From Leucothrix pacifica (GTDB lineage: Bacteria > Pseudomonadota > Gammaproteobacteria > Thiotrichales > Thiotrichaceae): 64,000 nucleotides of DNA. The stretch covers positions 62,001 through 126,000 of the forward strand of contig NZ_QGKM01000015.1 of the NCBI RefSeq assembly GCF_003172875.1. The letters are read 5' to 3'. Numbering within the stretch: position 1 is the stretch's first letter; each line of letters begins with the position of its first letter. The position numbers were made by a program, and so were the translations under genes. Below, piece after piece: positions 1-64,000 of the stretch. Under the pieces are notes generated by a model that was not told where the DNA came from, did not search any database, and was given only the letters and a program-made list of their open reading frames with translations.

Positions 1-65
1 GCCATGAATTGTGGGAGGCTGAGTTTGTACTTGGCTCCTCAACAGCACGGCCACCACAAGCCTGA
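1..65 (+). CDS. C-terminal tail of a probable LacI-family regulator (partial)
   Basis: The reading frame that starts at base 3 is open into the window and ends at a TGA at 63-65. Its last residues read ELWEAEFVLGSSTARPP. This resembles the usual C-terminal end of LacI/GalR repressors, where a hydrophobic strand is followed by a R/G-STxPP motif. Such a regulator beside a beta-glucosidase gene would fit a sugar-utilisation locus. Only 20 codons are visible, so the family assignment is tentative. Confidence 0.4.
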   Translation, partial: HELWEAEFVLGSSTARPPQA

Positions 66-89
66 GTGCTATTCACTGAGTAAATTAAA

Positions 90-1421
90 ATGACAATCGA
101 TTTCACACGAAAAGACTTCCCTGAGGGGTTCGAGTTTGGTGTTGCGACCTCTGCCTATCAAATAGAAGGCAGCGACTTTGGCGGCTGTGGCCGTTCACAA
201 TGGGATGACTTTGCCGCCACACCGGGCAATGTGGTTCGTGGTGAAAACGGCGCAATCGCCTGCGACCATTACCATAAATGGGCGGAAGATTTTGACCTGA
301 TCAAAGACTGTGGCTTGGATTCCTATCGTTTTTCTACCTCATGGGCGCGCGTAATGCCTGAAGGCAGAGGGCAGGTAAATCAACAAGGTCTGGACTACTA
401 CGACCGCTTAGTAGACGGCTTACTGGAGCGCGATATAAAACCCTACGCATGTCTTTATCACTGGGAATTACCGAGTGCCATTCTGGACATGGGTGGCTGG
501 CGTAATCGTGATATCGCGGATTGGTTTGCTGACTTTGCCGAAGTCATTATGGGTCGTATCGGAGACCGTTTACACGCTGCCGCCACCTTTAACGAGCCGT
601 GGTGTATCGCATGGCTCAGTCATTTCTTAGGTCATCACGCACCGGGCGTCAGAGACGTCAGGGCCGCTACCCGTGCCATGCATCACGTACTGCTGGCTCA
701 CGGTAAAGCGATTCAAACTATGCGCGGTTTAGGTATGGATAATTTAGGCGTAGTCATGAACTTTGAATACGCCAGTCCGGTGGATGACACACCACAAGCG
801 CAAGAATCCGCCAAGCTTTACGACGGCATTTACAATCGCTGGTTCTTAGGCGGCGTGTTTAACAAGGCATATCCGGAAGACGTGGTGGCTGAGATTGGTC
901 AGCACCTTCCAGATAACTATCAGGATGATTTTGAGACTATCGCCGCGCCAGTGGATTGGCTGGGCGTGAACTACTACACCCGTAAGGTCATCGCACCCAA
1001 TGACAGCGGACAGTTCCCATATCACGATGAGATTGAAGGGCCATTGCCTAAAACTGCGATGGAGTGGGAAGTCTACCCGCAAGGATTGCATCACTTCTTA
1101 ACGTGGGCAGACCGCGAATACACCAAAGGTTTACCGATCTATGTGACTGAAAACGGCATGGCTTCTTATGATGAGGTTGAAGATGGCGAAGTTGCTGATC
1201 CGGTGCGGATTGATTATCTGAATCAGCATGTTGCGGCAGTGAAGCAGGCGATTGCAGATGGCTCGCCAGTGAAGGGGTATTTTGTCTGGTCGCTGCTGGA
1301 TAATTATGAATGGGCGCTGGGCTATGACAAGCGATTTGGGCTGGTGCATGTGGATTTTGAGAGCTTGGAGAGGACGCCTAAGGGGTCTTATTTGGGGTTG
1401 AAGGAGGCGTTGGTGAAGTAG
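90..1421 (+). CDS. GH1 family beta-glucosidase
   Basis: The 443-residue protein has the size and layout of cytoplasmic family-1 glycoside hydrolases, a single TIM barrel that hydrolyses beta-glucosides such as cellobiose. The N-terminal FEFGVATSAYQIEG motif is typical. The acid/base glutamate lies in TFNEPW near residue 168, and the nucleophile glutamate in YVTENG near residue 353. The C-terminal GYFVWSLLDNYEWALGY motif is also diagnostic. No signal peptide is present. The ATG lies 24 bases after the stop of the probable LacI-type gene, so the two may be cotranscribed. The exact sugar cannot be read from the sequence. Confidence 0.95.
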   Translation: MTIDFTRKDFPEGFEFGVATSAYQIEGSDFGGCGRSQWDDFAATPGNVVRGENGAIACDHYHKWAEDFDLIKDCGLDSYRFSTSWARVMPEGRGQVNQQGLDYYDRLVDGLLERDIKPYACLYHWELPSAILDMGGWRNRDIADWFADFAEVIMGRIGDRLHAAATFNEPWCIAWLSHFLGHHAPGVRDVRAATRAMHHVLLAHGKAIQTMRGLGMDNLGVVMNFEYASPVDDTPQAQESAKLYDGIYNRWFLGGVFNKAYPEDVVAEIGQHLPDNYQDDFETIAAPVDWLGVNYYTRKVIAPNDSGQFPYHDEIEGPLPKTAMEWEVYPQGLHHFLTWADREYTKGLPIYVTENGMASYDEVEDGEVADPVRIDYLNQHVAAVKQAIADGSPVKGYFVWSLLDNYEWALGYDKRFGLVHVDFESLERTPKGSYLGLKEALVK

Positions 1422-1474
1422 TCGCTGGCGACGGAAGCAGAGAAATTCTAAACTACATAGTTAGATAACAAACG

Positions 1475-1499
1475 GCCTGAGTTTTTACTCGGGCTTTTT
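1475..1499 (+). terminator. Rho-independent terminator after the beta-glucosidase
   Basis: GCCTGAGT and ACTCGGGC pair (with G-U wobbles) around a T-rich loop and are followed by CTTTTTCGTTTTT. It lies 54 bases after the GH1 stop. It separates that gene from the conflict-system operon that follows. Confidence 0.8.
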
Positions 1500-1634
1500 C
1501 GTTTTTGCCTTGCATATCATCCTTGTGTGTTTGTTACGAATAGGTACTGAACAAGTGCGGTCAACTCACTAGCGTGAAGTTGTAATAAGGGGTAAATATT
1601 GAACTAATATGTTATAAAAGCAGCTTAACTTAAT

Positions 1635-2006
1635 ATGAATGGGGTGGATATGAGTATACCGTTAGCTAAAGTGTTGGATGCACTTAAAAGTGACTTGAAA
1701 AAAGCACAAAAAAACAGTGACCCTAAGAACCCATTGATAATCGAAGACATTGAGGTTGAGTTACAAACTGTAGTTACTTGGGGCGTTGACGGAAAAGGCG
1801 AAGCAACAGGTAAGGTTGATCTTAAAGTTTTGGACTTTTTAAAACTTGGTGAAGCGGAGGCAAAATTGAATGCCAACGGTAAGTGGGAAAAAGCTTCAAC
1901 ACAAAAAATAAAGTTGAAACTGTCGGCTGCCAGCTTGAATGAAGAAACGGGTAAATTAGAAAAAACACAAGTATCGGATACGACAGAAAATGAGCCTGAA
2001 ATCTGA
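1635..2006 (+). CDS. Trypco2-like (trypsin-co-occurring) small protein
   Basis: This protein of at most 123 residues fits the Trypsin-co-occurring domain 2 pattern. An N-terminal helix (IPLAKVLDALKSDLKKAQ) is followed by a beta strand with alternating acidic residues (IEDIEVELQTVV), then a strand-rich part ending in TQKIKLKLSA. Such proteins are encoded beside trypsin-like proteases in bacterial conflict systems and are thought to act as adaptors or cofactors; that role is inferred from the family. The second ATG at 1650 is the likelier start, because GGGGTGG lies just upstream of it. The gene overlaps the protease gene by 17 bases and opens a four-gene operon. It is AT-richer than the flanking housekeeping genes. 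Confidence 0.75.
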   Translation: MNGVDMSIPLAKVLDALKSDLKKAQKNSDPKNPLIIEDIEVELQTVVTWGVDGKGEATGKVDLKVLDFLKLGEAEAKLNANGKWEKASTQKIKLKLSAASLNEETGKLEKTQVSDTTENEPEI

Positions 2007-3429
2007 ACTGGTTGGTTTATTAGTAAGCCCCGTTAGTGGTGCTTTTGAAAAAGGTACGGCTTATCCTACACGCGATGGTGTTGCCATTACTGCTGCTCAT
2101 GTTATACCTGATATTCAGAACTACAATGAGAAGCAAGATAAAGTCAGTTACATCCTTTGGCCAACCGAAAAAGGCAATAAAAGCTTTATCCAGCGTATAT
2201 TGTTTCCTGTGACAGATGCAGATTTTGACTCTGGGCTAGATGTAGCAGTTATAGAGTGCAGTACTCCAGTAGATCTTAGTGCAGTAGTACTTTGTAAAAA
2301 TACACCTGACTACCCAGAGCTTTGGCATAGCTTTGGCTATCCACGGGCGGCAGAAAAGCCTGAGTTAGATAAACATCATCAAAAAGCTGCTGCTGGGAAC
2401 TATCTCTCAAAAGTTCACAATCAATCTTTTCAAGAGTTGGAAACCGAAAGCTTTGCAACTGATGATGTTTGGTGGAAAGGGATGTCAGGCGCACCCGTTT
2501 TCAAGGCGAATAGCAGTCACCTTACAGGGGTTTTTATTGAAGGCTCACCTGTTTATAAAAAAGAGGGAGAAGCCTCGCAACAAATTTTCAATGGATTATT
2601 GAAAGCTGCATCAATTGCCCATTTGTTGGATAACCCAAACTTTGCAGAAGCTGTTTACGGAAAAGAGTATTCAGAATATCAACAAGAGCATGAGAAAAAA
2701 CTACGCGATATTTGGGACGCTACACCAGCATTTAAAGCTAAACTCCCAAGTTGTGATGATGTCTTGGCTCAACTCAAAATAAACCCTGTTAAATGCATTC
2801 AAGATTTAAAGAAACAATGTAAAGGTCTTAACCTTGCTGAGTGTAAAAATGAAGTCGAGTCGCTCTTTTATTTACTTCTTAGCCAAGTTGATATGTCTTG
2901 CAGTTGGCAAGGAAAGCACTTCCACGAATTAGAAGTGAGTACACGCTTATTGGCAGAGTTGTCAGTTGCTAAGTTATATGGTGTCGAGCCTAAGTTTGAA
3001 CAGACGGATCAACTAGTGGGGCAGCACGTCATACCTGCATCACAAAAAGAACTTGGCTTTGACTTTGAAGACGCAGCAGAAGATCAAGCTAATAGCGTTG
3101 CTTATGCAATCTATAAAAAATGGGGTAACGAAGGTTTATCAAAAAACAGTCTGAAAAATTCTCCCCAGCACTATGACGAAGTCAATGAACAGTTATTATT
3201 ATCAAGAGAAGATGACGGTGCGGTCTATCGCTTTGAGTTAAACGAAAAAAGCGAGGAGGCTCAAAATCATGCCTTGATGGATGAAAAAGTCCGCAAGTAT
3301 ATCCATGAAAAGTTATTACCCGATTTGCCTATTGTCTTGTATGACCGATCACCAGAGTCAGTTTTCCCTGATGAAGGAAAGCTACAAACTCACGTACGCT
3401 CCTTTGTAAAACAAATTATCTTGGCTTGA
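1990..3429 (+). CDS. Trypsin-like serine protease with C-terminal helical extension
   Basis: The 479-residue protein starts with a chymotrypsin-fold protease domain (about 1-225). All three catalytic residues are visible: His37 in TAAHV, Asp84 in GLDVAVIE and Ser166 in GMSGAPVF. No signal peptide is present, so it should act in the cytoplasm. Residues from about 225 to 479 form a helical, charged extension that I do not recognise with certainty; in related conflict systems this part links the protease to regulatory partners. Its start overlaps the Trypco2-like gene, and its stop lies 3 bases before the MoxR ATPase, implying translational coupling. The protease is probably the effector of the system, cleaving a host or self protein once activated (inference). 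Confidence 0.85.
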   Translation: MSLKSELVGLLVSPVSGAFEKGTAYPTRDGVAITAAHVIPDIQNYNEKQDKVSYILWPTEKGNKSFIQRILFPVTDADFDSGLDVAVIECSTPVDLSAVVLCKNTPDYPELWHSFGYPRAAEKPELDKHHQKAAAGNYLSKVHNQSFQELETESFATDDVWWKGMSGAPVFKANSSHLTGVFIEGSPVYKKEGEASQQIFNGLLKAASIAHLLDNPNFAEAVYGKEYSEYQQEHEKKLRDIWDATPAFKAKLPSCDDVLAQLKINPVKCIQDLKKQCKGLNLAECKNEVESLFYLLLSQVDMSCSWQGKHFHELEVSTRLLAELSVAKLYGVEPKFEQTDQLVGQHVIPASQKELGFDFEDAAEDQANSVAYAIYKKWGNEGLSKNSLKNSPQHYDEVNEQLLLSREDDGAVYRFELNEKSEEAQNHALMDEKVRKYIHEKLLPDLPIVLYDRSPESVFPDEGKLQTHVRSFVKQIILA

Positions 3430-3432
3430 TTT

Positions 3433-4416
3433 ATGAGTAACTATTCCAAAGAAACTTTCGACCTAAAATACCCACACAAAGTAACTCTCGAACCAACAGG
3501 CTCGTGGACACAAAAACACTACTTACTAGACAAAAAATCCGCCTACGCGTTACAAATGGCACTCGCAACGAACCGTCCGCTGCTAGTAAAAGGCGAGCCG
3601 GGTTTAGGTAAAAGCTACCTTGCCTTAGCAGCTGCAGAATTACTAAACCGTGCTTTCATCGCTGAGGTAATAAACAGCCATACCGAAGGCCAAGAGTTAC
3701 TTTGGAAAGACGATCCAATCCAACGCCTAAGTGATGCTCAAGCAAAAATCAAAACAGGCGATGATTTACATCCAAAACGCTACATAAGCCCGAGTGTGCT
3801 GTGGTGGACATTTGATTGGGCTAACGCTGCAACACAATATGAACAATTGCATCATAAAGTTTATAAACCCGTCTGTGGGCATGCAAAAAACCGCAAAAAT
3901 GGACTTGTCGTATTAATCGACGAGATCGATAAAGCAGACCCATCATTGCCAAACAGTTTACTCGAAGTGCTAGGAAATAACGGTTTTGATGTTCCGCTGG
4001 CAAAAGTCAACGTCGGTCATCAAGGTATTGCGCCGCTTGTGATTATCACGACTAATGATGAACGTGAATTGCCGCCTGCATTTGTTCGTCGCTGCTTGGT
4101 TTTGCACTTAAAAATCCCTGATGGCACAAGCGATGATGGAAAAGATGAGTTAATCGAATGGCTAAAAGCACGTGTGCGTGTACATATCACGAAGGATCAG
4201 TGTAGCGATATTGTGCTGGATGAAGCCGCGAAACAGCTAAAAGAAGACCGGGAAAAAGCAGAAAGCCAAGGCATGATAAAAGCAGGACTTTCAGAGTATA
4301 TCGACTTGATTACCGCCTTAGTTGAAATGACTGAAGCAGGTGATAACCGAGAGACTGAACAACTCAAACTACTAGAAGAAATCAAGGAGTTCAGCCTACG
4401 TAAGGCGGATGCATGA
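3433..4416 (+). CDS. MoxR-type AAA+ ATPase
   Basis: The 327-residue protein is a single AAA+ module of the MoxR/dynein-like group. Walker A is GEPGLGKS (54-61) and Walker B is LVVLIDE (158-164). An arginine-finger-like segment, ELPPAFVRRCL, follows sensor 1. MoxR ATPases usually act with a von Willebrand A-domain partner to remodel or activate proteins. Here the next gene, which it overlaps by four bases (ATGA), supplies a vWA-like segment, so the pair probably forms the NTP-driven switch of the system. It follows the protease gene after only 3 bases. No clear Shine-Dalgarno sequence is needed if translation is coupled. Confidence 0.88.
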   Translation: MSNYSKETFDLKYPHKVTLEPTGSWTQKHYLLDKKSAYALQMALATNRPLLVKGEPGLGKSYLALAAAELLNRAFIAEVINSHTEGQELLWKDDPIQRLSDAQAKIKTGDDLHPKRYISPSVLWWTFDWANAATQYEQLHHKVYKPVCGHAKNRKNGLVVLIDEIDKADPSLPNSLLEVLGNNGFDVPLAKVNVGHQGIAPLVIITTNDERELPPAFVRRCLVLHLKIPDGTSDDGKDELIEWLKARVRVHITKDQCSDIVLDEAAKQLKEDREKAESQGMIKAGLSEYIDLITALVEMTEAGDNRETEQLKLLEEIKEFSLRKADA

Positions 4417-7253
4417 AGCTACAATCGCAAGTCAGTCGTGCGCAGTTATTAAGGGCTTGGAAAGAAAGCTCCGATGCTGAGTTGCGTGCTGACATCGCTG
4501 AGTTATTTGGTTACGAAGCATCTGAGAAATATCTGGGTGACTTGGATAAAGAGGATCATGAAGAGTCTCTGCCAAAAGAGAACGGGGGCGAAATCGACGA
4601 GCTAGCGCCCCTGCCATCTAAGAAATTAGACCCACCAAAACCCAGACCACAAGTCAGTTACTACTATTTAGCTGACCGTCAACGTTATGCAACCGAAGTT
4701 GAGGCTCAGCAAGAAACACCGCAAATATTTGATAGTGTAAAGACACTGAGTCGTGAAGAACTAAACAATTATTGGAAGTCTGAACCGCAAGATCCAACAG
4801 AGCCTGCACCGCTTACTCAAACAAGAACGCTGACGCCTTTTGTGCGTAAACAACTACGTCAAGCGGTAGGTCGTAATTTGGATGTGAAAACCTTGGTTAG
4901 ACAGGTTGCTAAACAAAGGCCACTAAAAGAATTACCCACACAACCGCGCTTACTACCAGCGGGTCGTGTAACGGTGATTGCTGACTTAAATGACCGCTTG
5001 CTGCCTTTTTGGGGTGACATACGTGATGCTTGTGAGTTGATTAAGCAAAAGCATGGAAAAATCGGCTTAGATATACGAGTGCTGGCAAGGGATGAAGCTG
5101 CGTGTGACTATTATGCTTATGACGACTGGGAGCAACGAAAACTCAAAACGCAGGCCTGGAAAAAGATACACGCTCAAAGCATGGTTTTCATTCTTAGTGA
5201 TTTAGGGCAATTAGCCGATCAAAGCAGTGTGATTCGTCGGCGTTGGTTACAGTTTGTTGTCACGTTAAACCGACGTGGAATCACACCTATTGTCTTGGCT
5301 CCAATCGCTGCTGCAAAACAGTGTCCAAAGCTACAAGCCAGAACACAGCTCATACTGTGGCAACGTTTCGGTCAACTCAACTCACGGCAAGTTCGTGGGG
5401 ATATCTCAAAACATCAAGAAAAAGTGGAGCGAGTACTCGCTTTTCTTTCCTTATCACCTCATATAGAACCAGAGCTATTACGTTCGCTGTGCGAGCTATT
5501 GGGAGCGCAAGAAGGGCAAAGTGGTATCGAAGCAGATGTCTACCTACACCCTGATGTGCAATGGGGTTATACGGCAATCACACTTCGAACAGAGAGACGT
5601 GAGCATTACCAAGCGCAGTTTGCAAAACAACCTCAAGCGCTTAAAAAGCAGGTACTGGATTGTATTGGTCAGCACCACGCTTCACAGTTTGCCTCTGTTT
5701 GGGCGGAGTCTATTTTAAATGCCGAAAAGCTGATGCAGGTTGATCAGGCAAGAGTGGATGAGGCTGAAGCACTCATGATGAGCTTGGCTAAAGGCTATAA
5801 CGAAGACCGTGACCATGACGGCATGATGCGCTTTGCCCGCCGTCATTTGTCACGTATGAGTGAGGCGCAGCTTGAAGACAAAAAGAGCAGCTACACTGCT
5901 GCTTTGTATTACTTGGCAAACCGTAAAGAGATAGATCAGGGGCACGCTGTTGAAAGTGAATACACGAACAAAACAGAAATCATTAACCAGTTAATGAAGC
6001 AGTCAGCACCAAAAAGGGAACTGGCTTTAAGGCAAGTTGGTTCTAAGTTATTTTTGGGTGATGAGGCCAAGCTCAAAGGTCAGTCGTTAACCGAGTTTAC
6101 AACGGTACAAAACAGCATTTTAGCGAATGGACAGAACACGCCCTTACTCGCAGGAAAGGCCGTGACGCTAGTTGGTGGCTCGAAGCACGAAGGCTTACTC
6201 GATAAGCTTCACCTAGACACGGGGCAAGAACACCTAATCATTCGTTCGTTGATAAAACCAAGTTGGGCAAGTGAAATCACTATGCGAGATGGTGTGCCTA
6301 TTACTGTACTGATTTTTGAAGGCAATTCGTATGAAATGCGTCCAGAGTGGCAAGATGAAAAGCTCAAGTGGCAGCCGGTAGAAGAGACTGAAAAGGTTGG
6401 TACTGATGAGTTTGGTTTGTTTGCAGAGTTTACTGTAAAAGGGGTGACGCAACGCCTTCGCTATATCGAGCCGACGACTTTTATGATGGGATCGCCTGAG
6501 AATGAAGATGGTCGTTACAACAACGAAGACTTGCATCAGGTCACGTTGTCCCAAGGCTATTGGTTAGCAGATACCGCTTGTACTCAAGAGTTATGGCAGA
6601 CAGTGACGGGTGACAATCCATCAGAGTTTAAAGATGACTCACAAAACCCTGTAGTGCAAGTGAGTTGGTTAGATACACAGCGTTTCATTCAACAGTTAAA
6701 ACAACTAACCCCGGAGCTTCTGGCTCATTTACCTACCGAGGCCCAGTGGGAGAATGCTTGCCGTGCAGGAACTGCGACGCCATTCTCTTTTGACGATGAT
6801 ATTAGCGTTGACCGCGTGAACTATCGTGATACATGGGAGCTAGAAAAAGAAGGTGAGGGTTTTAAGTGGGGCAAGGATGCTAAACAAAAAACGGCTCGCA
6901 TAAAGTCTTATGCCCCGAATGACTGGGGACTTTATGAAATGCATGGCAATGTATTTGAGTGGTGTTTTGATGAGTGGCAAGAAAATTTAGGTAATAGCTC
7001 GGTTATTGACCCCGTGACTGCTCGCTTTTCTAGCGCGGTAGCGCAAGAAAAACAGGCAGACAAAACAGGACAGTACGGTGGTTTCTACGATAGCGCTTTA
7101 TTAACTAATGCAGAAGAGGTTGGCGTGCAACGCGTGCTGCGTGGTGGCTCGTGGTACGGTCACGGCTGGAGCTGCCGCTCTGCTATCCGTTACCGGAACG
7201 ACGCGTCTAACCGCGTCAGGTTCTTCGGCTTCCGTATTGCTGTAGGTCTTTGA
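4413..7253 (+). CDS. vWA-like / FGE-sulfatase (CLec fold) protein, candidate DGR target
   Basis: The 946-residue protein has a charged N-terminal region (1-180). A Rossmann-like segment at about 183-345 begins VTVIADLND and is predicted to be a degenerate vWA domain: Asp191 is present but the usual DxSxS metal site is not intact. A helical middle follows. From about 684 to the end lies a formylglycine-generating-enzyme/sulfatase-modifying-factor domain of C-type-lectin fold (FMMGSPENEDGR, LPTEAQWENACRAGT, MHGNVFEWC, RVLRGGSW, GFRIAVG). In conflict systems this domain acts as a sensor for antigens rather than as an enzyme (family knowledge). Residues 907-946 have the codon pattern of a DGR variable region. 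The gene ends the four-gene operon and probably carries its recognition surface. Confidence 0.85.
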   Translation: MKLQSQVSRAQLLRAWKESSDAELRADIAELFGYEASEKYLGDLDKEDHEESLPKENGGEIDELAPLPSKKLDPPKPRPQVSYYYLADRQRYATEVEAQQETPQIFDSVKTLSREELNNYWKSEPQDPTEPAPLTQTRTLTPFVRKQLRQAVGRNLDVKTLVRQVAKQRPLKELPTQPRLLPAGRVTVIADLNDRLLPFWGDIRDACELIKQKHGKIGLDIRVLARDEAACDYYAYDDWEQRKLKTQAWKKIHAQSMVFILSDLGQLADQSSVIRRRWLQFVVTLNRRGITPIVLAPIAAAKQCPKLQARTQLILWQRFGQLNSRQVRGDISKHQEKVERVLAFLSLSPHIEPELLRSLCELLGAQEGQSGIEADVYLHPDVQWGYTAITLRTERREHYQAQFAKQPQALKKQVLDCIGQHHASQFASVWAESILNAEKLMQVDQARVDEAEALMMSLAKGYNEDRDHDGMMRFARRHLSRMSEAQLEDKKSSYTAALYYLANRKEIDQGHAVESEYTNKTEIINQLMKQSAPKRELALRQVGSKLFLGDEAKLKGQSLTEFTTVQNSILANGQNTPLLAGKAVTLVGGSKHEGLLDKLHLDTGQEHLIIRSLIKPSWASEITMRDGVPITVLIFEGNSYEMRPEWQDEKLKWQPVEETEKVGTDEFGLFAEFTVKGVTQRLRYIEPTTFMMGSPENEDGRYNNEDLHQVTLSQGYWLADTACTQELWQTVTGDNPSEFKDDSQNPVVQVSWLDTQRFIQQLKQLTPELLAHLPTEAQWENACRAGTATPFSFDDDISVDRVNYRDTWELEKEGEGFKWGKDAKQKTARIKSYAPNDWGLYEMHGNVFEWCFDEWQENLGNSSVIDPVTARFSSAVAQEKQADKTGQYGGFYDSALLTNAEEVGVQRVLRGGSWYGHGWSCRSAIRYRNDASNRVRFFGFRIAVGL
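7131..7253 (+). repeat. Candidate DGR variable region (VR) at the 3' end of the FGE gene
   Basis: Codons 914-940 contain TAC, GGT, CAC, AGC, ATC, TAC, AAC, GAC, AAC, GTC, TTC and TTC at positions that in DGR targets derive from AAC or AAT template codons by adenine mutagenesis. Eleven of these twelve end in C, unlike the A/T-ending codons in the rest of the gene. The fixed frame RVLRGGSW ... CRSA ... GFR is that of CLec-fold DGR targets. No template repeat or reverse transcriptase is in the window, so this rests on codon pattern and domain context. Confidence 0.65.
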
Positions 7254-7402
7254 GCTACCGAACAGGGCGGTTTTGCGTAGCAAGACAGCAACGGCAGTCG
7301 GTAGATGTAGCGAGCAGACAGAGCGAAACACAGCGCGTCGCGGAGCAGCGCAGGGTTTGGGTCAGGCTGGGAGAGGTCAGTTAATTTTTTTAATAGTGCT
7401 GA

Positions 7403-7510
7403 GGTGTGCCTTGGCCATATCCTGATGACGGTGCGATTACGCATCTCAAGGCAATGCTTAAGAAAGTTGAGTCAACCGAAACTTATATGTGGGGAATAGT
7501 GAATCTTTAG
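7403..7510 (+). pseudogene. Possible 3' remnant of an unidentified gene
   Basis: This frame runs from just after a TGA (7400-7402) to a TAG at 7508-7510. It encodes a peptide with ordinary protein-like composition (PWPYPDDGAITHLKAMLKK and then ESTETYMWGIVNL). It has no start codon near its beginning and no ribosome binding site. It may be the surviving end of a gene displaced by the neighbouring accessory elements. I do not recognise the family. Confidence 0.25.
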
Positions 7511-7541
7511 CTCAGTTTCGATGTGGTTGAATTTGCCATTT

Positions 7542-7567
7542 GAGTATTTTTGATATAATTTATACTC
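7542..7567 (+). promoter_or_regulatory. brnTA promoter with flanking inverted repeat
   Basis: A consensus -10 box TATAAT (7554-7559) lies 8 bases before the brnT ATG, with a weak -35 (TTGCCA, 7533-7538). The arms GAGTAT (7542-7547) and ATACTC (7562-7567) form an inverted repeat around the -10. This is a plausible operator for BrnA-type autorepression. The transcript would be leaderless or nearly so. Confidence 0.55.
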
Positions 7568-7831
7568 ATGCCAATATTTGAATACGATGAAGCAAAAAGT
7601 CAGATTAACTTTGACAAACACGGTATCAACTTTGTTGATGCTCAAGAGCTTTGGGAGGATGCAGCGTATATCGAGATTCAGGCAAATTCAGAAACAGAAC
7701 CACGTTTCCTGATTATCGGACGCATAAATGAAAAACATTGGTCTGCGGTAATCACCTATCGCGATGAATCCATTCGTATCATTTCTGTTCGTCGTTCAAG
7801 AAAGAAGGAGGTAAAACTATATGAAAGCTGA
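7568..7831 (+). CDS. brnT: BrnT family toxin (ribonuclease)
   Basis: The 87-residue protein matches BrnT toxins, small RelE-fold ribonucleases that block translation. The family pattern is visible: FEYDEAKSQINFDKHGINF at the N terminus, the central RFLIIGRINEKHWSAVITYR strand pair, and the basic end IRIISVRRSRKKE. It overlaps the downstream antitoxin gene by 11 bases, in the toxin-first order usual for brnTA. Mobile or accessory location beside the conflict operon fits a stabilisation role. The target RNA is not evident from sequence. Confidence 0.88.
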   Translation: MPIFEYDEAKSQINFDKHGINFVDAQELWEDAAYIEIQANSETEPRFLIIGRINEKHWSAVITYRDESIRIISVRRSRKKEVKLYES

Positions 7832-8060
7832 TGAGTTTGATAAAAAATTTGATGACGATGACGAAGACATAATCGATGACTTAAAACTGTCAACGATTCG
7901 ACGGCCTAATCTGGAACAAAAGCGCATCAATGTAGACTTTCCTAGCTGGGTAGTCGAGTCATTGGATCGTGAAGCGGCACGTATTGGTGTGACCAGACAG
8001 TCGATCATTAAAGTTTGGTTGGTAGAACGGTTGAAAGCAGAGGGCTCGGCAAGCTTTTGA
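7821..8060 (+). CDS. brnA: BrnA-like antitoxin (ribbon-helix-helix)
   Basis: The 79-residue protein has an acidic, disordered N terminus (about 1-30) expected to wrap the toxin. A ribbon-helix-helix DNA-binding domain follows: a strand RINVDFPSWVVESLDREAAR, then the helix with GVTRQSIIKVWLVERL. AGGAGG at 7805-7810 precedes the ATG at 7821. Together with BrnT it should repress the shared promoter and neutralise the toxin. The CopG-type fold is clear; the name brnA rests on its position after brnT. Confidence 0.8.
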   Translation: MKADEFDKKFDDDDEDIIDDLKLSTIRRPNLEQKRINVDFPSWVVESLDREAARIGVTRQSIIKVWLVERLKAEGSASF

Positions 8061-8079
8061 AATTGAGGTTGACTTAAAG

Positions 8080-8830
8080 TTGGCTCGTCAAAGTAATACA
8101 CCAAAAATAAAAGCACTCCAAATCCCTCTCTACCACATGCGGGGCGGCACTTCGACCGGCGTCATTCTCAACAAACACGACCTTCCGGCTGATGAAGAGT
8201 CACACGACAATATACTGCGTAAAATCATGGGCGTCCCTGAGTCCGGCCACTCAGACCAAAGCCAGATCACTGGCTTAGGACGTGGTGCGCCAACCAGCAA
8301 CAAGCTATTTATCATCGAGGTAGTCGACAGAGAAAACCGCAAAGTAAATAGCACATTAGCACAGTTCGCCGCCGGTAAATCTGACATCGACTGGAGCGGC
8401 TCAGAAAGCTTTGGGTATTGGTTGGTCTGAAAATGAAACTGAAAAACCGTCAAGGTCATTTGATGTCTCAGTCAGAGCTTGAGCACAGCGAGACGATTCC
8501 CAAAATTTGCATGGTGTCACCAGCGACTCATGCGGGGGATATCAGCACTCGTTATTTTATGCCGCAAAAACCACATGGCTCATTGGCGGTATCAGGTGGC
8601 GGTTGTTTGGCAGCTGCGTGCACTTTAGAGGGCACGGTTGCATATAAACAGCTCGGTGATGTGGCTCGTTTGAAAGTTGCTGAAGGGCGCTATCAGGTCG
8701 CGATTGAGAACCCCGCAGGTGTGCTTGATATCGAGTTGTTGATGGGGGTGATCATATCGATAGCGTGAGATATACAAGAAATGCGCAGGTGCTTGTGAAA
8801 GGAGAATCGGTTATTTACAGTGGACTTTAG
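8080..8830 (+). pseudogene. Decayed prpF-family gene
   Basis: Three reading-frame pieces match PrpF-family (aconitate/oxalomesaconate isomerase-like) proteins. The first, 8080-8430, carries the family start MRGGTSTGVILN. The second, 8418-8768, holds the C-terminal half with VSPATH and the SGGGCLAAA stretch. The third, in another frame at about 8750-8830, continues SVRYTRNAQVLVKGESV and ends at TAG 8828-8830. A central portion of well over 100 residues is missing, and at least two frameshifts are present. An intact paralogue lies at 60392-61570. This copy cannot make a full protein. Confidence 0.8.
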
Positions 8831-8863
8831 CGTCTATACTTATGGCTATCTAAAACGAGATGA

Positions 8864-9670
8864 GTGCTGCTTGTGAAAGTCGAAAATATAGATACTGATC
8901 TGGGCAATAAAATCCTTGAAGACCTCAAGCAACAAGGCTGGAAGCTAGGCGCTCAGTACAGCCCGCTGGCATTCGACAAGGGCATCGATTTCGATAGTTA
9001 CACACTCAAAAAAGATCAATCAAAACTGTATCTGGAATGGACTAATTGGTTTGAATGGGAAATCCACGGCAGCAAGCAAGACCTCGATCAACTCGCTGAG
9101 AAGTATGAATTGGCAAAAATCGTCCCGAGCGATTTAGTTAAAAAATGGTTCGGTGATCAATTCACCAAGCTCCACCCATTACTCCAGAAACTGCACACAG
9201 ATGGTGGCACGCTCACGGGCGATGTGGATATTCATTACGGCAAAGGGTTGGCCGGTGTAATTGGTCGTAGACTGGCTAAGAAAATGAAGCTGCCAGAAGC
9301 GGGTACGCACCAGCTTGCGGTGACGATTTCGCATGATAGTGCAGGCTTGCATTGGGGGCGTTGTTTTAACCAGTATTCCTATATCGAGTCGCTGTTTGAG
9401 CCGGTGGGTGTTATCACTCATGGCTATTGGATTGAGGCCACCGGCCCGTTAACCATGAAGTTGACGGTAGATGTCAAAGACGGCGGTTGGTATTGGCGGT
9501 GTTTGAGTATTCGTTTTATGGGGCTGCCGGTGCCGCGCTGGCTGGTGCCTAAGACGACTGCATACAAGGTAATCGAGGATGACCAGTACCGTTTTCACGT
9601 TGAATTTTCATTGCCTATGCTGGGCTCTTTAGTGCGTTATCAAGGTTTACTCAGCGCCCAAAGTGACTAA
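8864..9670 (+). CDS. DUF4166 domain protein
   Basis: The 268-residue protein has an N-terminal alpha/beta part (about 1-90) and a C-terminal DUF4166 domain (about 100-265), seen in the TLTGDVDIHYGKGLAGVIGRRLAKKMKLP and WRCLSIRFMGLPVPRWLVP segments (each only partly quoted as motifs TGDVDIHYGKG and GLPVPRWLVP). The molecular role of DUF4166 is unknown; it is sometimes found with oxidoreductases. The start is a GTG at 8864, with a second GTG nine bases later as an alternative. No signal peptide is visible. The next gene, a molybdoenzyme, begins 41 bases later, so the two may be cotranscribed. Confidence 0.75.
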   Translation: MLLVKVENIDTDLGNKILEDLKQQGWKLGAQYSPLAFDKGIDFDSYTLKKDQSKLYLEWTNWFEWEIHGSKQDLDQLAEKYELAKIVPSDLVKKWFGDQFTKLHPLLQKLHTDGGTLTGDVDIHYGKGLAGVIGRRLAKKMKLPEAGTHQLAVTISHDSAGLHWGRCFNQYSYIESLFEPVGVITHGYWIEATGPLTMKLTVDVKDGGWYWRCLSIRFMGLPVPRWLVPKTTAYKVIEDDQYRFHVEFSLPMLGSLVRYQGLLSAQSD

Positions 9671-9711
9671 AATACAAGTCTCATTTCCTGCGAATAGTAG
9701 CGGAGTACATC

Positions 9712-11994
9712 ATGGCCGATGCCAAGCGAAAGACACGTGTTACCTCAAGTCACTGGGGTGCGTTTAAAGTCATTACCGAGGGTGATGCGATTGTGGCTGT
9801 CGAGCCGTTTAGTGCGGACCCAAACCCTAGCGCGATTTCTGAAATATTACCGGCTGCTGTTCATCATGATAGCCGTATCAAACGTCCATCGATTCGCCGT
9901 GGTTGGTTGGAAAGTCGTAACCGTGACAAGCGGGGAGAAGATGAGTTTGTTGAGTTGCCGTGGGATGAGGCTTTAGATATTGGCGCTGCTGAGCTTGATC
10001 GGGTGCGCAAAGAGCACGGCAACGAAGCGATTTACGCCGGCTCTTACGGGTGGGGCTCAGCGGGGCGTTTTCATCATGCACAAAGTCAGGTACATCGTTT
10101 TTTAAATACGGCGGGCGGTTATGTGTCGTCTTTTGGGAGTTACTCAACCGGTTGCGCGCAGTCGATTATGCCACATGTGTTTGGTATGCCGTTTTTGAAA
10201 TTCACCTATGGCTCGCAGGATAGTTGGGAAACCATTGCAGCGCACACCGAAACATTGGTGATGTTTGGCGGGATTAATCCCAAGAATTCACAGGTCAGTA
10301 TGGGTGGAATTACTGAGCATGAAACCGCGGATCGTTTTAAGCAATTCGCCGCCTCGGGAATGCGCCGGATCAACATCGGCCCGCAGCGAACTGATGCGCC
10401 TGAGGGTTGTGAGTGGCTGCCGGTTAAACCGGCGACTGACACTGCATTGATGTTGGCATTGGCTTATGTCATCGAAACGGAAGGCTATACCGATGAGGCG
10501 TTTCTTGCTGAGTTTACGACAGGCTTTGAGCGTTTCAAACCGTATCTGTTAGGTACGAGTGATGGTCAGCCAAAGTCGCCGGAATGGGCCAGTGCGATCT
10601 GTGGTGTGAGTGCGGATGAAATATCTGAACTAGCGCGGTATATGGCGACGACGCGTACGCTGATTACCGTGTCATGGTCGTTGCAACGTGGCGAGCACGG
10701 CGAGCAACCGTATTGGATGGCGGCAACATTGGCATCGATGTTGGGGCAGATTGGGCTGGCCGGCGGCGGCATTGGTTTTGGTTATGGGGCGATTGGTGGC
10801 ATCGGCAAGCCGTTAAAGCATTTACTGGGGATGACCTTGCCGCAAGGGGTGAATCCTGTGAAGACGTTTATTCCGGTGGCGCGTGTTGCTGACATGCTAC
10901 TCAATCCGGGTGTGGATTACGATTTCAATGGTAAGCGAGAACCTTATCCGGATATCAAACTGGTTTACTGGTGTGGCGGTAATCCCTTCCATCATCATCA
11001 GGATTTAAATCGTTTACATGAGGCCTGGAAACAGCCGGAGACGGTGATTGTGCATGAGCCGTGGTGGACAGCGACGGCTAGACGTGCGGATATTGTGTTT
11101 CCTGCAACCACACCGTATGAGCGTGAAGATATCGGTTTATCCAAAATAGACGACTACCTGTTTAATATGCCGCAGTTGATTCCGGCGCAGCATGAGGCAC
11201 GTGATGATTATGAGATTTTTGCGGGTCTGGCTGAGAGAATGGGCATAGGGGATGCTTTTACGGAAGGACGGAGTGCTGAGCAGTGGTTACGTCATCTTTA
11301 TGCAGATTTTCATGATAATGCAGTGAAAGGGGGTGTCTATATTCCAGACTTTGATGGCTTGCGTGAGCAAAACTGGTTGAAACTGCCTATCCGTAGTTTG
11401 GAATATGAAAAGCCATTTTTAAGAAACTATCGTGAAAATCCGCAGACCTCGCCACTGCCAACACCATCAGGAAAGATTGAAATCTTCTCTGAAACCATCG
11501 AAGGGTTTAATTATGACGATTGTGCGGGGCACGCGATCTGGTTACCGCCTCAGGATTGGTTAGGGGCTGCGACTGAGGCAATGCCTCTGCATATGATCTC
11601 ACCGCAACCGGGTGATAAGCTGCATAGTCAATTAGAGTGTGCGCTGGCAGATGTTGAAGGTGCTCGTCCTGAAACTCTGATTATGCATCCCACGAATGCA
11701 CAGCAACGTGGACTGCAAACGGGTGACATTGTCAAAGTACATAATGAGCGTGGAAGTTGTCGCGCGCGTTTACGTGTGTCGGAGGATATTGTCGAGGATG
11801 TCGTGGCGCTACCAACAGGCGTTTGGTTTAGTGATACCCACAAACATGCAAAGGGCGGACAAACTGATGGCCATTCCAAAGGGCTGGATGAGCACGGTAA
11901 TCCCAATGTGCTAACGCGTGATGTGGGTACTTCTCGCTTGGGGCAAGGTTCCAGTGCACATACGGCCTTGGTGGAGGTGTCAGCACTGCTTTAA
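9712..11994 (+). CDS. Molybdopterin oxidoreductase of the biotin sulfoxide / TMAO reductase group
   Basis: The 760-residue protein is a DMSO-reductase-family enzyme that uses a bis-MGD molybdenum cofactor. The motif GSYSTGC places the expected molybdenum-ligand serine at about residue 149. The segments VMFGGINPKNSQ, WCGGNPFHHHQDLN and HEPWWTATARRADIVFP line the cofactor in this group. There is no twin-arginine signal and no N-terminal iron-sulfur cysteine set, so a cytoplasmic BisC-like enzyme is likelier than a periplasmic TorA. It would reduce biotin sulfoxide, methionine sulfoxide or a similar S- or N-oxide. Cytoplasmic BisC of E. coli is of similar length. Confidence 0.85.
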   Translation: MADAKRKTRVTSSHWGAFKVITEGDAIVAVEPFSADPNPSAISEILPAAVHHDSRIKRPSIRRGWLESRNRDKRGEDEFVELPWDEALDIGAAELDRVRKEHGNEAIYAGSYGWGSAGRFHHAQSQVHRFLNTAGGYVSSFGSYSTGCAQSIMPHVFGMPFLKFTYGSQDSWETIAAHTETLVMFGGINPKNSQVSMGGITEHETADRFKQFAASGMRRINIGPQRTDAPEGCEWLPVKPATDTALMLALAYVIETEGYTDEAFLAEFTTGFERFKPYLLGTSDGQPKSPEWASAICGVSADEISELARYMATTRTLITVSWSLQRGEHGEQPYWMAATLASMLGQIGLAGGGIGFGYGAIGGIGKPLKHLLGMTLPQGVNPVKTFIPVARVADMLLNPGVDYDFNGKREPYPDIKLVYWCGGNPFHHHQDLNRLHEAWKQPETVIVHEPWWTATARRADIVFPATTPYEREDIGLSKIDDYLFNMPQLIPAQHEARDDYEIFAGLAERMGIGDAFTEGRSAEQWLRHLYADFHDNAVKGGVYIPDFDGLREQNWLKLPIRSLEYEKPFLRNYRENPQTSPLPTPSGKIEIFSETIEGFNYDDCAGHAIWLPPQDWLGAATEAMPLHMISPQPGDKLHSQLECALADVEGARPETLIMHPTNAQQRGLQTGDIVKVHNERGSCRARLRVSEDIVEDVVALPTGVWFSDTHKHAKGGQTDGHSKGLDEHGNPNVLTRDVGTSRLGQGSSAHTALVEVSALL

Positions 11995-12069
11995 TGCTGT
12001 CAAAAGCTGATATTTATAAATCGTTTACGGTAGAATAGCCGATTGTTCGAACCTCAGTGAAAGGCCGCT

Positions 12070-13626
12070 ATGTCAAACCAACCCGACGCACCTCATAGTT
12101 TTGCACGTTTTGAATTGCACCCCTGTTTATTGGATGCGATTAATGCGCAAGGTTTTGATCGCCCGATGCCGATTCAGGGCCGCGCGATCCCTAAAATCAT
12201 CGAGGGGCGTGATGTTTTAGCCAGTGCAGAAACCGGTAGCGGTAAGACTGCAGCTTATGTATTGCCTTTACTACAATCGCTACTTGAGCAGCGTCTGGAA
12301 GAGGGCGTGAATGCCGCTAAAGGTCACCATATCCGTGCTTTGATTCTGGTGCCGACGCGTGAGCTGGCTTTACAGGTATCTGAAGTAGTGGGTGAGCTTG
12401 GCTCTAAAATGCGGCCCGCAGTGCGTTGCACCAGCGTATATGGTGGTGTGGATGTCAACGTTCAGGCCAGCGCATTAGCGCATGGCGTCGAGGTCTTGGT
12501 AGCAACACCTGCACGTTTATTGTCGCTAATTAATGCTAAAGCGGTTGTGTTTAACAAGCTGCGTACTTTGGTGCTGGATGAGGTTGACCGGCTAATTAGC
12601 AGTGACTTTCAGGATGAAGTGGAAACGATCCTTAAGCACCTGCCAAACAAGCGACAGAATCTGTTTTTTACCGCCACATTCCCTGATTCCATTCGTGATT
12701 TAGTGCGTAAAGTGCTGAACAATCCCGAGGTCATCGACATTCCGCTGGCGTCTAAAATTCTCATCGATCAGCACGTTGCGACGGTGAATCTGCGCGATAA
12801 AGTGGCTGCTTTGGGGTATTTATTAAAAGAAAATGATTGGCATCAGGTGTTGGTGTTTGCCACTACTAAAAAGAGCTGTGATGAGCTTGTGAAGGCATTG
12901 AAGTCCTTAGATGTGGATGTGCTTGGGTTGCATGGCAATATCCCGACAGATCAACGTGAAGAGGCGTTAGCGCTGTTTAAACGCGGTAAGTTACGGGTCT
13001 TGGTTGCGACGGATATTGCGGCACGCGGTTTGGATATTGGTCAGCTGGACTGTGTGATTAATTTTGAATTACCCCGTCAGGCAAATGACTATCAACATCG
13101 CATCGGGCGTACTGGTCGTGCCGGTAAGACAGGGCAAGCAATCAACTTAGTAGCGCACCATGAATTGGCGCACTTTGAAGCCATCGAGAAATACAATCAG
13201 GAACGCTATCCCAGAGAAGTGATTCCGGGGTTTGAGCCGGATGAGATTGCACCACCGCCACCATCACGTCGTAAGCCAAAGAAGGTGGTTGGTAAGAAGC
13301 GTAAAGCGAAACAAAAAGCGAGTCTTAAGAAGCAGCGGACTAAAAAGCCATTCGGCTCAGGTGAGGGTATCAGCAAGTCAGAAAGTTCCGGGCCTTATAA
13401 GACGACTGCTCAGCGAAATGCAGAGAAAGCTGACGCTGAAACGTCTTACAAAGAGCCTAAAGGCGCGGCGTTTTATGGCAATCCAGTGGCCTCAAAAAAG
13501 CCAAGTCTGTACAAAGGCTCATCGGGTGATGCGCCAACTGCGGACTCAAAGCGTCAGTCGTCTGAAAAAGACGGTGATAGTGATCCGAAGCCTTCTTTTT
13601 ATAAGAAAGCTCCGGACTCTGAGTGA
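12070..13626 (+). CDS. DEAD-box RNA helicase, RhlE-like, with DEVD in motif II
   Basis: The 518-residue protein has a two-lobed helicase core (about 8-375) and a long basic, low-complexity tail. Motif I reads ASAETGSGKT, motif Ia PTRELA, motif V ATDIAARGLD and motif VI HRIGRTGRAG. Motif II is DEVD and motif III is TAT, both departures from the usual DEAD and SAT. The tail is rich in Lys, Ser and Pro (GKKRKAKQKASLKKQRTKK) and should bind RNA nonspecifically. Such helicases act in ribosome assembly and RNA decay. ATG follows GAAAGGCCGCT. It is monocistronic as far as can be seen. Confidence 0.88.
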   Translation: MSNQPDAPHSFARFELHPCLLDAINAQGFDRPMPIQGRAIPKIIEGRDVLASAETGSGKTAAYVLPLLQSLLEQRLEEGVNAAKGHHIRALILVPTRELALQVSEVVGELGSKMRPAVRCTSVYGGVDVNVQASALAHGVEVLVATPARLLSLINAKAVVFNKLRTLVLDEVDRLISSDFQDEVETILKHLPNKRQNLFFTATFPDSIRDLVRKVLNNPEVIDIPLASKILIDQHVATVNLRDKVAALGYLLKENDWHQVLVFATTKKSCDELVKALKSLDVDVLGLHGNIPTDQREEALALFKRGKLRVLVATDIAARGLDIGQLDCVINFELPRQANDYQHRIGRTGRAGKTGQAINLVAHHELAHFEAIEKYNQERYPREVIPGFEPDEIAPPPPSRRKPKKVVGKKRKAKQKASLKKQRTKKPFGSGEGISKSESSGPYKTTAQRNAEKADAETSYKEPKGAAFYGNPVASKKPSLYKGSSGDAPTADSKRQSSEKDGDSDPKPSFYKKAPDSE

Positions 13627-13668
13627 AACATCAGCCTGATAAATCAGACTGATTTGTTGGTGTGATGA

Positions 13669-14394
13669 TTACTGGATACGAACCGCACGGCAGCAGCCAT
13701 TTAGCTCTTCACCACGAATCATCGCCTTCACACGGTAGTGCACATTCTGTTTAGACAATGTGTGGAAGCATTGCTTGGTGTATTTAACCGTCATGTCTGC
13801 CTGAGACTGGCCATTTGAGCTTTTAAGCACCGTTTTCATCGCCGTGTTCCAGCGGTTACGGTCTTGCTGCTGATGAATGATCGGTAGCATACCAAGTGGC
13901 TGTCCGCGAAGATTGACATCCAATGCCTCTCCTGTGTGCACAATCACTCTCCAGAATGGGCTCATATTGCCGCACTCCAGTACCCATTTACCTTTTGAAC
14001 CGGGTGCTGCAGGTGTACGTGCAACGGCCGGGCGTGGCGCGACTCTGGCTGGTGCTGGTGCGACGGCTCGTGGTGCAGCGGGTCGGGGAGCCTGAGCCGT
14101 TTGCATTGGGCGAATGTAACGTTCACTTACCCAGCCAGTGTTTCCTTGCCAGGTGACTTTAGTCCAAACAGTGCGACCGACTGACACGCGTTGGCCTGTG
14201 CTGCGAACATATTTACCATTATGCGGGATTTTAGCGACGACGGGGTTTTTCGTGCCGGGTTTGCTGCGCATATTGAGCGAGTCATTGCTCGCGACGCCCT
14301 GAATTTGAAATACGGCTGCCTGAGCCATTTGAATTGACAGAAGTGTAGCGGCTGCTACTAATCCTGCACGTCCCAATAAAGTGCTGATTTTCAT
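13669..14394 (-). CDS. Exported SH3b-domain protein
   Basis: The 241-residue protein starts with a signal peptide (about 1-26, cleavage after AQA). A bacterial SH3 domain follows at about 30-95 (SLNMRSKPGTKNPVVAKIP ... GWVSERYI), which usually binds cell-wall peptides. An Ala/Pro-rich linker (97-130) leads to a C-terminal domain of about 110 residues with Cys pairs (LECGNMSPFW, KQCFH, NGCCRAV) that resembles the secreted COG3650 group. It is probably periplasmic. The upstream co-oriented gene encodes a second SH3b protein, but a strong terminator separates them. Confidence 0.75.
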   Translation of the reverse strand: MKISTLLGRAGLVAAATLLSIQMAQAAVFQIQGVASNDSLNMRSKPGTKNPVVAKIPHNGKYVRSTGQRVSVGRTVWTKVTWQGNTGWVSERYIRPMQTAQAPRPAAPRAVAPAPARVAPRPAVARTPAAPGSKGKWVLECGNMSPFWRVIVHTGEALDVNLRGQPLGMLPIIHQQQDRNRWNTAMKTVLKSSNGQSQADMTVKYTKQCFHTLSKQNVHYRVKAMIRGEELNGCCRAVRIQ

Positions 14395-14411
14395 TTAAAC
14401 CGTCCTTAATT

Positions 14412-14453
14412 TAAATATAAAAAGCCCCGAAACAAGTGCTTGTTAACGGGGCT
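14412..14453 (-). terminator. Intrinsic terminator between the two SH3b genes
   Basis: On the minus strand AGCCCCG and CGGGGCT (14423-14429 and 14447-14453) pair. An inner stem, AACAAG/CTTGTT, extends the hairpin, which is followed by TTTTTATATTT. It lies downstream of the His-repeat gene and just upstream of the second SH3b gene. Confidence 0.85.
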
Positions 14454-14586
14454 AAGATTGGGGTCGAACTCACAGGGGTATTGTTATTGCGTTACAGATA
14501 ACAAGTCGCTGAGTATTTTCCCATCTGTAAACTGACCGACTGCCTAATAAGGGCGATAACTGAGTTATTCGCCCTTGTGCAGTCAA

Positions 14587-15825
14587 TTAACGCTGCCCAC
14601 CGTAAGTGTGGCTGTGTTGGTTGGCGCCGTTCGGATGTGTGTGTGTCACCGAGTTCGTCAAATTGTTCGCAGGGTGTCTGTGAGTATTGGCAGAATTCTG
14701 TGATACCTGTGCTGTTACCGCCTGGCGTGGAGGAAGCAAGAAGTCATGTACGTGTACGCCTGCACCACCAGCATGGGTATGCTGAGTTTGCTTGTTGTAA
14801 GGCGAAGAAGGATGAATGTGAGTCACTAACTGAGTGCCTGTGTTCACTACCTGACGTTGTTGCTGTACTTGTTGTGCCTGACGCTGCCCACCGTAGTTAT
14901 GGCTATGCTGTGCACTACCGCTGGCGTGTGTATGCGTCACTGCGTTAGTGAACTGGTTACGTGGATGCGTATGTGTGTTTGCATTGGTCTGTGTGACAGC
15001 GCGAACCTGAACTTGAGGCTGCTGTACCTGACGCTGTCCACCGTAGTTGTGCTTGTGCTGTGAACTGCCACTTGCGTGAGTATGAGTCACGGCATTAGTG
15101 AACTGGTTACGTGGATGCGTGTGCGTGTTTGCATTGGTCTGTGTAGCAGCACGAACCTGAACTTGTGGACGTGGCTGTTGAGTAGCCTGTCCCTGACAGC
15201 TGTAACGGTGTGTATGTTGATTGGCACCGTTTGGATGCGTGTGTGAAACCGAGCGTGTGCAAGGGTTAGCAGGGTGAGTATGTGTGTTGGCGGTATTGGC
15301 AGGACGTTGCTGAACAACCTGAGTAGGTCGCTGCTTCGTTGTAATTGCCGGCATGCCGTTACCCGGTCCAACATATACGCTGCGAACAGTCCCTGTACCG
15401 GCATCATAGATATCACCAGTACGCTGAGTAACCTGAGTGCTGTAGTTCGGGGTGTTGATGTAAGTCTGAGTGGTCGTCGTTTGTGTTGCAACCGGTGCTG
15501 GCGGCGTATAAGTGTAATCAGTCGCAAGGTAGCGCTTGTTGATCCAGCCGTTAACACCATTCCAGTTTATTTTAATCCAGGTAGAGCGACCAGTCTGTAC
15601 TTGCTCGCCATCGCTGTTGATTCCACTACCGTTCGATGGGATTTCACCAATGATCGTACTTCTGGCATTTGGCTCAGAACGAATATTCAATGTATCCCAG
15701 CTTTCTACACCCGATACGATATAACGCTCAGAGGCTGCAGTCGCTTGATTCATCGCCGCGACACTAATGCAAAGAGCAATACCAGAGACAGACGCTGCCT
15801 GTTTCAGTCGATTAAATACATTCAT
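14587..15825 (-). CDS. Exported SH3b protein with five His-rich repeats
   Basis: The 412-residue protein has a signal peptide (about 1-30, cleavage after TAA or ATA), an SH3b domain at about 34-102 (TLNIRSEPNARSTIIGEIP ... NGWINKRYL) and a Thr/Gln-rich linker. Residues 180-412 hold five repeats of the pattern THxHPxxxxxxxxxHTHxxGxxxHxH, each with three HxH pairs: 30 histidines in all. The second and third units are near-identical over 50 residues. The repeats suggest binding of zinc, copper or nickel in the periplasm or at the surface; that is inference. I know of no characterised protein with this layout. Confidence 0.75.
   Translation of the reverse strand: MNVFNRLKQAASVSGIALCISVAAMNQATAASERYIVSGVESWDTLNIRSEPNARSTIIGEIPSNGSGINSDGEQVQTGRSTWIKINWNGVNGWINKRYLATDYTYTPPAPVATQTTTTQTYINTPNYSTQVTQRTGDIYDAGTGTVRSVYVGPGNGMPAITTKQRPTQVVQQRPANTANTHTHPANPCTRSVSHTHPNGANQHTHRYSCQGQATQQPRPQVQVRAATQTNANTHTHPRNQFTNAVTHTHASGSSQHKHNYGGQRQVQQPQVQVRAVTQTNANTHTHPRNQFTNAVTHTHASGSAQHSHNYGGQRQAQQVQQQRQVVNTGTQLVTHIHPSSPYNKQTQHTHAGGAGVHVHDFLLPPRQAVTAQVSQNSANTHRHPANNLTNSVTHTHPNGANQHSHTYGGQR
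14879..15178 (-). repeat. Tandem duplication of a 150-base unit in the His-repeat gene
   Basis: The segments 14879-15028 and 15029-15178 encode the 50-residue stretch from PQVQVRA to GGQRQ with few changes. They share long identical runs, for example GTGAACTGGTTACGTGGATG and GCATTGGTCTGTGT. The other three units are more diverged, so this looks like a recent internal duplication. Confidence 0.75.
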
Positions 15826-16212
15826 AAAATTATTCCTTTCCCTGTTTAATATTTACTTTATAGGAGACATTATAAGGTTTGAATCGAGGCCGCTGAATCA
15901 GTTTTACCAGTGGAATGCAACGATTTCCATACACTTCTTGTAATTATATTATAGTGCTAAGCGAGCAAAATCAATGATTTGCACTGCCTTTGTTATAAAC
16001 CTATGTATTTTTAGCGTGTAGATGTTCTAGTTGTAAGGTTGAAACCTAAAAAGGATGTTAATAATCAGCCTACTTAATATTGATGCCGTGATAAATAGAC
16101 TTTGCTTATTACATGGGCTGAGGTGAGTAACCACCATGCGCAATATAGCAATGATATAGCTAGGAAGCTGCTATGATTCCACGTTTAATAACATAAGTAT
16201 ATGAGGTAAATC
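15826..16212. other. Divergent intergenic region between the His-repeat gene and cobU
   Basis: This 387-base AT-rich segment should hold the promoters of both divergent genes. No open reading frame of note and no cobalamin-riboswitch box could be found. The GAGG at 16203-16206 serves cobU translation. Confidence 0.5.
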
Positions 16213-16734
16213 ATGCCGCTTACACTAGTATTGGGAGGTGCCCGATCGGGTAAAAGTCGTTATGCCGAAACATTGGCGTCAAATACCGCCCAAACGGTAA
16301 TTTATGTGGCAACGGCACAAGTGCATGATGCTGCCATTGAAAAGCGCGTTGCACTGCACAAAGATAGCCGTCCGGCAGAGTGGCAGACGGTTGAGAGTCC
16401 ACTTCAGCTAGCAAGCACTTTGGAGTCGCTGGCTCATGATAAGGTAACCTTGTTGGTAGACTGTTTGACGATGTGGGTTACCAACTGCTTATGTGCTGAA
16501 GACAACATCCTTATTTCGCAGGAAATAGATGCTTTCAAAAAGGTACTGCCCACACTGTCAGGTGACATTATTTTAGTAAGCAATGAAGTGGGGCTGGGGG
16601 TTATCCCGATGGGTGAGTTGACGCGTGACTATGTTGATACCGCGGGCAAGCTTCATCAAGACATTGCAGCTCAGGCAGACAACGTTGTTATGGTCGTTTC
16701 AGGTTTACCGATGGCATTTAAAGGTGTTGTCTGA
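16213..16734 (+). CDS. cobU: Adenosylcobinamide kinase / GTP:cobinamide-phosphate guanylyltransferase
   Basis: The 173-residue protein has the size and motifs of CobU. The P-loop GGARSGKS lies at residues 8-15, followed by RYAETLAS. The segments YVATAQ, VDCLTMWVTN and SNEVGLGVIP are family hallmarks. CobU phosphorylates adenosylcobinamide and then transfers GMP to it, in the nucleotide-loop assembly of vitamin B12. No other cob gene lies in the window, so this copy is isolated and may serve salvage. A GAGG sits 6 bases before the ATG. Confidence 0.92.
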   Translation: MPLTLVLGGARSGKSRYAETLASNTAQTVIYVATAQVHDAAIEKRVALHKDSRPAEWQTVESPLQLASTLESLAHDKVTLLVDCLTMWVTNCLCAEDNILISQEIDAFKKVLPTLSGDIILVSNEVGLGVIPMGELTRDYVDTAGKLHQDIAAQADNVVMVVSGLPMAFKGVV

Positions 16735-16791
16735 CTCGTGATTGCAGGCCTTGCCGTCCGTCTAGTGGTTGCTTACTTTTAGTCCTATACA

Positions 16792-16814
16792 GTTATCATT
16801 CACTCAATGATAAC
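16792..16814 (+). promoter_or_regulatory. Perfect palindrome upstream of the TIR gene
   Basis: GTTATCATT (16792-16800) and AATGATAAC (16806-16814) form a perfect 9-bp inverted repeat around CACTC. It ends 17 bases before the TIR gene ATG. A TATACA-like -10 overlaps or precedes it. It could be an operator or an RNA hairpin in the leader. Confidence 0.5.
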
Positions 16815-16831
16815 AATAAAGGAATGAGCGG

Positions 16832-17362
16832 ATGACTGATCTATACATTACCTATGGCCTGCGCGAATCCATGTGGGTTAATAAACTGGTCTCTTTATTG
16901 GATGCTGAGGGCTACACAGTCTTTTGGGAGCACGCTGTAGCTCCGGGTGCTGATGTACGTTCTGAAGAGAGTATTCAGGCGCTCACCGATGCTAAATGTG
17001 TGCTGGCTGTCTGGTCTGATACGGCGGTAGATGACTTTTGGGTTTTGTCTGACGCTGAACGAGCGCTGGAGCAAAAAAAGTTGATCTCATTGGTTGCAAA
17101 GTCCGCGGTGATTCCAAGAGCCTTCAGGCAGATTGAAACGATCTTCACTCAGCATTGGGATGTTAAGACGAAAGAAGAAAAGGTGTTTACCAGGTTGCTG
17201 GAGAGTATTGCGGCTTTCACCGAATCTAGTCAGCCACGACGTTCTGACAGAGAGCAAGAAAGAATAGCGCGCCAGCAACGAATGAAGGCGGAGAGTGAGC
17301 GTCGTCGTCAGCAGGTATTGCAGAGAGAAGTAAGAGCGCAGCAGCGCCGAACTACGGTATAG
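16832..17362 (+). CDS. Stand-alone TIR-domain protein with basic coiled tail
   Basis: The 176-residue protein has an N-terminal TIR domain (about 1-130): strand A DLYITYGLRE, the BB-loop region WEHAVAPGADV, strand C CVLAVWSD and the helix WVLSDAERALEQKKLISLVA. Bacterial TIR domains often cleave NAD or make NAD-derived signals in antiphage defence. In an ungapped alignment with W-V-x-x-E families, the catalytic glutamate position is Asp74; Glu76 lies two residues later. Residues 133-176 are a basic, Arg/Gln-rich helix likely to form a coiled coil or bind nucleic acid. No partner gene is adjacent. Enzymatic activity is therefore uncertain. Confidence 0.75.
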   Translation: MTDLYITYGLRESMWVNKLVSLLDAEGYTVFWEHAVAPGADVRSEESIQALTDAKCVLAVWSDTAVDDFWVLSDAERALEQKKLISLVAKSAVIPRAFRQIETIFTQHWDVKTKEEKVFTRLLESIAAFTESSQPRRSDREQERIARQQRMKAESERRRQQVLQREVRAQQRRTTV

Positions 17363-17483
17363 AGTTATCCACTGCAGCTGTGGATATAGTTGTTAGTAGT
17401 GCTGCAAAATGCACTCTGGCCCTAGTGATTATGGGGCTCTAAGCGAATTGATTAATTTTTGATCTATGTGGTTTGGAAAGTCC

Positions 17484-17515
17484 ATGCGTTGCCCCCAATG
17501 TCAGAGGCAACGCAT
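17484..17515 (-). terminator. Hairpin downstream of glgP
   Basis: ATGCGTTGCC and GGCAACGCAT are a perfect 10-bp inverted repeat 12 bases after the glgP stop. There is no strong T tract. It also lies at the convergent end of the TIR gene and may stop transcription from both sides or stabilise the mRNA end. Confidence 0.6.
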
Positions 17516-17526
17516 AGCGATAAGTC

Positions 17527-20019
17527 TTAACCGCTTACCGTTTCAAGTTTCCAGATATCGTTGTTGTACTCTTCCATCGTACGGTCAGTCGAGAAGAAAC
17601 CACTCTTTGCCGTATTGAGAATACTCATGGTTTGCCACTTTTCCTGATCCTGCCAGACGGCAGACACTTGCTGCTGCATATCAACATAACTGCGGAAGTC
17701 AGCCAGCGTCATCCAAGGGTCATGTGGGTTCATCAACGTATTCATAATGTTGTCGAATATACCCGGCTCGTTAGAGTTGAAGTGACCCGAACGAAGCAGG
17801 TTAAGCACGTCACGCAAGTCTTCATCGTGATTGATGTAATCAGATGGATTGTAGTGGGGTTTCAGCTCTTCAACTTCATTTTCGCGTAAACCGAATAAGA
17901 AGAAGTTATCTTCGCCGACCGCATCCATAATTTCGATGTTAGCGCCATCATAAGTACCGATGGTCAGCGCACCGTTCATCATGAACTTCATGTTACCAGT
18001 ACCAGAAGCTTCTTTGCCCGCGGTAGAGATCTGCTCTGATAAATCGGCCCCTGGCGCAATGATCTCCATAGACGACACATTGTAGTTGGGTAGGAATGCC
18101 AACTTAAGCTTGTCAGAAACTTCAGCATCGCTATTAACGACTTCAGCAACACTGTTGATCAGCTTGATGATGTCTTTAGCCAGTAGGTAACCTGGCGCAG
18201 CTTTACCACCAATCAGCACGCAACGAGGACTCCAGTCCTTGGTGTTGCCTTTTTTGATTTGGTTGTATAGGTGAATCACGTGTAGCACGTTTAATAGCTG
18301 ACGCTTGTATTCGTGAATACGTTTTACCTGTACGTCAAACATCGCATCCGTGTTGAAATCAACGTCACACTTTTCTTTTACAAGCTTAGCCAGACGCATT
18401 TTATTGGCTTGCTTGACGGCCTTCCAGTTGTTGCGGAACTCTGTTTGTTTAAGGTCAGCAAATGGCGTCAGCTTGTCGATCTGTGATAAGTCCTTAATCC
18501 ATTCATCGCCAATCTTGCTACTGATCAGTTCTGTCATCATAGGGTTCGCATGTGCAACCCAACGACGTGGTGTGACACCATTGGTTTTATTGTTAAATTT
18601 CTCAGGCCATAGTTCGTAGAAATCGTGGAATAAGCCTTTCTTCAGTAGCTCAGAGTGAAGCGCTGCCACACCATTGATTGAGAAGCTACCAGCGATGGCC
18701 AGATGCGCCATGCGCACATGTTTCACCGGACCTTCTTCAATAATTGACATGCGGGATTGGCGATCGGTGTCACCAGGCCAACGCTGAGAAACAACTCTCA
18801 GGAAGCGGCTGTTGATTTCATAAATGATATCAAGTAAGCGAGGTAGCAGTTCTTCGAAGAGTTTTACCGGCCACTTTTCCAGCGCTTCTGGCAGCAGAGT
18901 ATGGTTGGTGTACGCCAGCGATTCGGTAACGATTCTCCATGCAGTATTCCAGCCCATTTTCTTCTCATCCATTAGAATACGCATCAACTCAGCCACCGCG
19001 ATGGTTGGATGAGTGTCATTCATTTGGAAGACATTCTCTGCAGAGAATCTTGAGTAGTCAGGCGCACCGTCAAAACGTTTTTCCCATTGGCGGATAACAT
19101 CCTGAATACTGGCGGATGCAAGGAAGTACTGTTGCTTTAAGCGCAACTCTTTTCCATTCTCAGTCGTGTCGTTTGGGTACAGTACCATTGAGATATTTTC
19201 TGCACTGTTTTTAGCGCCGACTGACTCGGTGTAACTACCGGAATTAAACTCATCGAGATTAAACTCGTCAGTGGCTGTTGAGTGCCACAAGCGCAGTGTA
19301 TTAACAGTGTTGTTGTGATAACCCGTCACTGGCATATCATAAGGAATGGCAATGACGTCATTAGTTTCAACCCATTGTGCAACGAGCTGACCCTGGTCAT
19401 TTTTGCGGTACTCAGTGTGACCACCAAATTTGATGCGTTGTGAGTATTCCGGGCGCTCGATTTCCCACGGTTGGCCATCACGTAGCCAGTGATCCGGCTC
19501 CTCGTCTTGGTAACCATTGATGATTTCCTGACGGAACATGCCGTACTGGTAGCGAATACCATAGCCGGTGACCGGTAGTTGCAGAGTGGCGCAACTATCC
19601 AGGAAACACGCCGCTAAGCGACCCAGTCCACCATTACCTAGACCTGCATCAGCTTCTGCTTCGATGACGTCTTCTAAGTGGAAAGACATTGATTCCAGCG
19701 CTGCACGCGTATCTGGTTCTATGTCGAGGTTTAGTAGGTGGTTACCCAGTGCACGGCCAATCAGGAACTCCAGCGACATGTAGTTTGCACGTCGGACTCC
19801 CGGCATTTTTTGAGCCAGGCTGGTGTTACGCCAGTCTGCCATAATACGATCACGTAATGTCAGGCTGAGTGCGTTGTAAGCGTAGGTTGGCGTTGTGCCG
19901 GTACTACGACCTAAAAAGTATGTGAGGTAATGATTAAAGCTAGCTTCTAGTGCCGTTTTGTCAACAGATAAACGCTCCATGCGCGGTCTATACTGTTTAT
20001 CTTCGTCTGTGTGGCCCAT
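17527..20019 (-). CDS. glgP: Glycogen/maltodextrin phosphorylase
   Basis: The 830-residue protein has the full length of GlgP/MalP enzymes, which release glucose-1-phosphate from the ends of alpha-1,4-glucans. The pyridoxal-phosphate site is seen in EASGTGNMKFMMNGALTIGT near residue 670. The N-terminal GLGNGGLGRLAACFLDS and the segment VFQMNDTHPTIAVAELMR are typical. It is the last gene of the minus-strand glycogen operon, 39 bases after glgA, so synthesis and breakdown are cotranscribed. It could prefer maltodextrin or glycogen; the operon favours glycogen. Confidence 0.95.
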   Translation of the reverse strand: MGHTDEDKQYRPRMERLSVDKTALEASFNHYLTYFLGRSTGTTPTYAYNALSLTLRDRIMADWRNTSLAQKMPGVRRANYMSLEFLIGRALGNHLLNLDIEPDTRAALESMSFHLEDVIEAEADAGLGNGGLGRLAACFLDSCATLQLPVTGYGIRYQYGMFRQEIINGYQDEEPDHWLRDGQPWEIERPEYSQRIKFGGHTEYRKNDQGQLVAQWVETNDVIAIPYDMPVTGYHNNTVNTLRLWHSTATDEFNLDEFNSGSYTESVGAKNSAENISMVLYPNDTTENGKELRLKQQYFLASASIQDVIRQWEKRFDGAPDYSRFSAENVFQMNDTHPTIAVAELMRILMDEKKMGWNTAWRIVTESLAYTNHTLLPEALEKWPVKLFEELLPRLLDIIYEINSRFLRVVSQRWPGDTDRQSRMSIIEEGPVKHVRMAHLAIAGSFSINGVAALHSELLKKGLFHDFYELWPEKFNNKTNGVTPRRWVAHANPMMTELISSKIGDEWIKDLSQIDKLTPFADLKQTEFRNNWKAVKQANKMRLAKLVKEKCDVDFNTDAMFDVQVKRIHEYKRQLLNVLHVIHLYNQIKKGNTKDWSPRCVLIGGKAAPGYLLAKDIIKLINSVAEVVNSDAEVSDKLKLAFLPNYNVSSMEIIAPGADLSEQISTAGKEASGTGNMKFMMNGALTIGTYDGANIEIMDAVGEDNFFLFGLRENEVEELKPHYNPSDYINHDEDLRDVLNLLRSGHFNSNEPGIFDNIMNTLMNPHDPWMTLADFRSYVDMQQQVSAVWQDQEKWQTMSILNTAKSGFFSTDRTMEEYNNDIWKLETVSG

Positions 20020-20058
20020 TGATTAAAAATTCCTTTGAATCTATGTTTTAGTGTGTTG

Positions 20059-21513
20059 TTAGTGATAGAGGGATAAATATTGTGAGGCACTGTTGTGCCA
20101 TCCGAAATCCTTTCGCATTCCGGTTTGTTGTAATCTTTCCCAGAGTGGTTTGTCTTGATAAAGATGAAGCATGTGCTGCATCGTAGCAATAAACGCATTG
20201 GTGTCTGCTGAATACATCACGAAGCCATTAGCGGTGCCATCTTCGATCGTTTCATCCGTGACATTGACAACAGTGTCGGCTAAGCCGCCAGTGAAGTTAA
20301 CCACGGGTAAGGTACCGTAGTGCAAGCTGTACATCTGGTTAAGTCCGCACGGTTCAAAACGGGATGGCATGAGGAAAACATCACTGCCTGCCTCTACCAT
20401 GTGTGCGGTTTCTTCTGAATACCCGAGGTAGCAGAAAACACGCGTTGGGTAGCGGTCACGCAATTTCTGTATGACTTGCTCGTAGTATGGATTGCCTGAT
20501 CCCATAAGCATGAAGTTGGCATCACTCTGATTGATCAACGTAGGGATAGCCTGTGTGATTAAATCCACACCTTTTTGCTCGACCAGACGGGTCACCATTC
20601 CCATTAACGGCGCTTCCATCATGGCGTCGGTGACGTGATCAACATGCTTTGCAAGTAGGGCGCGTTTGTTATCGCTCTTGCCCGGTTGAACCTGATCTGC
20701 CGAGTAATGATGCGGTAGATAAGGATCTGTCTGTGGATTCCAGACATCGTCATCAATGCCGTTGAGAATTCCGGTCAGCTTGTATTGGCGGGCAGATAAA
20801 ATACCCTCCATACCATGCCCAAACTCGGCACTACAAATCTCTTTGGCATAAGTGGGACTGACGGTGGTGATGGCATCAGAGTAAATAATTCCCGCCTTAA
20901 GCATGGAAAATCCACCGTAGAACTCAACACCTTCTGAAGACCACCACACATTCGGTAGTCTCATTTCATGAAACTGTTGTTCTGAAAAGTGACCGCCATA
21001 AGCGAGATTATGAATCGTGAAGATACGCTTAGGTGGTTCCGGATGCTCTTCCAAAAAGGCAGGAATCAAGCCGCACTGCCAGTCATTGGCATGTACGACA
21101 TCAGCTTTCCAGTCTTTAATGACATGGCCTGTCGCGATTTGTGATACGGCCCACGCAAACTGAGTAAAGCGCTCAGCATTATCAAACCAATCCTGTCCTT
21201 CCTGATTAACATATGGATTACCGGGACGGTCAAACAAAGCCTGACAATCAACCAACCAGAAAGGGGTCTTTATGGCCTTATGCTTTGCTTCAAGCAGGCG
21301 TATGGATGGTGTGAAATAGCCATAAGGCGAATCCATCCAGCCGAGGATTTTAATCTCATCACACGAAGCCAATACATCACGGTAGGCCGGCATAATGATT
21401 TTTACATCTTCTCCGGCCTCCTGAAGTGCATGTGGCAGGCTGTAGGCGACATCACCTAAGCCGCCGGTTTTGACAACAGGCCAGACTTCACTACTGGCAA
21501 ACAATATGTTCAT
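20059..21513 (-). CDS. glgA: Glycogen synthase (ADP-glucose type)
   Basis: The 484-residue GT5 glycosyltransferase extends alpha-1,4-glucan with ADP-glucose. KTGGL, the ADP-glucose site, lies at residues 16-20 in the N-terminal lobe. The C-terminal lobe carries PSRFEPCGLNQMYSLHYGT, with the retaining glutamate. Its ATG overlaps the glgB stop by four bases, indicating coupling. Length equals that of enterobacterial GlgA. Confidence 0.95.
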   Translation of the reverse strand: MNILFASSEVWPVVKTGGLGDVAYSLPHALQEAGEDVKIIMPAYRDVLASCDEIKILGWMDSPYGYFTPSIRLLEAKHKAIKTPFWLVDCQALFDRPGNPYVNQEGQDWFDNAERFTQFAWAVSQIATGHVIKDWKADVVHANDWQCGLIPAFLEEHPEPPKRIFTIHNLAYGGHFSEQQFHEMRLPNVWWSSEGVEFYGGFSMLKAGIIYSDAITTVSPTYAKEICSAEFGHGMEGILSARQYKLTGILNGIDDDVWNPQTDPYLPHHYSADQVQPGKSDNKRALLAKHVDHVTDAMMEAPLMGMVTRLVEQKGVDLITQAIPTLINQSDANFMLMGSGNPYYEQVIQKLRDRYPTRVFCYLGYSEETAHMVEAGSDVFLMPSRFEPCGLNQMYSLHYGTLPVVNFTGGLADTVVNVTDETIEDGTANGFVMYSADTNAFIATMQHMLHLYQDKPLWERLQQTGMRKDFGWHNSASQYLSLYH

Positions 21514-23675
21514 TTAACCACCTTTAAGAACAGTGCGCCAAGTGGCGGCAGAGTTAATGCAATGGACTGCTCAAAGCCCATCCATGCTGTGTCTTCTGAC
21601 TCTATCAGGCCGCTGTTGCCACAGTTACTACCGCTGTAGTAAGACGAGTCTGTGTTCAGAATCTCTTGATACTCACTGGCATCGGGTACGCCGATACGAT
21701 AGTTTTCGCGAGGCACCGGTGTGAAGTTAAACAAGCAGATAATGTAATTGCCTTCTTCATCCTGACGGATCAGGGAAAGGGTTGACTGATCCGAGTCGTT
21801 ACAATCAATCCAGCGGAAACCATCGTGTGAGAAATCAAGCTCATGCAGCGCTGTTTCTTCGCAGTAGAGTTTGTTCAAATCGGCTACTAAACGAGACACG
21901 CCTTGGCGGTCTTCTTCCTGCGCAGCATGCCAATTTAGCTGGCCCAGCTCGTTCCATTCTTCAGGCTGTGAGATTTCACCACCCATAAACATGAGTTTCT
22001 TACCAGGATGTGCATACTGCCAGGCGTAAAACAGGCGCTGGTTCGCCAGTTTTTGCCAGCGGTCACCAGGCATTTTATCAAACAGGCTGTACTTACCATG
22101 CACTACCTCATCATGAGACAGCGGCAGTACAAAGTTTTCACTGTAAGCATACACTTGGCTAAAGGTCAGCTTGTTGTGGTGATACTTGCGGTGAACCGGA
22201 TCATTCTCGATGTAGTCAAGATTGTCATTCATCCAGCCCATATTCCACTTCATAGTGAAACCGAGCCCACCGAGTTCGATAGGACGGGATACCATCGGCC
22301 ATGAGGTAGACTCCTCAGCCATAGTCAGTGCGCCGGGTGCTTCCTGATGCACAATGCGGTTCATTTCCTGAAGGAAGGCTACCGCCTCAAGGTTTTCACG
22401 CCCGCCAAACTCATTCGGCAGCCATTCACCGTGATCACGGTCATAGTCCAGATACAGCATCGAAGCAACCGCATCTACCCGTAAGCCATCGATATGGAAT
22501 TCTTGTAGCCAGTACAGTGCATTTGCCAATAAGAAGTTACGAACTTCATTGAGTCCGTAGTTGAAAATCAGGGTGCCCCATTCTTTGTGTTCACCTTTGC
22601 GGGTGTCAGCATGTTCATAGAGTGCATCGCCATTGAAGCGTGCCAGCGCAAAGCTATCTTTCGGGAAGTGAGCAGGCACCCAGTCGATAAACACACCAAG
22701 GCCATTTTGGTGACAACGATCGATAAAGGTACGGAACTGATCCGGTGATCCTAAACGTGACGTTGGCGCGTAAAAACCAGTAACCTGATAACCCCAGGAT
22801 TGATCCAGCGGATGCTCTGTGATGGGCATTAGCTCGATATGCGTATAGCCCATTTCTTTAACATAAGGAATCAGGCGATCGGCTAACTCTTCCCAGTTAT
22901 AAAATTCTTCCGGGGCAGGGCGTTGCCATGAACCCGCATGCACTTCATAAATACTGATTGGCTTATGCTGCCAGTCAAAGTTAGCACGTTGCTCCATCCA
23001 CTCCTGATCCTGCCAGCGATAGGTGTCATCAGCAACGATGCGCGAGGTGGTATCAGGGCGCAGTGCCATTTCACGGGCATACGGGTCGGTCTTAATGAGG
23101 AGTTGACCATCTTTGGACAGCAACTCATATTTGTAGTGCTCACCGGGATTGAGGCCGGGGATGAATATTTCCCACAAACCTGAACCGCCCAAGGCACGCA
23201 TAGGATGGCAACGTCCGTCCCAGCGATTAAAGTTACCGACTAAGCTGGCGCGCTTAAGCGACGGAGCCCACAGTACAAACAGGCAACCTTCAACACCATC
23301 AATCGTTTTTAGATGAGCACCCATAAAACGGTACGCATGGTTGTGCTTGCCTTCGCTAAACAGGTGAATATCTAACTCATCAGTCTGCGGTAAAAAGGAG
23401 TAGGGTGAGTACTGCTCATGCCACTCTGAAGTGTGCTTGTCCAACCATTTCAGTTGGTAATGACTGCCTACTTCAAATGATTCATCCAGTGCTACTTCAA
23501 AAAAGTCAGTCCCTTCAAGACGCTTCATAGGCGTGTCTTGATTAAACATTACTTCTTCAGCGTTGGGCATAAACTCACGAACTAACGGTAATCCTTTGGC
23601 ATTTTTCTGATAACCCAGTACCAAAAACGGGTCGTGTAAAATACCTTCCTGCAATGCTTTCATGGTCATATTCAC
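21510..23675 (-). CDS. glgB: 1,4-alpha-glucan branching enzyme
   Basis: The 721-residue GH13 enzyme introduces alpha-1,6 branches in glycogen. It has N-terminal CBM48-type modules (about 15-215, with YKYELLS and KTDPYA), the TIM barrel with GLRVDAVASMLYLDY (nucleophile Asp) and MAEEST (acid/base Glu), and LPLSHDEVVHGK. The 721-residue length fits the long enterobacterial class with two N-terminal domains. It overlaps malQ by four bases upstream and glgA by four downstream. Confidence 0.95.
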   Translation of the reverse strand: MNMTMKALQEGILHDPFLVLGYQKNAKGLPLVREFMPNAEEVMFNQDTPMKRLEGTDFFEVALDESFEVGSHYQLKWLDKHTSEWHEQYSPYSFLPQTDELDIHLFSEGKHNHAYRFMGAHLKTIDGVEGCLFVLWAPSLKRASLVGNFNRWDGRCHPMRALGGSGLWEIFIPGLNPGEHYKYELLSKDGQLLIKTDPYAREMALRPDTTSRIVADDTYRWQDQEWMEQRANFDWQHKPISIYEVHAGSWQRPAPEEFYNWEELADRLIPYVKEMGYTHIELMPITEHPLDQSWGYQVTGFYAPTSRLGSPDQFRTFIDRCHQNGLGVFIDWVPAHFPKDSFALARFNGDALYEHADTRKGEHKEWGTLIFNYGLNEVRNFLLANALYWLQEFHIDGLRVDAVASMLYLDYDRDHGEWLPNEFGGRENLEAVAFLQEMNRIVHQEAPGALTMAEESTSWPMVSRPIELGGLGFTMKWNMGWMNDNLDYIENDPVHRKYHHNKLTFSQVYAYSENFVLPLSHDEVVHGKYSLFDKMPGDRWQKLANQRLFYAWQYAHPGKKLMFMGGEISQPEEWNELGQLNWHAAQEEDRQGVSRLVADLNKLYCEETALHELDFSHDGFRWIDCNDSDQSTLSLIRQDEEGNYIICLFNFTPVPRENYRIGVPDASEYQEILNTDSSYYSGSNCGNSGLIESEDTAWMGFEQSIALTLPPLGALFLKVVK

Positions 23676-25036
23676 TGATCGATCTCCTTCCGATGGTGTT
23701 GGGTCACTGTGCGCGCGATCTCACTGGGTAGTGAGTCTGGTATATCTTGCCACTGAAAGCGCCAGAGCCAATTATTATCAACTGTACCAGGTGTATTCAT
23801 ACGGGCCGAACTGTCGAGTTTCAAAAAATCCTGAAGTGGAATGATGGCAAGGTTGCCTTTGGTTGCGAATGTTTCATCTATCATCGCGCTGCAAATGTCA
23901 TCCGTTTTTTCTTGTTTCAAACGTTCCCATACGAAATCTTGTTCGCTGGTTTCCAATGTAGTGTACCAGCCTAACGTGGTGTCATTGTCGTGGGTCCCGG
24001 TGTAGACCACGCGATTACTCACAATGTTCTCGGGTTTATGAGGGTTGTCCTCAAACCCATCGAACGAAAACTGCAGAACGGACATGCCGGGCAACTCAAA
24101 TTGATCGCGCAGAGCAATGACTTCCGGAGTGATTAGTCCTAAGTCTTCTGCCACGATCGGCACATCACCTAAGCGTGCTTTGAGTGCGGCCAGTAAGTCT
24201 TCACCGGGTACTTCTTCCCAGTAGCCGTCAATGGCGGTCGGGCATTTTGCGTCGATCATCCAGGTCGCCTGAAGGCCTCGGAAGTGATCGATACGTACAA
24301 TATCAAACAAACGGTAGTGGTGCTCCATGCGCTGCATCCACCATTCAAAGCCGGTTGTTGCCAAATGCTTCCAGTCGTAATGTGGGTTGCCCCAGCGTTG
24401 TCCTGTTTCTGAGAAATAGTCTGGTGGAACACCGGCTACCAGCGCTGGCTGCCCATGTTCATCTAGTAAGAAGCATTCCCGGTGTGCCCATACATCGGCA
24501 CTGTCATGAGCGACAAAAATCGGCATATCACCGAATAAGTAAATACCCCGATCCGTAGCGGCTTGTTTTACTTGTTGCCAGCGTTTATCGAGCTGAAATT
24601 GTTGCCAGGTGATTGCCTGAATCTCATCGGCTGAGTCAGCGTGTAATTGATGAATTGCAGCCTCGTCGCGGTCTTTGTATTGCTGAGGCCAGTCATACCA
24701 AGGGAGTTGTTGGTATTTCTCTCTTAAAATGCAGTAATCCGCATAGTCTGTTAGCCAGAAGCGTTGTTGCTCGCACCAGCTTTTGTAATCTTCGTTATCC
24801 GGATTAATGTCACTGTCATCATCAAGCAACGCAGGATTCATCGCAAACGCGGAGTTACATAAATAGGGTGAGAAGCTATGTTGTGGAACCCCTAAAGGTA
24901 AAACCTGCCAGACACTGAGGTCAGCGCTTTTCATGAAATCAAGCCAATGGATCGCTTGTTCATCAATTTTGCCTGATGGCAAAGAGGTCGGATGGAGCAA
25001 TACGCCAGCACGGCGTTGCTTTAATGGGTTATTCAA
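23672..25036 (-). CDS. malQ: 4-alpha-glucanotransferase (amylomaltase)
   Basis: The 454-residue GH77 enzyme transfers alpha-1,4-glucan segments between chains. The N-terminal GVLLHPTSLPSG is a hallmark. The nucleophile lies in VRIDHFRGL, the acid/base in VAEDLG and a third acidic residue in GTHDNDT. It is shorter than the roughly 500-residue plant DPE1-type enzymes and lacks the large N-terminal extension of E. coli MalQ. In this operon it probably recycles short maltodextrins left by phosphorylase. It overlaps glgB by four bases. Confidence 0.92.
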   Translation of the reverse strand: MNNPLKQRRAGVLLHPTSLPSGKIDEQAIHWLDFMKSADLSVWQVLPLGVPQHSFSPYLCNSAFAMNPALLDDDSDINPDNEDYKSWCEQQRFWLTDYADYCILREKYQQLPWYDWPQQYKDRDEAAIHQLHADSADEIQAITWQQFQLDKRWQQVKQAATDRGIYLFGDMPIFVAHDSADVWAHRECFLLDEHGQPALVAGVPPDYFSETGQRWGNPHYDWKHLATTGFEWWMQRMEHHYRLFDIVRIDHFRGLQATWMIDAKCPTAIDGYWEEVPGEDLLAALKARLGDVPIVAEDLGLITPEVIALRDQFELPGMSVLQFSFDGFEDNPHKPENIVSNRVVYTGTHDNDTTLGWYTTLETSEQDFVWERLKQEKTDDICSAMIDETFATKGNLAIIPLQDFLKLDSSARMNTPGTVDNNWLWRFQWQDIPDSLPSEIARTVTQHHRKEIDQ

Positions 25037-25123
25037 TCAGGTGACTCCGCTATGTATGACGGCAGCATATTTACAGTATCTGCCATCACTAATACTCATT
25101 TACTTAATCATTGAAAAGAGTGC

Positions 25124-26455
25124 TTACGCCTTCTCTCTCCAACGCGTTGAACCATCCATTGGAAATGAATATTGCCCCAACATTTCTGGTGTGACTAATA
25201 CAATACCCTCGGGTGAAACGTGGAATCGTTCTCTATCAGCTTCAATATCTTCACCGATAACTGTGCCTTCAGGAATCTCTGTTTCCTTGTCAATAATTGC
25301 ACGGGTAATCCGACAGTTTGGTCCAATGCGGACTTTAGGCAGAATCACGCAGTCTTTGATAGTACTGTGACTCTCAATGATGGTATTAAATGAAATAACT
25401 GATCGTTTTACCTTCGCACCAGAGATTATACAGCCTGCAGAGATTAAAGAATCAATTGCTTCGCCGCGACGACCTTCTTCATCAAAAACAAATTTAGCGG
25501 GTGGGTTTTGTGTTTGATAGGTCCAGATTGTCCACGCCCTGTTGTAGAGATTGAGTTCGGGCTCGACATCGCATAGCTCCATATTGGCTTGCCAGTAAGA
25601 TTGTAAGGTTCCTACATCTCGCCAGTAAGCCGGTAAACCTGTTTTATCGTCACGGAAGGCGTAAGCCATTGCAACCGAGTCTTCAATTCTGGCCGGAATG
25701 ATGTCTTTACCAAAGTCATGGGAAGATTCAGGCTTGGCAGCATCCTCGGATAAGGTTTCATACAAGAATCGAGTTGAGAATACGTAGATACCCATGGAAG
25801 CCAGTGATGTCCCGGGCTTGCCTGGTATTGATTCAGGCTCTGCCGGCTTTTCATCAAAACGGGTAATGCGCATGTCATCGTTGACTGCTAAGACACCAAA
25901 ACCCGTGGCTTCCTCTGTCGGCACTTCGATCGCACCTACCGTGAAGTCTGCACCGGACTGAACATGTTGCACCAGCATTTTGGCATAATCCATCGTGTAG
26001 ATGTGATCACCACCCAATACGATCACATACTCCGTATTGTGACGCTGCATAATGTCCATGTTTTGGAACAAAGCATCAGCAGTACCTTTGTACCACGCTT
26101 TTTCGCTCGTGCGTTGCTGTGCTGGCAGAAGCTCGACAAACTCGCCGATTTCTGCACGCATAAAGCCCCAGCCGCGCTGTATATGACGCAGCAGAGAGTG
26201 GGATTTATATTGTGTTAGTACACCTATTTTGCGTAGTCCTGAGTTAACGCAGTTGGATAATGCAAAGTCGATAATTCGGTATTTTCCACCAAAGGGCACG
26301 GCGGGTTTAGCTCGCCATTTGGTTAAATCCTTTAACCTTGATCCCTCGCCACCAGCCAGTATTAATACCAGTGTGTTGCGAGTCAATTCTGTGATCATGT
26401 TAGGTTCAACATAATACTTATGTAAATCATCATCACCCTTAGGTGTTTGTGCCAT
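25124..26455 (-). CDS. glgC: Glucose-1-phosphate adenylyltransferase
   Basis: GlgC makes ADP-glucose, the committed step of glycogen synthesis. The pyrophosphorylase motif LAGGEGSRLKDLT is near the N terminus, followed by KPAVPFGGKYRIIDF and VLGGDHIYTMDY. A left-handed beta-helix tail (VKRSVISFNTIIES) completes the 443-residue protein. I place the start at the ATG at 26453-26455 (minus strand), which a GAGGG precedes; a longer frame upstream would run into glk. This start leaves 17 bases after the glk stop. The enzyme is normally activated by sugar phosphates, which links it to pgi and glk here. Confidence 0.94.
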   Translation of the reverse strand: MAQTPKGDDDLHKYYVEPNMITELTRNTLVLILAGGEGSRLKDLTKWRAKPAVPFGGKYRIIDFALSNCVNSGLRKIGVLTQYKSHSLLRHIQRGWGFMRAEIGEFVELLPAQQRTSEKAWYKGTADALFQNMDIMQRHNTEYVIVLGGDHIYTMDYAKMLVQHVQSGADFTVGAIEVPTEEATGFGVLAVNDDMRITRFDEKPAEPESIPGKPGTSLASMGIYVFSTRFLYETLSEDAAKPESSHDFGKDIIPARIEDSVAMAYAFRDDKTGLPAYWRDVGTLQSYWQANMELCDVEPELNLYNRAWTIWTYQTQNPPAKFVFDEEGRRGEAIDSLISAGCIISGAKVKRSVISFNTIIESHSTIKDCVILPKVRIGPNCRITRAIIDKETEIPEGTVIGEDIEADRERFHVSPEGIVLVTPEMLGQYSFPMDGSTRWREKA

Positions 26456-26472
26456 AGCAGGTTCCCTCGATG

Positions 26473-27432
26473 CTAATAACGGTAAGTTGCGGTCTCGATT
26501 GCTCCCTGAAGATTTATACAAGCACTCGTAACCAAATAAATGGGTGTCTGCTGAACAAGCTTGCTCATTGTGCCTTTTTTAAGGCAGGCATTCATGAAAT
26601 GTTCTGATTGCATCCATTGCTGTAGCTCTGCGGCTACTCGTCCACCGATATAGACTCCGCCCATTGGCTGATAGAGTAAGGCCAGGTTGCCGACGTAGGC
26701 ACCGTAGGTAATCGCAAATAATTTTAAGGCTCTTTCAGCAGCAGGGTCTTCAGGTGCGCGTTGAATCATTTGTGACACGCTGATATCTGTCTTGGTGCCT
26801 GATTCAGGTTGCTTACAGTAGCGGTATAGTTCTAACAAACCCTCATGGGATAGGATACGCTCATACGAAACATGATTAAAGCGTTTCATTAAATACTCTA
26901 ATAACTCAATCTGCTCTTTGTTGACCGGAGCGAAGTCTACATGCCCACCCTCACTATCATGTTTGGTGAATGCATCTTGCGTATGATCCATCCACGTCAT
27001 GCCTAAACCATGACCTGCACCGGTAACGACACGGATACCACGCTCGCGTTTAATCCCTTCGTTTAACGAGATCAGGTTTTCGTCTGGTGTGATATCGATT
27101 CCACGGGCAGCAGCATCAAAATCACTAATCAGCGCTACTTCATTGATGTAAAACTGTTCACCTAATTGTTTGGCATCCAATGTCCAGTCAAGTCCTTTGA
27201 TGTGGCACTGTTCTTGTTCAACTTTGCCAGCGACAGACACACAAAAGCGCTCGATAAGTGCAGACTTCGCATCAGCATCATGCAGGAATTGCTCGATCAG
27301 TCGTCGCGGACTGACAAACTCGCCAGGCTGATAGTGATGACGAAATAACTCCTGACGTGCACCATCAATTGAGATTTTAAGAAGGACTAGTTCAGCGTGT
27401 TCACAGCTGATATCAGCGGCTAGAATTTTCAT
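26473..27432 (-). CDS. glk: Glucokinase
   Basis: The 319-residue protein belongs to the bacterial hexokinase/Glk group with an actin-like ATPase fold. The phosphate-binding motif ILAADISCEHAELVLL opens the protein, and VVTGAGHGLGMTWMD and GGVYIGGRVA follow. It makes glucose-6-phosphate, which pgi, pgl and glgC-linked steps consume. It lies 75 bases after pgi and just before glgC. The first phosphate motif is less conserved than in E. coli Glk. Confidence 0.88.
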   Translation of the reverse strand: MKILAADISCEHAELVLLKISIDGARQELFRHHYQPGEFVSPRRLIEQFLHDADAKSALIERFCVSVAGKVEQEQCHIKGLDWTLDAKQLGEQFYINEVALISDFDAAARGIDITPDENLISLNEGIKRERGIRVVTGAGHGLGMTWMDHTQDAFTKHDSEGGHVDFAPVNKEQIELLEYLMKRFNHVSYERILSHEGLLELYRYCKQPESGTKTDISVSQMIQRAPEDPAAERALKLFAITYGAYVGNLALLYQPMGGVYIGGRVAAELQQWMQSEHFMNACLKKGTMSKLVQQTPIYLVTSACINLQGAIETATYRY

Positions 27433-27507
27433 ATTAGTTACTCATGGTATTTTTATTATTAGCAAGTATTTATTGTTTTTGTCTAACGTAAGGCGCCCCG
27501 CTTCTTG

Positions 27508-29172
27508 CTAAGCGGGATATACCTTTTCTCTGTAATGTCTGATTAATGTATTAGTTGAAGCATCATGTTGAGTAGTACAGCTAGGTATATGTAATTCTTG
27601 CAATATTCGGTGACTCAAACTATCGCTAAGCTTAACGCCCCACTGATCAAACGGATTAATATTCCATAAAATGCTTTGGGTAAACGTTTTGTGCTCATAA
27701 AGCGCCAGTAATATACCCAGTGATTTGGGACTGACTCGTTCCAGCAATAGCATATTACTCGGATTGTTACCGTCAAAAACACGGTGTGGAATGGTGTTTT
27801 CAGCGTCATGTTGCTGGTAGCTTTCCTGGTCGACTACTGAGAGTGTTTCGTTTAAGGTGCGGCCACGCATTAATGCCTCAGTTTGTGCAACAGCATTGGC
27901 AAATAAACGGTCATGTTGCTCCTGGTGAATGCTGTGCGTACGCATCGAAACAATAAAGTCAGCCGGTATGATCTTATTACCACGGTGAAGTAGTTGATAA
28001 AATGCATGTTGGTTGTCCAAGGCATTACCACCCCAGATAATGGGGCCGGTGGCGTATTCGATTGTCCGGCCAAAGTTATCAACTGAGCGTCCGCAAGTTT
28101 GCATATCCAGCTGTTCAATATGCCGCGGCAGGTCTGCCAGATTATGATCATATGGCAAAATTGCCTGAGTTTCTGCCCCCAGAAAGTTGTTATACCAAAT
28201 TCCGATCAGAGCCAAAATCACCGGCATGTTTTCTTCAAAATCAGCCTGATAAAAATGTTGATCCATTTCATGAGCGCCTTGTAAAAAGTCCATGAAGTGG
28301 CGTGTGCCTATTGAAAGCACGATCGGCAAACCGACTGCTGACCAGGACGCATAGCGATAATCCAGCCAGTCCCAAAGTCGGAAGATATTGTCATCGTGAA
28401 TGCCGAATAAAGTGGCTGCATGATGATTACTTGTCACCGCAATGAAGTGCTGTGCAGTGTTTTGGCCAGACGCTGCCTCAAGTAGCCATTGTTTAGCGAC
28501 TTTAGCATTCGCGATGGTTTCAGGCGTTGTAAATGATTTACTACTGATAATGAAAACAGTGGTGGCAGGATTCAGCTTATTCAGCGTTTCCTGAATCTGA
28601 GCGCCATCTATGTTTGAAACAAAATGCAGTGATAGTGTCGGAATCTGATGGTAAGGCGTCAATGCTTTACAAATACATTCTGGCCCCATGCCTGAACCAC
28701 CGATACTGATATTTACAATGTTGGTAATAGGCTGACCGCTGAAGCCTGTATATTCACGACGATGCAACCGCTCAGTTAACTGCTGCATTTTACTCAGTAA
28801 CTCACTAACCTCTGGCATCACATCGTGACCATCGACCAGTGCAGACTCAGAGCCCGGATTTCTCAGTGCGGTATGGAGTGCAGGGCGTTTATTAATCTGG
28901 CTGAGACCCGCTTGTTGAAACATGCTGTTTATTGCATGGCCGAGATTAGCCTCACGAGCCAACTGGAACAGTAGGGCTAATGTTTTATCGGTAATACAAT
29001 TTTTGGAGTAATCCAGTAGCAACCAGTCAAACTTCAGCGACATCTTTCTATGTCGCTGAGAGTCAATACTGAACAGGCGGCGCATGTGCAGTTGTTTACA
29101 AGACTCCGCGTGTTCAGTAAGAAGTTTATAGGCAGCTAGCTGCGTAAATGAATGACTGTCCTGACGGCTCAT
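27508..29172 (-). CDS. pgi: Glucose-6-phosphate isomerase
   Basis: The 554-residue enzyme interconverts glucose-6-phosphate and fructose-6-phosphate. NISIGGSGMGPE binds the sugar phosphate, and the family signatures near GGNALDNQHAFYQLLHRG (the conserved G-x-x-x-x-N-x-x-x-x-x-Q-L-x-x-x-G type) and SLGILLALYEHKTF are present. The length is typical. Its start overlaps the pgl stop by four bases, so the two are coupled at the head of the operon. Confidence 0.94.
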   Translation of the reverse strand: MSRQDSHSFTQLAAYKLLTEHAESCKQLHMRRLFSIDSQRHRKMSLKFDWLLLDYSKNCITDKTLALLFQLAREANLGHAINSMFQQAGLSQINKRPALHTALRNPGSESALVDGHDVMPEVSELLSKMQQLTERLHRREYTGFSGQPITNIVNISIGGSGMGPECICKALTPYHQIPTLSLHFVSNIDGAQIQETLNKLNPATTVFIISSKSFTTPETIANAKVAKQWLLEAASGQNTAQHFIAVTSNHHAATLFGIHDDNIFRLWDWLDYRYASWSAVGLPIVLSIGTRHFMDFLQGAHEMDQHFYQADFEENMPVILALIGIWYNNFLGAETQAILPYDHNLADLPRHIEQLDMQTCGRSVDNFGRTIEYATGPIIWGGNALDNQHAFYQLLHRGNKIIPADFIVSMRTHSIHQEQHDRLFANAVAQTEALMRGRTLNETLSVVDQESYQQHDAENTIPHRVFDGNNPSNMLLLERVSPKSLGILLALYEHKTFTQSILWNINPFDQWGVKLSDSLSHRILQELHIPSCTTQHDASTNTLIRHYREKVYPA

Positions 29173-29879
29173 GCATCTCCGGTCCAGGCCTCCTTGTCAC
29201 AATAGACACTTGCCTGATTATTGGTTGTTATATTTGTTATCGGCATGTCAACACCACTAATCCAGTCCAACACTCTGTCGTGTTTAGATTGACCAGTGAT
29301 TAAGATCAATATTTGATCATTATTACTGAGGCAGGCTGAACTCAAGCTGACTCGTTCAGGTGGTGGTTTGGGTGCGTTAAGCACAGGAAGTGCGAGTGGT
29401 CCTTCCGGGTAAATATGTCCGGGGAACAGGCTGGCTGTGTGGCCATCTTCACCCATGCCAAGTAACACCATATCAAACTGGCCGACATTCTGAAGTACCT
29501 TGTCATAAGCCGCTGCAGCCGCATCCGAGCCTAACTCAGAGGGTATGAAATGCACTTGGGAGTCTGGTATGGAAACATCATTGAGTAAGCATTCACTTGC
29601 CATCACGCTATTGCGTTCAGCATCGTCTGGTGACAGACAGCGCTCATCACCCAAATAGACGTGCCAATGCTGCCAATCACTGTCTGTCTTAGCTAATAGA
29701 CGATAGATGACTTTGGGTGTGGTGCCGCCAGCAAGTACCAGGTGGAACGCACCTCGTTGACTAATTGCAGACTCTGCCGCGTTGAGGATGTCTTGCGTGG
29801 CTTGTTCAGCCAATACTGTCGCATTGTCAAAGAGCTGCCAGACAGGCTTTGTGAAAGTTGGTGATGCGCTGGTCATCAT
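29169..29879 (-). CDS. pgl: 6-phosphogluconolactonase
   Basis: The 236-residue protein is of the SOL/DevB type (glucosamine-6-phosphate isomerase fold) and hydrolyses 6-phosphogluconolactone. VLAGGTTPKVIYRLLA and LLGMGEDGHTASLFPGH are diagnostic. It is the first gene of the minus-strand run that ends at glgP. Neither zwf nor edd/gnd is in the window, so the partner dehydrogenases are elsewhere. Confidence 0.92.
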   Translation of the reverse strand: MMTSASPTFTKPVWQLFDNATVLAEQATQDILNAAESAISQRGAFHLVLAGGTTPKVIYRLLAKTDSDWQHWHVYLGDERCLSPDDAERNSVMASECLLNDVSIPDSQVHFIPSELGSDAAAAAYDKVLQNVGQFDMVLLGMGEDGHTASLFPGHIYPEGPLALPVLNAPKPPPERVSLSSACLSNNDQILILITGQSKHDRVLDWISGVDMPITNITTNNQASVYCDKEAWTGDA

Positions 29880-30007
29880 GCGTCCCCGAAAATTGATAAA
29901 ACGGGAATGTTCGCATTTGTCAGGAGTGAATGCCAGTCAAGCCATGTGAATCTCAGGTATGCAGATGCGCATGCTTGTACAGATACATCATGAAGTGTAA
30001 ATCAATG

Positions 30008-30718
30008 TCACTCTGCGTTGCTTTGCCCGCGCACCAGTCGTACCAGCAAGCGGTCATTGCGCTCGGAGTTATTGAGGAGGATGTCATCCTGAATCACGGT
30101 GACGACTACCCCTTCATCGTTGACGGTATTCGTCCAATAAGCAAAGTGTTCTTTGAATGGAAAATAGTGTACATCAATCGCTGACTGATCGGTCAGGTCA
30201 GAGCGTGTTGGGTCTACCAGACTCAGTAATTCATCGGCTGTCGGTAAGCGCCAGTCGTTGTAGCCGCAGTAGTTGCTTTGATTAACGCGCTCAGTAAAGG
30301 CATTGGTGTTGCAGTAGCTATCGGGATCATCTGCACGATATCCATAACAACTGGAGTCTATACCCAATAAATCCGGGTTAGTTCTTGCCTGCCCTGAGGG
30401 TGTTTGCTCGGGTTGATACCAGTTGTAGCTGTCATGACCGTGTAGTGCACTGCTAGGGTCGCGCTTTTGCCAGAATAGTTTGGTATCTGCATCTTCAACG
30501 CACTCCCATGTGTGGCTTTCATCAGGCAGACGATTACCATGAGAATCAATCTTGTACAGCTTTTTTGCCTTTGTTGTGAGGTCATCAGTGTTGACCTGTG
30601 CTAAATCTTCACCTGTTGTCTCTGTTGGATGCTCGCCTGAGTAAACGCTGGTAACACTCAGCGTCAGTAAACAACATAGCAGGGTGTTGATCGCATGTAT
30701 CTTATACATTGCTGACAT
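30008..30718 (-). CDS. Exported Lcl/DUF1566-type domain protein
   Basis: The 236-residue protein begins with a signal peptide (about 1-28). The mature part carries a DUF1566 (Lcl C-terminal-like) domain: CYGYRADDPDSYC, then NYCGYNDWRLPTADELLSLV and YFPFKEHFAYWTNT. Such domains occur in surface proteins and adhesins and are related to the FGE/CLec fold. AAGGAA lies 7 bases before the first ATG. It stands alone between pgl and the DUF1287 lipoprotein. Its ligand is unknown. Confidence 0.7.
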   Translation of the reverse strand: MSAMYKIHAINTLLCCLLTLSVTSVYSGEHPTETTGEDLAQVNTDDLTTKAKKLYKIDSHGNRLPDESHTWECVEDADTKLFWQKRDPSSALHGHDSYNWYQPEQTPSGQARTNPDLLGIDSSCYGYRADDPDSYCNTNAFTERVNQSNYCGYNDWRLPTADELLSLVDPTRSDLTDQSAIDVHYFPFKEHFAYWTNTVNDEGVVVTVIQDDILLNNSERNDRLLVRLVRGQSNAE

Positions 30719-30842
30719 GAAAGTTCCTTTTCTTTTGGACAGCTGGGTTTGGTTTTATAAGCGTGTCAAAATTAACGACAAACGTCATGCACTCATTATG
30801 AATTCCTGATGGTTGGTAAAAAAACAGGGACAGGGAGTGTTA

Positions 30843-31685
30843 TCAGGAGTTATCGGGGACTTTGTTACCTTTGTTTGCCGCCTTACTGACTTTCGCTTCC
30901 GGATGATAGCGGTAGTGTCCGGTTATTTTGAAGTCGAACAACATGTCATCAATCACCGGGCCATTACCGATGTTGTGGGCAATTAAATGACGACGGGGGT
31001 CTTCCTCACTCACCATTTCCAGCACAACGCCTATGTGTGGCATTTTGGGGCTAATTTGCCATGTCACCAGATCTCCCGGTTTGTAATTGGTCGGGTCATC
31101 ACTAATTTCAATGGACTCGCCTTTGCGGTCGAAGAAGGTTTGTAAGTTGTAGACACGGCGGTGGTCGATATTGGTATCAGGTCGGCGTAGGCCCCAACGT
31201 CTACGACTGGGGTACTTTTTGAAATGACGCTTGATGTCTTTGTGTACTTCTTCTTGTAAGTCGATACCAAGAGTGCGATATGAGCGGATCACCACATCGG
31301 TACAAACACCAATATCAGAGGGGACATCACCCATGGGATAAGCAATCTTAAGATAGCTGCCATCGTAACGAACCCTGTGCATTGTTCTGGATAGCGCAGC
31401 TTGTGCCAGTTCTTCGGCAAAAGTAAGTGGTATCTCTTCTGGTTCTACAGAGACTGGTAACGGCTCGTCATCGGGAGCATATGGGTCTTCGCGATCACCG
31501 GGTTGGTGAAACCAGCCCTCAGGCATGCGACTAAGGTCTGGCATTTGCTCATGAATGGATGCCAGTGGGGGGATAGCAAGCTCACGTCGTTCCACCAGAT
31601 TTTCTGGTGCTGTTGATTTTGGCTCGCAGCCAACAATCAAAAAGCCTGCAATTGTCACAGGGATAGCGAGTCGGGATACATTCAT
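30843..31685 (-). CDS. DUF1287 lipoprotein, NlpC/P60-like
   Basis: The 280-residue protein has a lipobox, LIVGC, with the modified cysteine at residue 20, so it should be anchored in a membrane facing the periplasm. Residues about 85-265 are a DUF1287 domain. The conserved GVCTDVVIRSYR cysteine, MPHIGVV and AHNIGNG suggest a Cys-His papain-like fold, as in cell-wall hydrolases. Family activity has not been shown, as far as I know. It is divergent from the MerR gene. Confidence 0.8.
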   Translation of the reverse strand: MNVSRLAIPVTIAGFLIVGCEPKSTAPENLVERRELAIPPLASIHEQMPDLSRMPEGWFHQPGDREDPYAPDDEPLPVSVEPEEIPLTFAEELAQAALSRTMHRVRYDGSYLKIAYPMGDVPSDIGVCTDVVIRSYRTLGIDLQEEVHKDIKRHFKKYPSRRRWGLRRPDTNIDHRRVYNLQTFFDRKGESIEISDDPTNYKPGDLVTWQISPKMPHIGVVLEMVSEEDPRRHLIAHNIGNGPVIDDMLFDFKITGHYRYHPEAKVSKAANKGNKVPDNS

Positions 31686-31766
31686 TACCTAAATGTAACG
31701 TCATTTTCTAACTATTCAAGTATTACGCGTTACCATCTGTTAACGATTACCGGTTAGGTTAATTAA

Positions 31767-31802
31767 TTGACGTAAACGTCAATTGAAATTATCATTCTTG
31801 AT
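31767..31802 (+). promoter_or_regulatory. merR promoter and operator, predicted leaderless
   Basis: TTGACG (-35, 31767-31772) and TATCAT (-10, 31790-31795) are 17 bases apart. The -10 ends 7 bases before the merR ATG, so the transcript should begin at or next to the start codon. The palindrome TTGACGT-AA-ACGTCAA (31767-31782) overlaps the -35 and spacer. A similar palindrome lies at the prpE promoter. Confidence 0.65.
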
Positions 31803-32207
31803 ATGGAGAAAAGCATCGATCATTTATATAGCATATCTGAGTTGTCTGACCTGTTCAGTATCAGTGCAAGGACCATCCGGTTCTATGAAACCAAGCAATT
31901 ATTAACACCACGCCGTATAGGCGGCAACCGGGCTTATAGCTATAGCTATAGCGATAAGATTCGGCTGGCATTAATACTGCGTGCAAAACGGTTGGGCTTC
32001 TCTTTGGTAGATATTCGCGAGTACATCGAGTTGTATGACGCTGACCCGGATCACAAAGAGCAAATACAGCTTTTGTTGTCTAAGGTTGAAAGCCGGATGG
32101 ATGATCTGAAGCAGCAGCAAGAAGACTTGATGATTGCGATTCGCGAACTCGAAGACATTGAGTCTCAATGTGTTGAGCAATTAAAGCGCATTGACGGTCA
32201 ATGTTAA
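31803..32207 (+). CDS. MerR-family regulator, LiuR-like
   Basis: The 134-residue protein has a winged helix-turn-helix at its N terminus (YSISELSDLFSISARTIRFYE, with the typical RTIRFYE), a wing RRIGGNRAYS, and a long dimerisation helix (about 75-134). It lacks metal-binding cysteines of the MerR/ZntR kind. GFSLVDIREYIELYD matches LiuR-type regulators, which control branched-chain amino acid and fatty acid catabolism in Proteobacteria. It precedes fadD by 118 bases. The start has no Shine-Dalgarno sequence but lies right behind a strong promoter, so it may be leaderless. Confidence 0.82.
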   Translation: MEKSIDHLYSISELSDLFSISARTIRFYETKQLLTPRRIGGNRAYSYSYSDKIRLALILRAKRLGFSLVDIREYIELYDADPDHKEQIQLLLSKVESRMDDLKQQQEDLMIAIRELEDIESQCVEQLKRIDGQC

Positions 32208-32325
32208 GTCAATTAATCTGGAACTGTGGCTATTAAATAAACGATCAGTTTCTTACAAATTAAACTATAAAATACACAAAAAAGCATTGTTATCTTCATA
32301 CTGTACAGTGCATTGAGGAGTTAAA

Positions 32326-33996
32326 ATGGAAAAAATCTGGCTGGCAAGCTATCCGGACAATGTGGGCCCCGAGATCGATACGAATGAATACTCATCCCTG
32401 AATGACTTGATGAGACAAAGTGTTAGCCGCTTCGGTGACAAGCCTGCATACGAGAATTTGGGTAAACAAATCACGTTTAATGAGCTTGACCAGCTGACTA
32501 CCCAATTTGCTTCCTATCTGACCCATGTCGCAGGGCTGAAAAAGGGCGATCAAATTGCCATTATGCTGCCTAATTTGCTGCAGTATCCGGTGGCCTTATT
32601 CGGGGCATTGCGCGCTGGTCTGATTGTTGTCAACACTAACCCTCTCTATACCGACCGTGAGCTAGAGCATCAATTAAAAGACTCCGGTGCTAAGGCGATT
32701 GTGATTCTGGAAAACTTCGCCCATACATTGGAAGAAGTGGTTTCAAAAACTCAGGTTGAAACCATCATCACCACACAGATTGCTGATTTGGTTGGCTTCC
32801 CTAAATCGTTGCTGGTCAACAGTATCGTTAAATACGTGAAGAAAATGGTTCCGGCGTTTAATTTGCCGACGGCGGTCAAGTTTAACCATGTATTAGCTGA
32901 AGGTAAGAAATACCCCTTCGAAGATGTTGAAATGTCGCATGAAGATATTGCATTCCTGCAATACACCGGTGGTACAACCGGCGTTTCAAAAGGTGCTGCG
33001 CTGACACATCGCAATATGATTGCTAATTTGCTACAGGCTAACGTCTGGGCAAGTGGTGATTTAAAAGAGGGCACTGAACTGGCAATTACTGCACTGCCTC
33101 TGTACCACATCTTTGCCTTAACAGCGAATGCACTATTCAGCATGAAGATTGGTGCGAATAGCTTACTCATCACCAACCCACGGGATATGCCTGGTTTTGT
33201 TAAGACTTTAAAAGGCCGACGTTTTTCTTATATCACAGGTGTAAACACACTGTTTAATGGTTTGATTCACACGCCTGGTTTTGAGCAGTTAGATTTCTCT
33301 GGGCTCAAGCTATCACTAGGTGGTGGCATGGCGGTACAACGTTTTGTTGCTGACGAGTGGAAGCGAATTACTGGTTGTACACTGGTCGAGGCTTATGGTC
33401 TGACTGAAAGTGCACCAGCAGTCTGTATTAACCCTGTGAACCTCAAAGAGTTTAACGGAGCGATTGGTTTACCATTGCCCTCTACTGAAGTGTGTATTCG
33501 GGATGCGGATGGTACAGAACTGGGACTGAATACGCCGGGCGAGCTGTGCGTCAGAGGGCCGCAGGTCATGAAGGGTTATTGGAACCGTCCTGAAGAAACT
33601 GCCAACGTGCTGGATGCAGATGGTTGGTTGAAGACCGGTGATGTCGCTGAGATCGATGAGCAAGGTTTTGTGAAGATTGTCGATCGCCTGAAAGATCTGA
33701 TCATTGTCTCAGGCTTTAATGTCTATCCAAATGAAATTGAAGACGTGGTGGCGAGCCACCCTAAGGTCATGGAAGCTGGTGCGATCGGAGTTGCTGATGA
33801 TAAGTCAGGCGAGGCTGTGCGACTGTTTGTCGTGGCTAATGATGATAGCCTGACAGAGCAGGAAATTAAGGACTATTGTCACACTGAATTGACCGGGTAC
33901 AAACGTCCGAAGCAAATAGTCTTCACTGATGAGCTGCCTAAGAGTAATGTGGGTAAAATACTACGTCGTGAACTTCGTGATAAAGATGTGTCGTAA
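32326..33996 (+). CDS. fadD: Long-chain acyl-CoA synthetase
   Basis: The 556-residue adenylate-forming enzyme activates fatty acids with ATP and CoA. The AMP-binding signature YTGGTTGVSKGAALTH lies near residue 213, VEAYGLTESAPA follows, and the C-terminal lid carries GWLKTGDVAEID and KSNVGKILRREL. Length and the N-terminal EKIWLASYPDNV match proteobacterial FadD. GAGGAG precedes the ATG. The adjacent LiuR-like gene suggests control by that regulator. The products feed beta-oxidation; odd-chain acids yield propionyl-CoA for the prp cluster at 53-62 kb. Confidence 0.93.
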   Translation: MEKIWLASYPDNVGPEIDTNEYSSLNDLMRQSVSRFGDKPAYENLGKQITFNELDQLTTQFASYLTHVAGLKKGDQIAIMLPNLLQYPVALFGALRAGLIVVNTNPLYTDRELEHQLKDSGAKAIVILENFAHTLEEVVSKTQVETIITTQIADLVGFPKSLLVNSIVKYVKKMVPAFNLPTAVKFNHVLAEGKKYPFEDVEMSHEDIAFLQYTGGTTGVSKGAALTHRNMIANLLQANVWASGDLKEGTELAITALPLYHIFALTANALFSMKIGANSLLITNPRDMPGFVKTLKGRRFSYITGVNTLFNGLIHTPGFEQLDFSGLKLSLGGGMAVQRFVADEWKRITGCTLVEAYGLTESAPAVCINPVNLKEFNGAIGLPLPSTEVCIRDADGTELGLNTPGELCVRGPQVMKGYWNRPEETANVLDADGWLKTGDVAEIDEQGFVKIVDRLKDLIIVSGFNVYPNEIEDVVASHPKVMEAGAIGVADDKSGEAVRLFVVANDDSLTEQEIKDYCHTELTGYKRPKQIVFTDELPKSNVGKILRRELRDKDVS

Positions 33997-34028
33997 GTTT
34001 ATGTTTTCAGAGTGAAGTGCTCAGTTAT

Positions 34029-34058
34029 AAAAAAACCCGCTAATTCAGCGGGTTTTTT
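34029..34058. terminator. Bidirectional terminator between fadD and pckA
   Basis: AAAAAACCCGCTAATTCAGC continues into GGGTTTTTT. CCCGCT and AGCGGG form the stem, with an A tract on one side and a T tract on the other. It serves the two convergent genes. Confidence 0.92.
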
Positions 34059-34082
34059 GTTGAGCTAAAATACTACGGTCAC

Positions 34083-35681
34083 TTACAAGGTAGGTCCTGC
34101 TTTAAGCAAAACCTGTCCGGCAGCGTTATCGGTATATTTATCAAAGTTCTCGATAAATAGTTTTGCCAGACTTTCTGCGCGTTTGTTCCATTCTTCCGCG
34201 TCCTCGTAAGTATCGCGAGGATCAAGTATGCCGCTGTCTACATTTGGTAGTGCGGTCGGCACATCGAGATTGAAGTAAGGGACGGTCTTACTCTCTGCGG
34301 TCTCAATGCTGCCATCAAGAATAGCGTTGATGATGCCACGTGTATCTTTAATCGAAATACGCTTGCCAGAACCATTCCAGCCCGTGTTGACCAAATAAGC
34401 TGTTGCACCGGAGTCTTGCATACGCTTAACCAGCGTTTCTGCATATTTCGTTGGGTGTAAGCTTAGGAAAGCAGCACCAAAGCAGGCTGAGAATGTTGGC
34501 GTAGGCTCTGTGATGCCACGTTCAGTTCCGGCAAGCTTCGCCGTAAAGCCCGATAAGAAATGGTACTGCGTTTGCTCAGGTGTCAGTTTAGAAACAGGGG
34601 GCAAAACACCGAAAGCATCAGCTGATAAGAAGATCACTTTCTTAGCAGGGCCACCTCGTGAGTGAGGCTTAACAATGTTTTCAATGTGCTCAATCGGGTA
34701 GGAAACGCGTGTGTTTTCAGTAATTGAGCCGTCATCGTAGTCGATACTTGAATCTTCACGAACCGTCACATTTTCCAATAGTGCATCGCGACGGATCGCA
34801 GCATGGATTTCAGGTTCTGCTTCTGCACTCAGGTTGATGGTTTTAGCATAGCAACCACCTTCAAAGTTAAAGACACCTTCATCATCCCAACCATGCTCAT
34901 CATCACCGATCAGCGCACGCTCGGCATCAGTGGATAGGGTCGTTTTACCGGTACCAGACAGGCCAAAGAAAATCGCCGTATCACCATCTTTACCGACATT
35001 GGCAGAGCAGTGCATAGAAGCAATGCCTTTAAGCGGTAGAAAGTAATTCATCATGGAGAATAAGCCTTTCTTCATCTCACCACCGTACCAGGTACCACCG
35101 ATCAGTTGAATGCCTTTGCTCAGATCAAATGCCACAAAGTTCTCAGAGTTTAGTCCCTGCTTTTCCCAGTTTGGGTTGGTGGTTTTTGCACCATTCATCA
35201 CCACAAAATCAGGTTCAAAATTCTCTAACTCTGCCTCCGGTGGACGGATAAACATGTTTTTAACAAAATGCGCCTGCCATGCCACTTCCGTAATAAAGCG
35301 TACATTTAAGCGTGAATTTTCATTGGCACCACAAAAGGCATCAACCACAAACAATCGTTTGCCGGAGAGTTGCTTACAAACTACAGACTGTAGTTCTTCA
35401 AACACTTCCGGAGTCATTGGCTTGTTGTCGTTTCGTCCTTGATCGGACCACCAAATCGTGTCGCGTGTTACATCATCACGAACGATATATTTGTCTTTAG
35501 GTGAGCGCCCGGTAAAGATGCCGGTATTGACATTAATCGCACCGCTATCAGTAGGGATACCACGCTCATAACCTTCCAGGTCGTCGCGTGTTTCTTCTGC
35601 GTAGAGGGTTTCATAAGAGGGGTTGTAGACTATCTCGGTAACATTCTCAATGCCGTACTTAGAAACGTTAATTATTGTCAT
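34083..35681 (-). CDS. pckA: Phosphoenolpyruvate carboxykinase (ATP)
   Basis: The 532-residue enzyme converts oxaloacetate and ATP to phosphoenolpyruvate, the first step of gluconeogenesis. The P-loop reads [13 protein letters not shown], and the metal and substrate segment includes [14 protein letters not shown] start it at the ATG at 35679-35681 ([12 protein letters not shown]), the family's usual beginning; the longer frame has 28 non-homologous residues. A terminator-like hairpin lies in the leader. It would supply hexose phosphate to the glycogen operon when cells grow on fatty acids or propionate. Confidence 0.94.
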
Positions 35682-35711
35682 CGTATCTAGAGTCCTGTGG
35701 TTAAAATGTAA

Positions 35712-35739
35712 AACGCCTCGCTTGGCTGGGCGGGGCGTT
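35712..35739 (-). promoter_or_regulatory. Terminator-like hairpin in the pckA leader
   Basis: On the minus strand AACGCCCCGC pairs with GCGAGGCGTT around a short loop and is followed by TTACATTTT. It ends 30 bases before the pckA start. It could be an attenuator or simply a mRNA-stabilising stem. Confidence 0.45.
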
Positions 35740-35897
35740 GTCAGAGTGGAGCAACAAAGCTTCATACTCCATGTAGTCTTTAGCTATTAATTAAAACCAA
35801 CTTGGCTAATCGGGCGTAATTTCAGCTAAAGAGGTTTCAAAGCACAACAATCAGAATGTCATCGGGAGGCTAGGGTAGGAGACTAGTATCCTGACTA

Positions 35898-36031
35898 TTC
35901 CAGTGCGATTAAACTCATATACCCATGCATAGTGAGTACAAAAGCCGTATCAGCGGGTGCTTCTGAAGCAGACGGTAACATAGTATTCAAGGCGCACCAA
36001 CCGCGTAAACTGGTGCCGGGAAGTGTAAGAT
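35898..36031 (-). pseudogene. Possible coding remnant or small ORF
   Basis: The minus-strand frame is open from about 36031 to a TAG near 35898. It reads LPGTSLRGWCALNTM and then LPSASEAPADTAFVL and HGYMSLIALE. The composition is protein-like and contrasts with the AT-rich surroundings. The only ATG candidate is internal and has no clear ribosome binding site. I do not recognise a family; it may be a remnant or a conserved non-coding segment. Confidence 0.2.
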
Positions 36032-36484
36032 TGTCTGATAAGCGGGAATTTTCATTTTTACTTGTATGACAAGTTAACGTTTTTATTAAAAATGGATGTA
36101 TTGTTAGGCTAGGTGTTGTTCAGCGAAGTACTACTAAGTGTCTAATATATTGTCTATTATTATATTGCTTAAGTGGTTTTTGGTGTGAGTTAGTCGTTTT
36201 TAGTGTATTTTTGGGATTTTAATTGTACAAAATTAGATATTATCGCTATTTGAATTGGCTGATGTCGTATCTTTTAATGTTTTTGGGTGGCAATAAATAG
36301 AAGCCTAACCTGTCTGTAGACCTTACCAGATATGGAGTCCCAGTATATTTAAGTATTACGATGTTAAATGATTGAGTTCGCAAAGTTTAATGCTAAAACC
36401 TAATACGCTAAGGCTCAAAAAACAATTTACCGGCGTATTTTTTCTCTCAAATCAAGACAAATTCGAGATCAACTTCGCTACCTA

Positions 36485-36522
36485 TAAAAAAGGCTACTCA
36501 TGGCGATATACCAGAGTAGCCT
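36485..36522 (-). terminator. Rho-independent terminator of the TCA operon
   Basis: On the minus strand AGGCTACTC and GAGTAGCCT pair and are followed by TTTTTTATAGG. It lies 50 bases after the acnB stop and ends the sucB-lpd-sucCD-gltA-acnB run. Confidence 0.9.
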
Positions 36523-36572
36523 GTTTTGCTCTGAACTAAGCTAGCTGGACTAGCTCAGTCAATCACTCACTA

Positions 36573-39383
36573 TTACTGTAAAAAGCTAATAGTCGATGTA
36601 GCTGAAGGTTCAGTGCTCAGCTCTTTTAATGGAGGAGCAAAGTCAGTCAACTTAATGCCTTTAACCGCATTCTTGTACTCTTCGATAGTCGGTGTACGAC
36701 CAAGGATAGTAGACAGTACAACAACAGGTGTAGATGCTAGCAGCGACTCACCTTTCTTTTCAGGAGAATCCGCTACAACACGGCCCTGGAACAAGCGAGT
36801 TGAAGTAGCCATTACCGTGTCACCTTTCTCAGCTTTTTCCTGGTTACCCATACACAGGTTACAACCCGGACGCTCTAGGTACATGATGTTCTCGTATTGA
36901 GTACGCGCAACACTTTTCGGGTTAGCGTCGTCAAACTCAAAACCAGAATACTTCTTTAGGATTTCCCAGTCGCCTTCGGCTTTCATCTCATCAACAATAT
37001 TGTATGTTGGTGGTGCAACCACTAGCGGTGCTTTAAACTCAACTTTACCTTCTTGCTCTTCAATGTTTCTTAGCATCTGAGCAATGATCTGGATGTCGCC
37101 TTTGTGAACCATGCAAGATCCAACGAAGCCCAGGTCAACTTTCTTCTTACCTTCGTAGAAAGAAACCGGGTTGATGTTATCGTGAGTGTATCGCTTAGAC
37201 ACATCTTCATTATTGACATCAGGATCAGCAATCATTGGCTCGTTAATCTTGTCCAGATCAACCTCAACTTCAGCGTAGTATTTAGCATTGTTGTCCGGTG
37301 CAAGAGCTGGGTTCTCACCCGACTTGATTTCTGCAATACGCTTGTCAGCAAGAGCGATCAAGTTATGCAGCATCTGAGTTTCGATCTCCATTCCCTTGTC
37401 GATCATGATTTGAATACGGCTCTTAGAAATCTCCAGAGATTCAATCAGTGTCTCATCCTGAGAGATACAGATAGAAGCTTTCGCTTTCATCTCTGCAGTC
37501 CAGTCAGTGAAGGTGAATGCCTGGTCAGACAGAAGCGTACCGATATGTACTTCGATGATACGGCCCTGGAACACGTTGTCGCCACCAAACTGCTTAAGCA
37601 TCTGTGCCTGAGTCGCGTGTACAACATCACGGAAGTCCATGTAGTCCTTCATGTCACCTTTAAAGGTCACTTTTACAGACTCAGGAATAGGCATAGAAGC
37701 TTCACCCGTCGCAAGTGCAAGACCAACTGTTCCGGAGTCAGCACCAAACGCAACACCCTTAGACATACGCGTATGAGAGTCACCACCAATGATGATTGAC
37801 CAGTCGTCAACCGTGATGTCATTCAGTACTTTGTGAATAACGTCGGTCATTGGAGGGTAAACGCCTTTAGGATCACGAGCAGTCACAAGACCGAACTTAT
37901 TCATGAACTCCATTAGACGAGGTGTATTTGCCTGAGCTTTAGAATCCCAAACAGACGCCGTGTGACAACCTGACTGATAAGCACCATCAACGATCGGTGA
38001 GATAACTGTCGCAGCCATTGACTCCAATTCCTGAGACGTCATTAGGCCCGTTGTATCTTGTGATCCAACGATGTTGATCTTTACGCGAACATCAGAACCT
38101 GCGTGAAGTGCAGACTTTGAAGAAACACCAACCGCATTCTTGTTGAAGATCTTCTCAACAGCAGTCAGGCCCTGGCCTTCGTGTGAAACTTCTTTAGATA
38201 GTGCATAGACTTGTGGCGCTTCAATGCCAAGCGTAGCAGCGGCAAAAGTTTGTAGTTTTTTACCAAAAACAATTGCGTAAGAACCACCAGCTTTCATGAA
38301 CTCAACTTTCTGAGGAGTAAATGCCGCTGAGACATCAGTCAGCTCTTTGTCGCCGTTGTATAGCTTCTTCTCTTTAGTATTGATCGTTAGAACAGTTCCT
38401 GTATCAACGGAGTAAACTTGTTCAAGGATAATGTCGCCGTCTTCGTCACGAACTGGGTTACCATCAGCGTCTACTTTCTTAACCCAGTTATTAAGGTCTA
38501 AACCGATACCGCCAGTTACACCAACCGTCGTCAAAAAGATAGGAGAGATACCATTTGTACCTGCAACTACCGGTGCAAAGTTAACAAATGGAACGTATGG
38601 ACTTGCTTGCTCACCGGCCCATAGTGCAACGTTATTTACACCAGACATTCTTGATGAACCAACACCCATTGTGCCTTTTTCAGCAATTAGCATAACTTTT
38701 TTGCCAGGATGTGCTTCACGTAGTGCTGTGATCTCTGCCTGTGCTTCCGGAGAGATCATGCTCTGACCGTGGTACTCACGATCTGAGCGCGAGAAAGCGG
38801 CCGTCGCAGGTGATAGTAAGTCAGTAGAGATATCACCTTCACCAGCGATGTAAGTTACGACATCAATTGTTTCAGGGATGTCTGGAAGCTTTGTGAAGAA
38901 CTCAGCGTTTGCATAGCTCTCAAGGATGTCTTTAGCAACTGCGTTACCAGCTTTGTATGCTTTTTCAAGCTGCTCTGTGTCTGCTTCGTATAAGAATACC
39001 TGAGTTTTTAATACCTCAGCCGCAGGAGCAGAAACCTCAGCATTGTCAGATAGTGCAAGGTCAAGAAGGACTTCTACCGATGGACCACCCTTCATATGAG
39101 ACAACAGCTCAAAAGCAAATGTTGGTGTGATTTCAGCAACCACTGATTCGCCAAGAATGATTTCTTTTAGAAACGCAGCTTTAACGCCGGCCGCACCTGT
39201 TGTACCCGGTAGTGTGTTATAGATAAAGAACTTCAGTGAATCTTCACGGTGCTCATTGTCAGTATCTTTGATCTGCTCAATGATCTCTGCCGTTAAGTCC
39301 GCTCCATCAATTGGTTTTGGGCTTAAGCCAAGCTCCTTGGCACGCGTTTCAATTTCTTTTACATACTCTAAATATAGACTCAT
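36573..39383 (-). CDS. acnB: Aconitate hydratase B, long form
   Basis: The protein of 936 residues isomerises citrate to isocitrate. It opens with the HEAT-like AcnB domain (SLYLEYVKEIETRAKELGL) and ends with the 4Fe-4S ligand region RPGCNLCMGNQ. E. coli AcnB is about 865 residues; the excess lies mainly in the swivelling-domain part near residues 300-410 (ILEQVYSVDTGTVLTINTKE and neighbours). Another aconitase-family gene, acnD, lies in the prp cluster. It is the last gene of the minus-strand TCA run. Confidence 0.94.
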   Translation of the reverse strand: MSLYLEYVKEIETRAKELGLSPKPIDGADLTAEIIEQIKDTDNEHREDSLKFFIYNTLPGTTGAAGVKAAFLKEIILGESVVAEITPTFAFELLSHMKGGPSVEVLLDLALSDNAEVSAPAAEVLKTQVFLYEADTEQLEKAYKAGNAVAKDILESYANAEFFTKLPDIPETIDVVTYIAGEGDISTDLLSPATAAFSRSDREYHGQSMISPEAQAEITALREAHPGKKVMLIAEKGTMGVGSSRMSGVNNVALWAGEQASPYVPFVNFAPVVAGTNGISPIFLTTVGVTGGIGLDLNNWVKKVDADGNPVRDEDGDIILEQVYSVDTGTVLTINTKEKKLYNGDKELTDVSAAFTPQKVEFMKAGGSYAIVFGKKLQTFAAATLGIEAPQVYALSKEVSHEGQGLTAVEKIFNKNAVGVSSKSALHAGSDVRVKINIVGSQDTTGLMTSQELESMAATVISPIVDGAYQSGCHTASVWDSKAQANTPRLMEFMNKFGLVTARDPKGVYPPMTDVIHKVLNDITVDDWSIIIGGDSHTRMSKGVAFGADSGTVGLALATGEASMPIPESVKVTFKGDMKDYMDFRDVVHATQAQMLKQFGGDNVFQGRIIEVHIGTLLSDQAFTFTDWTAEMKAKASICISQDETLIESLEISKSRIQIMIDKGMEIETQMLHNLIALADKRIAEIKSGENPALAPDNNAKYYAEVEVDLDKINEPMIADPDVNNEDVSKRYTHDNINPVSFYEGKKKVDLGFVGSCMVHKGDIQIIAQMLRNIEEQEGKVEFKAPLVVAPPTYNIVDEMKAEGDWEILKKYSGFEFDDANPKSVARTQYENIMYLERPGCNLCMGNQEKAEKGDTVMATSTRLFQGRVVADSPEKKGESLLASTPVVVLSTILGRTPTIEEYKNAVKGIKLTDFAPPLKELSTEPSATSTISFLQ

Positions 39384-39428
39384 ATTGTCCTCTCAGGGCA
39401 GGTCACTGCCGGTATAGTTTGTTACTAC

Positions 39429-39468
39429 TTCGCCTGACTGTTGTCAGCTTGCCCATCGGTCAGGCGAA
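39429..39468 (-). repeat. Inverted repeat between gltA and acnB
   Basis: TTCGCCTGAC (39429-39438) and GTCAGGCGAA (39459-39468) are perfect 10-bp arms. No T tract follows on the minus strand. It may tune readthrough or stabilise the gltA mRNA end. Confidence 0.6.
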
Positions 39469-39509
39469 ATAAAGTATTGTTGCGGGTGTTGTATTAAGGC
39501 GATCTACGC

Positions 39510-40814
39510 TTAACGCTTACTTATGTCGACGTAGTCACGAGTCGCTTCACCCATATAAAGCTGGCGAGGACGTCCAATTCTGGACTGTTCGTCTTCACGC
39601 ATCTCGTTCCACTGCGATATCCAACCAATTGTTCGGGCCATGGCGAACATAACAGTGAACATATTTAATGGAATATCCATTGCGAGGAATATCACACCGG
39701 AGTAGAAGTCTACATTTGGATACAGGTTGCGAGACTTGAAGTAGTCATCGCTAAGTGCGACTTCTTCTAGTTTCATCGCAGTATCCAGCATGGCTTTGTG
39801 TGGAGAATCCTCTGGCAGTTCTCTTAAAATGTCATGGCAGATTTCATGAACGATTCGTGCACGTGGGTCGTACGCTTTGTACACACGATGTCCAAAACCC
39901 ATTAAGCGGAATTTGTCTTCGGGATCCTTTGCACGAGCAACAAAATCTTCCAGTGGCTTACCAGAGTCAATGATGTCCTGAAGCATACGTATAACCGCTT
40001 CGTTAGCACCACCGTGAGCAGGTCCCCAAAGCGTTGCAACACCGGCTGCAACCGCTGCGAACGGGTTGGCATCAGAACTACCAGACAAACGAACGGTAGA
40101 CGTTGAAGCGTTTTGCTCGTGATCTGCGTGCAGGATCATCAGAACGTCAAGTGCTTTAACGTGCGAAGGGTTGGCAACATAAGGTGTTGTTGGTACACCA
40201 AACATCATGTACAGGAAGTTTTCACTGTAGCTCAATGATGAGTCAGGGTAGATAAACGGCAAACCTTTTGCGTGACGGAAGCTCCAAGCCGCAATCGTAG
40301 GCATCTTTGCAATCAGTCGTAACATAGCGCGTTCACGATGCGCCTTATTATGAATATCCATGTTGTAGTGATAGAACGCAGACAATGCACCTGTCACACC
40401 CATCATGATAGCCATTGGGTGAGCGTCACGACGGAAGCCGTTGTAAAAACTCTTCAGTGCCTCATGCACCATATTGTGATTATTGATATTTGTTTCGAAG
40501 TCTTCTAACTGCTTCGTATCCGGTAATTCACCGTAGAATAACAAATAACACGTTTCTAAGTATGAACTGTGTTTAGCAAGTTGCTCGATAGGGTAACCAC
40601 GGTACTCCAGAATGCCGTTTTCGCCATCCATGTAGGTGATGTTACTGGAGCAGCTGGCTGTAGAAACATAACCGGGGTCGAAAGTGAAAAAGCCAGTGTT
40701 TTTGTAGAGGGGACGGATATCAATTGTAGGTGGCCCCATTGTTGGCTCTAACACATCAAGTGTTAGCTTTTCGCCAGTTTCATCATTAATGAGGGTCATC
40801 GTTTTGGTTGTCAT
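39510..40814 (-). CDS. gltA: Citrate synthase
   Basis: The 434-residue enzyme condenses oxaloacetate and acetyl-CoA. It is the hexameric, NADH-sensitive type of Gram-negative bacteria by length. Catalytic residues lie in LHADHEQNASTSTVR, GPAHGGANEA and MGFGHRVYK. I start it at the ATG at 40812-40814 (MTTKTMTLIND), which fits the family; the longer frame adds 20 odd residues. It follows sucD after a hairpin and precedes acnB. A second, shorter citrate-synthase-family enzyme, prpC, is in the window. Confidence 0.94.
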   Translation of the reverse strand: MTTKTMTLINDETGEKLTLDVLEPTMGPPTIDIRPLYKNTGFFTFDPGYVSTASCSSNITYMDGENGILEYRGYPIEQLAKHSSYLETCYLLFYGELPDTKQLEDFETNINNHNMVHEALKSFYNGFRRDAHPMAIMMGVTGALSAFYHYNMDIHNKAHRERAMLRLIAKMPTIAAWSFRHAKGLPFIYPDSSLSYSENFLYMMFGVPTTPYVANPSHVKALDVLMILHADHEQNASTSTVRLSGSSDANPFAAVAAGVATLWGPAHGGANEAVIRMLQDIIDSGKPLEDFVARAKDPEDKFRLMGFGHRVYKAYDPRARIVHEICHDILRELPEDSPHKAMLDTAMKLEEVALSDDYFKSRNLYPNVDFYSGVIFLAMDIPLNMFTVMFAMARTIGWISQWNEMREDEQSRIGRPRQLYMGEATRDYVDISKR

Positions 40815-40859
40815 GAATGCTCCGTAAATAAGTGTTTTTCGATCCCATATCGATCCAAC

Positions 40860-40891
40860 AACCTGACTACGCACGCCAGCGTAGCCAGGTT
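40860..40891 (-). repeat. Inverted repeat between sucD and gltA
   Basis: AACCTGACTACGC (40860-40872) and GCGTAGCCAGGTT (40879-40891) pair with one mismatch around a six-base loop. There is no T tract. It lies 46 bases before gltA in the same transcript and may act as an mRNA processing or attenuation element. Confidence 0.6.
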
Positions 40892-40923
40892 TTGGATGTT
40901 CTCTTTACCAGTGAGTAGATTGC

Positions 40924-41796
40924 TTACCAACCAGTGTGAGCTTTAACGCCTTGACCAAGCTGTGCAGGAGAGCGAACGGTGTAAACACCAGCTGCTTCCA
41001 GTGCTGCAAACTTATCGTCTGCAGTACCTTTACCGCCGGCGATGATTGCACCGGCATGGCCCATACGCTTACCAGCAGGTGCGGTTACACCAGCGATATA
41101 AGCGACCACAGGCTTAGTTACGTTACTCTTGATGAATTCAGCCGCTTCTTCTTCAGCAGAACCACCGATCTCACCAACCATTAGAATCGCTTCTGTTGCC
41201 GGGTCGTTTTCGAACAAGGTTAATGCGTCGATGAAGTTAGTACCCGGAATAGGGTCACCACCGATTCCGATACACGTACTCTGACCGAAACCTAAGTCTG
41301 AAGTCTGCTTAACACACTCATATGTCAATGTACCAGAGCGAGAAACAACACCCACTTTACCAGCTGTGTGCATTGGTCCAGGCATGATACCGATTTTGCA
41401 CTCGTCTGGCGTGATGATACCCGGGCAGTTAGGGCCGATCAGACGTACGCCCAGGCTATCAGTGATGTACTTAGCATCCAGCATATCTAGTGCAGGAATA
41501 CCTTCAGTGATACATACCACTAGCTCAACACCAGACTCAGCCGCTTCAATGATTGAATCTTTACAGAAAGGAGCTGGAACATAGATAACACTTGCGTTGG
41601 CGCCAGTTTCTTCAACGGCTTCACGAGCTGTGTTGAATACTGGTAGGTCCAGGTGAGTCGTTCCACCTTTACCCGGGGTTACACCACCAACCATCTGCGT
41701 ACCGTAGTCGATCGCTTGCTGTGAGTGGAAAGTACCTTGCTTACCAGTGAAACCCTGACAGATAACTTTAGTATCTTTATTTACTAAAACACTCAT
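40924..41796 (-). CDS. sucD: Succinyl-CoA synthetase, alpha subunit
   Basis: The 290-residue subunit binds CoA and carries the phosphohistidine. The CoA-binding [20 protein letters not shown] opens the protein, and the active-site histidine lies in KRMGHAGAI near residue 247. Its ATG overlaps the last base of sucC, as usual. With SucC it forms ATP or GTP from succinyl-CoA. Confidence 0.96.
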
Positions 41797-42962
41797 TACT
41801 TTTCTCCTACCGCAGCAACAATTGCGTCTGCAGCTTCTGTTAGATCGTTTTTACTGATTAGATCAAGACCACTTGACTCAAGTAGAGCCGCACCTTCTGC
41901 AGCACGAGTACCCTGAAGACGTACAACTAATGGTACTTTGATGTCGACTTCTTTAACCGCGTCGATAATACCTTGTGCGATCAGGTCACACTTCACGATG
42001 CCACCGAAGATATTGACTAAGATACCTTCAACTTTATCGTCAGACAGGATGATCTTTAGTGCTTCTGCAACACGCTCAGCTGTTGCGCCACCACCTACAT
42101 CGAGGAAGTTTGCAGGGTCACCACCTTGAAGTTTGATGATATCCATCGTAGCCATTGCAAGACCGGCACCGTTAACCATGCAGCCGATGTTTCCATCAAG
42201 TGCAACATAGTTAAGCTCCCATTCTTCAGCACGTGCTTCACGCGCATCTTCCTGAGATGCATCACGTAACGCTTCTAGCTCAGGGTGGCGGTATAGAGCA
42301 CTACCATCGACGCCAATTTTACCGTCAAGACAAAGTAGGTTGCCTTGCTCAGTAACAACCAGAGGGTTCACTTCAACCATCGCTAAGTCTTTCTCTTTGA
42401 ACAACTTGCCCAGACCCATCAGGATCTTAGAGAATTCTTTGATTTGTGCGCCTTCAAGACCTAGTTGGAACGCGATATCGCGACACTGGTAAGGCATAAC
42501 GCCAGCAACAGGGTCGATCTGAGCTGTCAGGATTTTCTCAGGCGTTGCTTCTGCAACTTCTTCGATATCCATACCACCTTCAGTTGAAGCCATGATCACG
42601 ATACGACGTGAAGAACGATCAAGAACCGCACTCAGGTACAATTCACGAGCGATGTCACTGGTTTCTTCAACATAAATAGTGTTGATTGGCTGACCTTTAG
42701 CATCCGTTTGGAATGTAACAAGGTTAGTACCTAGCAAGCTTTCAGCGAACGCAGCAGCTTCATCAGCTGTATCAAATAGCTTTACGCCACCTGCTTTACC
42801 ACGGCCACCAGCGTGAACCTGTGCTTTAACAACTTTCTTTGCTGTACTAACTTTCTCAGCAGCTTCCTTAACTTCAGCAGGAGTCTTACCGATATAACCA
42901 ACAGGTGTTGGAATGCCGTACTCACGGAACAACGCTTTAGCTTGATATTCGTGTAAATTCAT
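41796..42962 (-). CDS. sucC: Succinyl-CoA synthetase, beta subunit
   Basis: The 388-residue ATP-grasp subunit begins [37 protein letters not shown] is the nucleotide-binding part, and [13 protein letters not shown] and [11 protein letters not shown] are family signatures. It lies 52 bases after lpd. The length matches E. coli SucC. Confidence 0.96.
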
Positions 42963-43014
42963 TCGAGTTTCCTTTTTAGGAGATCCTATGTTGTTGTCGG
43001 TTTGTAACTAATGA

Positions 43015-44451
<1,437 letters not shown>

Positions 44452-44460
44452 TTAAGTACC

Positions 44461-45642
44461 TTAAACTTCCAGTAGGATGCGGTTAGGGTCTTCAACCAAC
44501 TCTTTGATGGTCTTCAGGAACAGTACAGCGCCTTGTCCATCGATGATGCGGTGGTCATAAGATAGAGCGACATACATCATTGGGCGTATAACGATCTCGT
44601 CGTTCTCAACCACAGGGCGCTTAACAATGTTATGCATACCCAGAATCGCACTTTGAGGTGGGTTCAGAATTGGTGTAGATAGTAGTGAACCGAATGTTCC
44701 ACCATTAGTGATGGTGAATGTACCACCGCTCAGGTCGTCCATATCCAGCTTGTTATCACGAGCCTTCATTGCATAATCAACGATGGTTGATTCGACGCCA
44801 GCCATGCTCATTTTTTCAGTGTTACGCAGGATTGGAACAACCAAACCACGTGGTGCTGAAACGGCAATACCGATATCACAATAGCTGTGATAAACGATGT
44901 CATCGCCATCAATAGATGCATTAACTTCAGGGAAGCGCTGTAGTGCGATACTAGCTGCTTTAACGAACAGAGACATGAAGCCCAAACGAGCGCCGTGGGT
45001 CTTTTCGAACAGTTCTTTATATTGTGAACGCATGTCCATCAACGGCTGCATGTTGACTTCATTGAAAGTCGTTAGCATTGCTGTTGTTTGAGTCGCTTCA
45101 TGCAGACGCTCAGCGATACGCTTACGTAGGCGAGTCATTGGAACACGCTCTTCAACGCGCTCTCCAACTGGAGCCGGAGCTGCTGCGCTTGCCGCCGGTG
45201 CTGCTTTGCTACCCGCTGCTGCAACGTCTTCTTTCAGGATGCGGCCGTTTTTGCCAGAACCTGTAACGTCATCAGCGGACAAGCCTTTTTCGTCCAATGC
45301 TTTGCGAACTGCAGGGGCCGTCTGACCGCCAGCTGCAGCCGGAGCCGCTGTTTCTTCCAGGGCAGGAGCAGGTGCTGCTTCAGCTGCCGGTGCTGCTGCA
45401 ACCGCACCTTCTTTAATAGTACCCAAAAGCTGGTCACTAACGACTGTTGAGTCTTCACCTTCAACAATTGATTCGATCACGCCGCTTGCTGGGGCAGGCA
45501 CTTCCAATACAACTTTATCAGTTTCGATTTCAACAAGTGGCTCGTCTTGCTCAACAGCATCACCTGCTTTTTTAAACCAATTAACGACCAATGCGTCGGC
45601 TACCGATTCTGGTAGTTGTGGAGTTTTAATCTCAACACTCAT
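44461..45642 (-). CDS. sucB: Dihydrolipoamide succinyltransferase (E2o)
   Basis: The 393-residue protein has an N-terminal lipoyl domain with the lipoylated lysine in ETDKVVLEV, an Ala/Pro-rich linker, a peripheral subunit-binding domain ([20 protein letters not shown]) and the catalytic domain with [13 protein letters not shown]. It is the core of the 2-oxoglutarate dehydrogenase complex. It heads the minus-strand run. The E1 gene, sucA, is not beside it but 2.7 kb away on the plus strand, beyond aceK and rraA. Confidence 0.96.
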
Positions 45643-46017
45643 TTAAGTATATGCTCCTAGATGTTTAGGGTGGTGTTCTATCTACTTCAGGATAGTGAGG
45701 TTAGCAATGAGTGCATCAACATATAATAGTGCATATCTTGCCGCGCCCTTACTGATGTAAAACTGACGACGTGTACTTTGAACGCCGAAAATTATACTCA
45801 GATGCACGGAACAAACACACATTTAATACCAATAGTGTCTATCAAGCACACTGATGATAACGATATGTTGCGGCTATATTGCTATATTTAATTATCACTA
45901 TGATTGTTGGTTCTCAAGCGGTCGAAGGTTATCACAGCTATCTATTTTGTGGTAGTTTTCGCTGGGTGGTCGCTGAACGCCAGTGATCTGGTATCTACTC
46001 GAAATAACGAGGTGATT

Positions 46018-47808
46018 TTGGAATCAGAGCAAACACAAAGTGTCGATGTTAAAGCTATAGCCAGTACCATACTGGATGCCTTTAATAAGCACTATCGAAT
46101 CTTTCTTGATATCACCCGTGGTGCTAAGCAACGGTTTGTTGATCAGGACTGGACTGCTGACCGTGCTGCTTCGCAGGAGCGAATCACACTCTACTCAAAG
46201 CGAGTGGATGAGGCCTGTGAGGTTCTCAGGCGTGAGTTTGATCTTGAAGCTATCAAAAAATCGCTCTGGAAAGATGTTAAACAAGAGTACGTTGCGCTTT
46301 TATATGAACACCGGCAGCCGGAGCTCGCTGAAACGTTCTATAACTCGGTGTTTACCTGGTCATTCACCCGACGTTATTACAATAACGACAACATATTCGT
46401 TCGACCCGCACTCTCGACCAAATACCTGACGGGTGATAACCCGGTTTACCGCAGCTACTACCCAACTAAAGACAAACTAGAATCGACGGTTCAGGAGATG
46501 CTTGAAGCGTTTGATATAGGTTTGGCGTTTAGCGACTTTGATCACGACACCAAATGTCTGACCGATCAGCTTCGCTATATATTGAAGAGAACACACAGTT
46601 ACTCTGATTCCTACCAATTACAGATTTTACGCCCACTATTTTACCGTAATAAAGCCGCTTATATCGTTGGGCGCGTATTAGATGGTGTGCACTATCGCCC
46701 GTTCGTTATTCCGCTATTGCATAATGAAGATGGAAAAATCTACGTTGATGCATTAGTGGCAGCCGGACGTGACATTACTAATTTATTCAGTTTTGCCCGC
46801 GCCTATTTTATGGTTGATACGCGCGTGCCATCTGCAGTGGTCAACTTTTTACATCAGATGCTGCCACACAAGACTGCAGCGGATTTATACACTTCAATTG
46901 GTCTTCAAAAACAGGGTAAAACTGAGTTTTATCGTGACTTTCTGGATCATCTGAAGCACTCAAGTGATCAGCTGGAAGTTACCAAGGGAACACTGGGCAT
47001 GGTGATGACAGTGTTTACGCTCCCGTCATATCCTTTTGTGTTCAAAATTATTAATGATAAATTCGCGCCACCCAAAACCGTGACGCACCGGATTGTTAAA
47101 GAAAAATACCAGCTGGTCAAAATGCATGACCGGGTAGGGCGTCTGGCCGATACCCTTGAATTTTCACACGTCGCCTTACCACTCAAACGATTCTCTAAAG
47201 AATTGTTGGAAAGTCTGAAAGAGCGCATTCCGTCCAGTATCAAAATTGAAGGTGATCAACTGATCATTCGACACTTGTATATCGAGCGTCGCTTAGAACC
47301 ACTGAATTTATTTGTGGATGACGCTAAAGGTGATCGACTAGAACAAGCCTTTATTGAATACGGCAATGCCATTAAAGACTTGGCGCAGGCCAATATTTTC
47401 CCCGGCGACCTGCTGTTGAAAAACTTCGGTGTGACTAATAACTGTCGGGTAATTTTCTATGACTACGATGAAATCGAGTTAATGGAAGATTGTAATTTCC
47501 GCAAGATCCCAACACCAAAAACACCTCAGCAAATGATGGCATCAGAGCCTTGGTACTCCATCAATGACAATGATGTGTTTCCCGAAGAGTTTTTATTATT
47601 CGTTTCTTCTCGTCCGGAGCGTCGCAAATTATTTACTAAGCACCACAAAGATTTATTGGATGCTGATTACTGGCGTGCAGTGCAAGACAAGATTCGCAAT
47701 GGCTCCTTTGGTGACGTATTCCCATATTCACAGGGCATACGCTTTAAAAATATTTACGCGTCGTCTACTCCGACGCTCTCTAAACCATCTGAAGAGAATC
47801 AATCATGA
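46018..47808 (+). CDS. aceK: Isocitrate dehydrogenase kinase/phosphatase
   Basis: AceK switches isocitrate dehydrogenase off and on by phosphorylation, directing carbon to the glyoxylate shunt. Homology starts at AIASTILDAFNKHYRIFLDITRGA and runs to the end; GTLGMVMTVFTLPSYPFVFKIINDK and RVIFYDYDEIELMEDCNFR are typical. The frame is open further, to 45904, and that extension looks like a signal peptide, which would be out of place in a cytoplasmic enzyme. I prefer TTG 46018 with GAGG just upstream, or GTG 46012; the start is uncertain. It overlaps rraA by four bases. Neither icd nor the glyoxylate genes are in the window. Confidence 0.88.
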   Translation: MESEQTQSVDVKAIASTILDAFNKHYRIFLDITRGAKQRFVDQDWTADRAASQERITLYSKRVDEACEVLRREFDLEAIKKSLWKDVKQEYVALLYEHRQPELAETFYNSVFTWSFTRRYYNNDNIFVRPALSTKYLTGDNPVYRSYYPTKDKLESTVQEMLEAFDIGLAFSDFDHDTKCLTDQLRYILKRTHSYSDSYQLQILRPLFYRNKAAYIVGRVLDGVHYRPFVIPLLHNEDGKIYVDALVAAGRDITNLFSFARAYFMVDTRVPSAVVNFLHQMLPHKTAADLYTSIGLQKQGKTEFYRDFLDHLKHSSDQLEVTKGTLGMVMTVFTLPSYPFVFKIINDKFAPPKTVTHRIVKEKYQLVKMHDRVGRLADTLEFSHVALPLKRFSKELLESLKERIPSSIKIEGDQLIIRHLYIERRLEPLNLFVDDAKGDRLEQAFIEYGNAIKDLAQANIFPGDLLLKNFGVTNNCRVIFYDYDEIELMEDCNFRKIPTPKTPQQMMASEPWYSINDNDVFPEEFLLFVSSRPERRKLFTKHHKDLLDADYWRAVQDKIRNGSFGDVFPYSQGIRFKNIYASSTPTLSKPSEENQS

Positions 47809-48290
47809 CCTTTAAGACGGCTGATCTATGTGATGATCATTACGATAATGGCACTATACAAGTCTGCGAACCGATATTTGGCGACTTTGGTGGCCGAAAC
47901 AAATTTAGCGGAGCCATTCATACGATTCATTGTTTCGAAGACAACTCACTGGTTCGTGAGGCGGTTGCAATGGACGGTAAAGGCAAAGTCTTAGTGATTG
48001 ACGGCGGCGGTTCACTGCGTTGCGCGATGCTGGGTGATTTACTCGCAGCAAAAGCGGTGTCGAATGGCTGGGAAGGTGTTATTATCCACGGTTTAATTCG
48101 TGACTCCGCGGATATCGAAGCAATGGACCTGGGTGTAAAAGCCTTGGGAACGTTACCGCTGAAGAGCGTTAAAAACAACAAGGGAACTCATAATGTAGAA
48201 GTGGGTTTTGCTGGTGTGCGTTTTACACCAGGCAGCTTCGCGTATGCCGACGAAGACGGCATCATCCTGAGTCCAACCGCACTAATTTAG
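47805..48290 (+). CDS. rraA: RraA-family protein (RNase E regulator-like)
   Basis: The 161-residue protein matches RraA, a trimeric protein that binds RNase E and slows mRNA decay in E. coli. The family start KTADLCDDHYDNGTIQVCEP and the segments VLVIDGGGSLRCAMLGD and GWEGVIIHGLIRD are clear. It overlaps aceK and precedes sucA by 15 bases, so it is cotranscribed with metabolic genes. RraA-like proteins can also be aldolases; the length and motifs favour the RraA type. Confidence 0.92.
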   Translation: MTFKTADLCDDHYDNGTIQVCEPIFGDFGGRNKFSGAIHTIHCFEDNSLVREAVAMDGKGKVLVIDGGGSLRCAMLGDLLAAKAVSNGWEGVIIHGLIRDSADIEAMDLGVKALGTLPLKSVKNNKGTHNVEVGFAGVRFTPGSFAYADEDGIILSPTALI

Positions 48291-48305
48291 GCAATTAATA
48301 CTATC

Positions 48306-51143
48306 ATGGCGACCACACAACAAAGTCTTTTTGAAAAAATGCGACAGGATTCACTGCTTGACGGAAGTAGTGCTATTTACCTGGAGTCTATGTATGAGTC
48401 TTATTTGGAAGACCCTCAGTCAGTGTCGGATAACTGGCGAAAGTACTTCGATGAATTACCTCAGGATGTCAACACGAATGGTGCTGGCGAAGCGATTCAC
48501 TCAGAGAAGCGTGATCAGTTCCGCAATCTGGGTCTGCGTTTACAGCCTTCTGCACCCGTAAGTGAAGACGCTGAGCACCGTGAAAAGCAAGTCAAGGTTC
48601 TTCAGCTGATCAACGCATATCGATTCTTAGGTCACATGAAAGCGGATATTAATCCGTTGGAAGAAGGTGAGAAAAAGAGTGTTCCGGAACTAACCTTAGC
48701 ATTCCACAATCTGAGCGAAGCAGACTTAGACACTGTGTTTAGCTCTGGTTCCATGGCAAGTTTGGGTGATGCAAAGCTTCGCGATATTATCGATCAGTTG
48801 GAAGGTGTTTACTGTGACACAACCGGTGCGCAGTATATGTATATTTCAAGCACCGAAGAGAAGCGCTGGATACAGGGTGAACTATCACGTCATTATCTAA
48901 AGCCGTCGTTCGATGCTGAAACACGTAAGTATCTGCTAAAGCAGTTGGTGGCTGCAGAGACCCTGGAGCGCTACCTGCACTCTAAGTATGTTGGTCAAAA
49001 GCGATTCTCACTGGAAGGTGGCGACAGCTTAATCCCATTGCTGGATGAGTTGATCCAACGTACTGGTAGTAATGGCACTCGCGAAGTCGTTATTGGTATG
49101 GCTCACCGTGGTCGTTTGAATGTATTGATCAATATCATGGGTAAGTCGCCTGCGATGTTGTTTAACGAGTTTGCCGGTAGTGTAGACAATGGTGGACGCT
49201 CTGGTGACGTTAAGTACCATATGGGTTACTCATCAGACATGAATACACCGGGCGGGCCGGTTCACCTGGCAATGGCCTTCAACCCGTCTCACCTTGAGAT
49301 TGTTGGTCCGGTTGTAGTGGGTGCTTCGCGTGCTCGTCAGGACCGTCGTGATCCGGAAGATGCACGTCGTGCTGTCCTGCCGATTGTTATTCATGGTGAT
49401 GCCGCATTAGCAGGTCAGGGTGTCAACATGGAAATGTTGAACATGTCAGAGACTCGTGGCTATCACACCAACGGAACCATTCACATTGTGGTCAATAACC
49501 AGATTGGTTTCACCACCTCTGCAATTCGTGATGCTCGTTCTACTGAATACTGTACTGACCTTGCCAAAATGGTTGGCGCACCGGTATTCCACGTGAATGC
49601 GGATGATCCTGAAGCGGTTATCAACGTTACGCGTTTAGCGGCTGATTACCGTTTGAAATTCCGTAAAGACGTGTTTATTGATTTGGTTTGCTACCGTCGT
49701 CATGGGCACAATGAGGCGGATGAGCCTTCAGCAACACAGCCGTTGATGTACAAAAAGATCAAGGCACTGGCGACGGCGCAAACGCGTTACTCCAATAAGC
49801 TGATTGAGATGGGAGTTGTTACAAAAGAAGAAGTAGCAAGCTACATCGCAGACTACCGAAAGGCGTTGGAAGATGGTGTTGAAACCGTTCCTCATCTGAT
49901 TCCACCGGGGCAACACACACAAGACTTCCCTGTAAACTGGGAACGTTTTAAAGAAGGAAAATGGGATGATGAGGTCGATACCACCATCACAGCAGAGGCA
50001 TTCCAGCGTCTGGGTCTGAAGATCACAGAAACACCGGAAAACTTTACGCTAAATGCACGTGTTAAAGCGATTGTAAAGAAGCGCGCACAAATGGCTAATC
50101 AGGAAGTAGCAACCGACTGGGGCTTTGGTGAAAACCTGGCTTATGCGTCAATTCTTGATGAAGGTAATCCGATTCGTATCTCTGGTGAAGACGTGGGTCG
50201 TGGAACATTCTTCCACCGTCACGCGGTTTTCCACGAGCAAACAACCGGTGAGCGTCATATCCCGCTTGAGCATATCGATGATAATCCTAAGTCATTCGCG
50301 ATCATTGACTCTTTGTTATCAGAAGAAGCAGTGCTTGCGTTTGAATACGGTTATGCAACCACTGAGCCGGATAAGATGGTTATCTGGGAAGCACAGTTCG
50401 GTGACTTTGCCAACGGTGCACAAATGGTAATCGACCAGTTCATCAGTTCGGCACACCAGAAGTGGGCACTGCACTGTGGTCTGATCATGCTGCTACCTCA
50501 CGGTTATGAAGGCATGGGTCCTGAGCACTCCTCGGCACGTCTTGAGCGTTTCATGCAGCTATGTGCTCAGGAAAACATTCAGGTGTGTGTACCAAGTACG
50601 CCGGCTCAGATTTTCCACATGTTACGCCGTCAGATTAAAAGAGAGTTCCGTACTCCTTTAGTTGTCATGACGCCTAAGAGCCTGTTACGTCACCCACTAG
50701 CGGTGAACGAAATGGCGGACTACACAGATCGTGGATTCCAGAATGTATTGGATGAAGTCGATGATTTGGATCCGTCAAAAGTAACTGAACTTGTATTGTG
50801 TAGCGGTAAGGTTTACTACGAGCTGGTAGAGCGCAGACGTAAGGAATCAGTGGATAATATCGCGATCATTCGCCTCGAGCAGTTGTACCCATTCCCGGCG
50901 GCTGACCTTAAGGCAGTCCTTGATAAGTACCCGAATGTTGAGCGTTATAAGTGGACTCAGGAAGAGCCATTCAACCAAGGCGCGTGGCTAAGTATTCAGC
51001 CAAATATCCGCGAAGTGTTGGGTGAAGATGCGAAGCTGGTTCCGGTCACTCGTGCATCCATGGCAGCACCTGCTGAAGGTAGCCATAAGGCACACGTAGT
51101 AGCTCAGGAAAAGGTTATTGCGTCAACGCTAAACCTGATCTGA
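48306..51143 (+). CDS. sucA: 2-oxoglutarate dehydrogenase E1 component
   Basis: The 945-residue thiamine diphosphate enzyme decarboxylates 2-oxoglutarate and passes succinyl to SucB. IYLESMYESYLEDPQSVSDNW is the N-terminal E2-binding part. VIGMAHRGRLNVLINIMGK, IHGDAALAGQGVNMEMLNMS and MVIWEAQFGDFANGAQ are signatures. It lies 15 bases after rraA. No clear Shine-Dalgarno sequence is seen. Its E2/E3 partners are on the opposite strand. Confidence 0.96.
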   Translation: MATTQQSLFEKMRQDSLLDGSSAIYLESMYESYLEDPQSVSDNWRKYFDELPQDVNTNGAGEAIHSEKRDQFRNLGLRLQPSAPVSEDAEHREKQVKVLQLINAYRFLGHMKADINPLEEGEKKSVPELTLAFHNLSEADLDTVFSSGSMASLGDAKLRDIIDQLEGVYCDTTGAQYMYISSTEEKRWIQGELSRHYLKPSFDAETRKYLLKQLVAAETLERYLHSKYVGQKRFSLEGGDSLIPLLDELIQRTGSNGTREVVIGMAHRGRLNVLINIMGKSPAMLFNEFAGSVDNGGRSGDVKYHMGYSSDMNTPGGPVHLAMAFNPSHLEIVGPVVVGASRARQDRRDPEDARRAVLPIVIHGDAALAGQGVNMEMLNMSETRGYHTNGTIHIVVNNQIGFTTSAIRDARSTEYCTDLAKMVGAPVFHVNADDPEAVINVTRLAADYRLKFRKDVFIDLVCYRRHGHNEADEPSATQPLMYKKIKALATAQTRYSNKLIEMGVVTKEEVASYIADYRKALEDGVETVPHLIPPGQHTQDFPVNWERFKEGKWDDEVDTTITAEAFQRLGLKITETPENFTLNARVKAIVKKRAQMANQEVATDWGFGENLAYASILDEGNPIRISGEDVGRGTFFHRHAVFHEQTTGERHIPLEHIDDNPKSFAIIDSLLSEEAVLAFEYGYATTEPDKMVIWEAQFGDFANGAQMVIDQFISSAHQKWALHCGLIMLLPHGYEGMGPEHSSARLERFMQLCAQENIQVCVPSTPAQIFHMLRRQIKREFRTPLVVMTPKSLLRHPLAVNEMADYTDRGFQNVLDEVDDLDPSKVTELVLCSGKVYYELVERRRKESVDNIAIIRLEQLYPFPAADLKAVLDKYPNVERYKWTQEEPFNQGAWLSIQPNIREVLGEDAKLVPVTRASMAAPAEGSHKAHVVAQEKVIASTLNLI

Positions 51144-51167
51144 TCTAACGATTCGTCAGTATGATAT

Positions 51168-51204
51168 GAGTCGCCTTGCATCAGGCATGCAAGGCGGCTC
51201 TTAA
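51168..51204 (+). terminator. Strong hairpin after sucA
   Basis: GAGTCGCCTTGCAT (51168-51181) and ATGCAAGGCGGCTC (51187-51200) form a 14-bp stem with one G-U pair. Only TT follows, so termination may be partial before mqo. Confidence 0.65.
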
Positions 51205-51256
51205 GCCACCAAGGGCAGGTGGAACTCCTCTTTTGTAATTTCTAGCGACTTTAATC

Positions 51257-52756
51257 ATGATTGATAAACACGTAGATGTACTGCTAGTCGGTGCCGGTGC
51301 TATGAGTAGCACACTGGGCGCTCTTCTTAACGAACTTGATCCTAACCTGTCGATGATGATGGTTGAGCGATTAGAGAAGGGTGCACAAGAAAGCACAAGC
51401 GGTTGGAATAATGCCGGAACAGGGCATGCTGCTTATTGTGAGTTGAACTACACCTCCGTTAAGGCGGATGGCAGTATGGATACGGGTAAACCTGAGTTTA
51501 TCAATCCGGCTTTTGAGTTCAGTCTTCAGTTCTGGTCGTATCTGGTAAATAAAAATATTTTGCCAGAACCGACGAACTTCATTAACCCGGCCCCACACAT
51601 GAGCTTTGTTTGGGGTGAGGGAAATGTCGACTTCCTGCGTAAGCGTTATGAAGCCATGAAGCCACATCACCTGTTTAAAGACATGGAATACTCCGAAGAC
51701 CCTGCGGTCTTAGCTGAGTGGATGCCGCTAGTGATGAAGGGCCGTAACCCGGATCAAAAAGTAGCAGCGACACGTGTCCGATATGGTACAGACGTTGACT
51801 TCGGTCAGGTATCTCGTAGTTTGGTGCGTAACCTTCGCGAGAAAGAGAATTTCACCTACTGGGTAAATACGAATGTCGTTGATCTTCACCAACGTGAAAA
51901 CGGTGAATGGCAAGTGCTGATGCGCGACTCACAAACTGATATTCAGAAAATTGTTCGTGCCAAGTTTGTGTTCTTGGGCGCTGGTGGTGGTGCTTTACCA
52001 TTACTACAAAAATCTGGCATTCCTGAAGCCAATGGTTACGGCGGCTTCCCGGTTAGTGGTCAGTGGTTGGTGTGTCATAATCCTGAGATCGTTGAGCAGC
52101 ATGATGCGAAGGTTTACGGTAAAGCGCCTATTGGTGCGCCACCGATGTCAGTGCCTCACTTAGATACCCGTATTATCGGTGGTAAGAAGGCGTTGTTATT
52201 CGGGCCATTTGCGGGCTTCACAACGAAGTTCCTGAAAGAGGGCTCTTTCTTAGATCTCATTAAGTCGGTCAAGCCTAATAATCTGATCCCCATGTTGTCT
52301 GTTGCCCGTGACAATATGGATTTGACCCGTTACCTGATCAAAGAAGTACAGCAGTCTTTTGAAGATCGTATGGATACTTTGCGTTTGTTCTATAAAGAAG
52401 CAAAGGACGAAGATTGGGAGCTATCAATCGCTGGACAGCGCGTTCAGATCATCAAAAAGAACGCAGAAAAAGGCGGCAAGCTCGAATTCGGTACAGAAGT
52501 GGTTTCATCATCAGATGAGTCTTTGGTTGCATTGTTAGGTGCGTCACCGGGTGCTTCGACAGCCGTTCAGACCATGGTAAAAGTCATCGAAAAAAGCTTC
52601 GCGGAGCAAATGAACAATGGCGACTGGAAACCACGTTTGAAAGAGATCATTCCGTCATACGGTGAGTCACTGGATGGTGATGCTGAGCTGTTGCACCGTG
52701 TACGTAAGATGACATTAACCACGCTGAAACTAGATGATCACTATAGCAGTGAATAA
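51257..52756 (+). CDS. mqo: Malate:quinone oxidoreductase
   Basis: The 499-residue membrane-associated flavoprotein oxidises malate and passes electrons to quinone. The FAD-binding VDVLLVGAGAMSSTLGALL opens the protein. STSGWNNAGTGHAAYCELNY and FPVSGQWLVC are family hallmarks. It may replace or supplement NAD-dependent malate dehydrogenase, which is not in the window. It follows sucA after a hairpin. Confidence 0.95.
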   Translation: MIDKHVDVLLVGAGAMSSTLGALLNELDPNLSMMMVERLEKGAQESTSGWNNAGTGHAAYCELNYTSVKADGSMDTGKPEFINPAFEFSLQFWSYLVNKNILPEPTNFINPAPHMSFVWGEGNVDFLRKRYEAMKPHHLFKDMEYSEDPAVLAEWMPLVMKGRNPDQKVAATRVRYGTDVDFGQVSRSLVRNLREKENFTYWVNTNVVDLHQRENGEWQVLMRDSQTDIQKIVRAKFVFLGAGGGALPLLQKSGIPEANGYGGFPVSGQWLVCHNPEIVEQHDAKVYGKAPIGAPPMSVPHLDTRIIGGKKALLFGPFAGFTTKFLKEGSFLDLIKSVKPNNLIPMLSVARDNMDLTRYLIKEVQQSFEDRMDTLRLFYKEAKDEDWELSIAGQRVQIIKKNAEKGGKLEFGTEVVSSSDESLVALLGASPGASTAVQTMVKVIEKSFAEQMNNGDWKPRLKEIIPSYGESLDGDAELLHRVRKMTLTTLKLDDHYSSE

Positions 52757-52847
52757 TACTCTAACTCATTATTTCTGTTGCATTTTTGCAACATCCGGAG
52801 ATTTATATCAGTCTAATTAATAGTCTATATTGATCATTCCATAAAAG

Positions 52848-52886
52848 AGGCCGAATCACGTTTTTATTAGCGTTTCGGCCTTTTTT
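52848..52886 (+). terminator. Rho-independent terminator after mqo
   Basis: AGGCCGAA (52848-52855) and TTCGGCCT (52874-52881) pair and are followed by TTTTT. It separates the TCA run from the propionate cluster. Confidence 0.88.
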
Positions 52887-52891
52887 AGTTC

Positions 52892-52938
52892 TTGGGAAAC
52901 GCTTCTCGCGGGTGCTAGTATATTTACGTTAACGCAAA
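52892..52938 (+). promoter_or_regulatory. prpE promoter with MerR-type palindrome
   Basis: A possible -35 (TTGGGA, 52892-52897) and an extended -10 (TGCTAGTAT, 52913-52921) are 18 bases apart. The near-palindrome TTTACGTTAACGCAAA (52923-52938) follows at the expected transcription start. It shares the core ACGTwAACG with the merR operator, so the LiuR-like protein may repress here. Confidence 0.5.
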
Positions 52939-52990
52939 GGACAGGTTAAGAAATCACTGTTTTTAATACGTAATTTGAGGAAGTTTTGCC

Positions 52991-54886
52991 ATGTCGAAGT
53001 ATCAGGAAATTCATCAACAATCACTTAGTAATCCCGAAGAGTTCTGGGGCCAAGCCGCCGCTGAAATCGATTGGATGAAGCCTTGGGACAATGTCCTCGA
53101 CTACGATGCAAAACCGATTCCTCGCTGGTTTGCTGGCGCAGAACTAAACACTTGTTACAACGCGTTGGATCGTCACGTTGAAAACGGACTGGGTGATCAG
53201 GATGCATTGATCTACGACTCACCAGTCACTGACACCAAGATGCGTTACACCTATTCAGAACTCACTGATGCGGTTGCCAAGTTCGCCGGTGCGCTTCGCG
53301 CAAATGGCGTTGAAAAAGGTGACCGTGTTCTGGTTTACATGCCAATGATTCCGGAAGCGGCGATTGCGATGTTGGCGTGTGCACGCTTGGGTGCGATTCA
53401 CTCCGTTGTATTTGGAGGCTTCGCGGCGAATGAGTTGGCGACACGCATTAACGACGCTAAGCCTAAAGTCATCGTGAGTGCATCATGCGGTATCGAGCCA
53501 AATCGTGTGGTTGAGTACAAGCCGCTATTGGATGAGGCGATTGAACTGGCAGAGCACAAAGTTGGCTGCACCATTATCAAAGCGCGCGAGCAGGCAAATG
53601 CACCATTAATTGAAGGACGTGATCTGGATTGGGATACTGCGGCAACTGCTGCTGAGCCAACGGAATGCGTTGCGGTATCAGCGACTGATCCTCTGTATAT
53701 CCTTTACACCTCTGGTACGACAGGCCAGCCAAAAGGTGTTATTCGTGACAATGGCGGTCATGCCGTTGCCATGAACTGGTCCATGAAAAACATCTATAAC
53801 GTAGAGCAGGGCGATGTGTTCTGGGCGGCATCTGATGTTGGCTGGGTTGTTGGTCACTCTTACATTGTGTATGCACCGCTGTTAAAAGGTTGCACCACCG
53901 TCGTTTACGAAGGCAAACCTGTCGGCACACCGGATGCCGGTGCATTCTGGCGCATGATTGAAGAGTACAACGTTAAAGTATTGTTTACTGCTCCGACTGC
54001 TTTCCGTGCGATTAAAAAGCAAGATCCAAATGCGGACGAGCTGAAGAAATACAATATTGAATGTTTACAGTCATTGTTCTTAGCAGGTGAGCGTTGCGAT
54101 CCTGATACTTTGTTCTGGGCGCGTGACACATTAGGTATTGCAGTGGTTGATCACTGGTGGCAAACCGAGACAGGCTGGGCGATTGCGGCGAACCCACTGG
54201 GTATTGAAGAGTTGGACATTAAGCCGGGTTCTCCGAGTGTGGCAATGCCAGGTTACGACGTACAAGTCTTGGCTTCTGACGGTACTGAAATGCCAGATGG
54301 CGAAATGGGTGATTTGGTGGTTAAGCTACCAATGGCACCGGGCTGTTTGCCGACACTGTGGGGCAACGACGAGCGCTTTAAAAGCGCTTATCTGACAGAA
54401 CACGAAGGCTACTACACAACCGGCGATGCGGGCTTCCGTGATGCTGATGGTTACCTGTGGATCATGAGTCGTACCGATGACGTAATCAATGTAGCAGGTC
54501 ACCGCCTGTCGACCGGCGCCATCGAAGAAGCACTGTCCGGTCACGCTGATGTGGCGGAATGTGCAGTATTTGGTGTGGCCGATGACTTTAAAGGTCAGTT
54601 ACCACTGGGCTTAGTGGTACTAAAAGACGGCGTGACGCGCAGTGATGACGACATTATCCCCGAGTTGGTGAAGCGTGTACGCGACCAGATCGGACCGGTA
54701 GCGGCTTTCAAAATCGCAGCCGTAGTAAAGCGTTTACCTAAGACACGTTCAGGCAAAATCCTACGTGGTTCTATGGTGAAAATTGCTGATGGAACTGAGT
54801 GGACAATGCCAGCGACCATCGATGATCCGGCCATCATGGATGAGATTGAAGAAGCCTTGAAAGGCTTGGGTTACGCGAAGGGTTAA
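52991..54886 (+). CDS. prpE: Propionyl-CoA synthetase
   Basis: The 631-residue acetyl-CoA-synthetase-like enzyme activates propionate with ATP and CoA. The N terminus EEFWGQAAAEIDW is typical of the ACS group; the AMP signature is YTSGTTGQPKGVIRDNGGH, and the acetylation-controlled lysine is in RSGKILRGSM. The ADNGGH-like stretch after the signature and the GWVVGHSYIVYAPL segment favour PrpE over Acs. It opens the methylcitrate cluster. Typical PrpE is about 630 residues. Confidence 0.93.
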   Translation: MSKYQEIHQQSLSNPEEFWGQAAAEIDWMKPWDNVLDYDAKPIPRWFAGAELNTCYNALDRHVENGLGDQDALIYDSPVTDTKMRYTYSELTDAVAKFAGALRANGVEKGDRVLVYMPMIPEAAIAMLACARLGAIHSVVFGGFAANELATRINDAKPKVIVSASCGIEPNRVVEYKPLLDEAIELAEHKVGCTIIKAREQANAPLIEGRDLDWDTAATAAEPTECVAVSATDPLYILYTSGTTGQPKGVIRDNGGHAVAMNWSMKNIYNVEQGDVFWAASDVGWVVGHSYIVYAPLLKGCTTVVYEGKPVGTPDAGAFWRMIEEYNVKVLFTAPTAFRAIKKQDPNADELKKYNIECLQSLFLAGERCDPDTLFWARDTLGIAVVDHWWQTETGWAIAANPLGIEELDIKPGSPSVAMPGYDVQVLASDGTEMPDGEMGDLVVKLPMAPGCLPTLWGNDERFKSAYLTEHEGYYTTGDAGFRDADGYLWIMSRTDDVINVAGHRLSTGAIEEALSGHADVAECAVFGVADDFKGQLPLGLVVLKDGVTRSDDDIIPELVKRVRDQIGPVAAFKIAAVVKRLPKTRSGKILRGSMVKIADGTEWTMPATIDDPAIMDEIEEALKGLGYAKG

Positions 54887-54899
54887 GCACTTTGTGGTC

Positions 54900-54970
54900 G
54901 GGCTTCGGTAGTTACCACCACGAACACAAGCTTCGCTTGAATCGATTCGTGGCAGTAACTACCGAAGCCC
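54900..54970 (+). repeat. Long inverted repeat between prpE and prpB (element A)
   Basis: Arms of 25 bases (54900-54924 and 54946-54970) match at 23 positions. The loop holds a second hairpin, CAAGC-TTC-GCTTG (54927-54939). GCTTCGGT, the loop hairpin and TGATGGTTTG (54974-54983) recur in the dyad after acnD at 60 kb. It may act as an attenuator, a processing site or a REP-like repeat. Confidence 0.8.
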
Positions 54971-55059
54971 TTGTGATGGTTTGTTATTGAGATTTATCAA
55001 TTTTTATAATGATTGAGTTGGCTAAATAAAAGTCAGGCTCACTCTTGGAGCAAAGACAA

Positions 55060-55941
55060 ATGAGTATTGAATCTGCAGGCGCAAAGTTTCGCGCAGCTAT
55101 CGCGGCTGAAAAGCCATTACAGTGTGTAGGCGCAACAACGGCATACCACGCACGATTAGCGGAAGCGAGTGGTTACAAGTCGCTGTATATTTCAGGCGGC
55201 GGTGTAGCGGCTGGTTCTTGTGGTATCCCTGACTTGGGTATTACCACTATGGAAGACGTACTGATTGATTTACGTCGTATAACAGAAGTTACCACTCTAC
55301 CGGTTTTGGTTGATATTGATACAGGTTGGGGCGGTGCATTCAATATCGCTCGTGCGGTTCGTGCGTTTACAAAAGCCGGTGCTGCTGCGGTGCATATTGA
55401 AGATCAGGTAGCACAGAAGCGTTGTGGCCATCGTCCAAACAAAGCGGTGGTTTCACAGGGTGAAATGGTTGACCGTATAAAAGCTGCGGTTGATGCAAAG
55501 ATTGATCCTGAGTTTGTGATCATGGCGCGTACAGATGCACTGGCCGTTGAAGGTCTGAATGCTGCAATCGATCGTGCATGTGCCTGTGTCGAAGCCGGTG
55601 CAGACATGATCTTCCCGGAAGCAATGACGGATCTGGAGATGTACAAGCAGTTTGCTGAAGCTGTGGGTGTGCCGATTCTGGCGAATATCACTGAGTTTGG
55701 TTCTACGCCATTGTTCACCACTGAAGAATTAGCATCAGCGGATGTCAGCATCGCGCTTTACCCGCTATCGGCTTTCCGTGCAGCGAATCAGGCAGCACTG
55801 AATGTTTACACACAGCTGCGTGAAACCGGCACTCAGTCAGGTGTACTCGACACCATGCAAACCCGTATGGATCTATACGATTATCTGGGTTACCACGATT
55901 ACGAGCAAAAGCTAGACGCATTATTTAAGGAAGAGGGTTAA
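55060..55941 (+). CDS. prpB: 2-methylisocitrate lyase
   Basis: The 293-residue enzyme cleaves 2-methylisocitrate to succinate and pyruvate. It belongs to the isocitrate-lyase/PEP-mutase fold. The catalytic KRCGHRPNK motif (the family's KKCGH variant with Arg) lies near residue 121; [19 protein letters not shown] binds magnesium. I start it at ATG 55060 ([13 protein letters not shown]), with GGAG nine bases upstream; a TTG 15 bases earlier is less likely. prpC begins four bases after the stop. Confidence 0.94.
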
Positions 55942-55944
55942 TCA

Positions 55945-57099
55945 ATGACAGAACAGACAAAAACCGGATTTAAACCGAAAAAATCAGTTGCACTGTCAGG
56001 CACAGCAGCGGGTAATACGGCGGTCTGTACCGTAGGCCGTACGGGTAATGACTTGCACTACCGTGGCTACGACATTCTGGAATTTGCTGAGCAGGCAGAG
56101 TTTGAAGAAATCGCTCACCTGATCGTTCACGGCACACTACCAAACAAGGCTGAGCTGAAGAAGTACAAGGCAAAACTGAAGTCATTGCGCGGCTTACCGG
56201 CAGCGGTAATTGCAACGCTTGAGAGTATTCCACCGTCAGCACATCCAATGGATGTAATGCGTACGGGTTGTTCAGTATTGGGTACGTGCCTGACAGAAAA
56301 AGACGCACACCCTGAAGCTGAAGCACGCGATATTTTGGATCGTTTAATGGCAAGCTTCGGCTCTATGCTGCTTTACTGGTACCACTACAGCATCAACGGT
56401 AAGCGTATCGATGTTGAGACGGATGATGATTCTATCGGTGGTCACTTCCTGCACCTTCTGCACGGCGAAAAGCCACCGGAAGAGTGGGTTAAAGCAATGC
56501 ACGTTTCTCTGATCTTGTACGCAGAGCATGAGTTTAATGCTTCTACCTTTACTGGTCGTGTTGTGGCTGGAACAGGCTCTGATATGCACTCTTGTATTAC
56601 TGGTGCAATTGGCGCATTACGTGGTCCTAAGCACGGTGGCGCAAACGAAGTTGCCTCTGAAATTCAGAAGCGTTACAACGATGCAGACGAAGCAGAAGCG
56701 GATATCCGTGAGCGCATGGCGCGTAAAGAAATCGTGATTGGTTTCGGACACCCTGTATACACGGTTTCTGACCCTCGTAACGAAGTCATCAAGCGTGTAG
56801 CGAAGCAGCTGTCTGAGTCTAACGGCGATATGAAAATGTTTGATATCGCGGAGCGTTTGGAATCAGTGATGTGGGAAGAGAAGAAAATGTTCCCGAATCT
56901 GGATTGGTTCTCAGCGGTGTCTTATGACCAGATGGGTGTGCCAACGGATATGTTTACGCCGCTGTTTGTGATTGCGCGTACTTCAGGTTGGGGTGCTCAC
57001 GTGATCGAGCAGCGTCAGGATGGCAAGATTATTCGTCCGTCAGCGAACTACATTGGGCCGGAAGATAAGAAGTTCGTGCCTCTGGCTGATCGCGGCTAA
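55945..57099 (+). CDS. prpC: 2-methylcitrate synthase
   Basis: The 384-residue enzyme condenses propionyl-CoA and oxaloacetate. Catalytic residues lie in [13 protein letters not shown] and [10 protein letters not shown]. It is shorter than gltA and lacks the N-terminal domain of the NADH-regulated type, as is usual for PrpC. It follows prpB after 3 bases. The C-terminal [14 protein letters not shown] is characteristic. Confidence 0.94.
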
Positions 57100-57381
57100 A
57101 CCCGTTACGCAATTACGTTTTATTCCAGAAAACGCCGTTAATGCATCCATGCAGGCTTATCCCGGCATCCATGCCTCGATTATTTCTTCCATAAAACGTA
57201 ATTGCTTCACTACTTTGGTAGAGGCTGGTGACACATCGGTGAGCCAGCCACTGCTTAAGCGATTGAATGCTAAGACCATGTGGGCGTTTGGTGTTTTTTC
57301 TCGCATACCTTCCGAACATCGCAAGGAGCGTAACGAAGTGAATACCAGATGGCCTATGTTATTGGCTATGGAGCAGATTCA
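57100..57381 (+). other. Intergenic region between prpC and acnD
   Basis: It carries an inverted repeat, GCAATTACGTTTTAT (57109-57123) and ATAAAACGTAATTGC (57191-57205), whose inner part repeats GCATCCATGC twice. The rest is open in one frame but shows no recognisable protein. acnD starts at ATG 57382 with GGAG nine bases ahead. Confidence 0.6.
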
Positions 57382-59985
57382 ATGAATACTCAATATAGAA
57401 AGAATTTAGAAGGCACGGACTTAGATTACTACGATACGCGTGAAGCGGTCGATGCCATCAAGTCGGGTGCTTATGCAACACTGCCTTACACCTCTCGTGT
57501 ATTGGCAGAGCAATTAGTCCGTCGCTGTGACCCAGAGACGTTGACTGACTCACTCAAGCAGTTGATTGATAACAAGCAAGAGTTGGATTTCCCATGGTAT
57601 CCGGCGCGTGTGGTTTGCCACGATATTTTGGGCCAGACGGCACTGGTTGACTTGGCGGGCTTGCGTGATGCAATCGCTGATCAGGGTGGTGACCCTGCGA
57701 AGGTCAATCCGGTGGTGCCGACTCAGTTGATCGTGGATCACTCGCTGGCGGTGGAAGCGGGTGGTTTTGATCCGGAAGCGTTTGAGAAAAACCGTGCGAT
57801 TGAAGACCGTCGTAATGCGGATCGTTTTAAGTTTATTGAGTGGTGTAAAACAGCATTCAAAAACGTGGATGTGATTCCGGCGGGTAACGGCATTATGCAC
57901 CAGATCAATCTGGAGAAGATGTCGCCGGTGATTCAGGCGCGTGATGGCGTGGCATTCCCGGATACTTGTGTGGGTACAGACTCGCACACACCTCACGTGG
58001 ATGCGCTGGGTGTCATGGCGATTGGTGTTGGTGGTCTGGAAGCTGAGACCGTTATGTTAGGTCTGCCATCGATGATGCGTGTACCAACGATTATCGGTGT
58101 GGAGCTAACCGGTGAGCGTAAGCCGGGTATCACTGCGACAGATATCGTGCTGGCGATTACTGAATTCCTGCGTAATGAGAAAGTCGTGTCGTCTTACCTT
58201 GAGTTCTTCGGTGACGGTACTAAAGGTTTGACCATTGGTGACCGCGCGACGATCTCTAATATGACACCTGAGTACGGTGCATCAGCAGGCTTGTTCTATA
58301 TTGATGAGCAAACGATAGATTATTTAAAGCTGACGGGTCGTGAGCCTGAGCAAGTGGCACTGGTTGAGCAGTACGCCAAAGAAACTGGTTTGTGGGCTGA
58401 TGATCTGACGGAAGCGAAATACGAGCGTGTATTGACGTTTGACCTGTCTAGTGTTGAGCGCAACATGGCGGGGCCATCAAACCCTCACCGTCGTTTAGCC
58501 ACTGCTGATTTGGCGTCTAAGGGCATCGCCAAAGACTTAGATAAAGCAAAAGCTGAAGAAGCGGATGGCAAAATGCCCGATGGTGCGGTGATCATCGCGG
58601 CCATCACGTCATGCACCAATACCTCCAATCCTCGCAATGTGGTGGCGGCTGGTTTAGTTGCACGTAAAGCGAATGAGCTTGGTTTGATCCGTAAGCCTTG
58701 GGTGAAAACATCGTTTGCACCAGGTTCAAAAGTGGCTGAGCTGTACCTGAAAGAAGCAGGATTATTGCCAGAGCTTGAACAGCTTGGCTTTGGTATTGTC
58801 GGCTTTGCCTGTACTACGTGTAACGGGATGTCAGGCGCACTTGATCCGGTGATTCGTGACGAGATTATCGAGCGTGATTTATACGCGACAGCAGTATTGT
58901 CGGGTAACCGTAACTTCGACGGTCGTATTCATCCGTATGCGAAGCAAGCCTTCCTCGCATCCCCACCATTGGTGGTGGCTTATGCGATCGCCGGAACCAT
59001 GCGTTTTGATATCGAGCAAGACAGTCTGGGCAATGACAAAGACGGCAACCCAATTACCTTAAAAGACATCTGGCCATCGGATGAAGAAATCGATGCCATC
59101 GTAGAGTCCAGTGTAAAGCCTGAAATGTTCCAGCAAATCTACAACCCAATGTTTGATCTGGGTGTGATTACAGAGGCAAAGAGCCCGCTGTATGACTGGG
59201 ATCTTAAGAGCACGTACATCCGTCGTCCTCCGTATTGGGAAGGCGCATTGGCGGGTGAGCGCACGATGAAAGCGATGCGTCCGCTGGCGGTATTGGGTGA
59301 TAATATCACCACGGATCACCTGTCACCATCTAACGCCATTATGCTTGAAAGTGCAGCGGGTGCTTACCTGCACAAAATGGGCTTGCCTGAAGAGGACTTC
59401 AACTCTTACGCCACGCACCGTGGTGATCACCTGACGGCACAGCGCGCGACGTTTGCTAACCCTAAGTTGCTGAATGAAATGTGTCGCAATGATGATGGCA
59501 GCATCAAGCAAGGCTCACTCGCTCGTATTGAGCCTGAAGGCACTGAAAGCCGCATGTGGGAAGCAATTGAAACCTACATGGAGCGTAAGCAACCGTTGAT
59601 TATTATCGCGGGTGCGGACTACGGTCAGGGCTCTTCACGTGACTGGGCGGCGAAAGGTGTTCGTCTGGCCGGTGTTGAAACGATTGTGGCGGAAGGCTTC
59701 GAGCGTATTCACCGCACTAACTTGGTTGGAATGGGTGTATTGCCGCTTGAGTTTACCGGTGGTGACACGCGTAAGACTTACAATATTGATGGTACAGAAA
59801 CCTATGATGTTGAAGGTGAAATTGCACCGGGTGCTGCATTGACGGTAATCATGCATCGTAAAGATGGTGAGCGCGTTGAGATTCCGGTGAAGTGTCGTTT
59901 GGATACAGCTGAGGAAGTGTCGGTTTATGCGGCAGGCGGTGTATTACAGCGCTTTGCTCAGGACTTCCTGGAGTCAAATAGTTAG
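57382..59985 (+). CDS. acnD: 2-methylcitrate dehydratase, Fe-S dependent
   Basis: The 867-residue aconitase-like enzyme dehydrates 2-methylcitrate to 2-methyl-trans-aconitate. The N-terminal LDYYDTREAVDAI is typical of AcnD. Cluster cysteines lie in AITSCTNTSNPRNV and GFACTTCNGMSG, and the C-terminal swivel carries GADYGQGSSRDWAAKG. The AcnD route needs PrpF, encoded nearby, in place of PrpD. I start it at 57382 (MNTQYRKNLEG). Confidence 0.94.
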   Translation: MNTQYRKNLEGTDLDYYDTREAVDAIKSGAYATLPYTSRVLAEQLVRRCDPETLTDSLKQLIDNKQELDFPWYPARVVCHDILGQTALVDLAGLRDAIADQGGDPAKVNPVVPTQLIVDHSLAVEAGGFDPEAFEKNRAIEDRRNADRFKFIEWCKTAFKNVDVIPAGNGIMHQINLEKMSPVIQARDGVAFPDTCVGTDSHTPHVDALGVMAIGVGGLEAETVMLGLPSMMRVPTIIGVELTGERKPGITATDIVLAITEFLRNEKVVSSYLEFFGDGTKGLTIGDRATISNMTPEYGASAGLFYIDEQTIDYLKLTGREPEQVALVEQYAKETGLWADDLTEAKYERVLTFDLSSVERNMAGPSNPHRRLATADLASKGIAKDLDKAKAEEADGKMPDGAVIIAAITSCTNTSNPRNVVAAGLVARKANELGLIRKPWVKTSFAPGSKVAELYLKEAGLLPELEQLGFGIVGFACTTCNGMSGALDPVIRDEIIERDLYATAVLSGNRNFDGRIHPYAKQAFLASPPLVVAYAIAGTMRFDIEQDSLGNDKDGNPITLKDIWPSDEEIDAIVESSVKPEMFQQIYNPMFDLGVITEAKSPLYDWDLKSTYIRRPPYWEGALAGERTMKAMRPLAVLGDNITTDHLSPSNAIMLESAAGAYLHKMGLPEEDFNSYATHRGDHLTAQRATFANPKLLNEMCRNDDGSIKQGSLARIEPEGTESRMWEAIETYMERKQPLIIIAGADYGQGSSRDWAAKGVRLAGVETIVAEGFERIHRTNLVGMGVLPLEFTGGDTRKTYNIDGTETYDVEGEIAPGAALTVIMHRKDGERVEIPVKCRLDTAEEVSVYAAGGVLQRFAQDFLESNS

Positions 59986-60012
59986 TAGTGCTTCGGTGAT
60001 GGTTTGGGGGCA

Positions 60013-60086
60013 GGTGATCGGGTGTTTATTCGGCTTGCCCTCAAGCTTTGCTTGAAAACGCTGCACCGGATAAACCCCAGATCACC
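60013..60086 (+). repeat. Long inverted repeat after acnD (element B)
   Basis: The arms 60013-60033 and 60066-60086 match at 18 of 21 positions. The loop carries CAAGC-TTT-GCTTG (60042-60054), nearly the same as in element A, with GCTTCGGT and TGATGGTTTG on its left flank (59990-60006). It lies between acnD and the tautomerase gene. Confidence 0.78.
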
Positions 60087-60171
60087 CTTAGCCTTGAGAG
60101 ATTGATGTAATTACTTCAATACCTCGCTACATATGGTGGGAGGGCGAGGGTAGAGGAGAGAGGAGTTATAT

Positions 60172-60375
60172 ATGCCTTACGTGAATATCAAAGTCACCGA
60201 TGAAGGTGTCACCAAAGAACAGAAACAACAGCTGATCGCCGGCGCTACGCAATTGCTGGTCGATGTCCTCGGTAAGAATCCCAAAACAACGGTCGTGGTG
60301 ATTGATGAGGTCAACACAGACAACTGGGGAATCGGTTTTGATCAGGTCACAGAGCTGCGCAAGCAGACTAAATAA
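60172..60375 (+). CDS. 4-oxalocrotonate tautomerase-family protein
   Basis: The 67-residue protein starts MPYVNIKV, which leaves proline 1 after methionine removal, the catalytic base of this superfamily. DEGVTKEQKQQLIAGATQLL and KTTVVVIDEVNTDNWGIG complete the typical single-domain fold. It lies between acnD and prpF, 16 bases before the latter. It may isomerise a double bond of a methylaconitate-type acid, but this is inference from position. GGAG lies upstream of the ATG. Confidence 0.85.
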   Translation: MPYVNIKVTDEGVTKEQKQQLIAGATQLLVDVLGKNPKTTVVVIDEVNTDNWGIGFDQVTELRKQTK

Positions 60376-60391
60376 TTCGAAGGAGTCAACC

Positions 60392-61570
60392 ATGCCACAC
60401 GCGCCACAAGTCAAAATACCCGCCACCTATATTCGCGGCGGCACCAGTAAAGGGGTGTTCTTTAACCTGACGGATCTACCGGAGGCGGCGCAGGTACCGG
60501 GTGAAGTGCGCGACAATATTTTACTGCGGGTGATTGGTAGTCCTGATCCTTACGGTAAGCAAACCGACGGCATGGGCGGTGCGACGTCCAGTACCAGTAA
60601 GACGGTGATTTTGTCGAAAAGCGAAGAGGCGGATCACGATGTGGATTATCTGTTTGGTCAGGTGTCGATTGATAAGCCGTTTGTCGACTGGAGTGGTAAC
60701 TGCGGCAATCTGACCGCTGCGGTGGGGTCGTTTGCGATTAGCAATGGTTTGGTGGATGCGTCGCGTATCCCTGAAAACGGCATTGCGGTGGTGCGTATCT
60801 GGCAGAAGAATATTCAGAAAACCATTATTGCCAATGTGCCGATTACCAATGGCGAAGTACAGGAAACCGGCGACTTTGAGCTGGACGGTGTAACCTTCCC
60901 GGCGGCGGAAGTGCAGGTGGAGTTTATGAGTCCTGTGGATGCGACTGACGCGATGTTCCCAACGGGCAATCTGGTGGATGAACTGGAAGTGCCCGGTGTG
61001 GGTACGTTTAAAGCGACCATGATTAATGCTGGTATCCCGACCATTTTCCTCAATGCTGACGCGATTGGTTACACCGGCTGTGAGTTGCAGGAAGTGATTA
61101 ATGGTGACGACAAAGCACTGGAAATGTTTGAAACCATCCGTGCTTATGGCGCGGTAAAAATGGGATTGATCGGCGATATTTCTGAAGCGGCAGCCCGCCA
61201 GCATACACCGAAAGTCGCCTTTGTTGGTGCGCCTCAGTCCTACGTGTCATCCAGTGGCAAGCAGATAAATGCAGATGATATTGACCTGAATGTTCGTGCC
61301 TTGTCGATGGGGAAATTACACCACGCGATGATGGGCACGGCAGCAGTAGCAATTGGTACAGCAGCAACTATTCCGGGGACATTGGTGAATCTGGCCGCTG
61401 GTGGTGGCGAGCGTGACGCGGTGACCTTTGGGCATCCTTCCGGTACATTGAAAGTCGGTGCTGAGGCGATTGAAGGGGAGAACGGCTGGACGGTGAATAA
61501 GGTCGTGATGAGTCGTAGTGCGCGGGTGCTTATGGAAGGTTGGGTAAGAATTCCTGGCGATGTCTTTTGA
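60392..61570 (+). CDS. prpF: 2-methylaconitate cis-trans isomerase
   Basis: The 392-residue protein has the two-domain diaminopimelate-epimerase-like fold of PrpF. YIRGGTSKGVFFN at the N terminus, DWSGNCGNLTAAVG and GHPSGTLKVGAEA are family hallmarks. It converts trans- to cis-2-methylaconitate so that aconitase can hydrate it, completing the AcnD route. I start it at ATG 60392 (MPHAPQVK) behind AAGGAG; the longer frame overlaps the tautomerase. A decayed relative lies at 8.1-8.8 kb. Confidence 0.93.
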   Translation: MPHAPQVKIPATYIRGGTSKGVFFNLTDLPEAAQVPGEVRDNILLRVIGSPDPYGKQTDGMGGATSSTSKTVILSKSEEADHDVDYLFGQVSIDKPFVDWSGNCGNLTAAVGSFAISNGLVDASRIPENGIAVVRIWQKNIQKTIIANVPITNGEVQETGDFELDGVTFPAAEVQVEFMSPVDATDAMFPTGNLVDELEVPGVGTFKATMINAGIPTIFLNADAIGYTGCELQEVINGDDKALEMFETIRAYGAVKMGLIGDISEAAARQHTPKVAFVGAPQSYVSSSGKQINADDIDLNVRALSMGKLHHAMMGTAAVAIGTAATIPGTLVNLAAGGGERDAVTFGHPSGTLKVGAEAIEGENGWTVNKVVMSRSARVLMEGWVRIPGDVF

Positions 61571-61621
61571 TTTAGTGCCGTTGCTGACTATTTATTAATG
61601 ACTTAATAAAGGAGGTAGCGC

Positions 61622-61660
61622 ATGAAATTAACGATGATGCTTGAAACTATTGCAAAATAG
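61622..61660 (+). other. 12-codon ORF with a perfect ribosome binding site
   Basis: ATG at 61622 begins MKLTMMLETIAK and ends at TAG 61658-61660. AAAGGAGG lies 7 to 8 bases upstream. It lies after prpF and may be a leader peptide or the truncated start of a lost gene. Confidence 0.25.
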
Positions 61661-61680
61661 TGGGTCAGAGGCAGCTTGTA

Positions 61681-61719
61681 TTGATTATAGGTTTTAACCT
61701 ATATAGTATGTAACCTATA
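61681..61719 (+). promoter_or_regulatory. Promoter and operator of the HTH-Fic pair
   Basis: The palindrome TATAGGTT-TT-AACCTATA (61686-61703) and a further half site AACCTATA (61712-61719) flank a -10 (TAGTAT, 61704-61709). TTGATT (61681-61686) is 17 bases upstream. The layout suits autorepression by the XRE protein. Confidence 0.7.
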
Positions 61720-61740
61720 TCAAAGCTGTCTGGAACCATT

Positions 61741-62385
61741 ATGGCTAACACACTTCAAGAGATTCTGGCTAACGAAAACCCAGAAACTGATGCTCAAGCA
61801 CCAGAGCTGGCGGCAGAAATGTCATCAAATATTCACCTGGCTGAATTACGTGAAAGAGCGGCACTAACACAAAGCGAATTAGCATCAGCAATGGGCGTAA
61901 AACAACCGACGATTTCTGGAATGGAGAAAGCTGGGCAGGACATTAAGTTATCGTCATTAAAAAAATATATTGAAGCAGCAGGTGGTACGTTGCGCCTCGA
62001 CATCGAAATGCCAGATGGTAGTCAGTTTGAAACCAATACCCCGCGAACTAATAGAGCGCTAAGCTTTAATGGATTAGAGGTTCTACTTCGTAGTCGGCGC
62101 TCAGCGCCTAAAATAAAACCTGAGATTTTAGAACTCTCTGATACGGTTCCCACAAAAAACGTAGGTAGCTTTGTTATAGCGTTGGCTAAGTGTCACAACG
62201 TTTCATACACCTACAGTTCTATGGATCAGTTTGCAGATTCCGTCACTTCGTTAGCAGGGGATGACGTACAACATGATCATATAGAAGACCTTCTCGTCGC
62301 TTTAAAGCGTGCGGGCAAGTTGTCTATGCAGCAAGTGGCGCAGTTATCTGTTAACTATCTTAGGGAGCGTCACAGCAGTGTTTGA
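61741..62385 (+). CDS. XRE-family HTH protein, probable antitoxin of a Fic module
   Basis: The 214-residue protein has an XRE helix-turn-helix at about 33-85 (LRERAALTQSELASAMGVKQPTISG). A C-terminal region (about 100-214) with a helical end, HIEDLLVALKRAGKLSMQQVAQL, is of no family I can name. The operator upstream suggests that it represses its own operon. It overlaps the Fic gene by 8 bases, as is common for antitoxin-toxin pairs. No classical Fic-inhibition motif ([ST]xxxE[GN]) is evident. Confidence 0.8.
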   Translation: MANTLQEILANENPETDAQAPELAAEMSSNIHLAELRERAALTQSELASAMGVKQPTISGMEKAGQDIKLSSLKKYIEAAGGTLRLDIEMPDGSQFETNTPRTNRALSFNGLEVLLRSRRSAPKIKPEILELSDTVPTKNVGSFVIALAKCHNVSYTYSSMDQFADSVTSLAGDDVQHDHIEDLLVALKRAGKLSMQQVAQLSVNYLRERHSSV

Positions 62386-63100
62386 TCCATTTTCTGACTT
62401 TGAAACAGAAGGTTATCTGAGAAACAAATTTGGGGAAAAAGATCCTGATGTCATCAGAGAGCTAGAGCACACGATGTTCCGTGCTGGTTTAGATGATGCG
62501 TTAGCTTACTTATCTACCAAAGCGCAGTTGACCTATGGTGATTTCTTAGCAGTACATAAAATGTTGTTTTCAGAGGTATATCCCTGGGCTGGTAAAGACC
62601 GCTATGAGCTTCTTCCTGACAAGGCTATTTCTAAGGCCGATGTTAAATTTTGCCACCCTCAAGAAATTGAGCGTTCCATTGAATACGGTTTATCTTTAGG
62701 TCAAGACAAAGCTGTGATGTCTGAACGTCCGGGGGAGGTTATGGGTCTATTTGCTTATGGGCACCCTTTTCTCGATGGTAATGGGCGAACGATGTTATTA
62801 ATTCACACGGAGCTTTGTTATCGCGCCGGTTTCTCGATTGAATGGGAAAAAACAGCTAAGACTGATTATTTGAATGCATTAAGTCAAGAGATTGAGAAGC
62901 CACGGGAACGCCCTTTGGATCGTTATTTATCTCAATTTATTGGTGAAACTAGAAGCCGTGATTCTTGGGGAGGATCTATTGGCAGCATAGAAGGTTTAGA
63001 TGGCCAAAGTGAAATGAATAGCGTGGATGGTGATTACTCTGATGAGCAGGTGTCGAGGGAGTATTTAGCCTATAAGCTAGAAAGAGAGCGCATAGATTAG
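62378..63100 (+). CDS. Fic/DOC domain protein
   Basis: The 240-residue protein carries a Fic core (about 55-190). The active motif reads HPFLDGNGRTML (129-140), with catalytic His129. The second arginine of the HPFx[DE]GNGRxxR consensus, expected at 140, is leucine here. The flap segment GKDRYELLP is present. Fic proteins usually transfer AMP to target proteins. I start it at GTG 62378, with AGGGAG ahead, overlapping the antitoxin stop. The C-terminal 50 residues are acidic and include SIEG at 203-206, though not at the spacing of the inhibitory motif. Confidence 0.85.
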   Translation: MFDPFSDFETEGYLRNKFGEKDPDVIRELEHTMFRAGLDDALAYLSTKAQLTYGDFLAVHKMLFSEVYPWAGKDRYELLPDKAISKADVKFCHPQEIERSIEYGLSLGQDKAVMSERPGEVMGLFAYGHPFLDGNGRTMLLIHTELCYRAGFSIEWEKTAKTDYLNALSQEIEKPRERPLDRYLSQFIGETRSRDSWGGSIGSIEGLDGQSEMNSVDGDYSDEQVSREYLAYKLERERID

Positions 63101-63198
63101 TGGGTGTATTCTTTATCCGATCAGTAGCAAACCACTGACTCATCTGTTAAAACCATTAGTACAACTACGAATACACCCATAACACCTCAGGATCATGT

Positions 63199-63882
63199 AT
63201 GGCATTATCTGACTACCCATTGTGGCGCGCTCCCTTACATCACGAAGACCTCGAAGATGCAGAAGAACACGTTCACTGGGTAGAACTCTTCTATGACCTG
63301 ATACATGTAGTATGCGTGTTCATGTTGGGTAACTACCTGTCACACCACCTATCCATCGAAGGGTTTCTGATCTTTGCGGCCTTGTTTGCTGTCATTTGGA
63401 TGGCGTGGGCAGAGGCCTCCTACTTCAGCTCACTATACATTAGCACCGACGTTTACCATCGCTGCATCATGTCGGCCCAAGTCTGTACCGTCATGAGGCT
63501 CAAGCGCTTCACCCCACGGGTCGCCCATTTCTCTGAACGTTTTGCACTGCTGTTCCTAATCGTAATGGGTGAGGGTTTTTTCAAAATCGTTATCGCCTTG
63601 TCCGAAAAGGGCGTCGCAAACGTCAGCGCAGATGTATTGTTCAACTTTTTCCTAAGCGGTGTGATTATCTTCACACTCAGTTGAGCCTACTTTGATTACG
63701 TCGGAAATGGACGTCCACACACCGATAACAACAAGCACAGATTTCGTTGGTGGTACGGTCATTTAGTATTGATGCTGGCGGCAATTATGATTGGCGTGGC
63801 GATAAAAGCCCAAGTACAGGTGGATTTTTTTGATAAATTCCCCCTTAAATTAAATACGCCGTGTTATCCTGTGGCGGCTTAA
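63199..63882 (+). pseudogene. Decayed LtrA-family (low temperature requirement A) gene
   Basis: The N-terminal part (HVHWVELFYDLIHVVCVFMLG) matches LtrA membrane proteins. After SAQVCTVM the frame jumps to a late family segment (HFSERFALLFLIVMGEGFFK), so about half the protein has been deleted. A TGA at 63682-63684 lies where the family has tryptophan (TLS-stop-AYFDYV). Beyond it the same frame continues to TAA 63880-63882 with further hydrophobic residues. The product cannot be functional as it stands. Confidence 0.8.
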
Positions 63883-63899
63883 TACTTTTTTCGGTGTCT

Positions 63900-64000
63900 A
63901 TGGCGATTATCCAGTCTTCGATAGAACGTCATGCCGGACACCGTTACTACACACGCGATGTGCAGTTGTTCGGTATTGGCATGGCTATTATTACTTTATG
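63900..64000 (+). CDS. Start of an unidentified gene (partial)
   Basis: An ATG at 63900 begins MAIIQSSIERHAGHRYYTRD and continues in hydrophobic residues (LFGIGMAIITL) to the window edge. It may be a membrane protein. Too little is visible to name a family. Confidence 0.3.
   Translation, partial: MAIIQSSIERHAGHRYYTRDVQLFGIGMAIITL

Follow-up and report, generated by a model that had tools for sequence, protein, structure and literature searches.

A probable orphan DGR variable region in a MoxR-type conflict operon of Leucothrix pacifica

One gene of L. pacifica ends in a loop whose codons resemble those of a DGR variable region (VR), raising the question of whether a DGR made the loop and, if so, whether anything still rewrites it. 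We approached this question in the 64-kb stretch of DNA that contains the gene (the window), in the rest of the L. pacifica assembly (5.0 Mb in 146 contigs, listed as 100% complete), and in 63 genomes of the family, L. pacifica included, with one genome per species; the order-level set consists of the same 63 genomes.

The target gene and its operon

The gene (4413..7253, + strand) encodes a DGR-type target of 946 amino acids with a long N-terminal region and a C-terminal FGE/CLec domain, and is homologous to the target linked to a reverse transcriptase (RT) in the relative G052. An earlier reading made from the sequence only had placed the VR at 7131-7253, a position and frame that are correct and correspond to the 3′ end of this open reading frame. 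It had also assigned an FGE/CLec fold to the C-terminus, in agreement with the FGE-sulfatase match (PF03781, E = 4.2e-32) that spans residues 686-943 (6468..7241, + strand). By sequence, profile and fold, TvpA (2y3c), a DGR variable protein of Treponema denticola, is the best solved relative of this domain and also the best PDB match. DGR targets have this arrangement, in which an FGE/CLec domain forms the C-terminus and the gene closes with the VR. Because the AlphaFold model of the full-length target has pLDDT values below 50 across most of the VR, we claim no surface positions for VR residues. In the N-terminal region, the part encoded by 4818-5400 alternates between strands and helices in the same model. 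Compared with solved structures, the model weakly matched the MoxR-vWA pair of the NorQD complex (NorD; Foldseek, E = 0.008), which may point to a degenerate vWA domain in the target; Pfam detected no vWA domain in 25 target homologues, and the VMAP domain was likewise undetected.

Three genes on the same strand precede the target. They encode a Trypco2 (trypsin-co-occurring domain 2) adapter (1635..2006; PF19631, E = 6e-12, over the cut-off), a trypsin-like peptidase that is the probable effector (1990..3429; PF13365, Trypsin_2, E = 7.8e-10, with no other Pfam domain), and a MoxR-type AAA ATPase (3433..4416; PF07728, E = 1.3e-10). The H, D, and S motifs of the peptidase (TAAHV, DVAVI, and GMSGAP) are all present, and the ATPase retains Walker A (GEPGLGKS) and Walker B (VVLIDE). 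RT, HRDC gene, and template copy are all absent from the 64 kb, as had been noted for the RT and the template repeat from the sequence. Directly 3′ of the VR, where relatives carry an HRDC-RT-template cassette, the window has, at 7568-8060, a BrnT toxin gene followed by a probable BrnA-like antitoxin gene, the latter assigned from its position and by reading. Further along are two overlapping open reading frames (8080-8768), which may be a single PrpF-type gene interrupted by a frame break, and, on the - strand (14587-15825), a gene for a protein rich in His-Thr-His-Pro repeats that possibly binds metal.

Codon pattern of the loop and RT-bearing relatives

The core of the VR (7140..7235, + strand) extends from RGGSW to GFR and is recognized by its C-ending codons and by its adenine-site changes relative to the templates of relatives. 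Its codons are TAC GGT CAC GGC TGG AGC TGC CGC TCT GCT ATC CGT TAC CGG AAC GAC GCG TCT AAC CGC GTC AGG TTC TTC, of which 15 of 24 end in C; any other stretch of 24 codons in the gene has at most 11 (mean 3.9), and the frequency of C at third positions upstream of the VR is 0.16. This C-rich run, the strongest in the gene, is confined within the VR edges. Ten positions of the loop correspond to AAC codons in the G052 template. The window has a C-ending codon at eight of these, where its amino acids and the codon usage of the gene itself predict 3.3 (P = 0.0019); the two others (GGT and AGG) are not NNC. Taken alone, this P value (0.002) is modest.

The codon pattern described from the sequence is thus borne out, although its details changed. 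The original count of 11 of 12 codons, all said to be derivable from AAC, reflects a real excess of C-ending codons in a hand-picked subset, and two of these codons are not AAC-derived because the templates of relatives have ATC at the ATC codon and GAG or GAT opposite GAC. Overlooked in that count were TGG and CGG, both of which are AGG in the two templates (G046 and G052) and changed at A alone, as adenine mutagenesis would produce.

A counterpart of the locus is found in G052, which has the identical four-gene order (Trypco2, trypsin, MoxR, target) followed by an HRDC gene, a DGR RT, an adenine-rich template, and a short FGE gene; a contig of G046 similarly runs from the end of a target through HRDC, RT, and template to a short target. 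The window contains the four-gene operon and lacks the HRDC-RT-template cassette. The closest full-length relative of the target (L194, 42% identity) has the start of an HRDC gene right after it, at the contig edge. Frame breaks occur in two relatives: the short target of G052 (L177:8735-9598) goes out of frame at the VR, and the long target of G007 is frameshifted just upstream of it (L186, around 6085-6099).

In the codon test, the VRs adjoining an RT in G046 and G052 have 8 to 10 C-ending codons at the ten template-AAC sites, whereas pattern-less paralogous FGE loops, including two on contig C68 of the L. pacifica genome, have 0 to 4. The window loop groups with the VRs, away from the pattern-less loops. 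Set against the templates of G046 and G052, it is changed at 15 of 26 adenines and at 15-16 of the 70 remaining positions, which speaks for a DGR origin; the Fisher test of these changes (P about 0.001) we dropped as evidence for a VR, being non-specific: some FGE loops without the NNC pattern pass it too. VRs beside their own template mostly show 0-2 non-adenine mismatches, whereas the best template anywhere for the window VR gives 15 of 70. At 7243..7248 (+ strand), the window has the 3′ junction in its VR-type form, TAGGTC: the VRs of G046 and G052 read TAGGTC as well, and their templates read TAGCTC. This motif may act as an initiation site. A weak stem-loop (TTTTGC-GTA-GCAAGA; 7271..7285, + strand) follows and is not counted as support; the folding z-score of this stretch of the window is -0.55. 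In some relatives, a GC-rich stem of 5 bp occupies this place. For the DGR origin of the loop, most weight lies with the homologous RT-bearing loci, more than with the codon statistic of the window.

Search for a mutator

The L. pacifica genome contains four RVT_1 genes, on contigs C57, C68, C75, and C80, of which only the last is of DGR type. The other three were rejected as DGR RTs since they lack the motif that reads IGNLTSQ in the C80 enzyme and IGSLTSQ in the DGR RTs of relatives (the corresponding sequences are QGAILSP in C57 and QGGPLSP in C68). The C80 DGR is complete and of the bAvd type, with RT, Avd (over the NCBIfam cut-off), template, and two FGE targets. It occupies L018:5440-13140, and its targets, of 935 and 1009 amino acids, lie on opposite strands and have N-termini that are TIR-like and NTPase-like by reading. 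Its template agrees with both of its own VRs at 66 of 66 non-adenine sites and mismatches the window VR at 29 of 66, and on this count we rejected trans action of this DGR on the window.

A search with the adenine-degenerate pattern of the window VR, allowing up to 3 mismatches, returned only the self-match across the L. pacifica genome and the 62 other family genomes, and a single exact pattern of the VR gave no match in a viral contig collection. Short BLAST matches elsewhere in the L. pacifica genome (14-22 bases) were rejected as templates, being in apparently unrelated sequence; the match on C68 is an FGE paralogue. RTs of the HRDC clade, taken as those that share roughly 50% identity or more with the G052 RT, are absent from the seven Leucothrix genomes of the set, L. 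pacifica included, and are found in other genera of the family. Hypermutation in trans, as proposed from the sequence, is therefore unsupported: the sole DGR-type RT of the genome has a template that does not fit, and no compatible one was found. The sequence-only reading had suggested looking elsewhere in the genome for a template beside a DGR RT and avd gene, and would have given up its proposal if the genome had no RT or template and strain differences were spread evenly over codon positions. Half of the genomic part applies: an RT/Avd locus exists, on C80, and no template fitting the window VR was found in the assembly.

The state of the window VR recurs in other VRs of the family. In L. 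pacifica itself, three VR-type loops on C88 (L181:8557-8652 and 10519-10614) and C141 (L183:7551-7646) have 10 of 10 C-ending codons at the template-AAC sites, and no template was found for them. A target of G003 (same genus, two contigs) scores 7 of 10 in a genome with zero RVT_1 genes. VRs of G030 and G059, each assembled as a single contig, score 10 of 10, and each genome has one RT; these RTs, like those of G007, G009, and G044, were rejected as DGR RTs since the motif reads QGAPTSP. Both G030 VRs (L188:7190-7285 and 9469-9564) match the G052 template at 70 of 70 non-adenine sites. More generally, the VRs of G030 and G007 (L186:7648-7743), in genomes with no DGR-type RT, match the templates of G052 and G097 at every non-adenine site.

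Origin and present state of the loop

We consider it likely that 7131-7253 is a donor-less DGR VR, orphaned and probably frozen, in a clade 5A-like MoxR conflict operon. In the ancestor, an HRDC accessory gene, a DGR RT, and an adenine-rich template would have acted on the target, and its loop codons would have been rewritten as NNC. Because the cassette is absent, the loop would today be a binding surface that is passed on by inheritance and probably frozen, connected to an ATPase and a protease with intact motifs. If the scheme of Dore et al. applies, the target would sense a ligand and signal via MoxR to the peptidase. We infer that mutagenic homing took place in the past, that the cassette was lost (as opposed to the target having arrived by itself), that the loop is immobile at present, and that the target senses a ligand and activates the protease; it would probably be a sensor of immune type, with a binding surface that was randomised at one time and has since been frozen.

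Since the assembly is in 146 contigs, a cassette could be hidden on a plasmid or in an assembly gap, where a fitting template and RT would still be rewriting the VR in the living strain. Such trans activity has already been proposed for Thiohalocapsa DGR 4 and 5 (PMC10907252), and the fairly sharp VR pattern (8 of 10) would agree with it. We nevertheless regard it as improbable, given that no fitting template occurs in the assembly or the family genomes, that the sole DGR of the genome has an unrelated template, and that HRDC-type RTs are missing from all seven genomes of the genus in the set, among which G003, in two contigs, has not a single RVT_1 gene. It is less probable still that the loop was never a VR and that an ordinary FGE domain acquired its C-ending codons through local codon bias or chance. 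The modest P value and the pattern-free paralogues on C68 are compatible with this explanation, whereas the link of the same target family to RT and template in relatives, the halt of the C-rich run (the strongest in the gene) at the VR edges, the AGG to TGG and CGG changes, and the VR-type TAGGTC junction argue against it.

If the loop is an orphan VR, as we prefer, its cassette may have been lost by recombination: long and short targets, acting as direct repeats that flank HRDC-RT-template, would have recombined, excised the cassette, and left a mosaic target. Consistent with this route, the FGE domain of the window is long-type until about TPFSFDDDI and then short-type (a gain of 35 nats), and the gene ends immediately after the VR, as do several short targets. 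The same switch, at 37 nats, is present in G046 with its cassette intact, so the mosaic is not diagnostic of excision and was rejected as proof of it; we hold this route, though attractive, to be doubtful. With similar reserve, we suggest that RT-less VRs could be a recurrent and retained state in the family, in which sensors are diversified as long as a cassette is present and are then locked by its loss, becoming fixed receptors on a live protease.

If a randomised sensor surface outlives its mutator, it becomes a fixed receptor, for which a ligand could be looked for while the surface no longer varies, and a comparison of RT-bearing with RT-less relatives would reveal how selection treats receptors made by DGRs. 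The codon signature of a VR alone does not prove that diversification continues today, even where the genome carries a complete DGR.

Several known systems resemble the locus in part. In clade 5A DGR loci of multicellular bacteria (Dore et al. 2024, PMC10907252), MoxR precedes a target whose N-terminal extension is uncharacterised, and the layout includes genes for adapters and peptidases as well as long and short targets. In DGR 8 of Thiohalocapsa PB-PSB1, which belongs to this clade, MoxR lies directly upstream of an N-terminally extended CLec target, with Trypco2 and a trypsin-like peptidase nearby, and DGR 9 has a similar layout (PMC10907252). The window shares MoxR upstream of a CLec target and the adjoining adapter and peptidase genes but has no linked clade 5A RT, template, or short second target; its likeness to clade 5A is one of gene layout. 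VMAP ternary conflict systems (Kaur et al. 2020, PMC7159879) similarly combine MoxR with Trypco and trypsin partners and an FGS domain, whereas vWA and VMAP domains are undetected by Pfam in the window operon. The C80 DGR also has multidomain targets whose C-termini are FGE-fold VRs, together with RT, Avd, and a template that, as described above, does not fit the window VR. The T. denticola TvpA system shares the type of FGE domain, an HRDC accessory gene (described for the T. denticola DGR and present in the intact relatives of the window), and targets that outlast RT and template, remnant targets persisting without them in T. denticola isolates (PMC4891356). It differs in that the window target belongs to a MoxR-peptidase operon, in a genome that also has an unrelated complete DGR. 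Disrupted DGR loci have been reported in Thiohalocapsa as well, along with one target in which no variation was observed (PMC10907252). Given these T. denticola remnants and Thiohalocapsa cases, the orphan VR described here is a new instance of a known phenomenon.

Follow-up and report, generated by a model that had tools for sequence, protein, structure and literature searches.

The pneumococcal polyhistidine triad protein PhtD is a surface protein with repeated histidine motifs that binds metal (Zn) and has a partner gene for uptake, AdcAII (PMC3842936, consulted in part). Exported metal capture has also been described for the anglerases, which use an N-terminal histidine on a folded domain. 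DUF4198 is a secreted nickel-binding protein with a Kd of 18 nM, HupE/UreJ-2 permeases bear an N-terminal-His capture domain, and these proteins share an AH-type N-terminal start (PMC12537917, in part). Histidine-rich loops, by contrast with exported repeats of fixed spacing, are His-rich segments tied to Ni handling in a membrane exporter, where the loop is predicted to be cytoplasmic (PMC11247825, in part). We analyzed a histidine-repeat gene of Leucothrix pacifica in a window of 64,000 nucleotides, i.e., the whole stretch of DNA under study. Literature searches for Thiotrichaceae, Leucothrix, Cocleimonas, or SH3b combined with a periplasmic metal repeat returned, in the records consulted, no histidine-rich protein of this design; the literature on Leucothrix and histidine was judged not relevant from titles and abstract openings.

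The gene (14587..15825, minus strand) codes for a protein of 412 residues, P0001, composed of a signal peptide, an SH3b domain, a linker and five six-histidine units. The signal peptide, approximately residues 1-31 (15733..15825, minus strand), was located by a crude hydrophobicity rule and by eye, as was cleavage near ATA-A; its hydrophobic segment has an Ala-rich end, and a helix is predicted at residues 3-28 in the structure model. Residues 44-100 (15526..15696, minus strand) match Pfam SH3_3 (PF08239) with an E value of 2.5e-9, and the score of 37.6 bits passes the curated cut-off of 27. Both features had been named in the initial annotation, and its proposal of a periplasmic or cell-wall location agrees with this layout, that of a putatively exported protein with a cell-wall type anchor. 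In the explanation that we favor, the protein is exported to the periplasm, and the SH3b domain, recognized by sequence, would hold it at peptidoglycan, as expected from its domain family.

All five units are encoded on the minus strand. Unit 1, residues 182-206 from the first to the sixth histidine (H1 to H6; 15208..15282), is of the Cys type with C189 and C210. Units 2 (residues 235-259; 15049..15123), 3 (residues 285-309; 14899..14973) and 5 (residues 382-406; 14608..14682) are Cys-less, unit 3 being a near-duplicate of unit 2, and unit 4 (residues 336-360; 14746..14820) is a variant, HIHP...YN...HTH.GG..VH.HDFL, that Leucothrix orthologues retain. They are joined by Gln/Thr-rich linkers. 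The interval first assigned to the feature, 14590-15288, does span the five units, but the gene itself extends to 15825.

The pattern THxHP-x9-HTHxxGxxxHxH, reported to occur five times, was found exactly at residues 181, 234, 284, 335 and 381 with zero mismatches. P0001 has exactly 30 histidines (15 CAT and 15 CAC codons), and every one lies within the 15 HxH pairs that had been counted. When the 236-residue tail was shuffled 2000 times, the triple-pair motif appeared 1 time in total, against five real copies, and HxH pairs averaged 3.6 with a maximum of 11, against 15 in the natural tail. The closest named relative is Leucothrix arctica, with 63% identity across the best segment, which spans the full length. 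Between the two proteins none of the 30 histidines has been lost, 13 of the 30 His codons have changed silently, and 74 of the 200 other aligned tail residues differ.

By sequence, the six-histidine unit is a mobile domain of ~31 amino acids. It gave no match in Pfam, NCBIfam, PHROGs or the PDB apart from composition-like ones; the impression that no characterized family has this design thus holds for the libraries searched. DUF1771 (PF08590) matched 2 of 43 unit proteins at E values up to 0.001, one of them over a His unit with 36 bits versus a curated cut-off of 28.7; it was judged composition-like, has no match in P0001, and was rejected as the identity of the unit. A unit-family profile, A1, was built from 43 units, and on the L. 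pacifica genome it matched the five P0001 units with E values from 1.8e-16 to 2.5e-10 and the six histidines at fixed positions. As the A1 units had been picked by their His pattern, His invariance within A1 is by construction, and the conservation claim therefore rests on profile searches, whose profile itself derives from A1; one of the locus-finding patterns, moreover, contains an H-x-H-P stretch. Searching the ORFs of the collected loci gave 175 matches, 166 of them distinct and 152 near full length, and all six histidines were present in 152/152 of the latter. Of the 14 shorter matches, ten retain all six histidines and two were attributed to chance (L039 and L040); the sixth histidine is missing from the other two, L003 and L063, each of which has a Cys ahead of H1. 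The spacing of the histidines, which had been proposed for verification in other genomes, is strict, with all six intact in 162 of the 164 distinct real units, short matches counted. In a control with histidines replaced, units minus three His were still found by the profile (weakest E value, 8.2e-6), so units that had lost histidines would not have escaped detection in the proteins concerned.

Other positions of the unit are less strict: P5 and Y28 (90% each), N7 and T10 (84% each), G20 (78%) and C9 (70%). Of the 152 near-full units, 106 have both C9 and a cysteine within positions 28-31, 46 lack both and no unit has just one, a distribution whose p-value is inflated by the kinship of the units. 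Because this co-occurrence is perfect, we infer a disulfide, and the pair fits such a bond in an oxidizing compartment. The initial annotation had overlooked both the shared, mobile nature of this domain and the disulfide-like Cys pair, which ~70% of units have, among them unit 1 of P0001.

Architectures were compared in 43 proteins, P0001 and 42 proteins from the loci found by the pattern scan described below. The units are carried, one to six per protein, on proteins predicted to be exported: SH3b, PG_binding_1 or OmpA proteins, or lipoproteins. Crude rules detected a hydrophobic N terminus in all 43 and a lipobox in 18, and L104, read from a later start, looks to be the nineteenth. The anchors include SH3_3 (22 proteins), PG_binding_1 (5) and SH3_4 (3), and L018 has two units ahead of an OmpA domain and a BON domain near its N terminus. 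Three more unit proteins are encoded on other contigs of the L. pacifica genome; one is a PG_binding_1 lipoprotein and the other two are short. The PG_binding_1 lipoproteins of L003 and L110-L114 have tandem QVAGG/SQQVAGSS repeats directly after the lipobox. These repeats gave a weak match to the ice-binding beta-roll model LbR_Ice_bind (E value, 3e-4; 1 of 43 proteins), and this and similar matches among the unit proteins were judged composition effects. A DUF4846-like exported protein is encoded after the PG_binding_1 His lipoprotein (L006, 1323-2570; L110, 4790-6079), and its gene lies between apparent atpC and glmU in the L. pacifica and related genomes.

The unit profile detected the unit in 51 of 63 genomes and all eight genera of the family of Leucothrix, Cocleimonas and Thiothrix, with most members of one genus (g2) having lost it; a search at the level of the order gave the identical 63 genomes. 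When 398 genomes from across the phylum were searched, that of L. pacifica included, four matched: L. pacifica itself and three weak ones (L039, L040 and L041) that were judged, on inspection by eye, to be chance. The 397 other genomes thus provided no convincing unit outside the family with this profile. A scan with short peptide patterns taken from A2, covering one genome each for 84,980 species, yielded 38 loci, of which 36 were titled Leucothrix, Cocleimonas, Thiothrix or Thiotrichaceae, one 'Proteobacteria bacterium' and one 'Aquificaceae bacterium'. The last label is likely wrong, because this locus (L085) has neighbor clusters in common with L088 and L101. The scan patterns favor the Cys subtype, so Cys-less units can be missed. 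One weak query for viral copies, with single-protein patterns, returned none. In the genomes searched, the unit occurs almost only in one bacterial family, the Thiotrichaceae.

AlphaFold2 modeled the single unit, from an alignment of 88 units, as a hairpin across the first two HxH pairs, with a mean pLDDT of 69.8 and a pTM of 0.34. In the model of full-length P0001 (16 sequences), the SH3b domain reached a pLDDT of ~95, and the same two-strand hairpin was predicted in all five units at mostly 50-64, with linkers mostly below 50. A fold search with the single-unit model found no match; with the full model the Foldseek matches listed were SH3-type domains, endolysin SH3b domains at the top (best E value, 2.4e-3). 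The models, of only moderate confidence, suggest that the units fold weakly or in dependence on metal, more than that the tail is simply disordered, the outcome that the initial annotation had named as refuting.

The reading that we favor, and that we hold to be somewhat better than an even bet, is that the units are modules, anchored in the envelope, that bind a divalent transition metal and act as a reversible buffer or a capture antenna. Each unit would probably form a beta-hairpin of two HxH strands with the third HxH pair nearby, and several imidazoles on one face would ligate divalent transition-metal ions, one or two per unit; in the Cys subtype the unit would be closed by the disulfide. 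Several units on flexible linkers would provide a high-capacity, reversible metal buffer or capture antenna at the envelope, and related lipoproteins would carry units to a membrane. In Leucothrix, Zn, Ni, Co and Cu are possible candidates for the metal. The metal store or sensor proposed in the initial annotation is partly supported, with an uptake aid as a further possible role.

Counting against this reading, the neighbors of the gene itself are not metal transporters, and upstream CobU is the sole loosely related one. In Leucothrix a divergent cobU lies on one side, and an SH3b paralogue and then a helicase gene lie on the other. The paralogue (13669..14394, minus strand) is the next gene, has a different C terminus and no His units, and keeps its place after the His gene in the orthologous loci of Leucothrix. 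A small TIR-domain protein with an Arg-rich C terminus (TIR_2; E value, 4e-11) is encoded at 16832-17362 of the window (plus strand), and in further loci of Leucothrix a TIR-like gene, identified by eye, adjoins cobU (cluster c11). Apparent glycogen-metabolism genes (phosphorylase, synthase, branching enzyme and 4-alpha-glucanotransferase), also identified by eye, occupy 17527-25036 (minus strand) beside the locus.

Alignment of five Leucothrix upstream regions revealed a conserved promoter-like block (15940..16001, minus strand) composed of a TTTATAACAAA element, TGCAAATC.TTGAT and TATAAT. The GGTTTATAACAAA element that precedes the SH3b-His gene (~15989-16001, minus strand) is also present ahead of a Thiothrix gene of the same architecture (L106, 3865). 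Upstream of the P0001 gene and 42 related genes, Zur box scores were at shuffle level, and Fur box matches reached at most 14 of 19, a count with no shuffle control. No riboswitch was detected at 12000-20000 of the window or in eight related loci, and neither a sensor-type domain nor a metalloregulator box was found.

The examination of gene neighbors that had been suggested did connect one related gene group to metal-uptake genes. Six of the 38 loci (L089, L092, L097, L098, L104 and L105, the hupE of L105 being assigned from cluster membership and start sequence only) have a divergent hupE, DUF4198 and then a His lipoprotein, and another small His lipoprotein is encoded in four of the six. 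The lipoprotein beside DUF4198 and HupE/UreJ carries three to six units. As the DUF4198 orthologues of these loci are only 47-70% identical, the gene order is old, and an AH junction follows the signal peptide in DUF4198 and permease alike in all six. Searches across the family listed 26 DUF4198 places; compared by hand, at least 6 of them, all from genus g5, have a unit no more than ~0.5 kb away. Because DUF4198 and HupE/UreJ adjoin the His lipoprotein, the arrangement suggests Ni/Co capture in these Cocleimonas-type species, where one lipoprotein would probably work beside the two partners.

Whether this extends to the units at large, which would then capture Ni or Co and pass it to DUF4198 and the N-terminal-His HupE/UreJ permease, is a separate matter, and we consider such a general role rather unlikely. 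The conserved gene order and AH junctions of the six loci argue for it, as do the urease and two DUF4198 genes of L. pacifica, of which one is next to a CbiM-like gene and the other forms a divergent pair with an AHE permease-like gene, as judged by eye. However, the metal-locus linkage is confined to one lineage, and L. pacifica has neither a HupE_UreJ_2 match nor a NiFe hydrogenase and keeps its His-unit genes and DUF4198 genes on separate contigs. In L117 (L. pacifica, C88), the divergent pair at 2561-4129 and 4159-4980 codes for an exported AHE-start permease-like protein and DUF4198, with no His-unit gene adjoining; the AHE-start protein was not matched in the PF13795 search.

Nickel enzymes did not track the unit either, in a tally made by hand of 46 genomes with a completeness of 90% or more and a contamination of 5% or less. 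Urease was present in 18/36 genomes with the unit versus 6/10 without (Fisher p, 0.73), and NiFe hydrogenase, counted over the cut-off only (leaving out weak matches in G032 and G034), in 18/36 versus 9/10 (Fisher p, 0.03, in the opposite direction). Both comparisons are confounded by kinship, because nine of the ten genomes without the unit come from one genus. NiFe hydrogenase was found in none of seven Leucothrix genomes. A general service to nickel enzymes is therefore not supported, as unit presence follows neither urease nor hydrogenase in the 46 genomes; nickel may be right for the Cocleimonas-type branch and is not established for P0001.

Uptake of excess Cu or Zn by the tail in the periplasm, as detoxification or redox protection, would suit the high His capacity and the Cys pair of most units, but no copper or zinc efflux genes occur among the scanned neighbors, and we regard this role as unlikely. 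Leucothrix-type bacteria are filamentous and form rosettes, and metal-His cross-links between envelope proteins might stiffen the wall or holdfast. The constant placement of units on exported proteins, most of them anchored to the wall or a membrane, several unlinked unit genes per genome and copy numbers of 1 to 6 are compatible with such a structural or adhesive function; it is nonetheless quite improbable, as small lipoproteins with one or two units would cross-link poorly and genus g2 has mostly dispensed with the unit. A pH-responsive or polyanion-binding His tail that binds no metal would agree with the low-confidence structure, the Gln/Thr-rich linkers and the basic residues common between the histidines of Cys-type units, but is highly improbable, as the fixed six-His geometry with P5, N7, T10, G20, Y28 and paired Cys exceeds the needs of a charge tail.

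A broader proposal, possible though distinctly more tentative, is that the unit is an unreported, lineage-restricted mini-domain of ~31 residues with three HxH pairs, often disulfide-stapled and placed on many anchors, that forms an envelope-wide tunable metal buffer and was recruited in one lineage as a third partner of DUF4198 and HupE/UreJ. If correct, the envelope proteins of a sulfur-linked filamentous family share a small, modular unit that binds metal and is missing from the searched family libraries. It would offer a metal site of 31 residues that is easy to test, with more than 160 natural variants, with and without the disulfide, and a new partner for recently described nickel-capture proteins.

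By analogy, P0001 would resemble other His-repeat metal-binding surface proteins without being a Pht member by motif or profile. Like PhtD, it has repeated His motifs on a putatively exported protein. Unlike Pht, it belongs to other bacteria and the units use other anchors, HxxHxH is absent from P0001, which has no His-to-His step of 3, and Pfam Strep_his_triad was not matched by P0001 to an E value of 1 or by the 43 units to an E value of 5. The anglerase domains DUF4198 and HupE/UreJ-2 are neighbors of one six-His branch and share its presumed task of exported metal capture, but the units have internal HxH pairs and no sequence match to them, and mature P0001 starts near ...ATAASERY (cleavage by eye), with a first residue other than His. 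The histidine-rich loops share a His-rich segment and, unlike P0001, sit in a membrane exporter. P0001 is akin to bacterial SH3b cell-wall proteins in its SH3_3 domain, and differs from the others in having, instead of a lytic or other enzyme domain, the histidine tail as its cargo.
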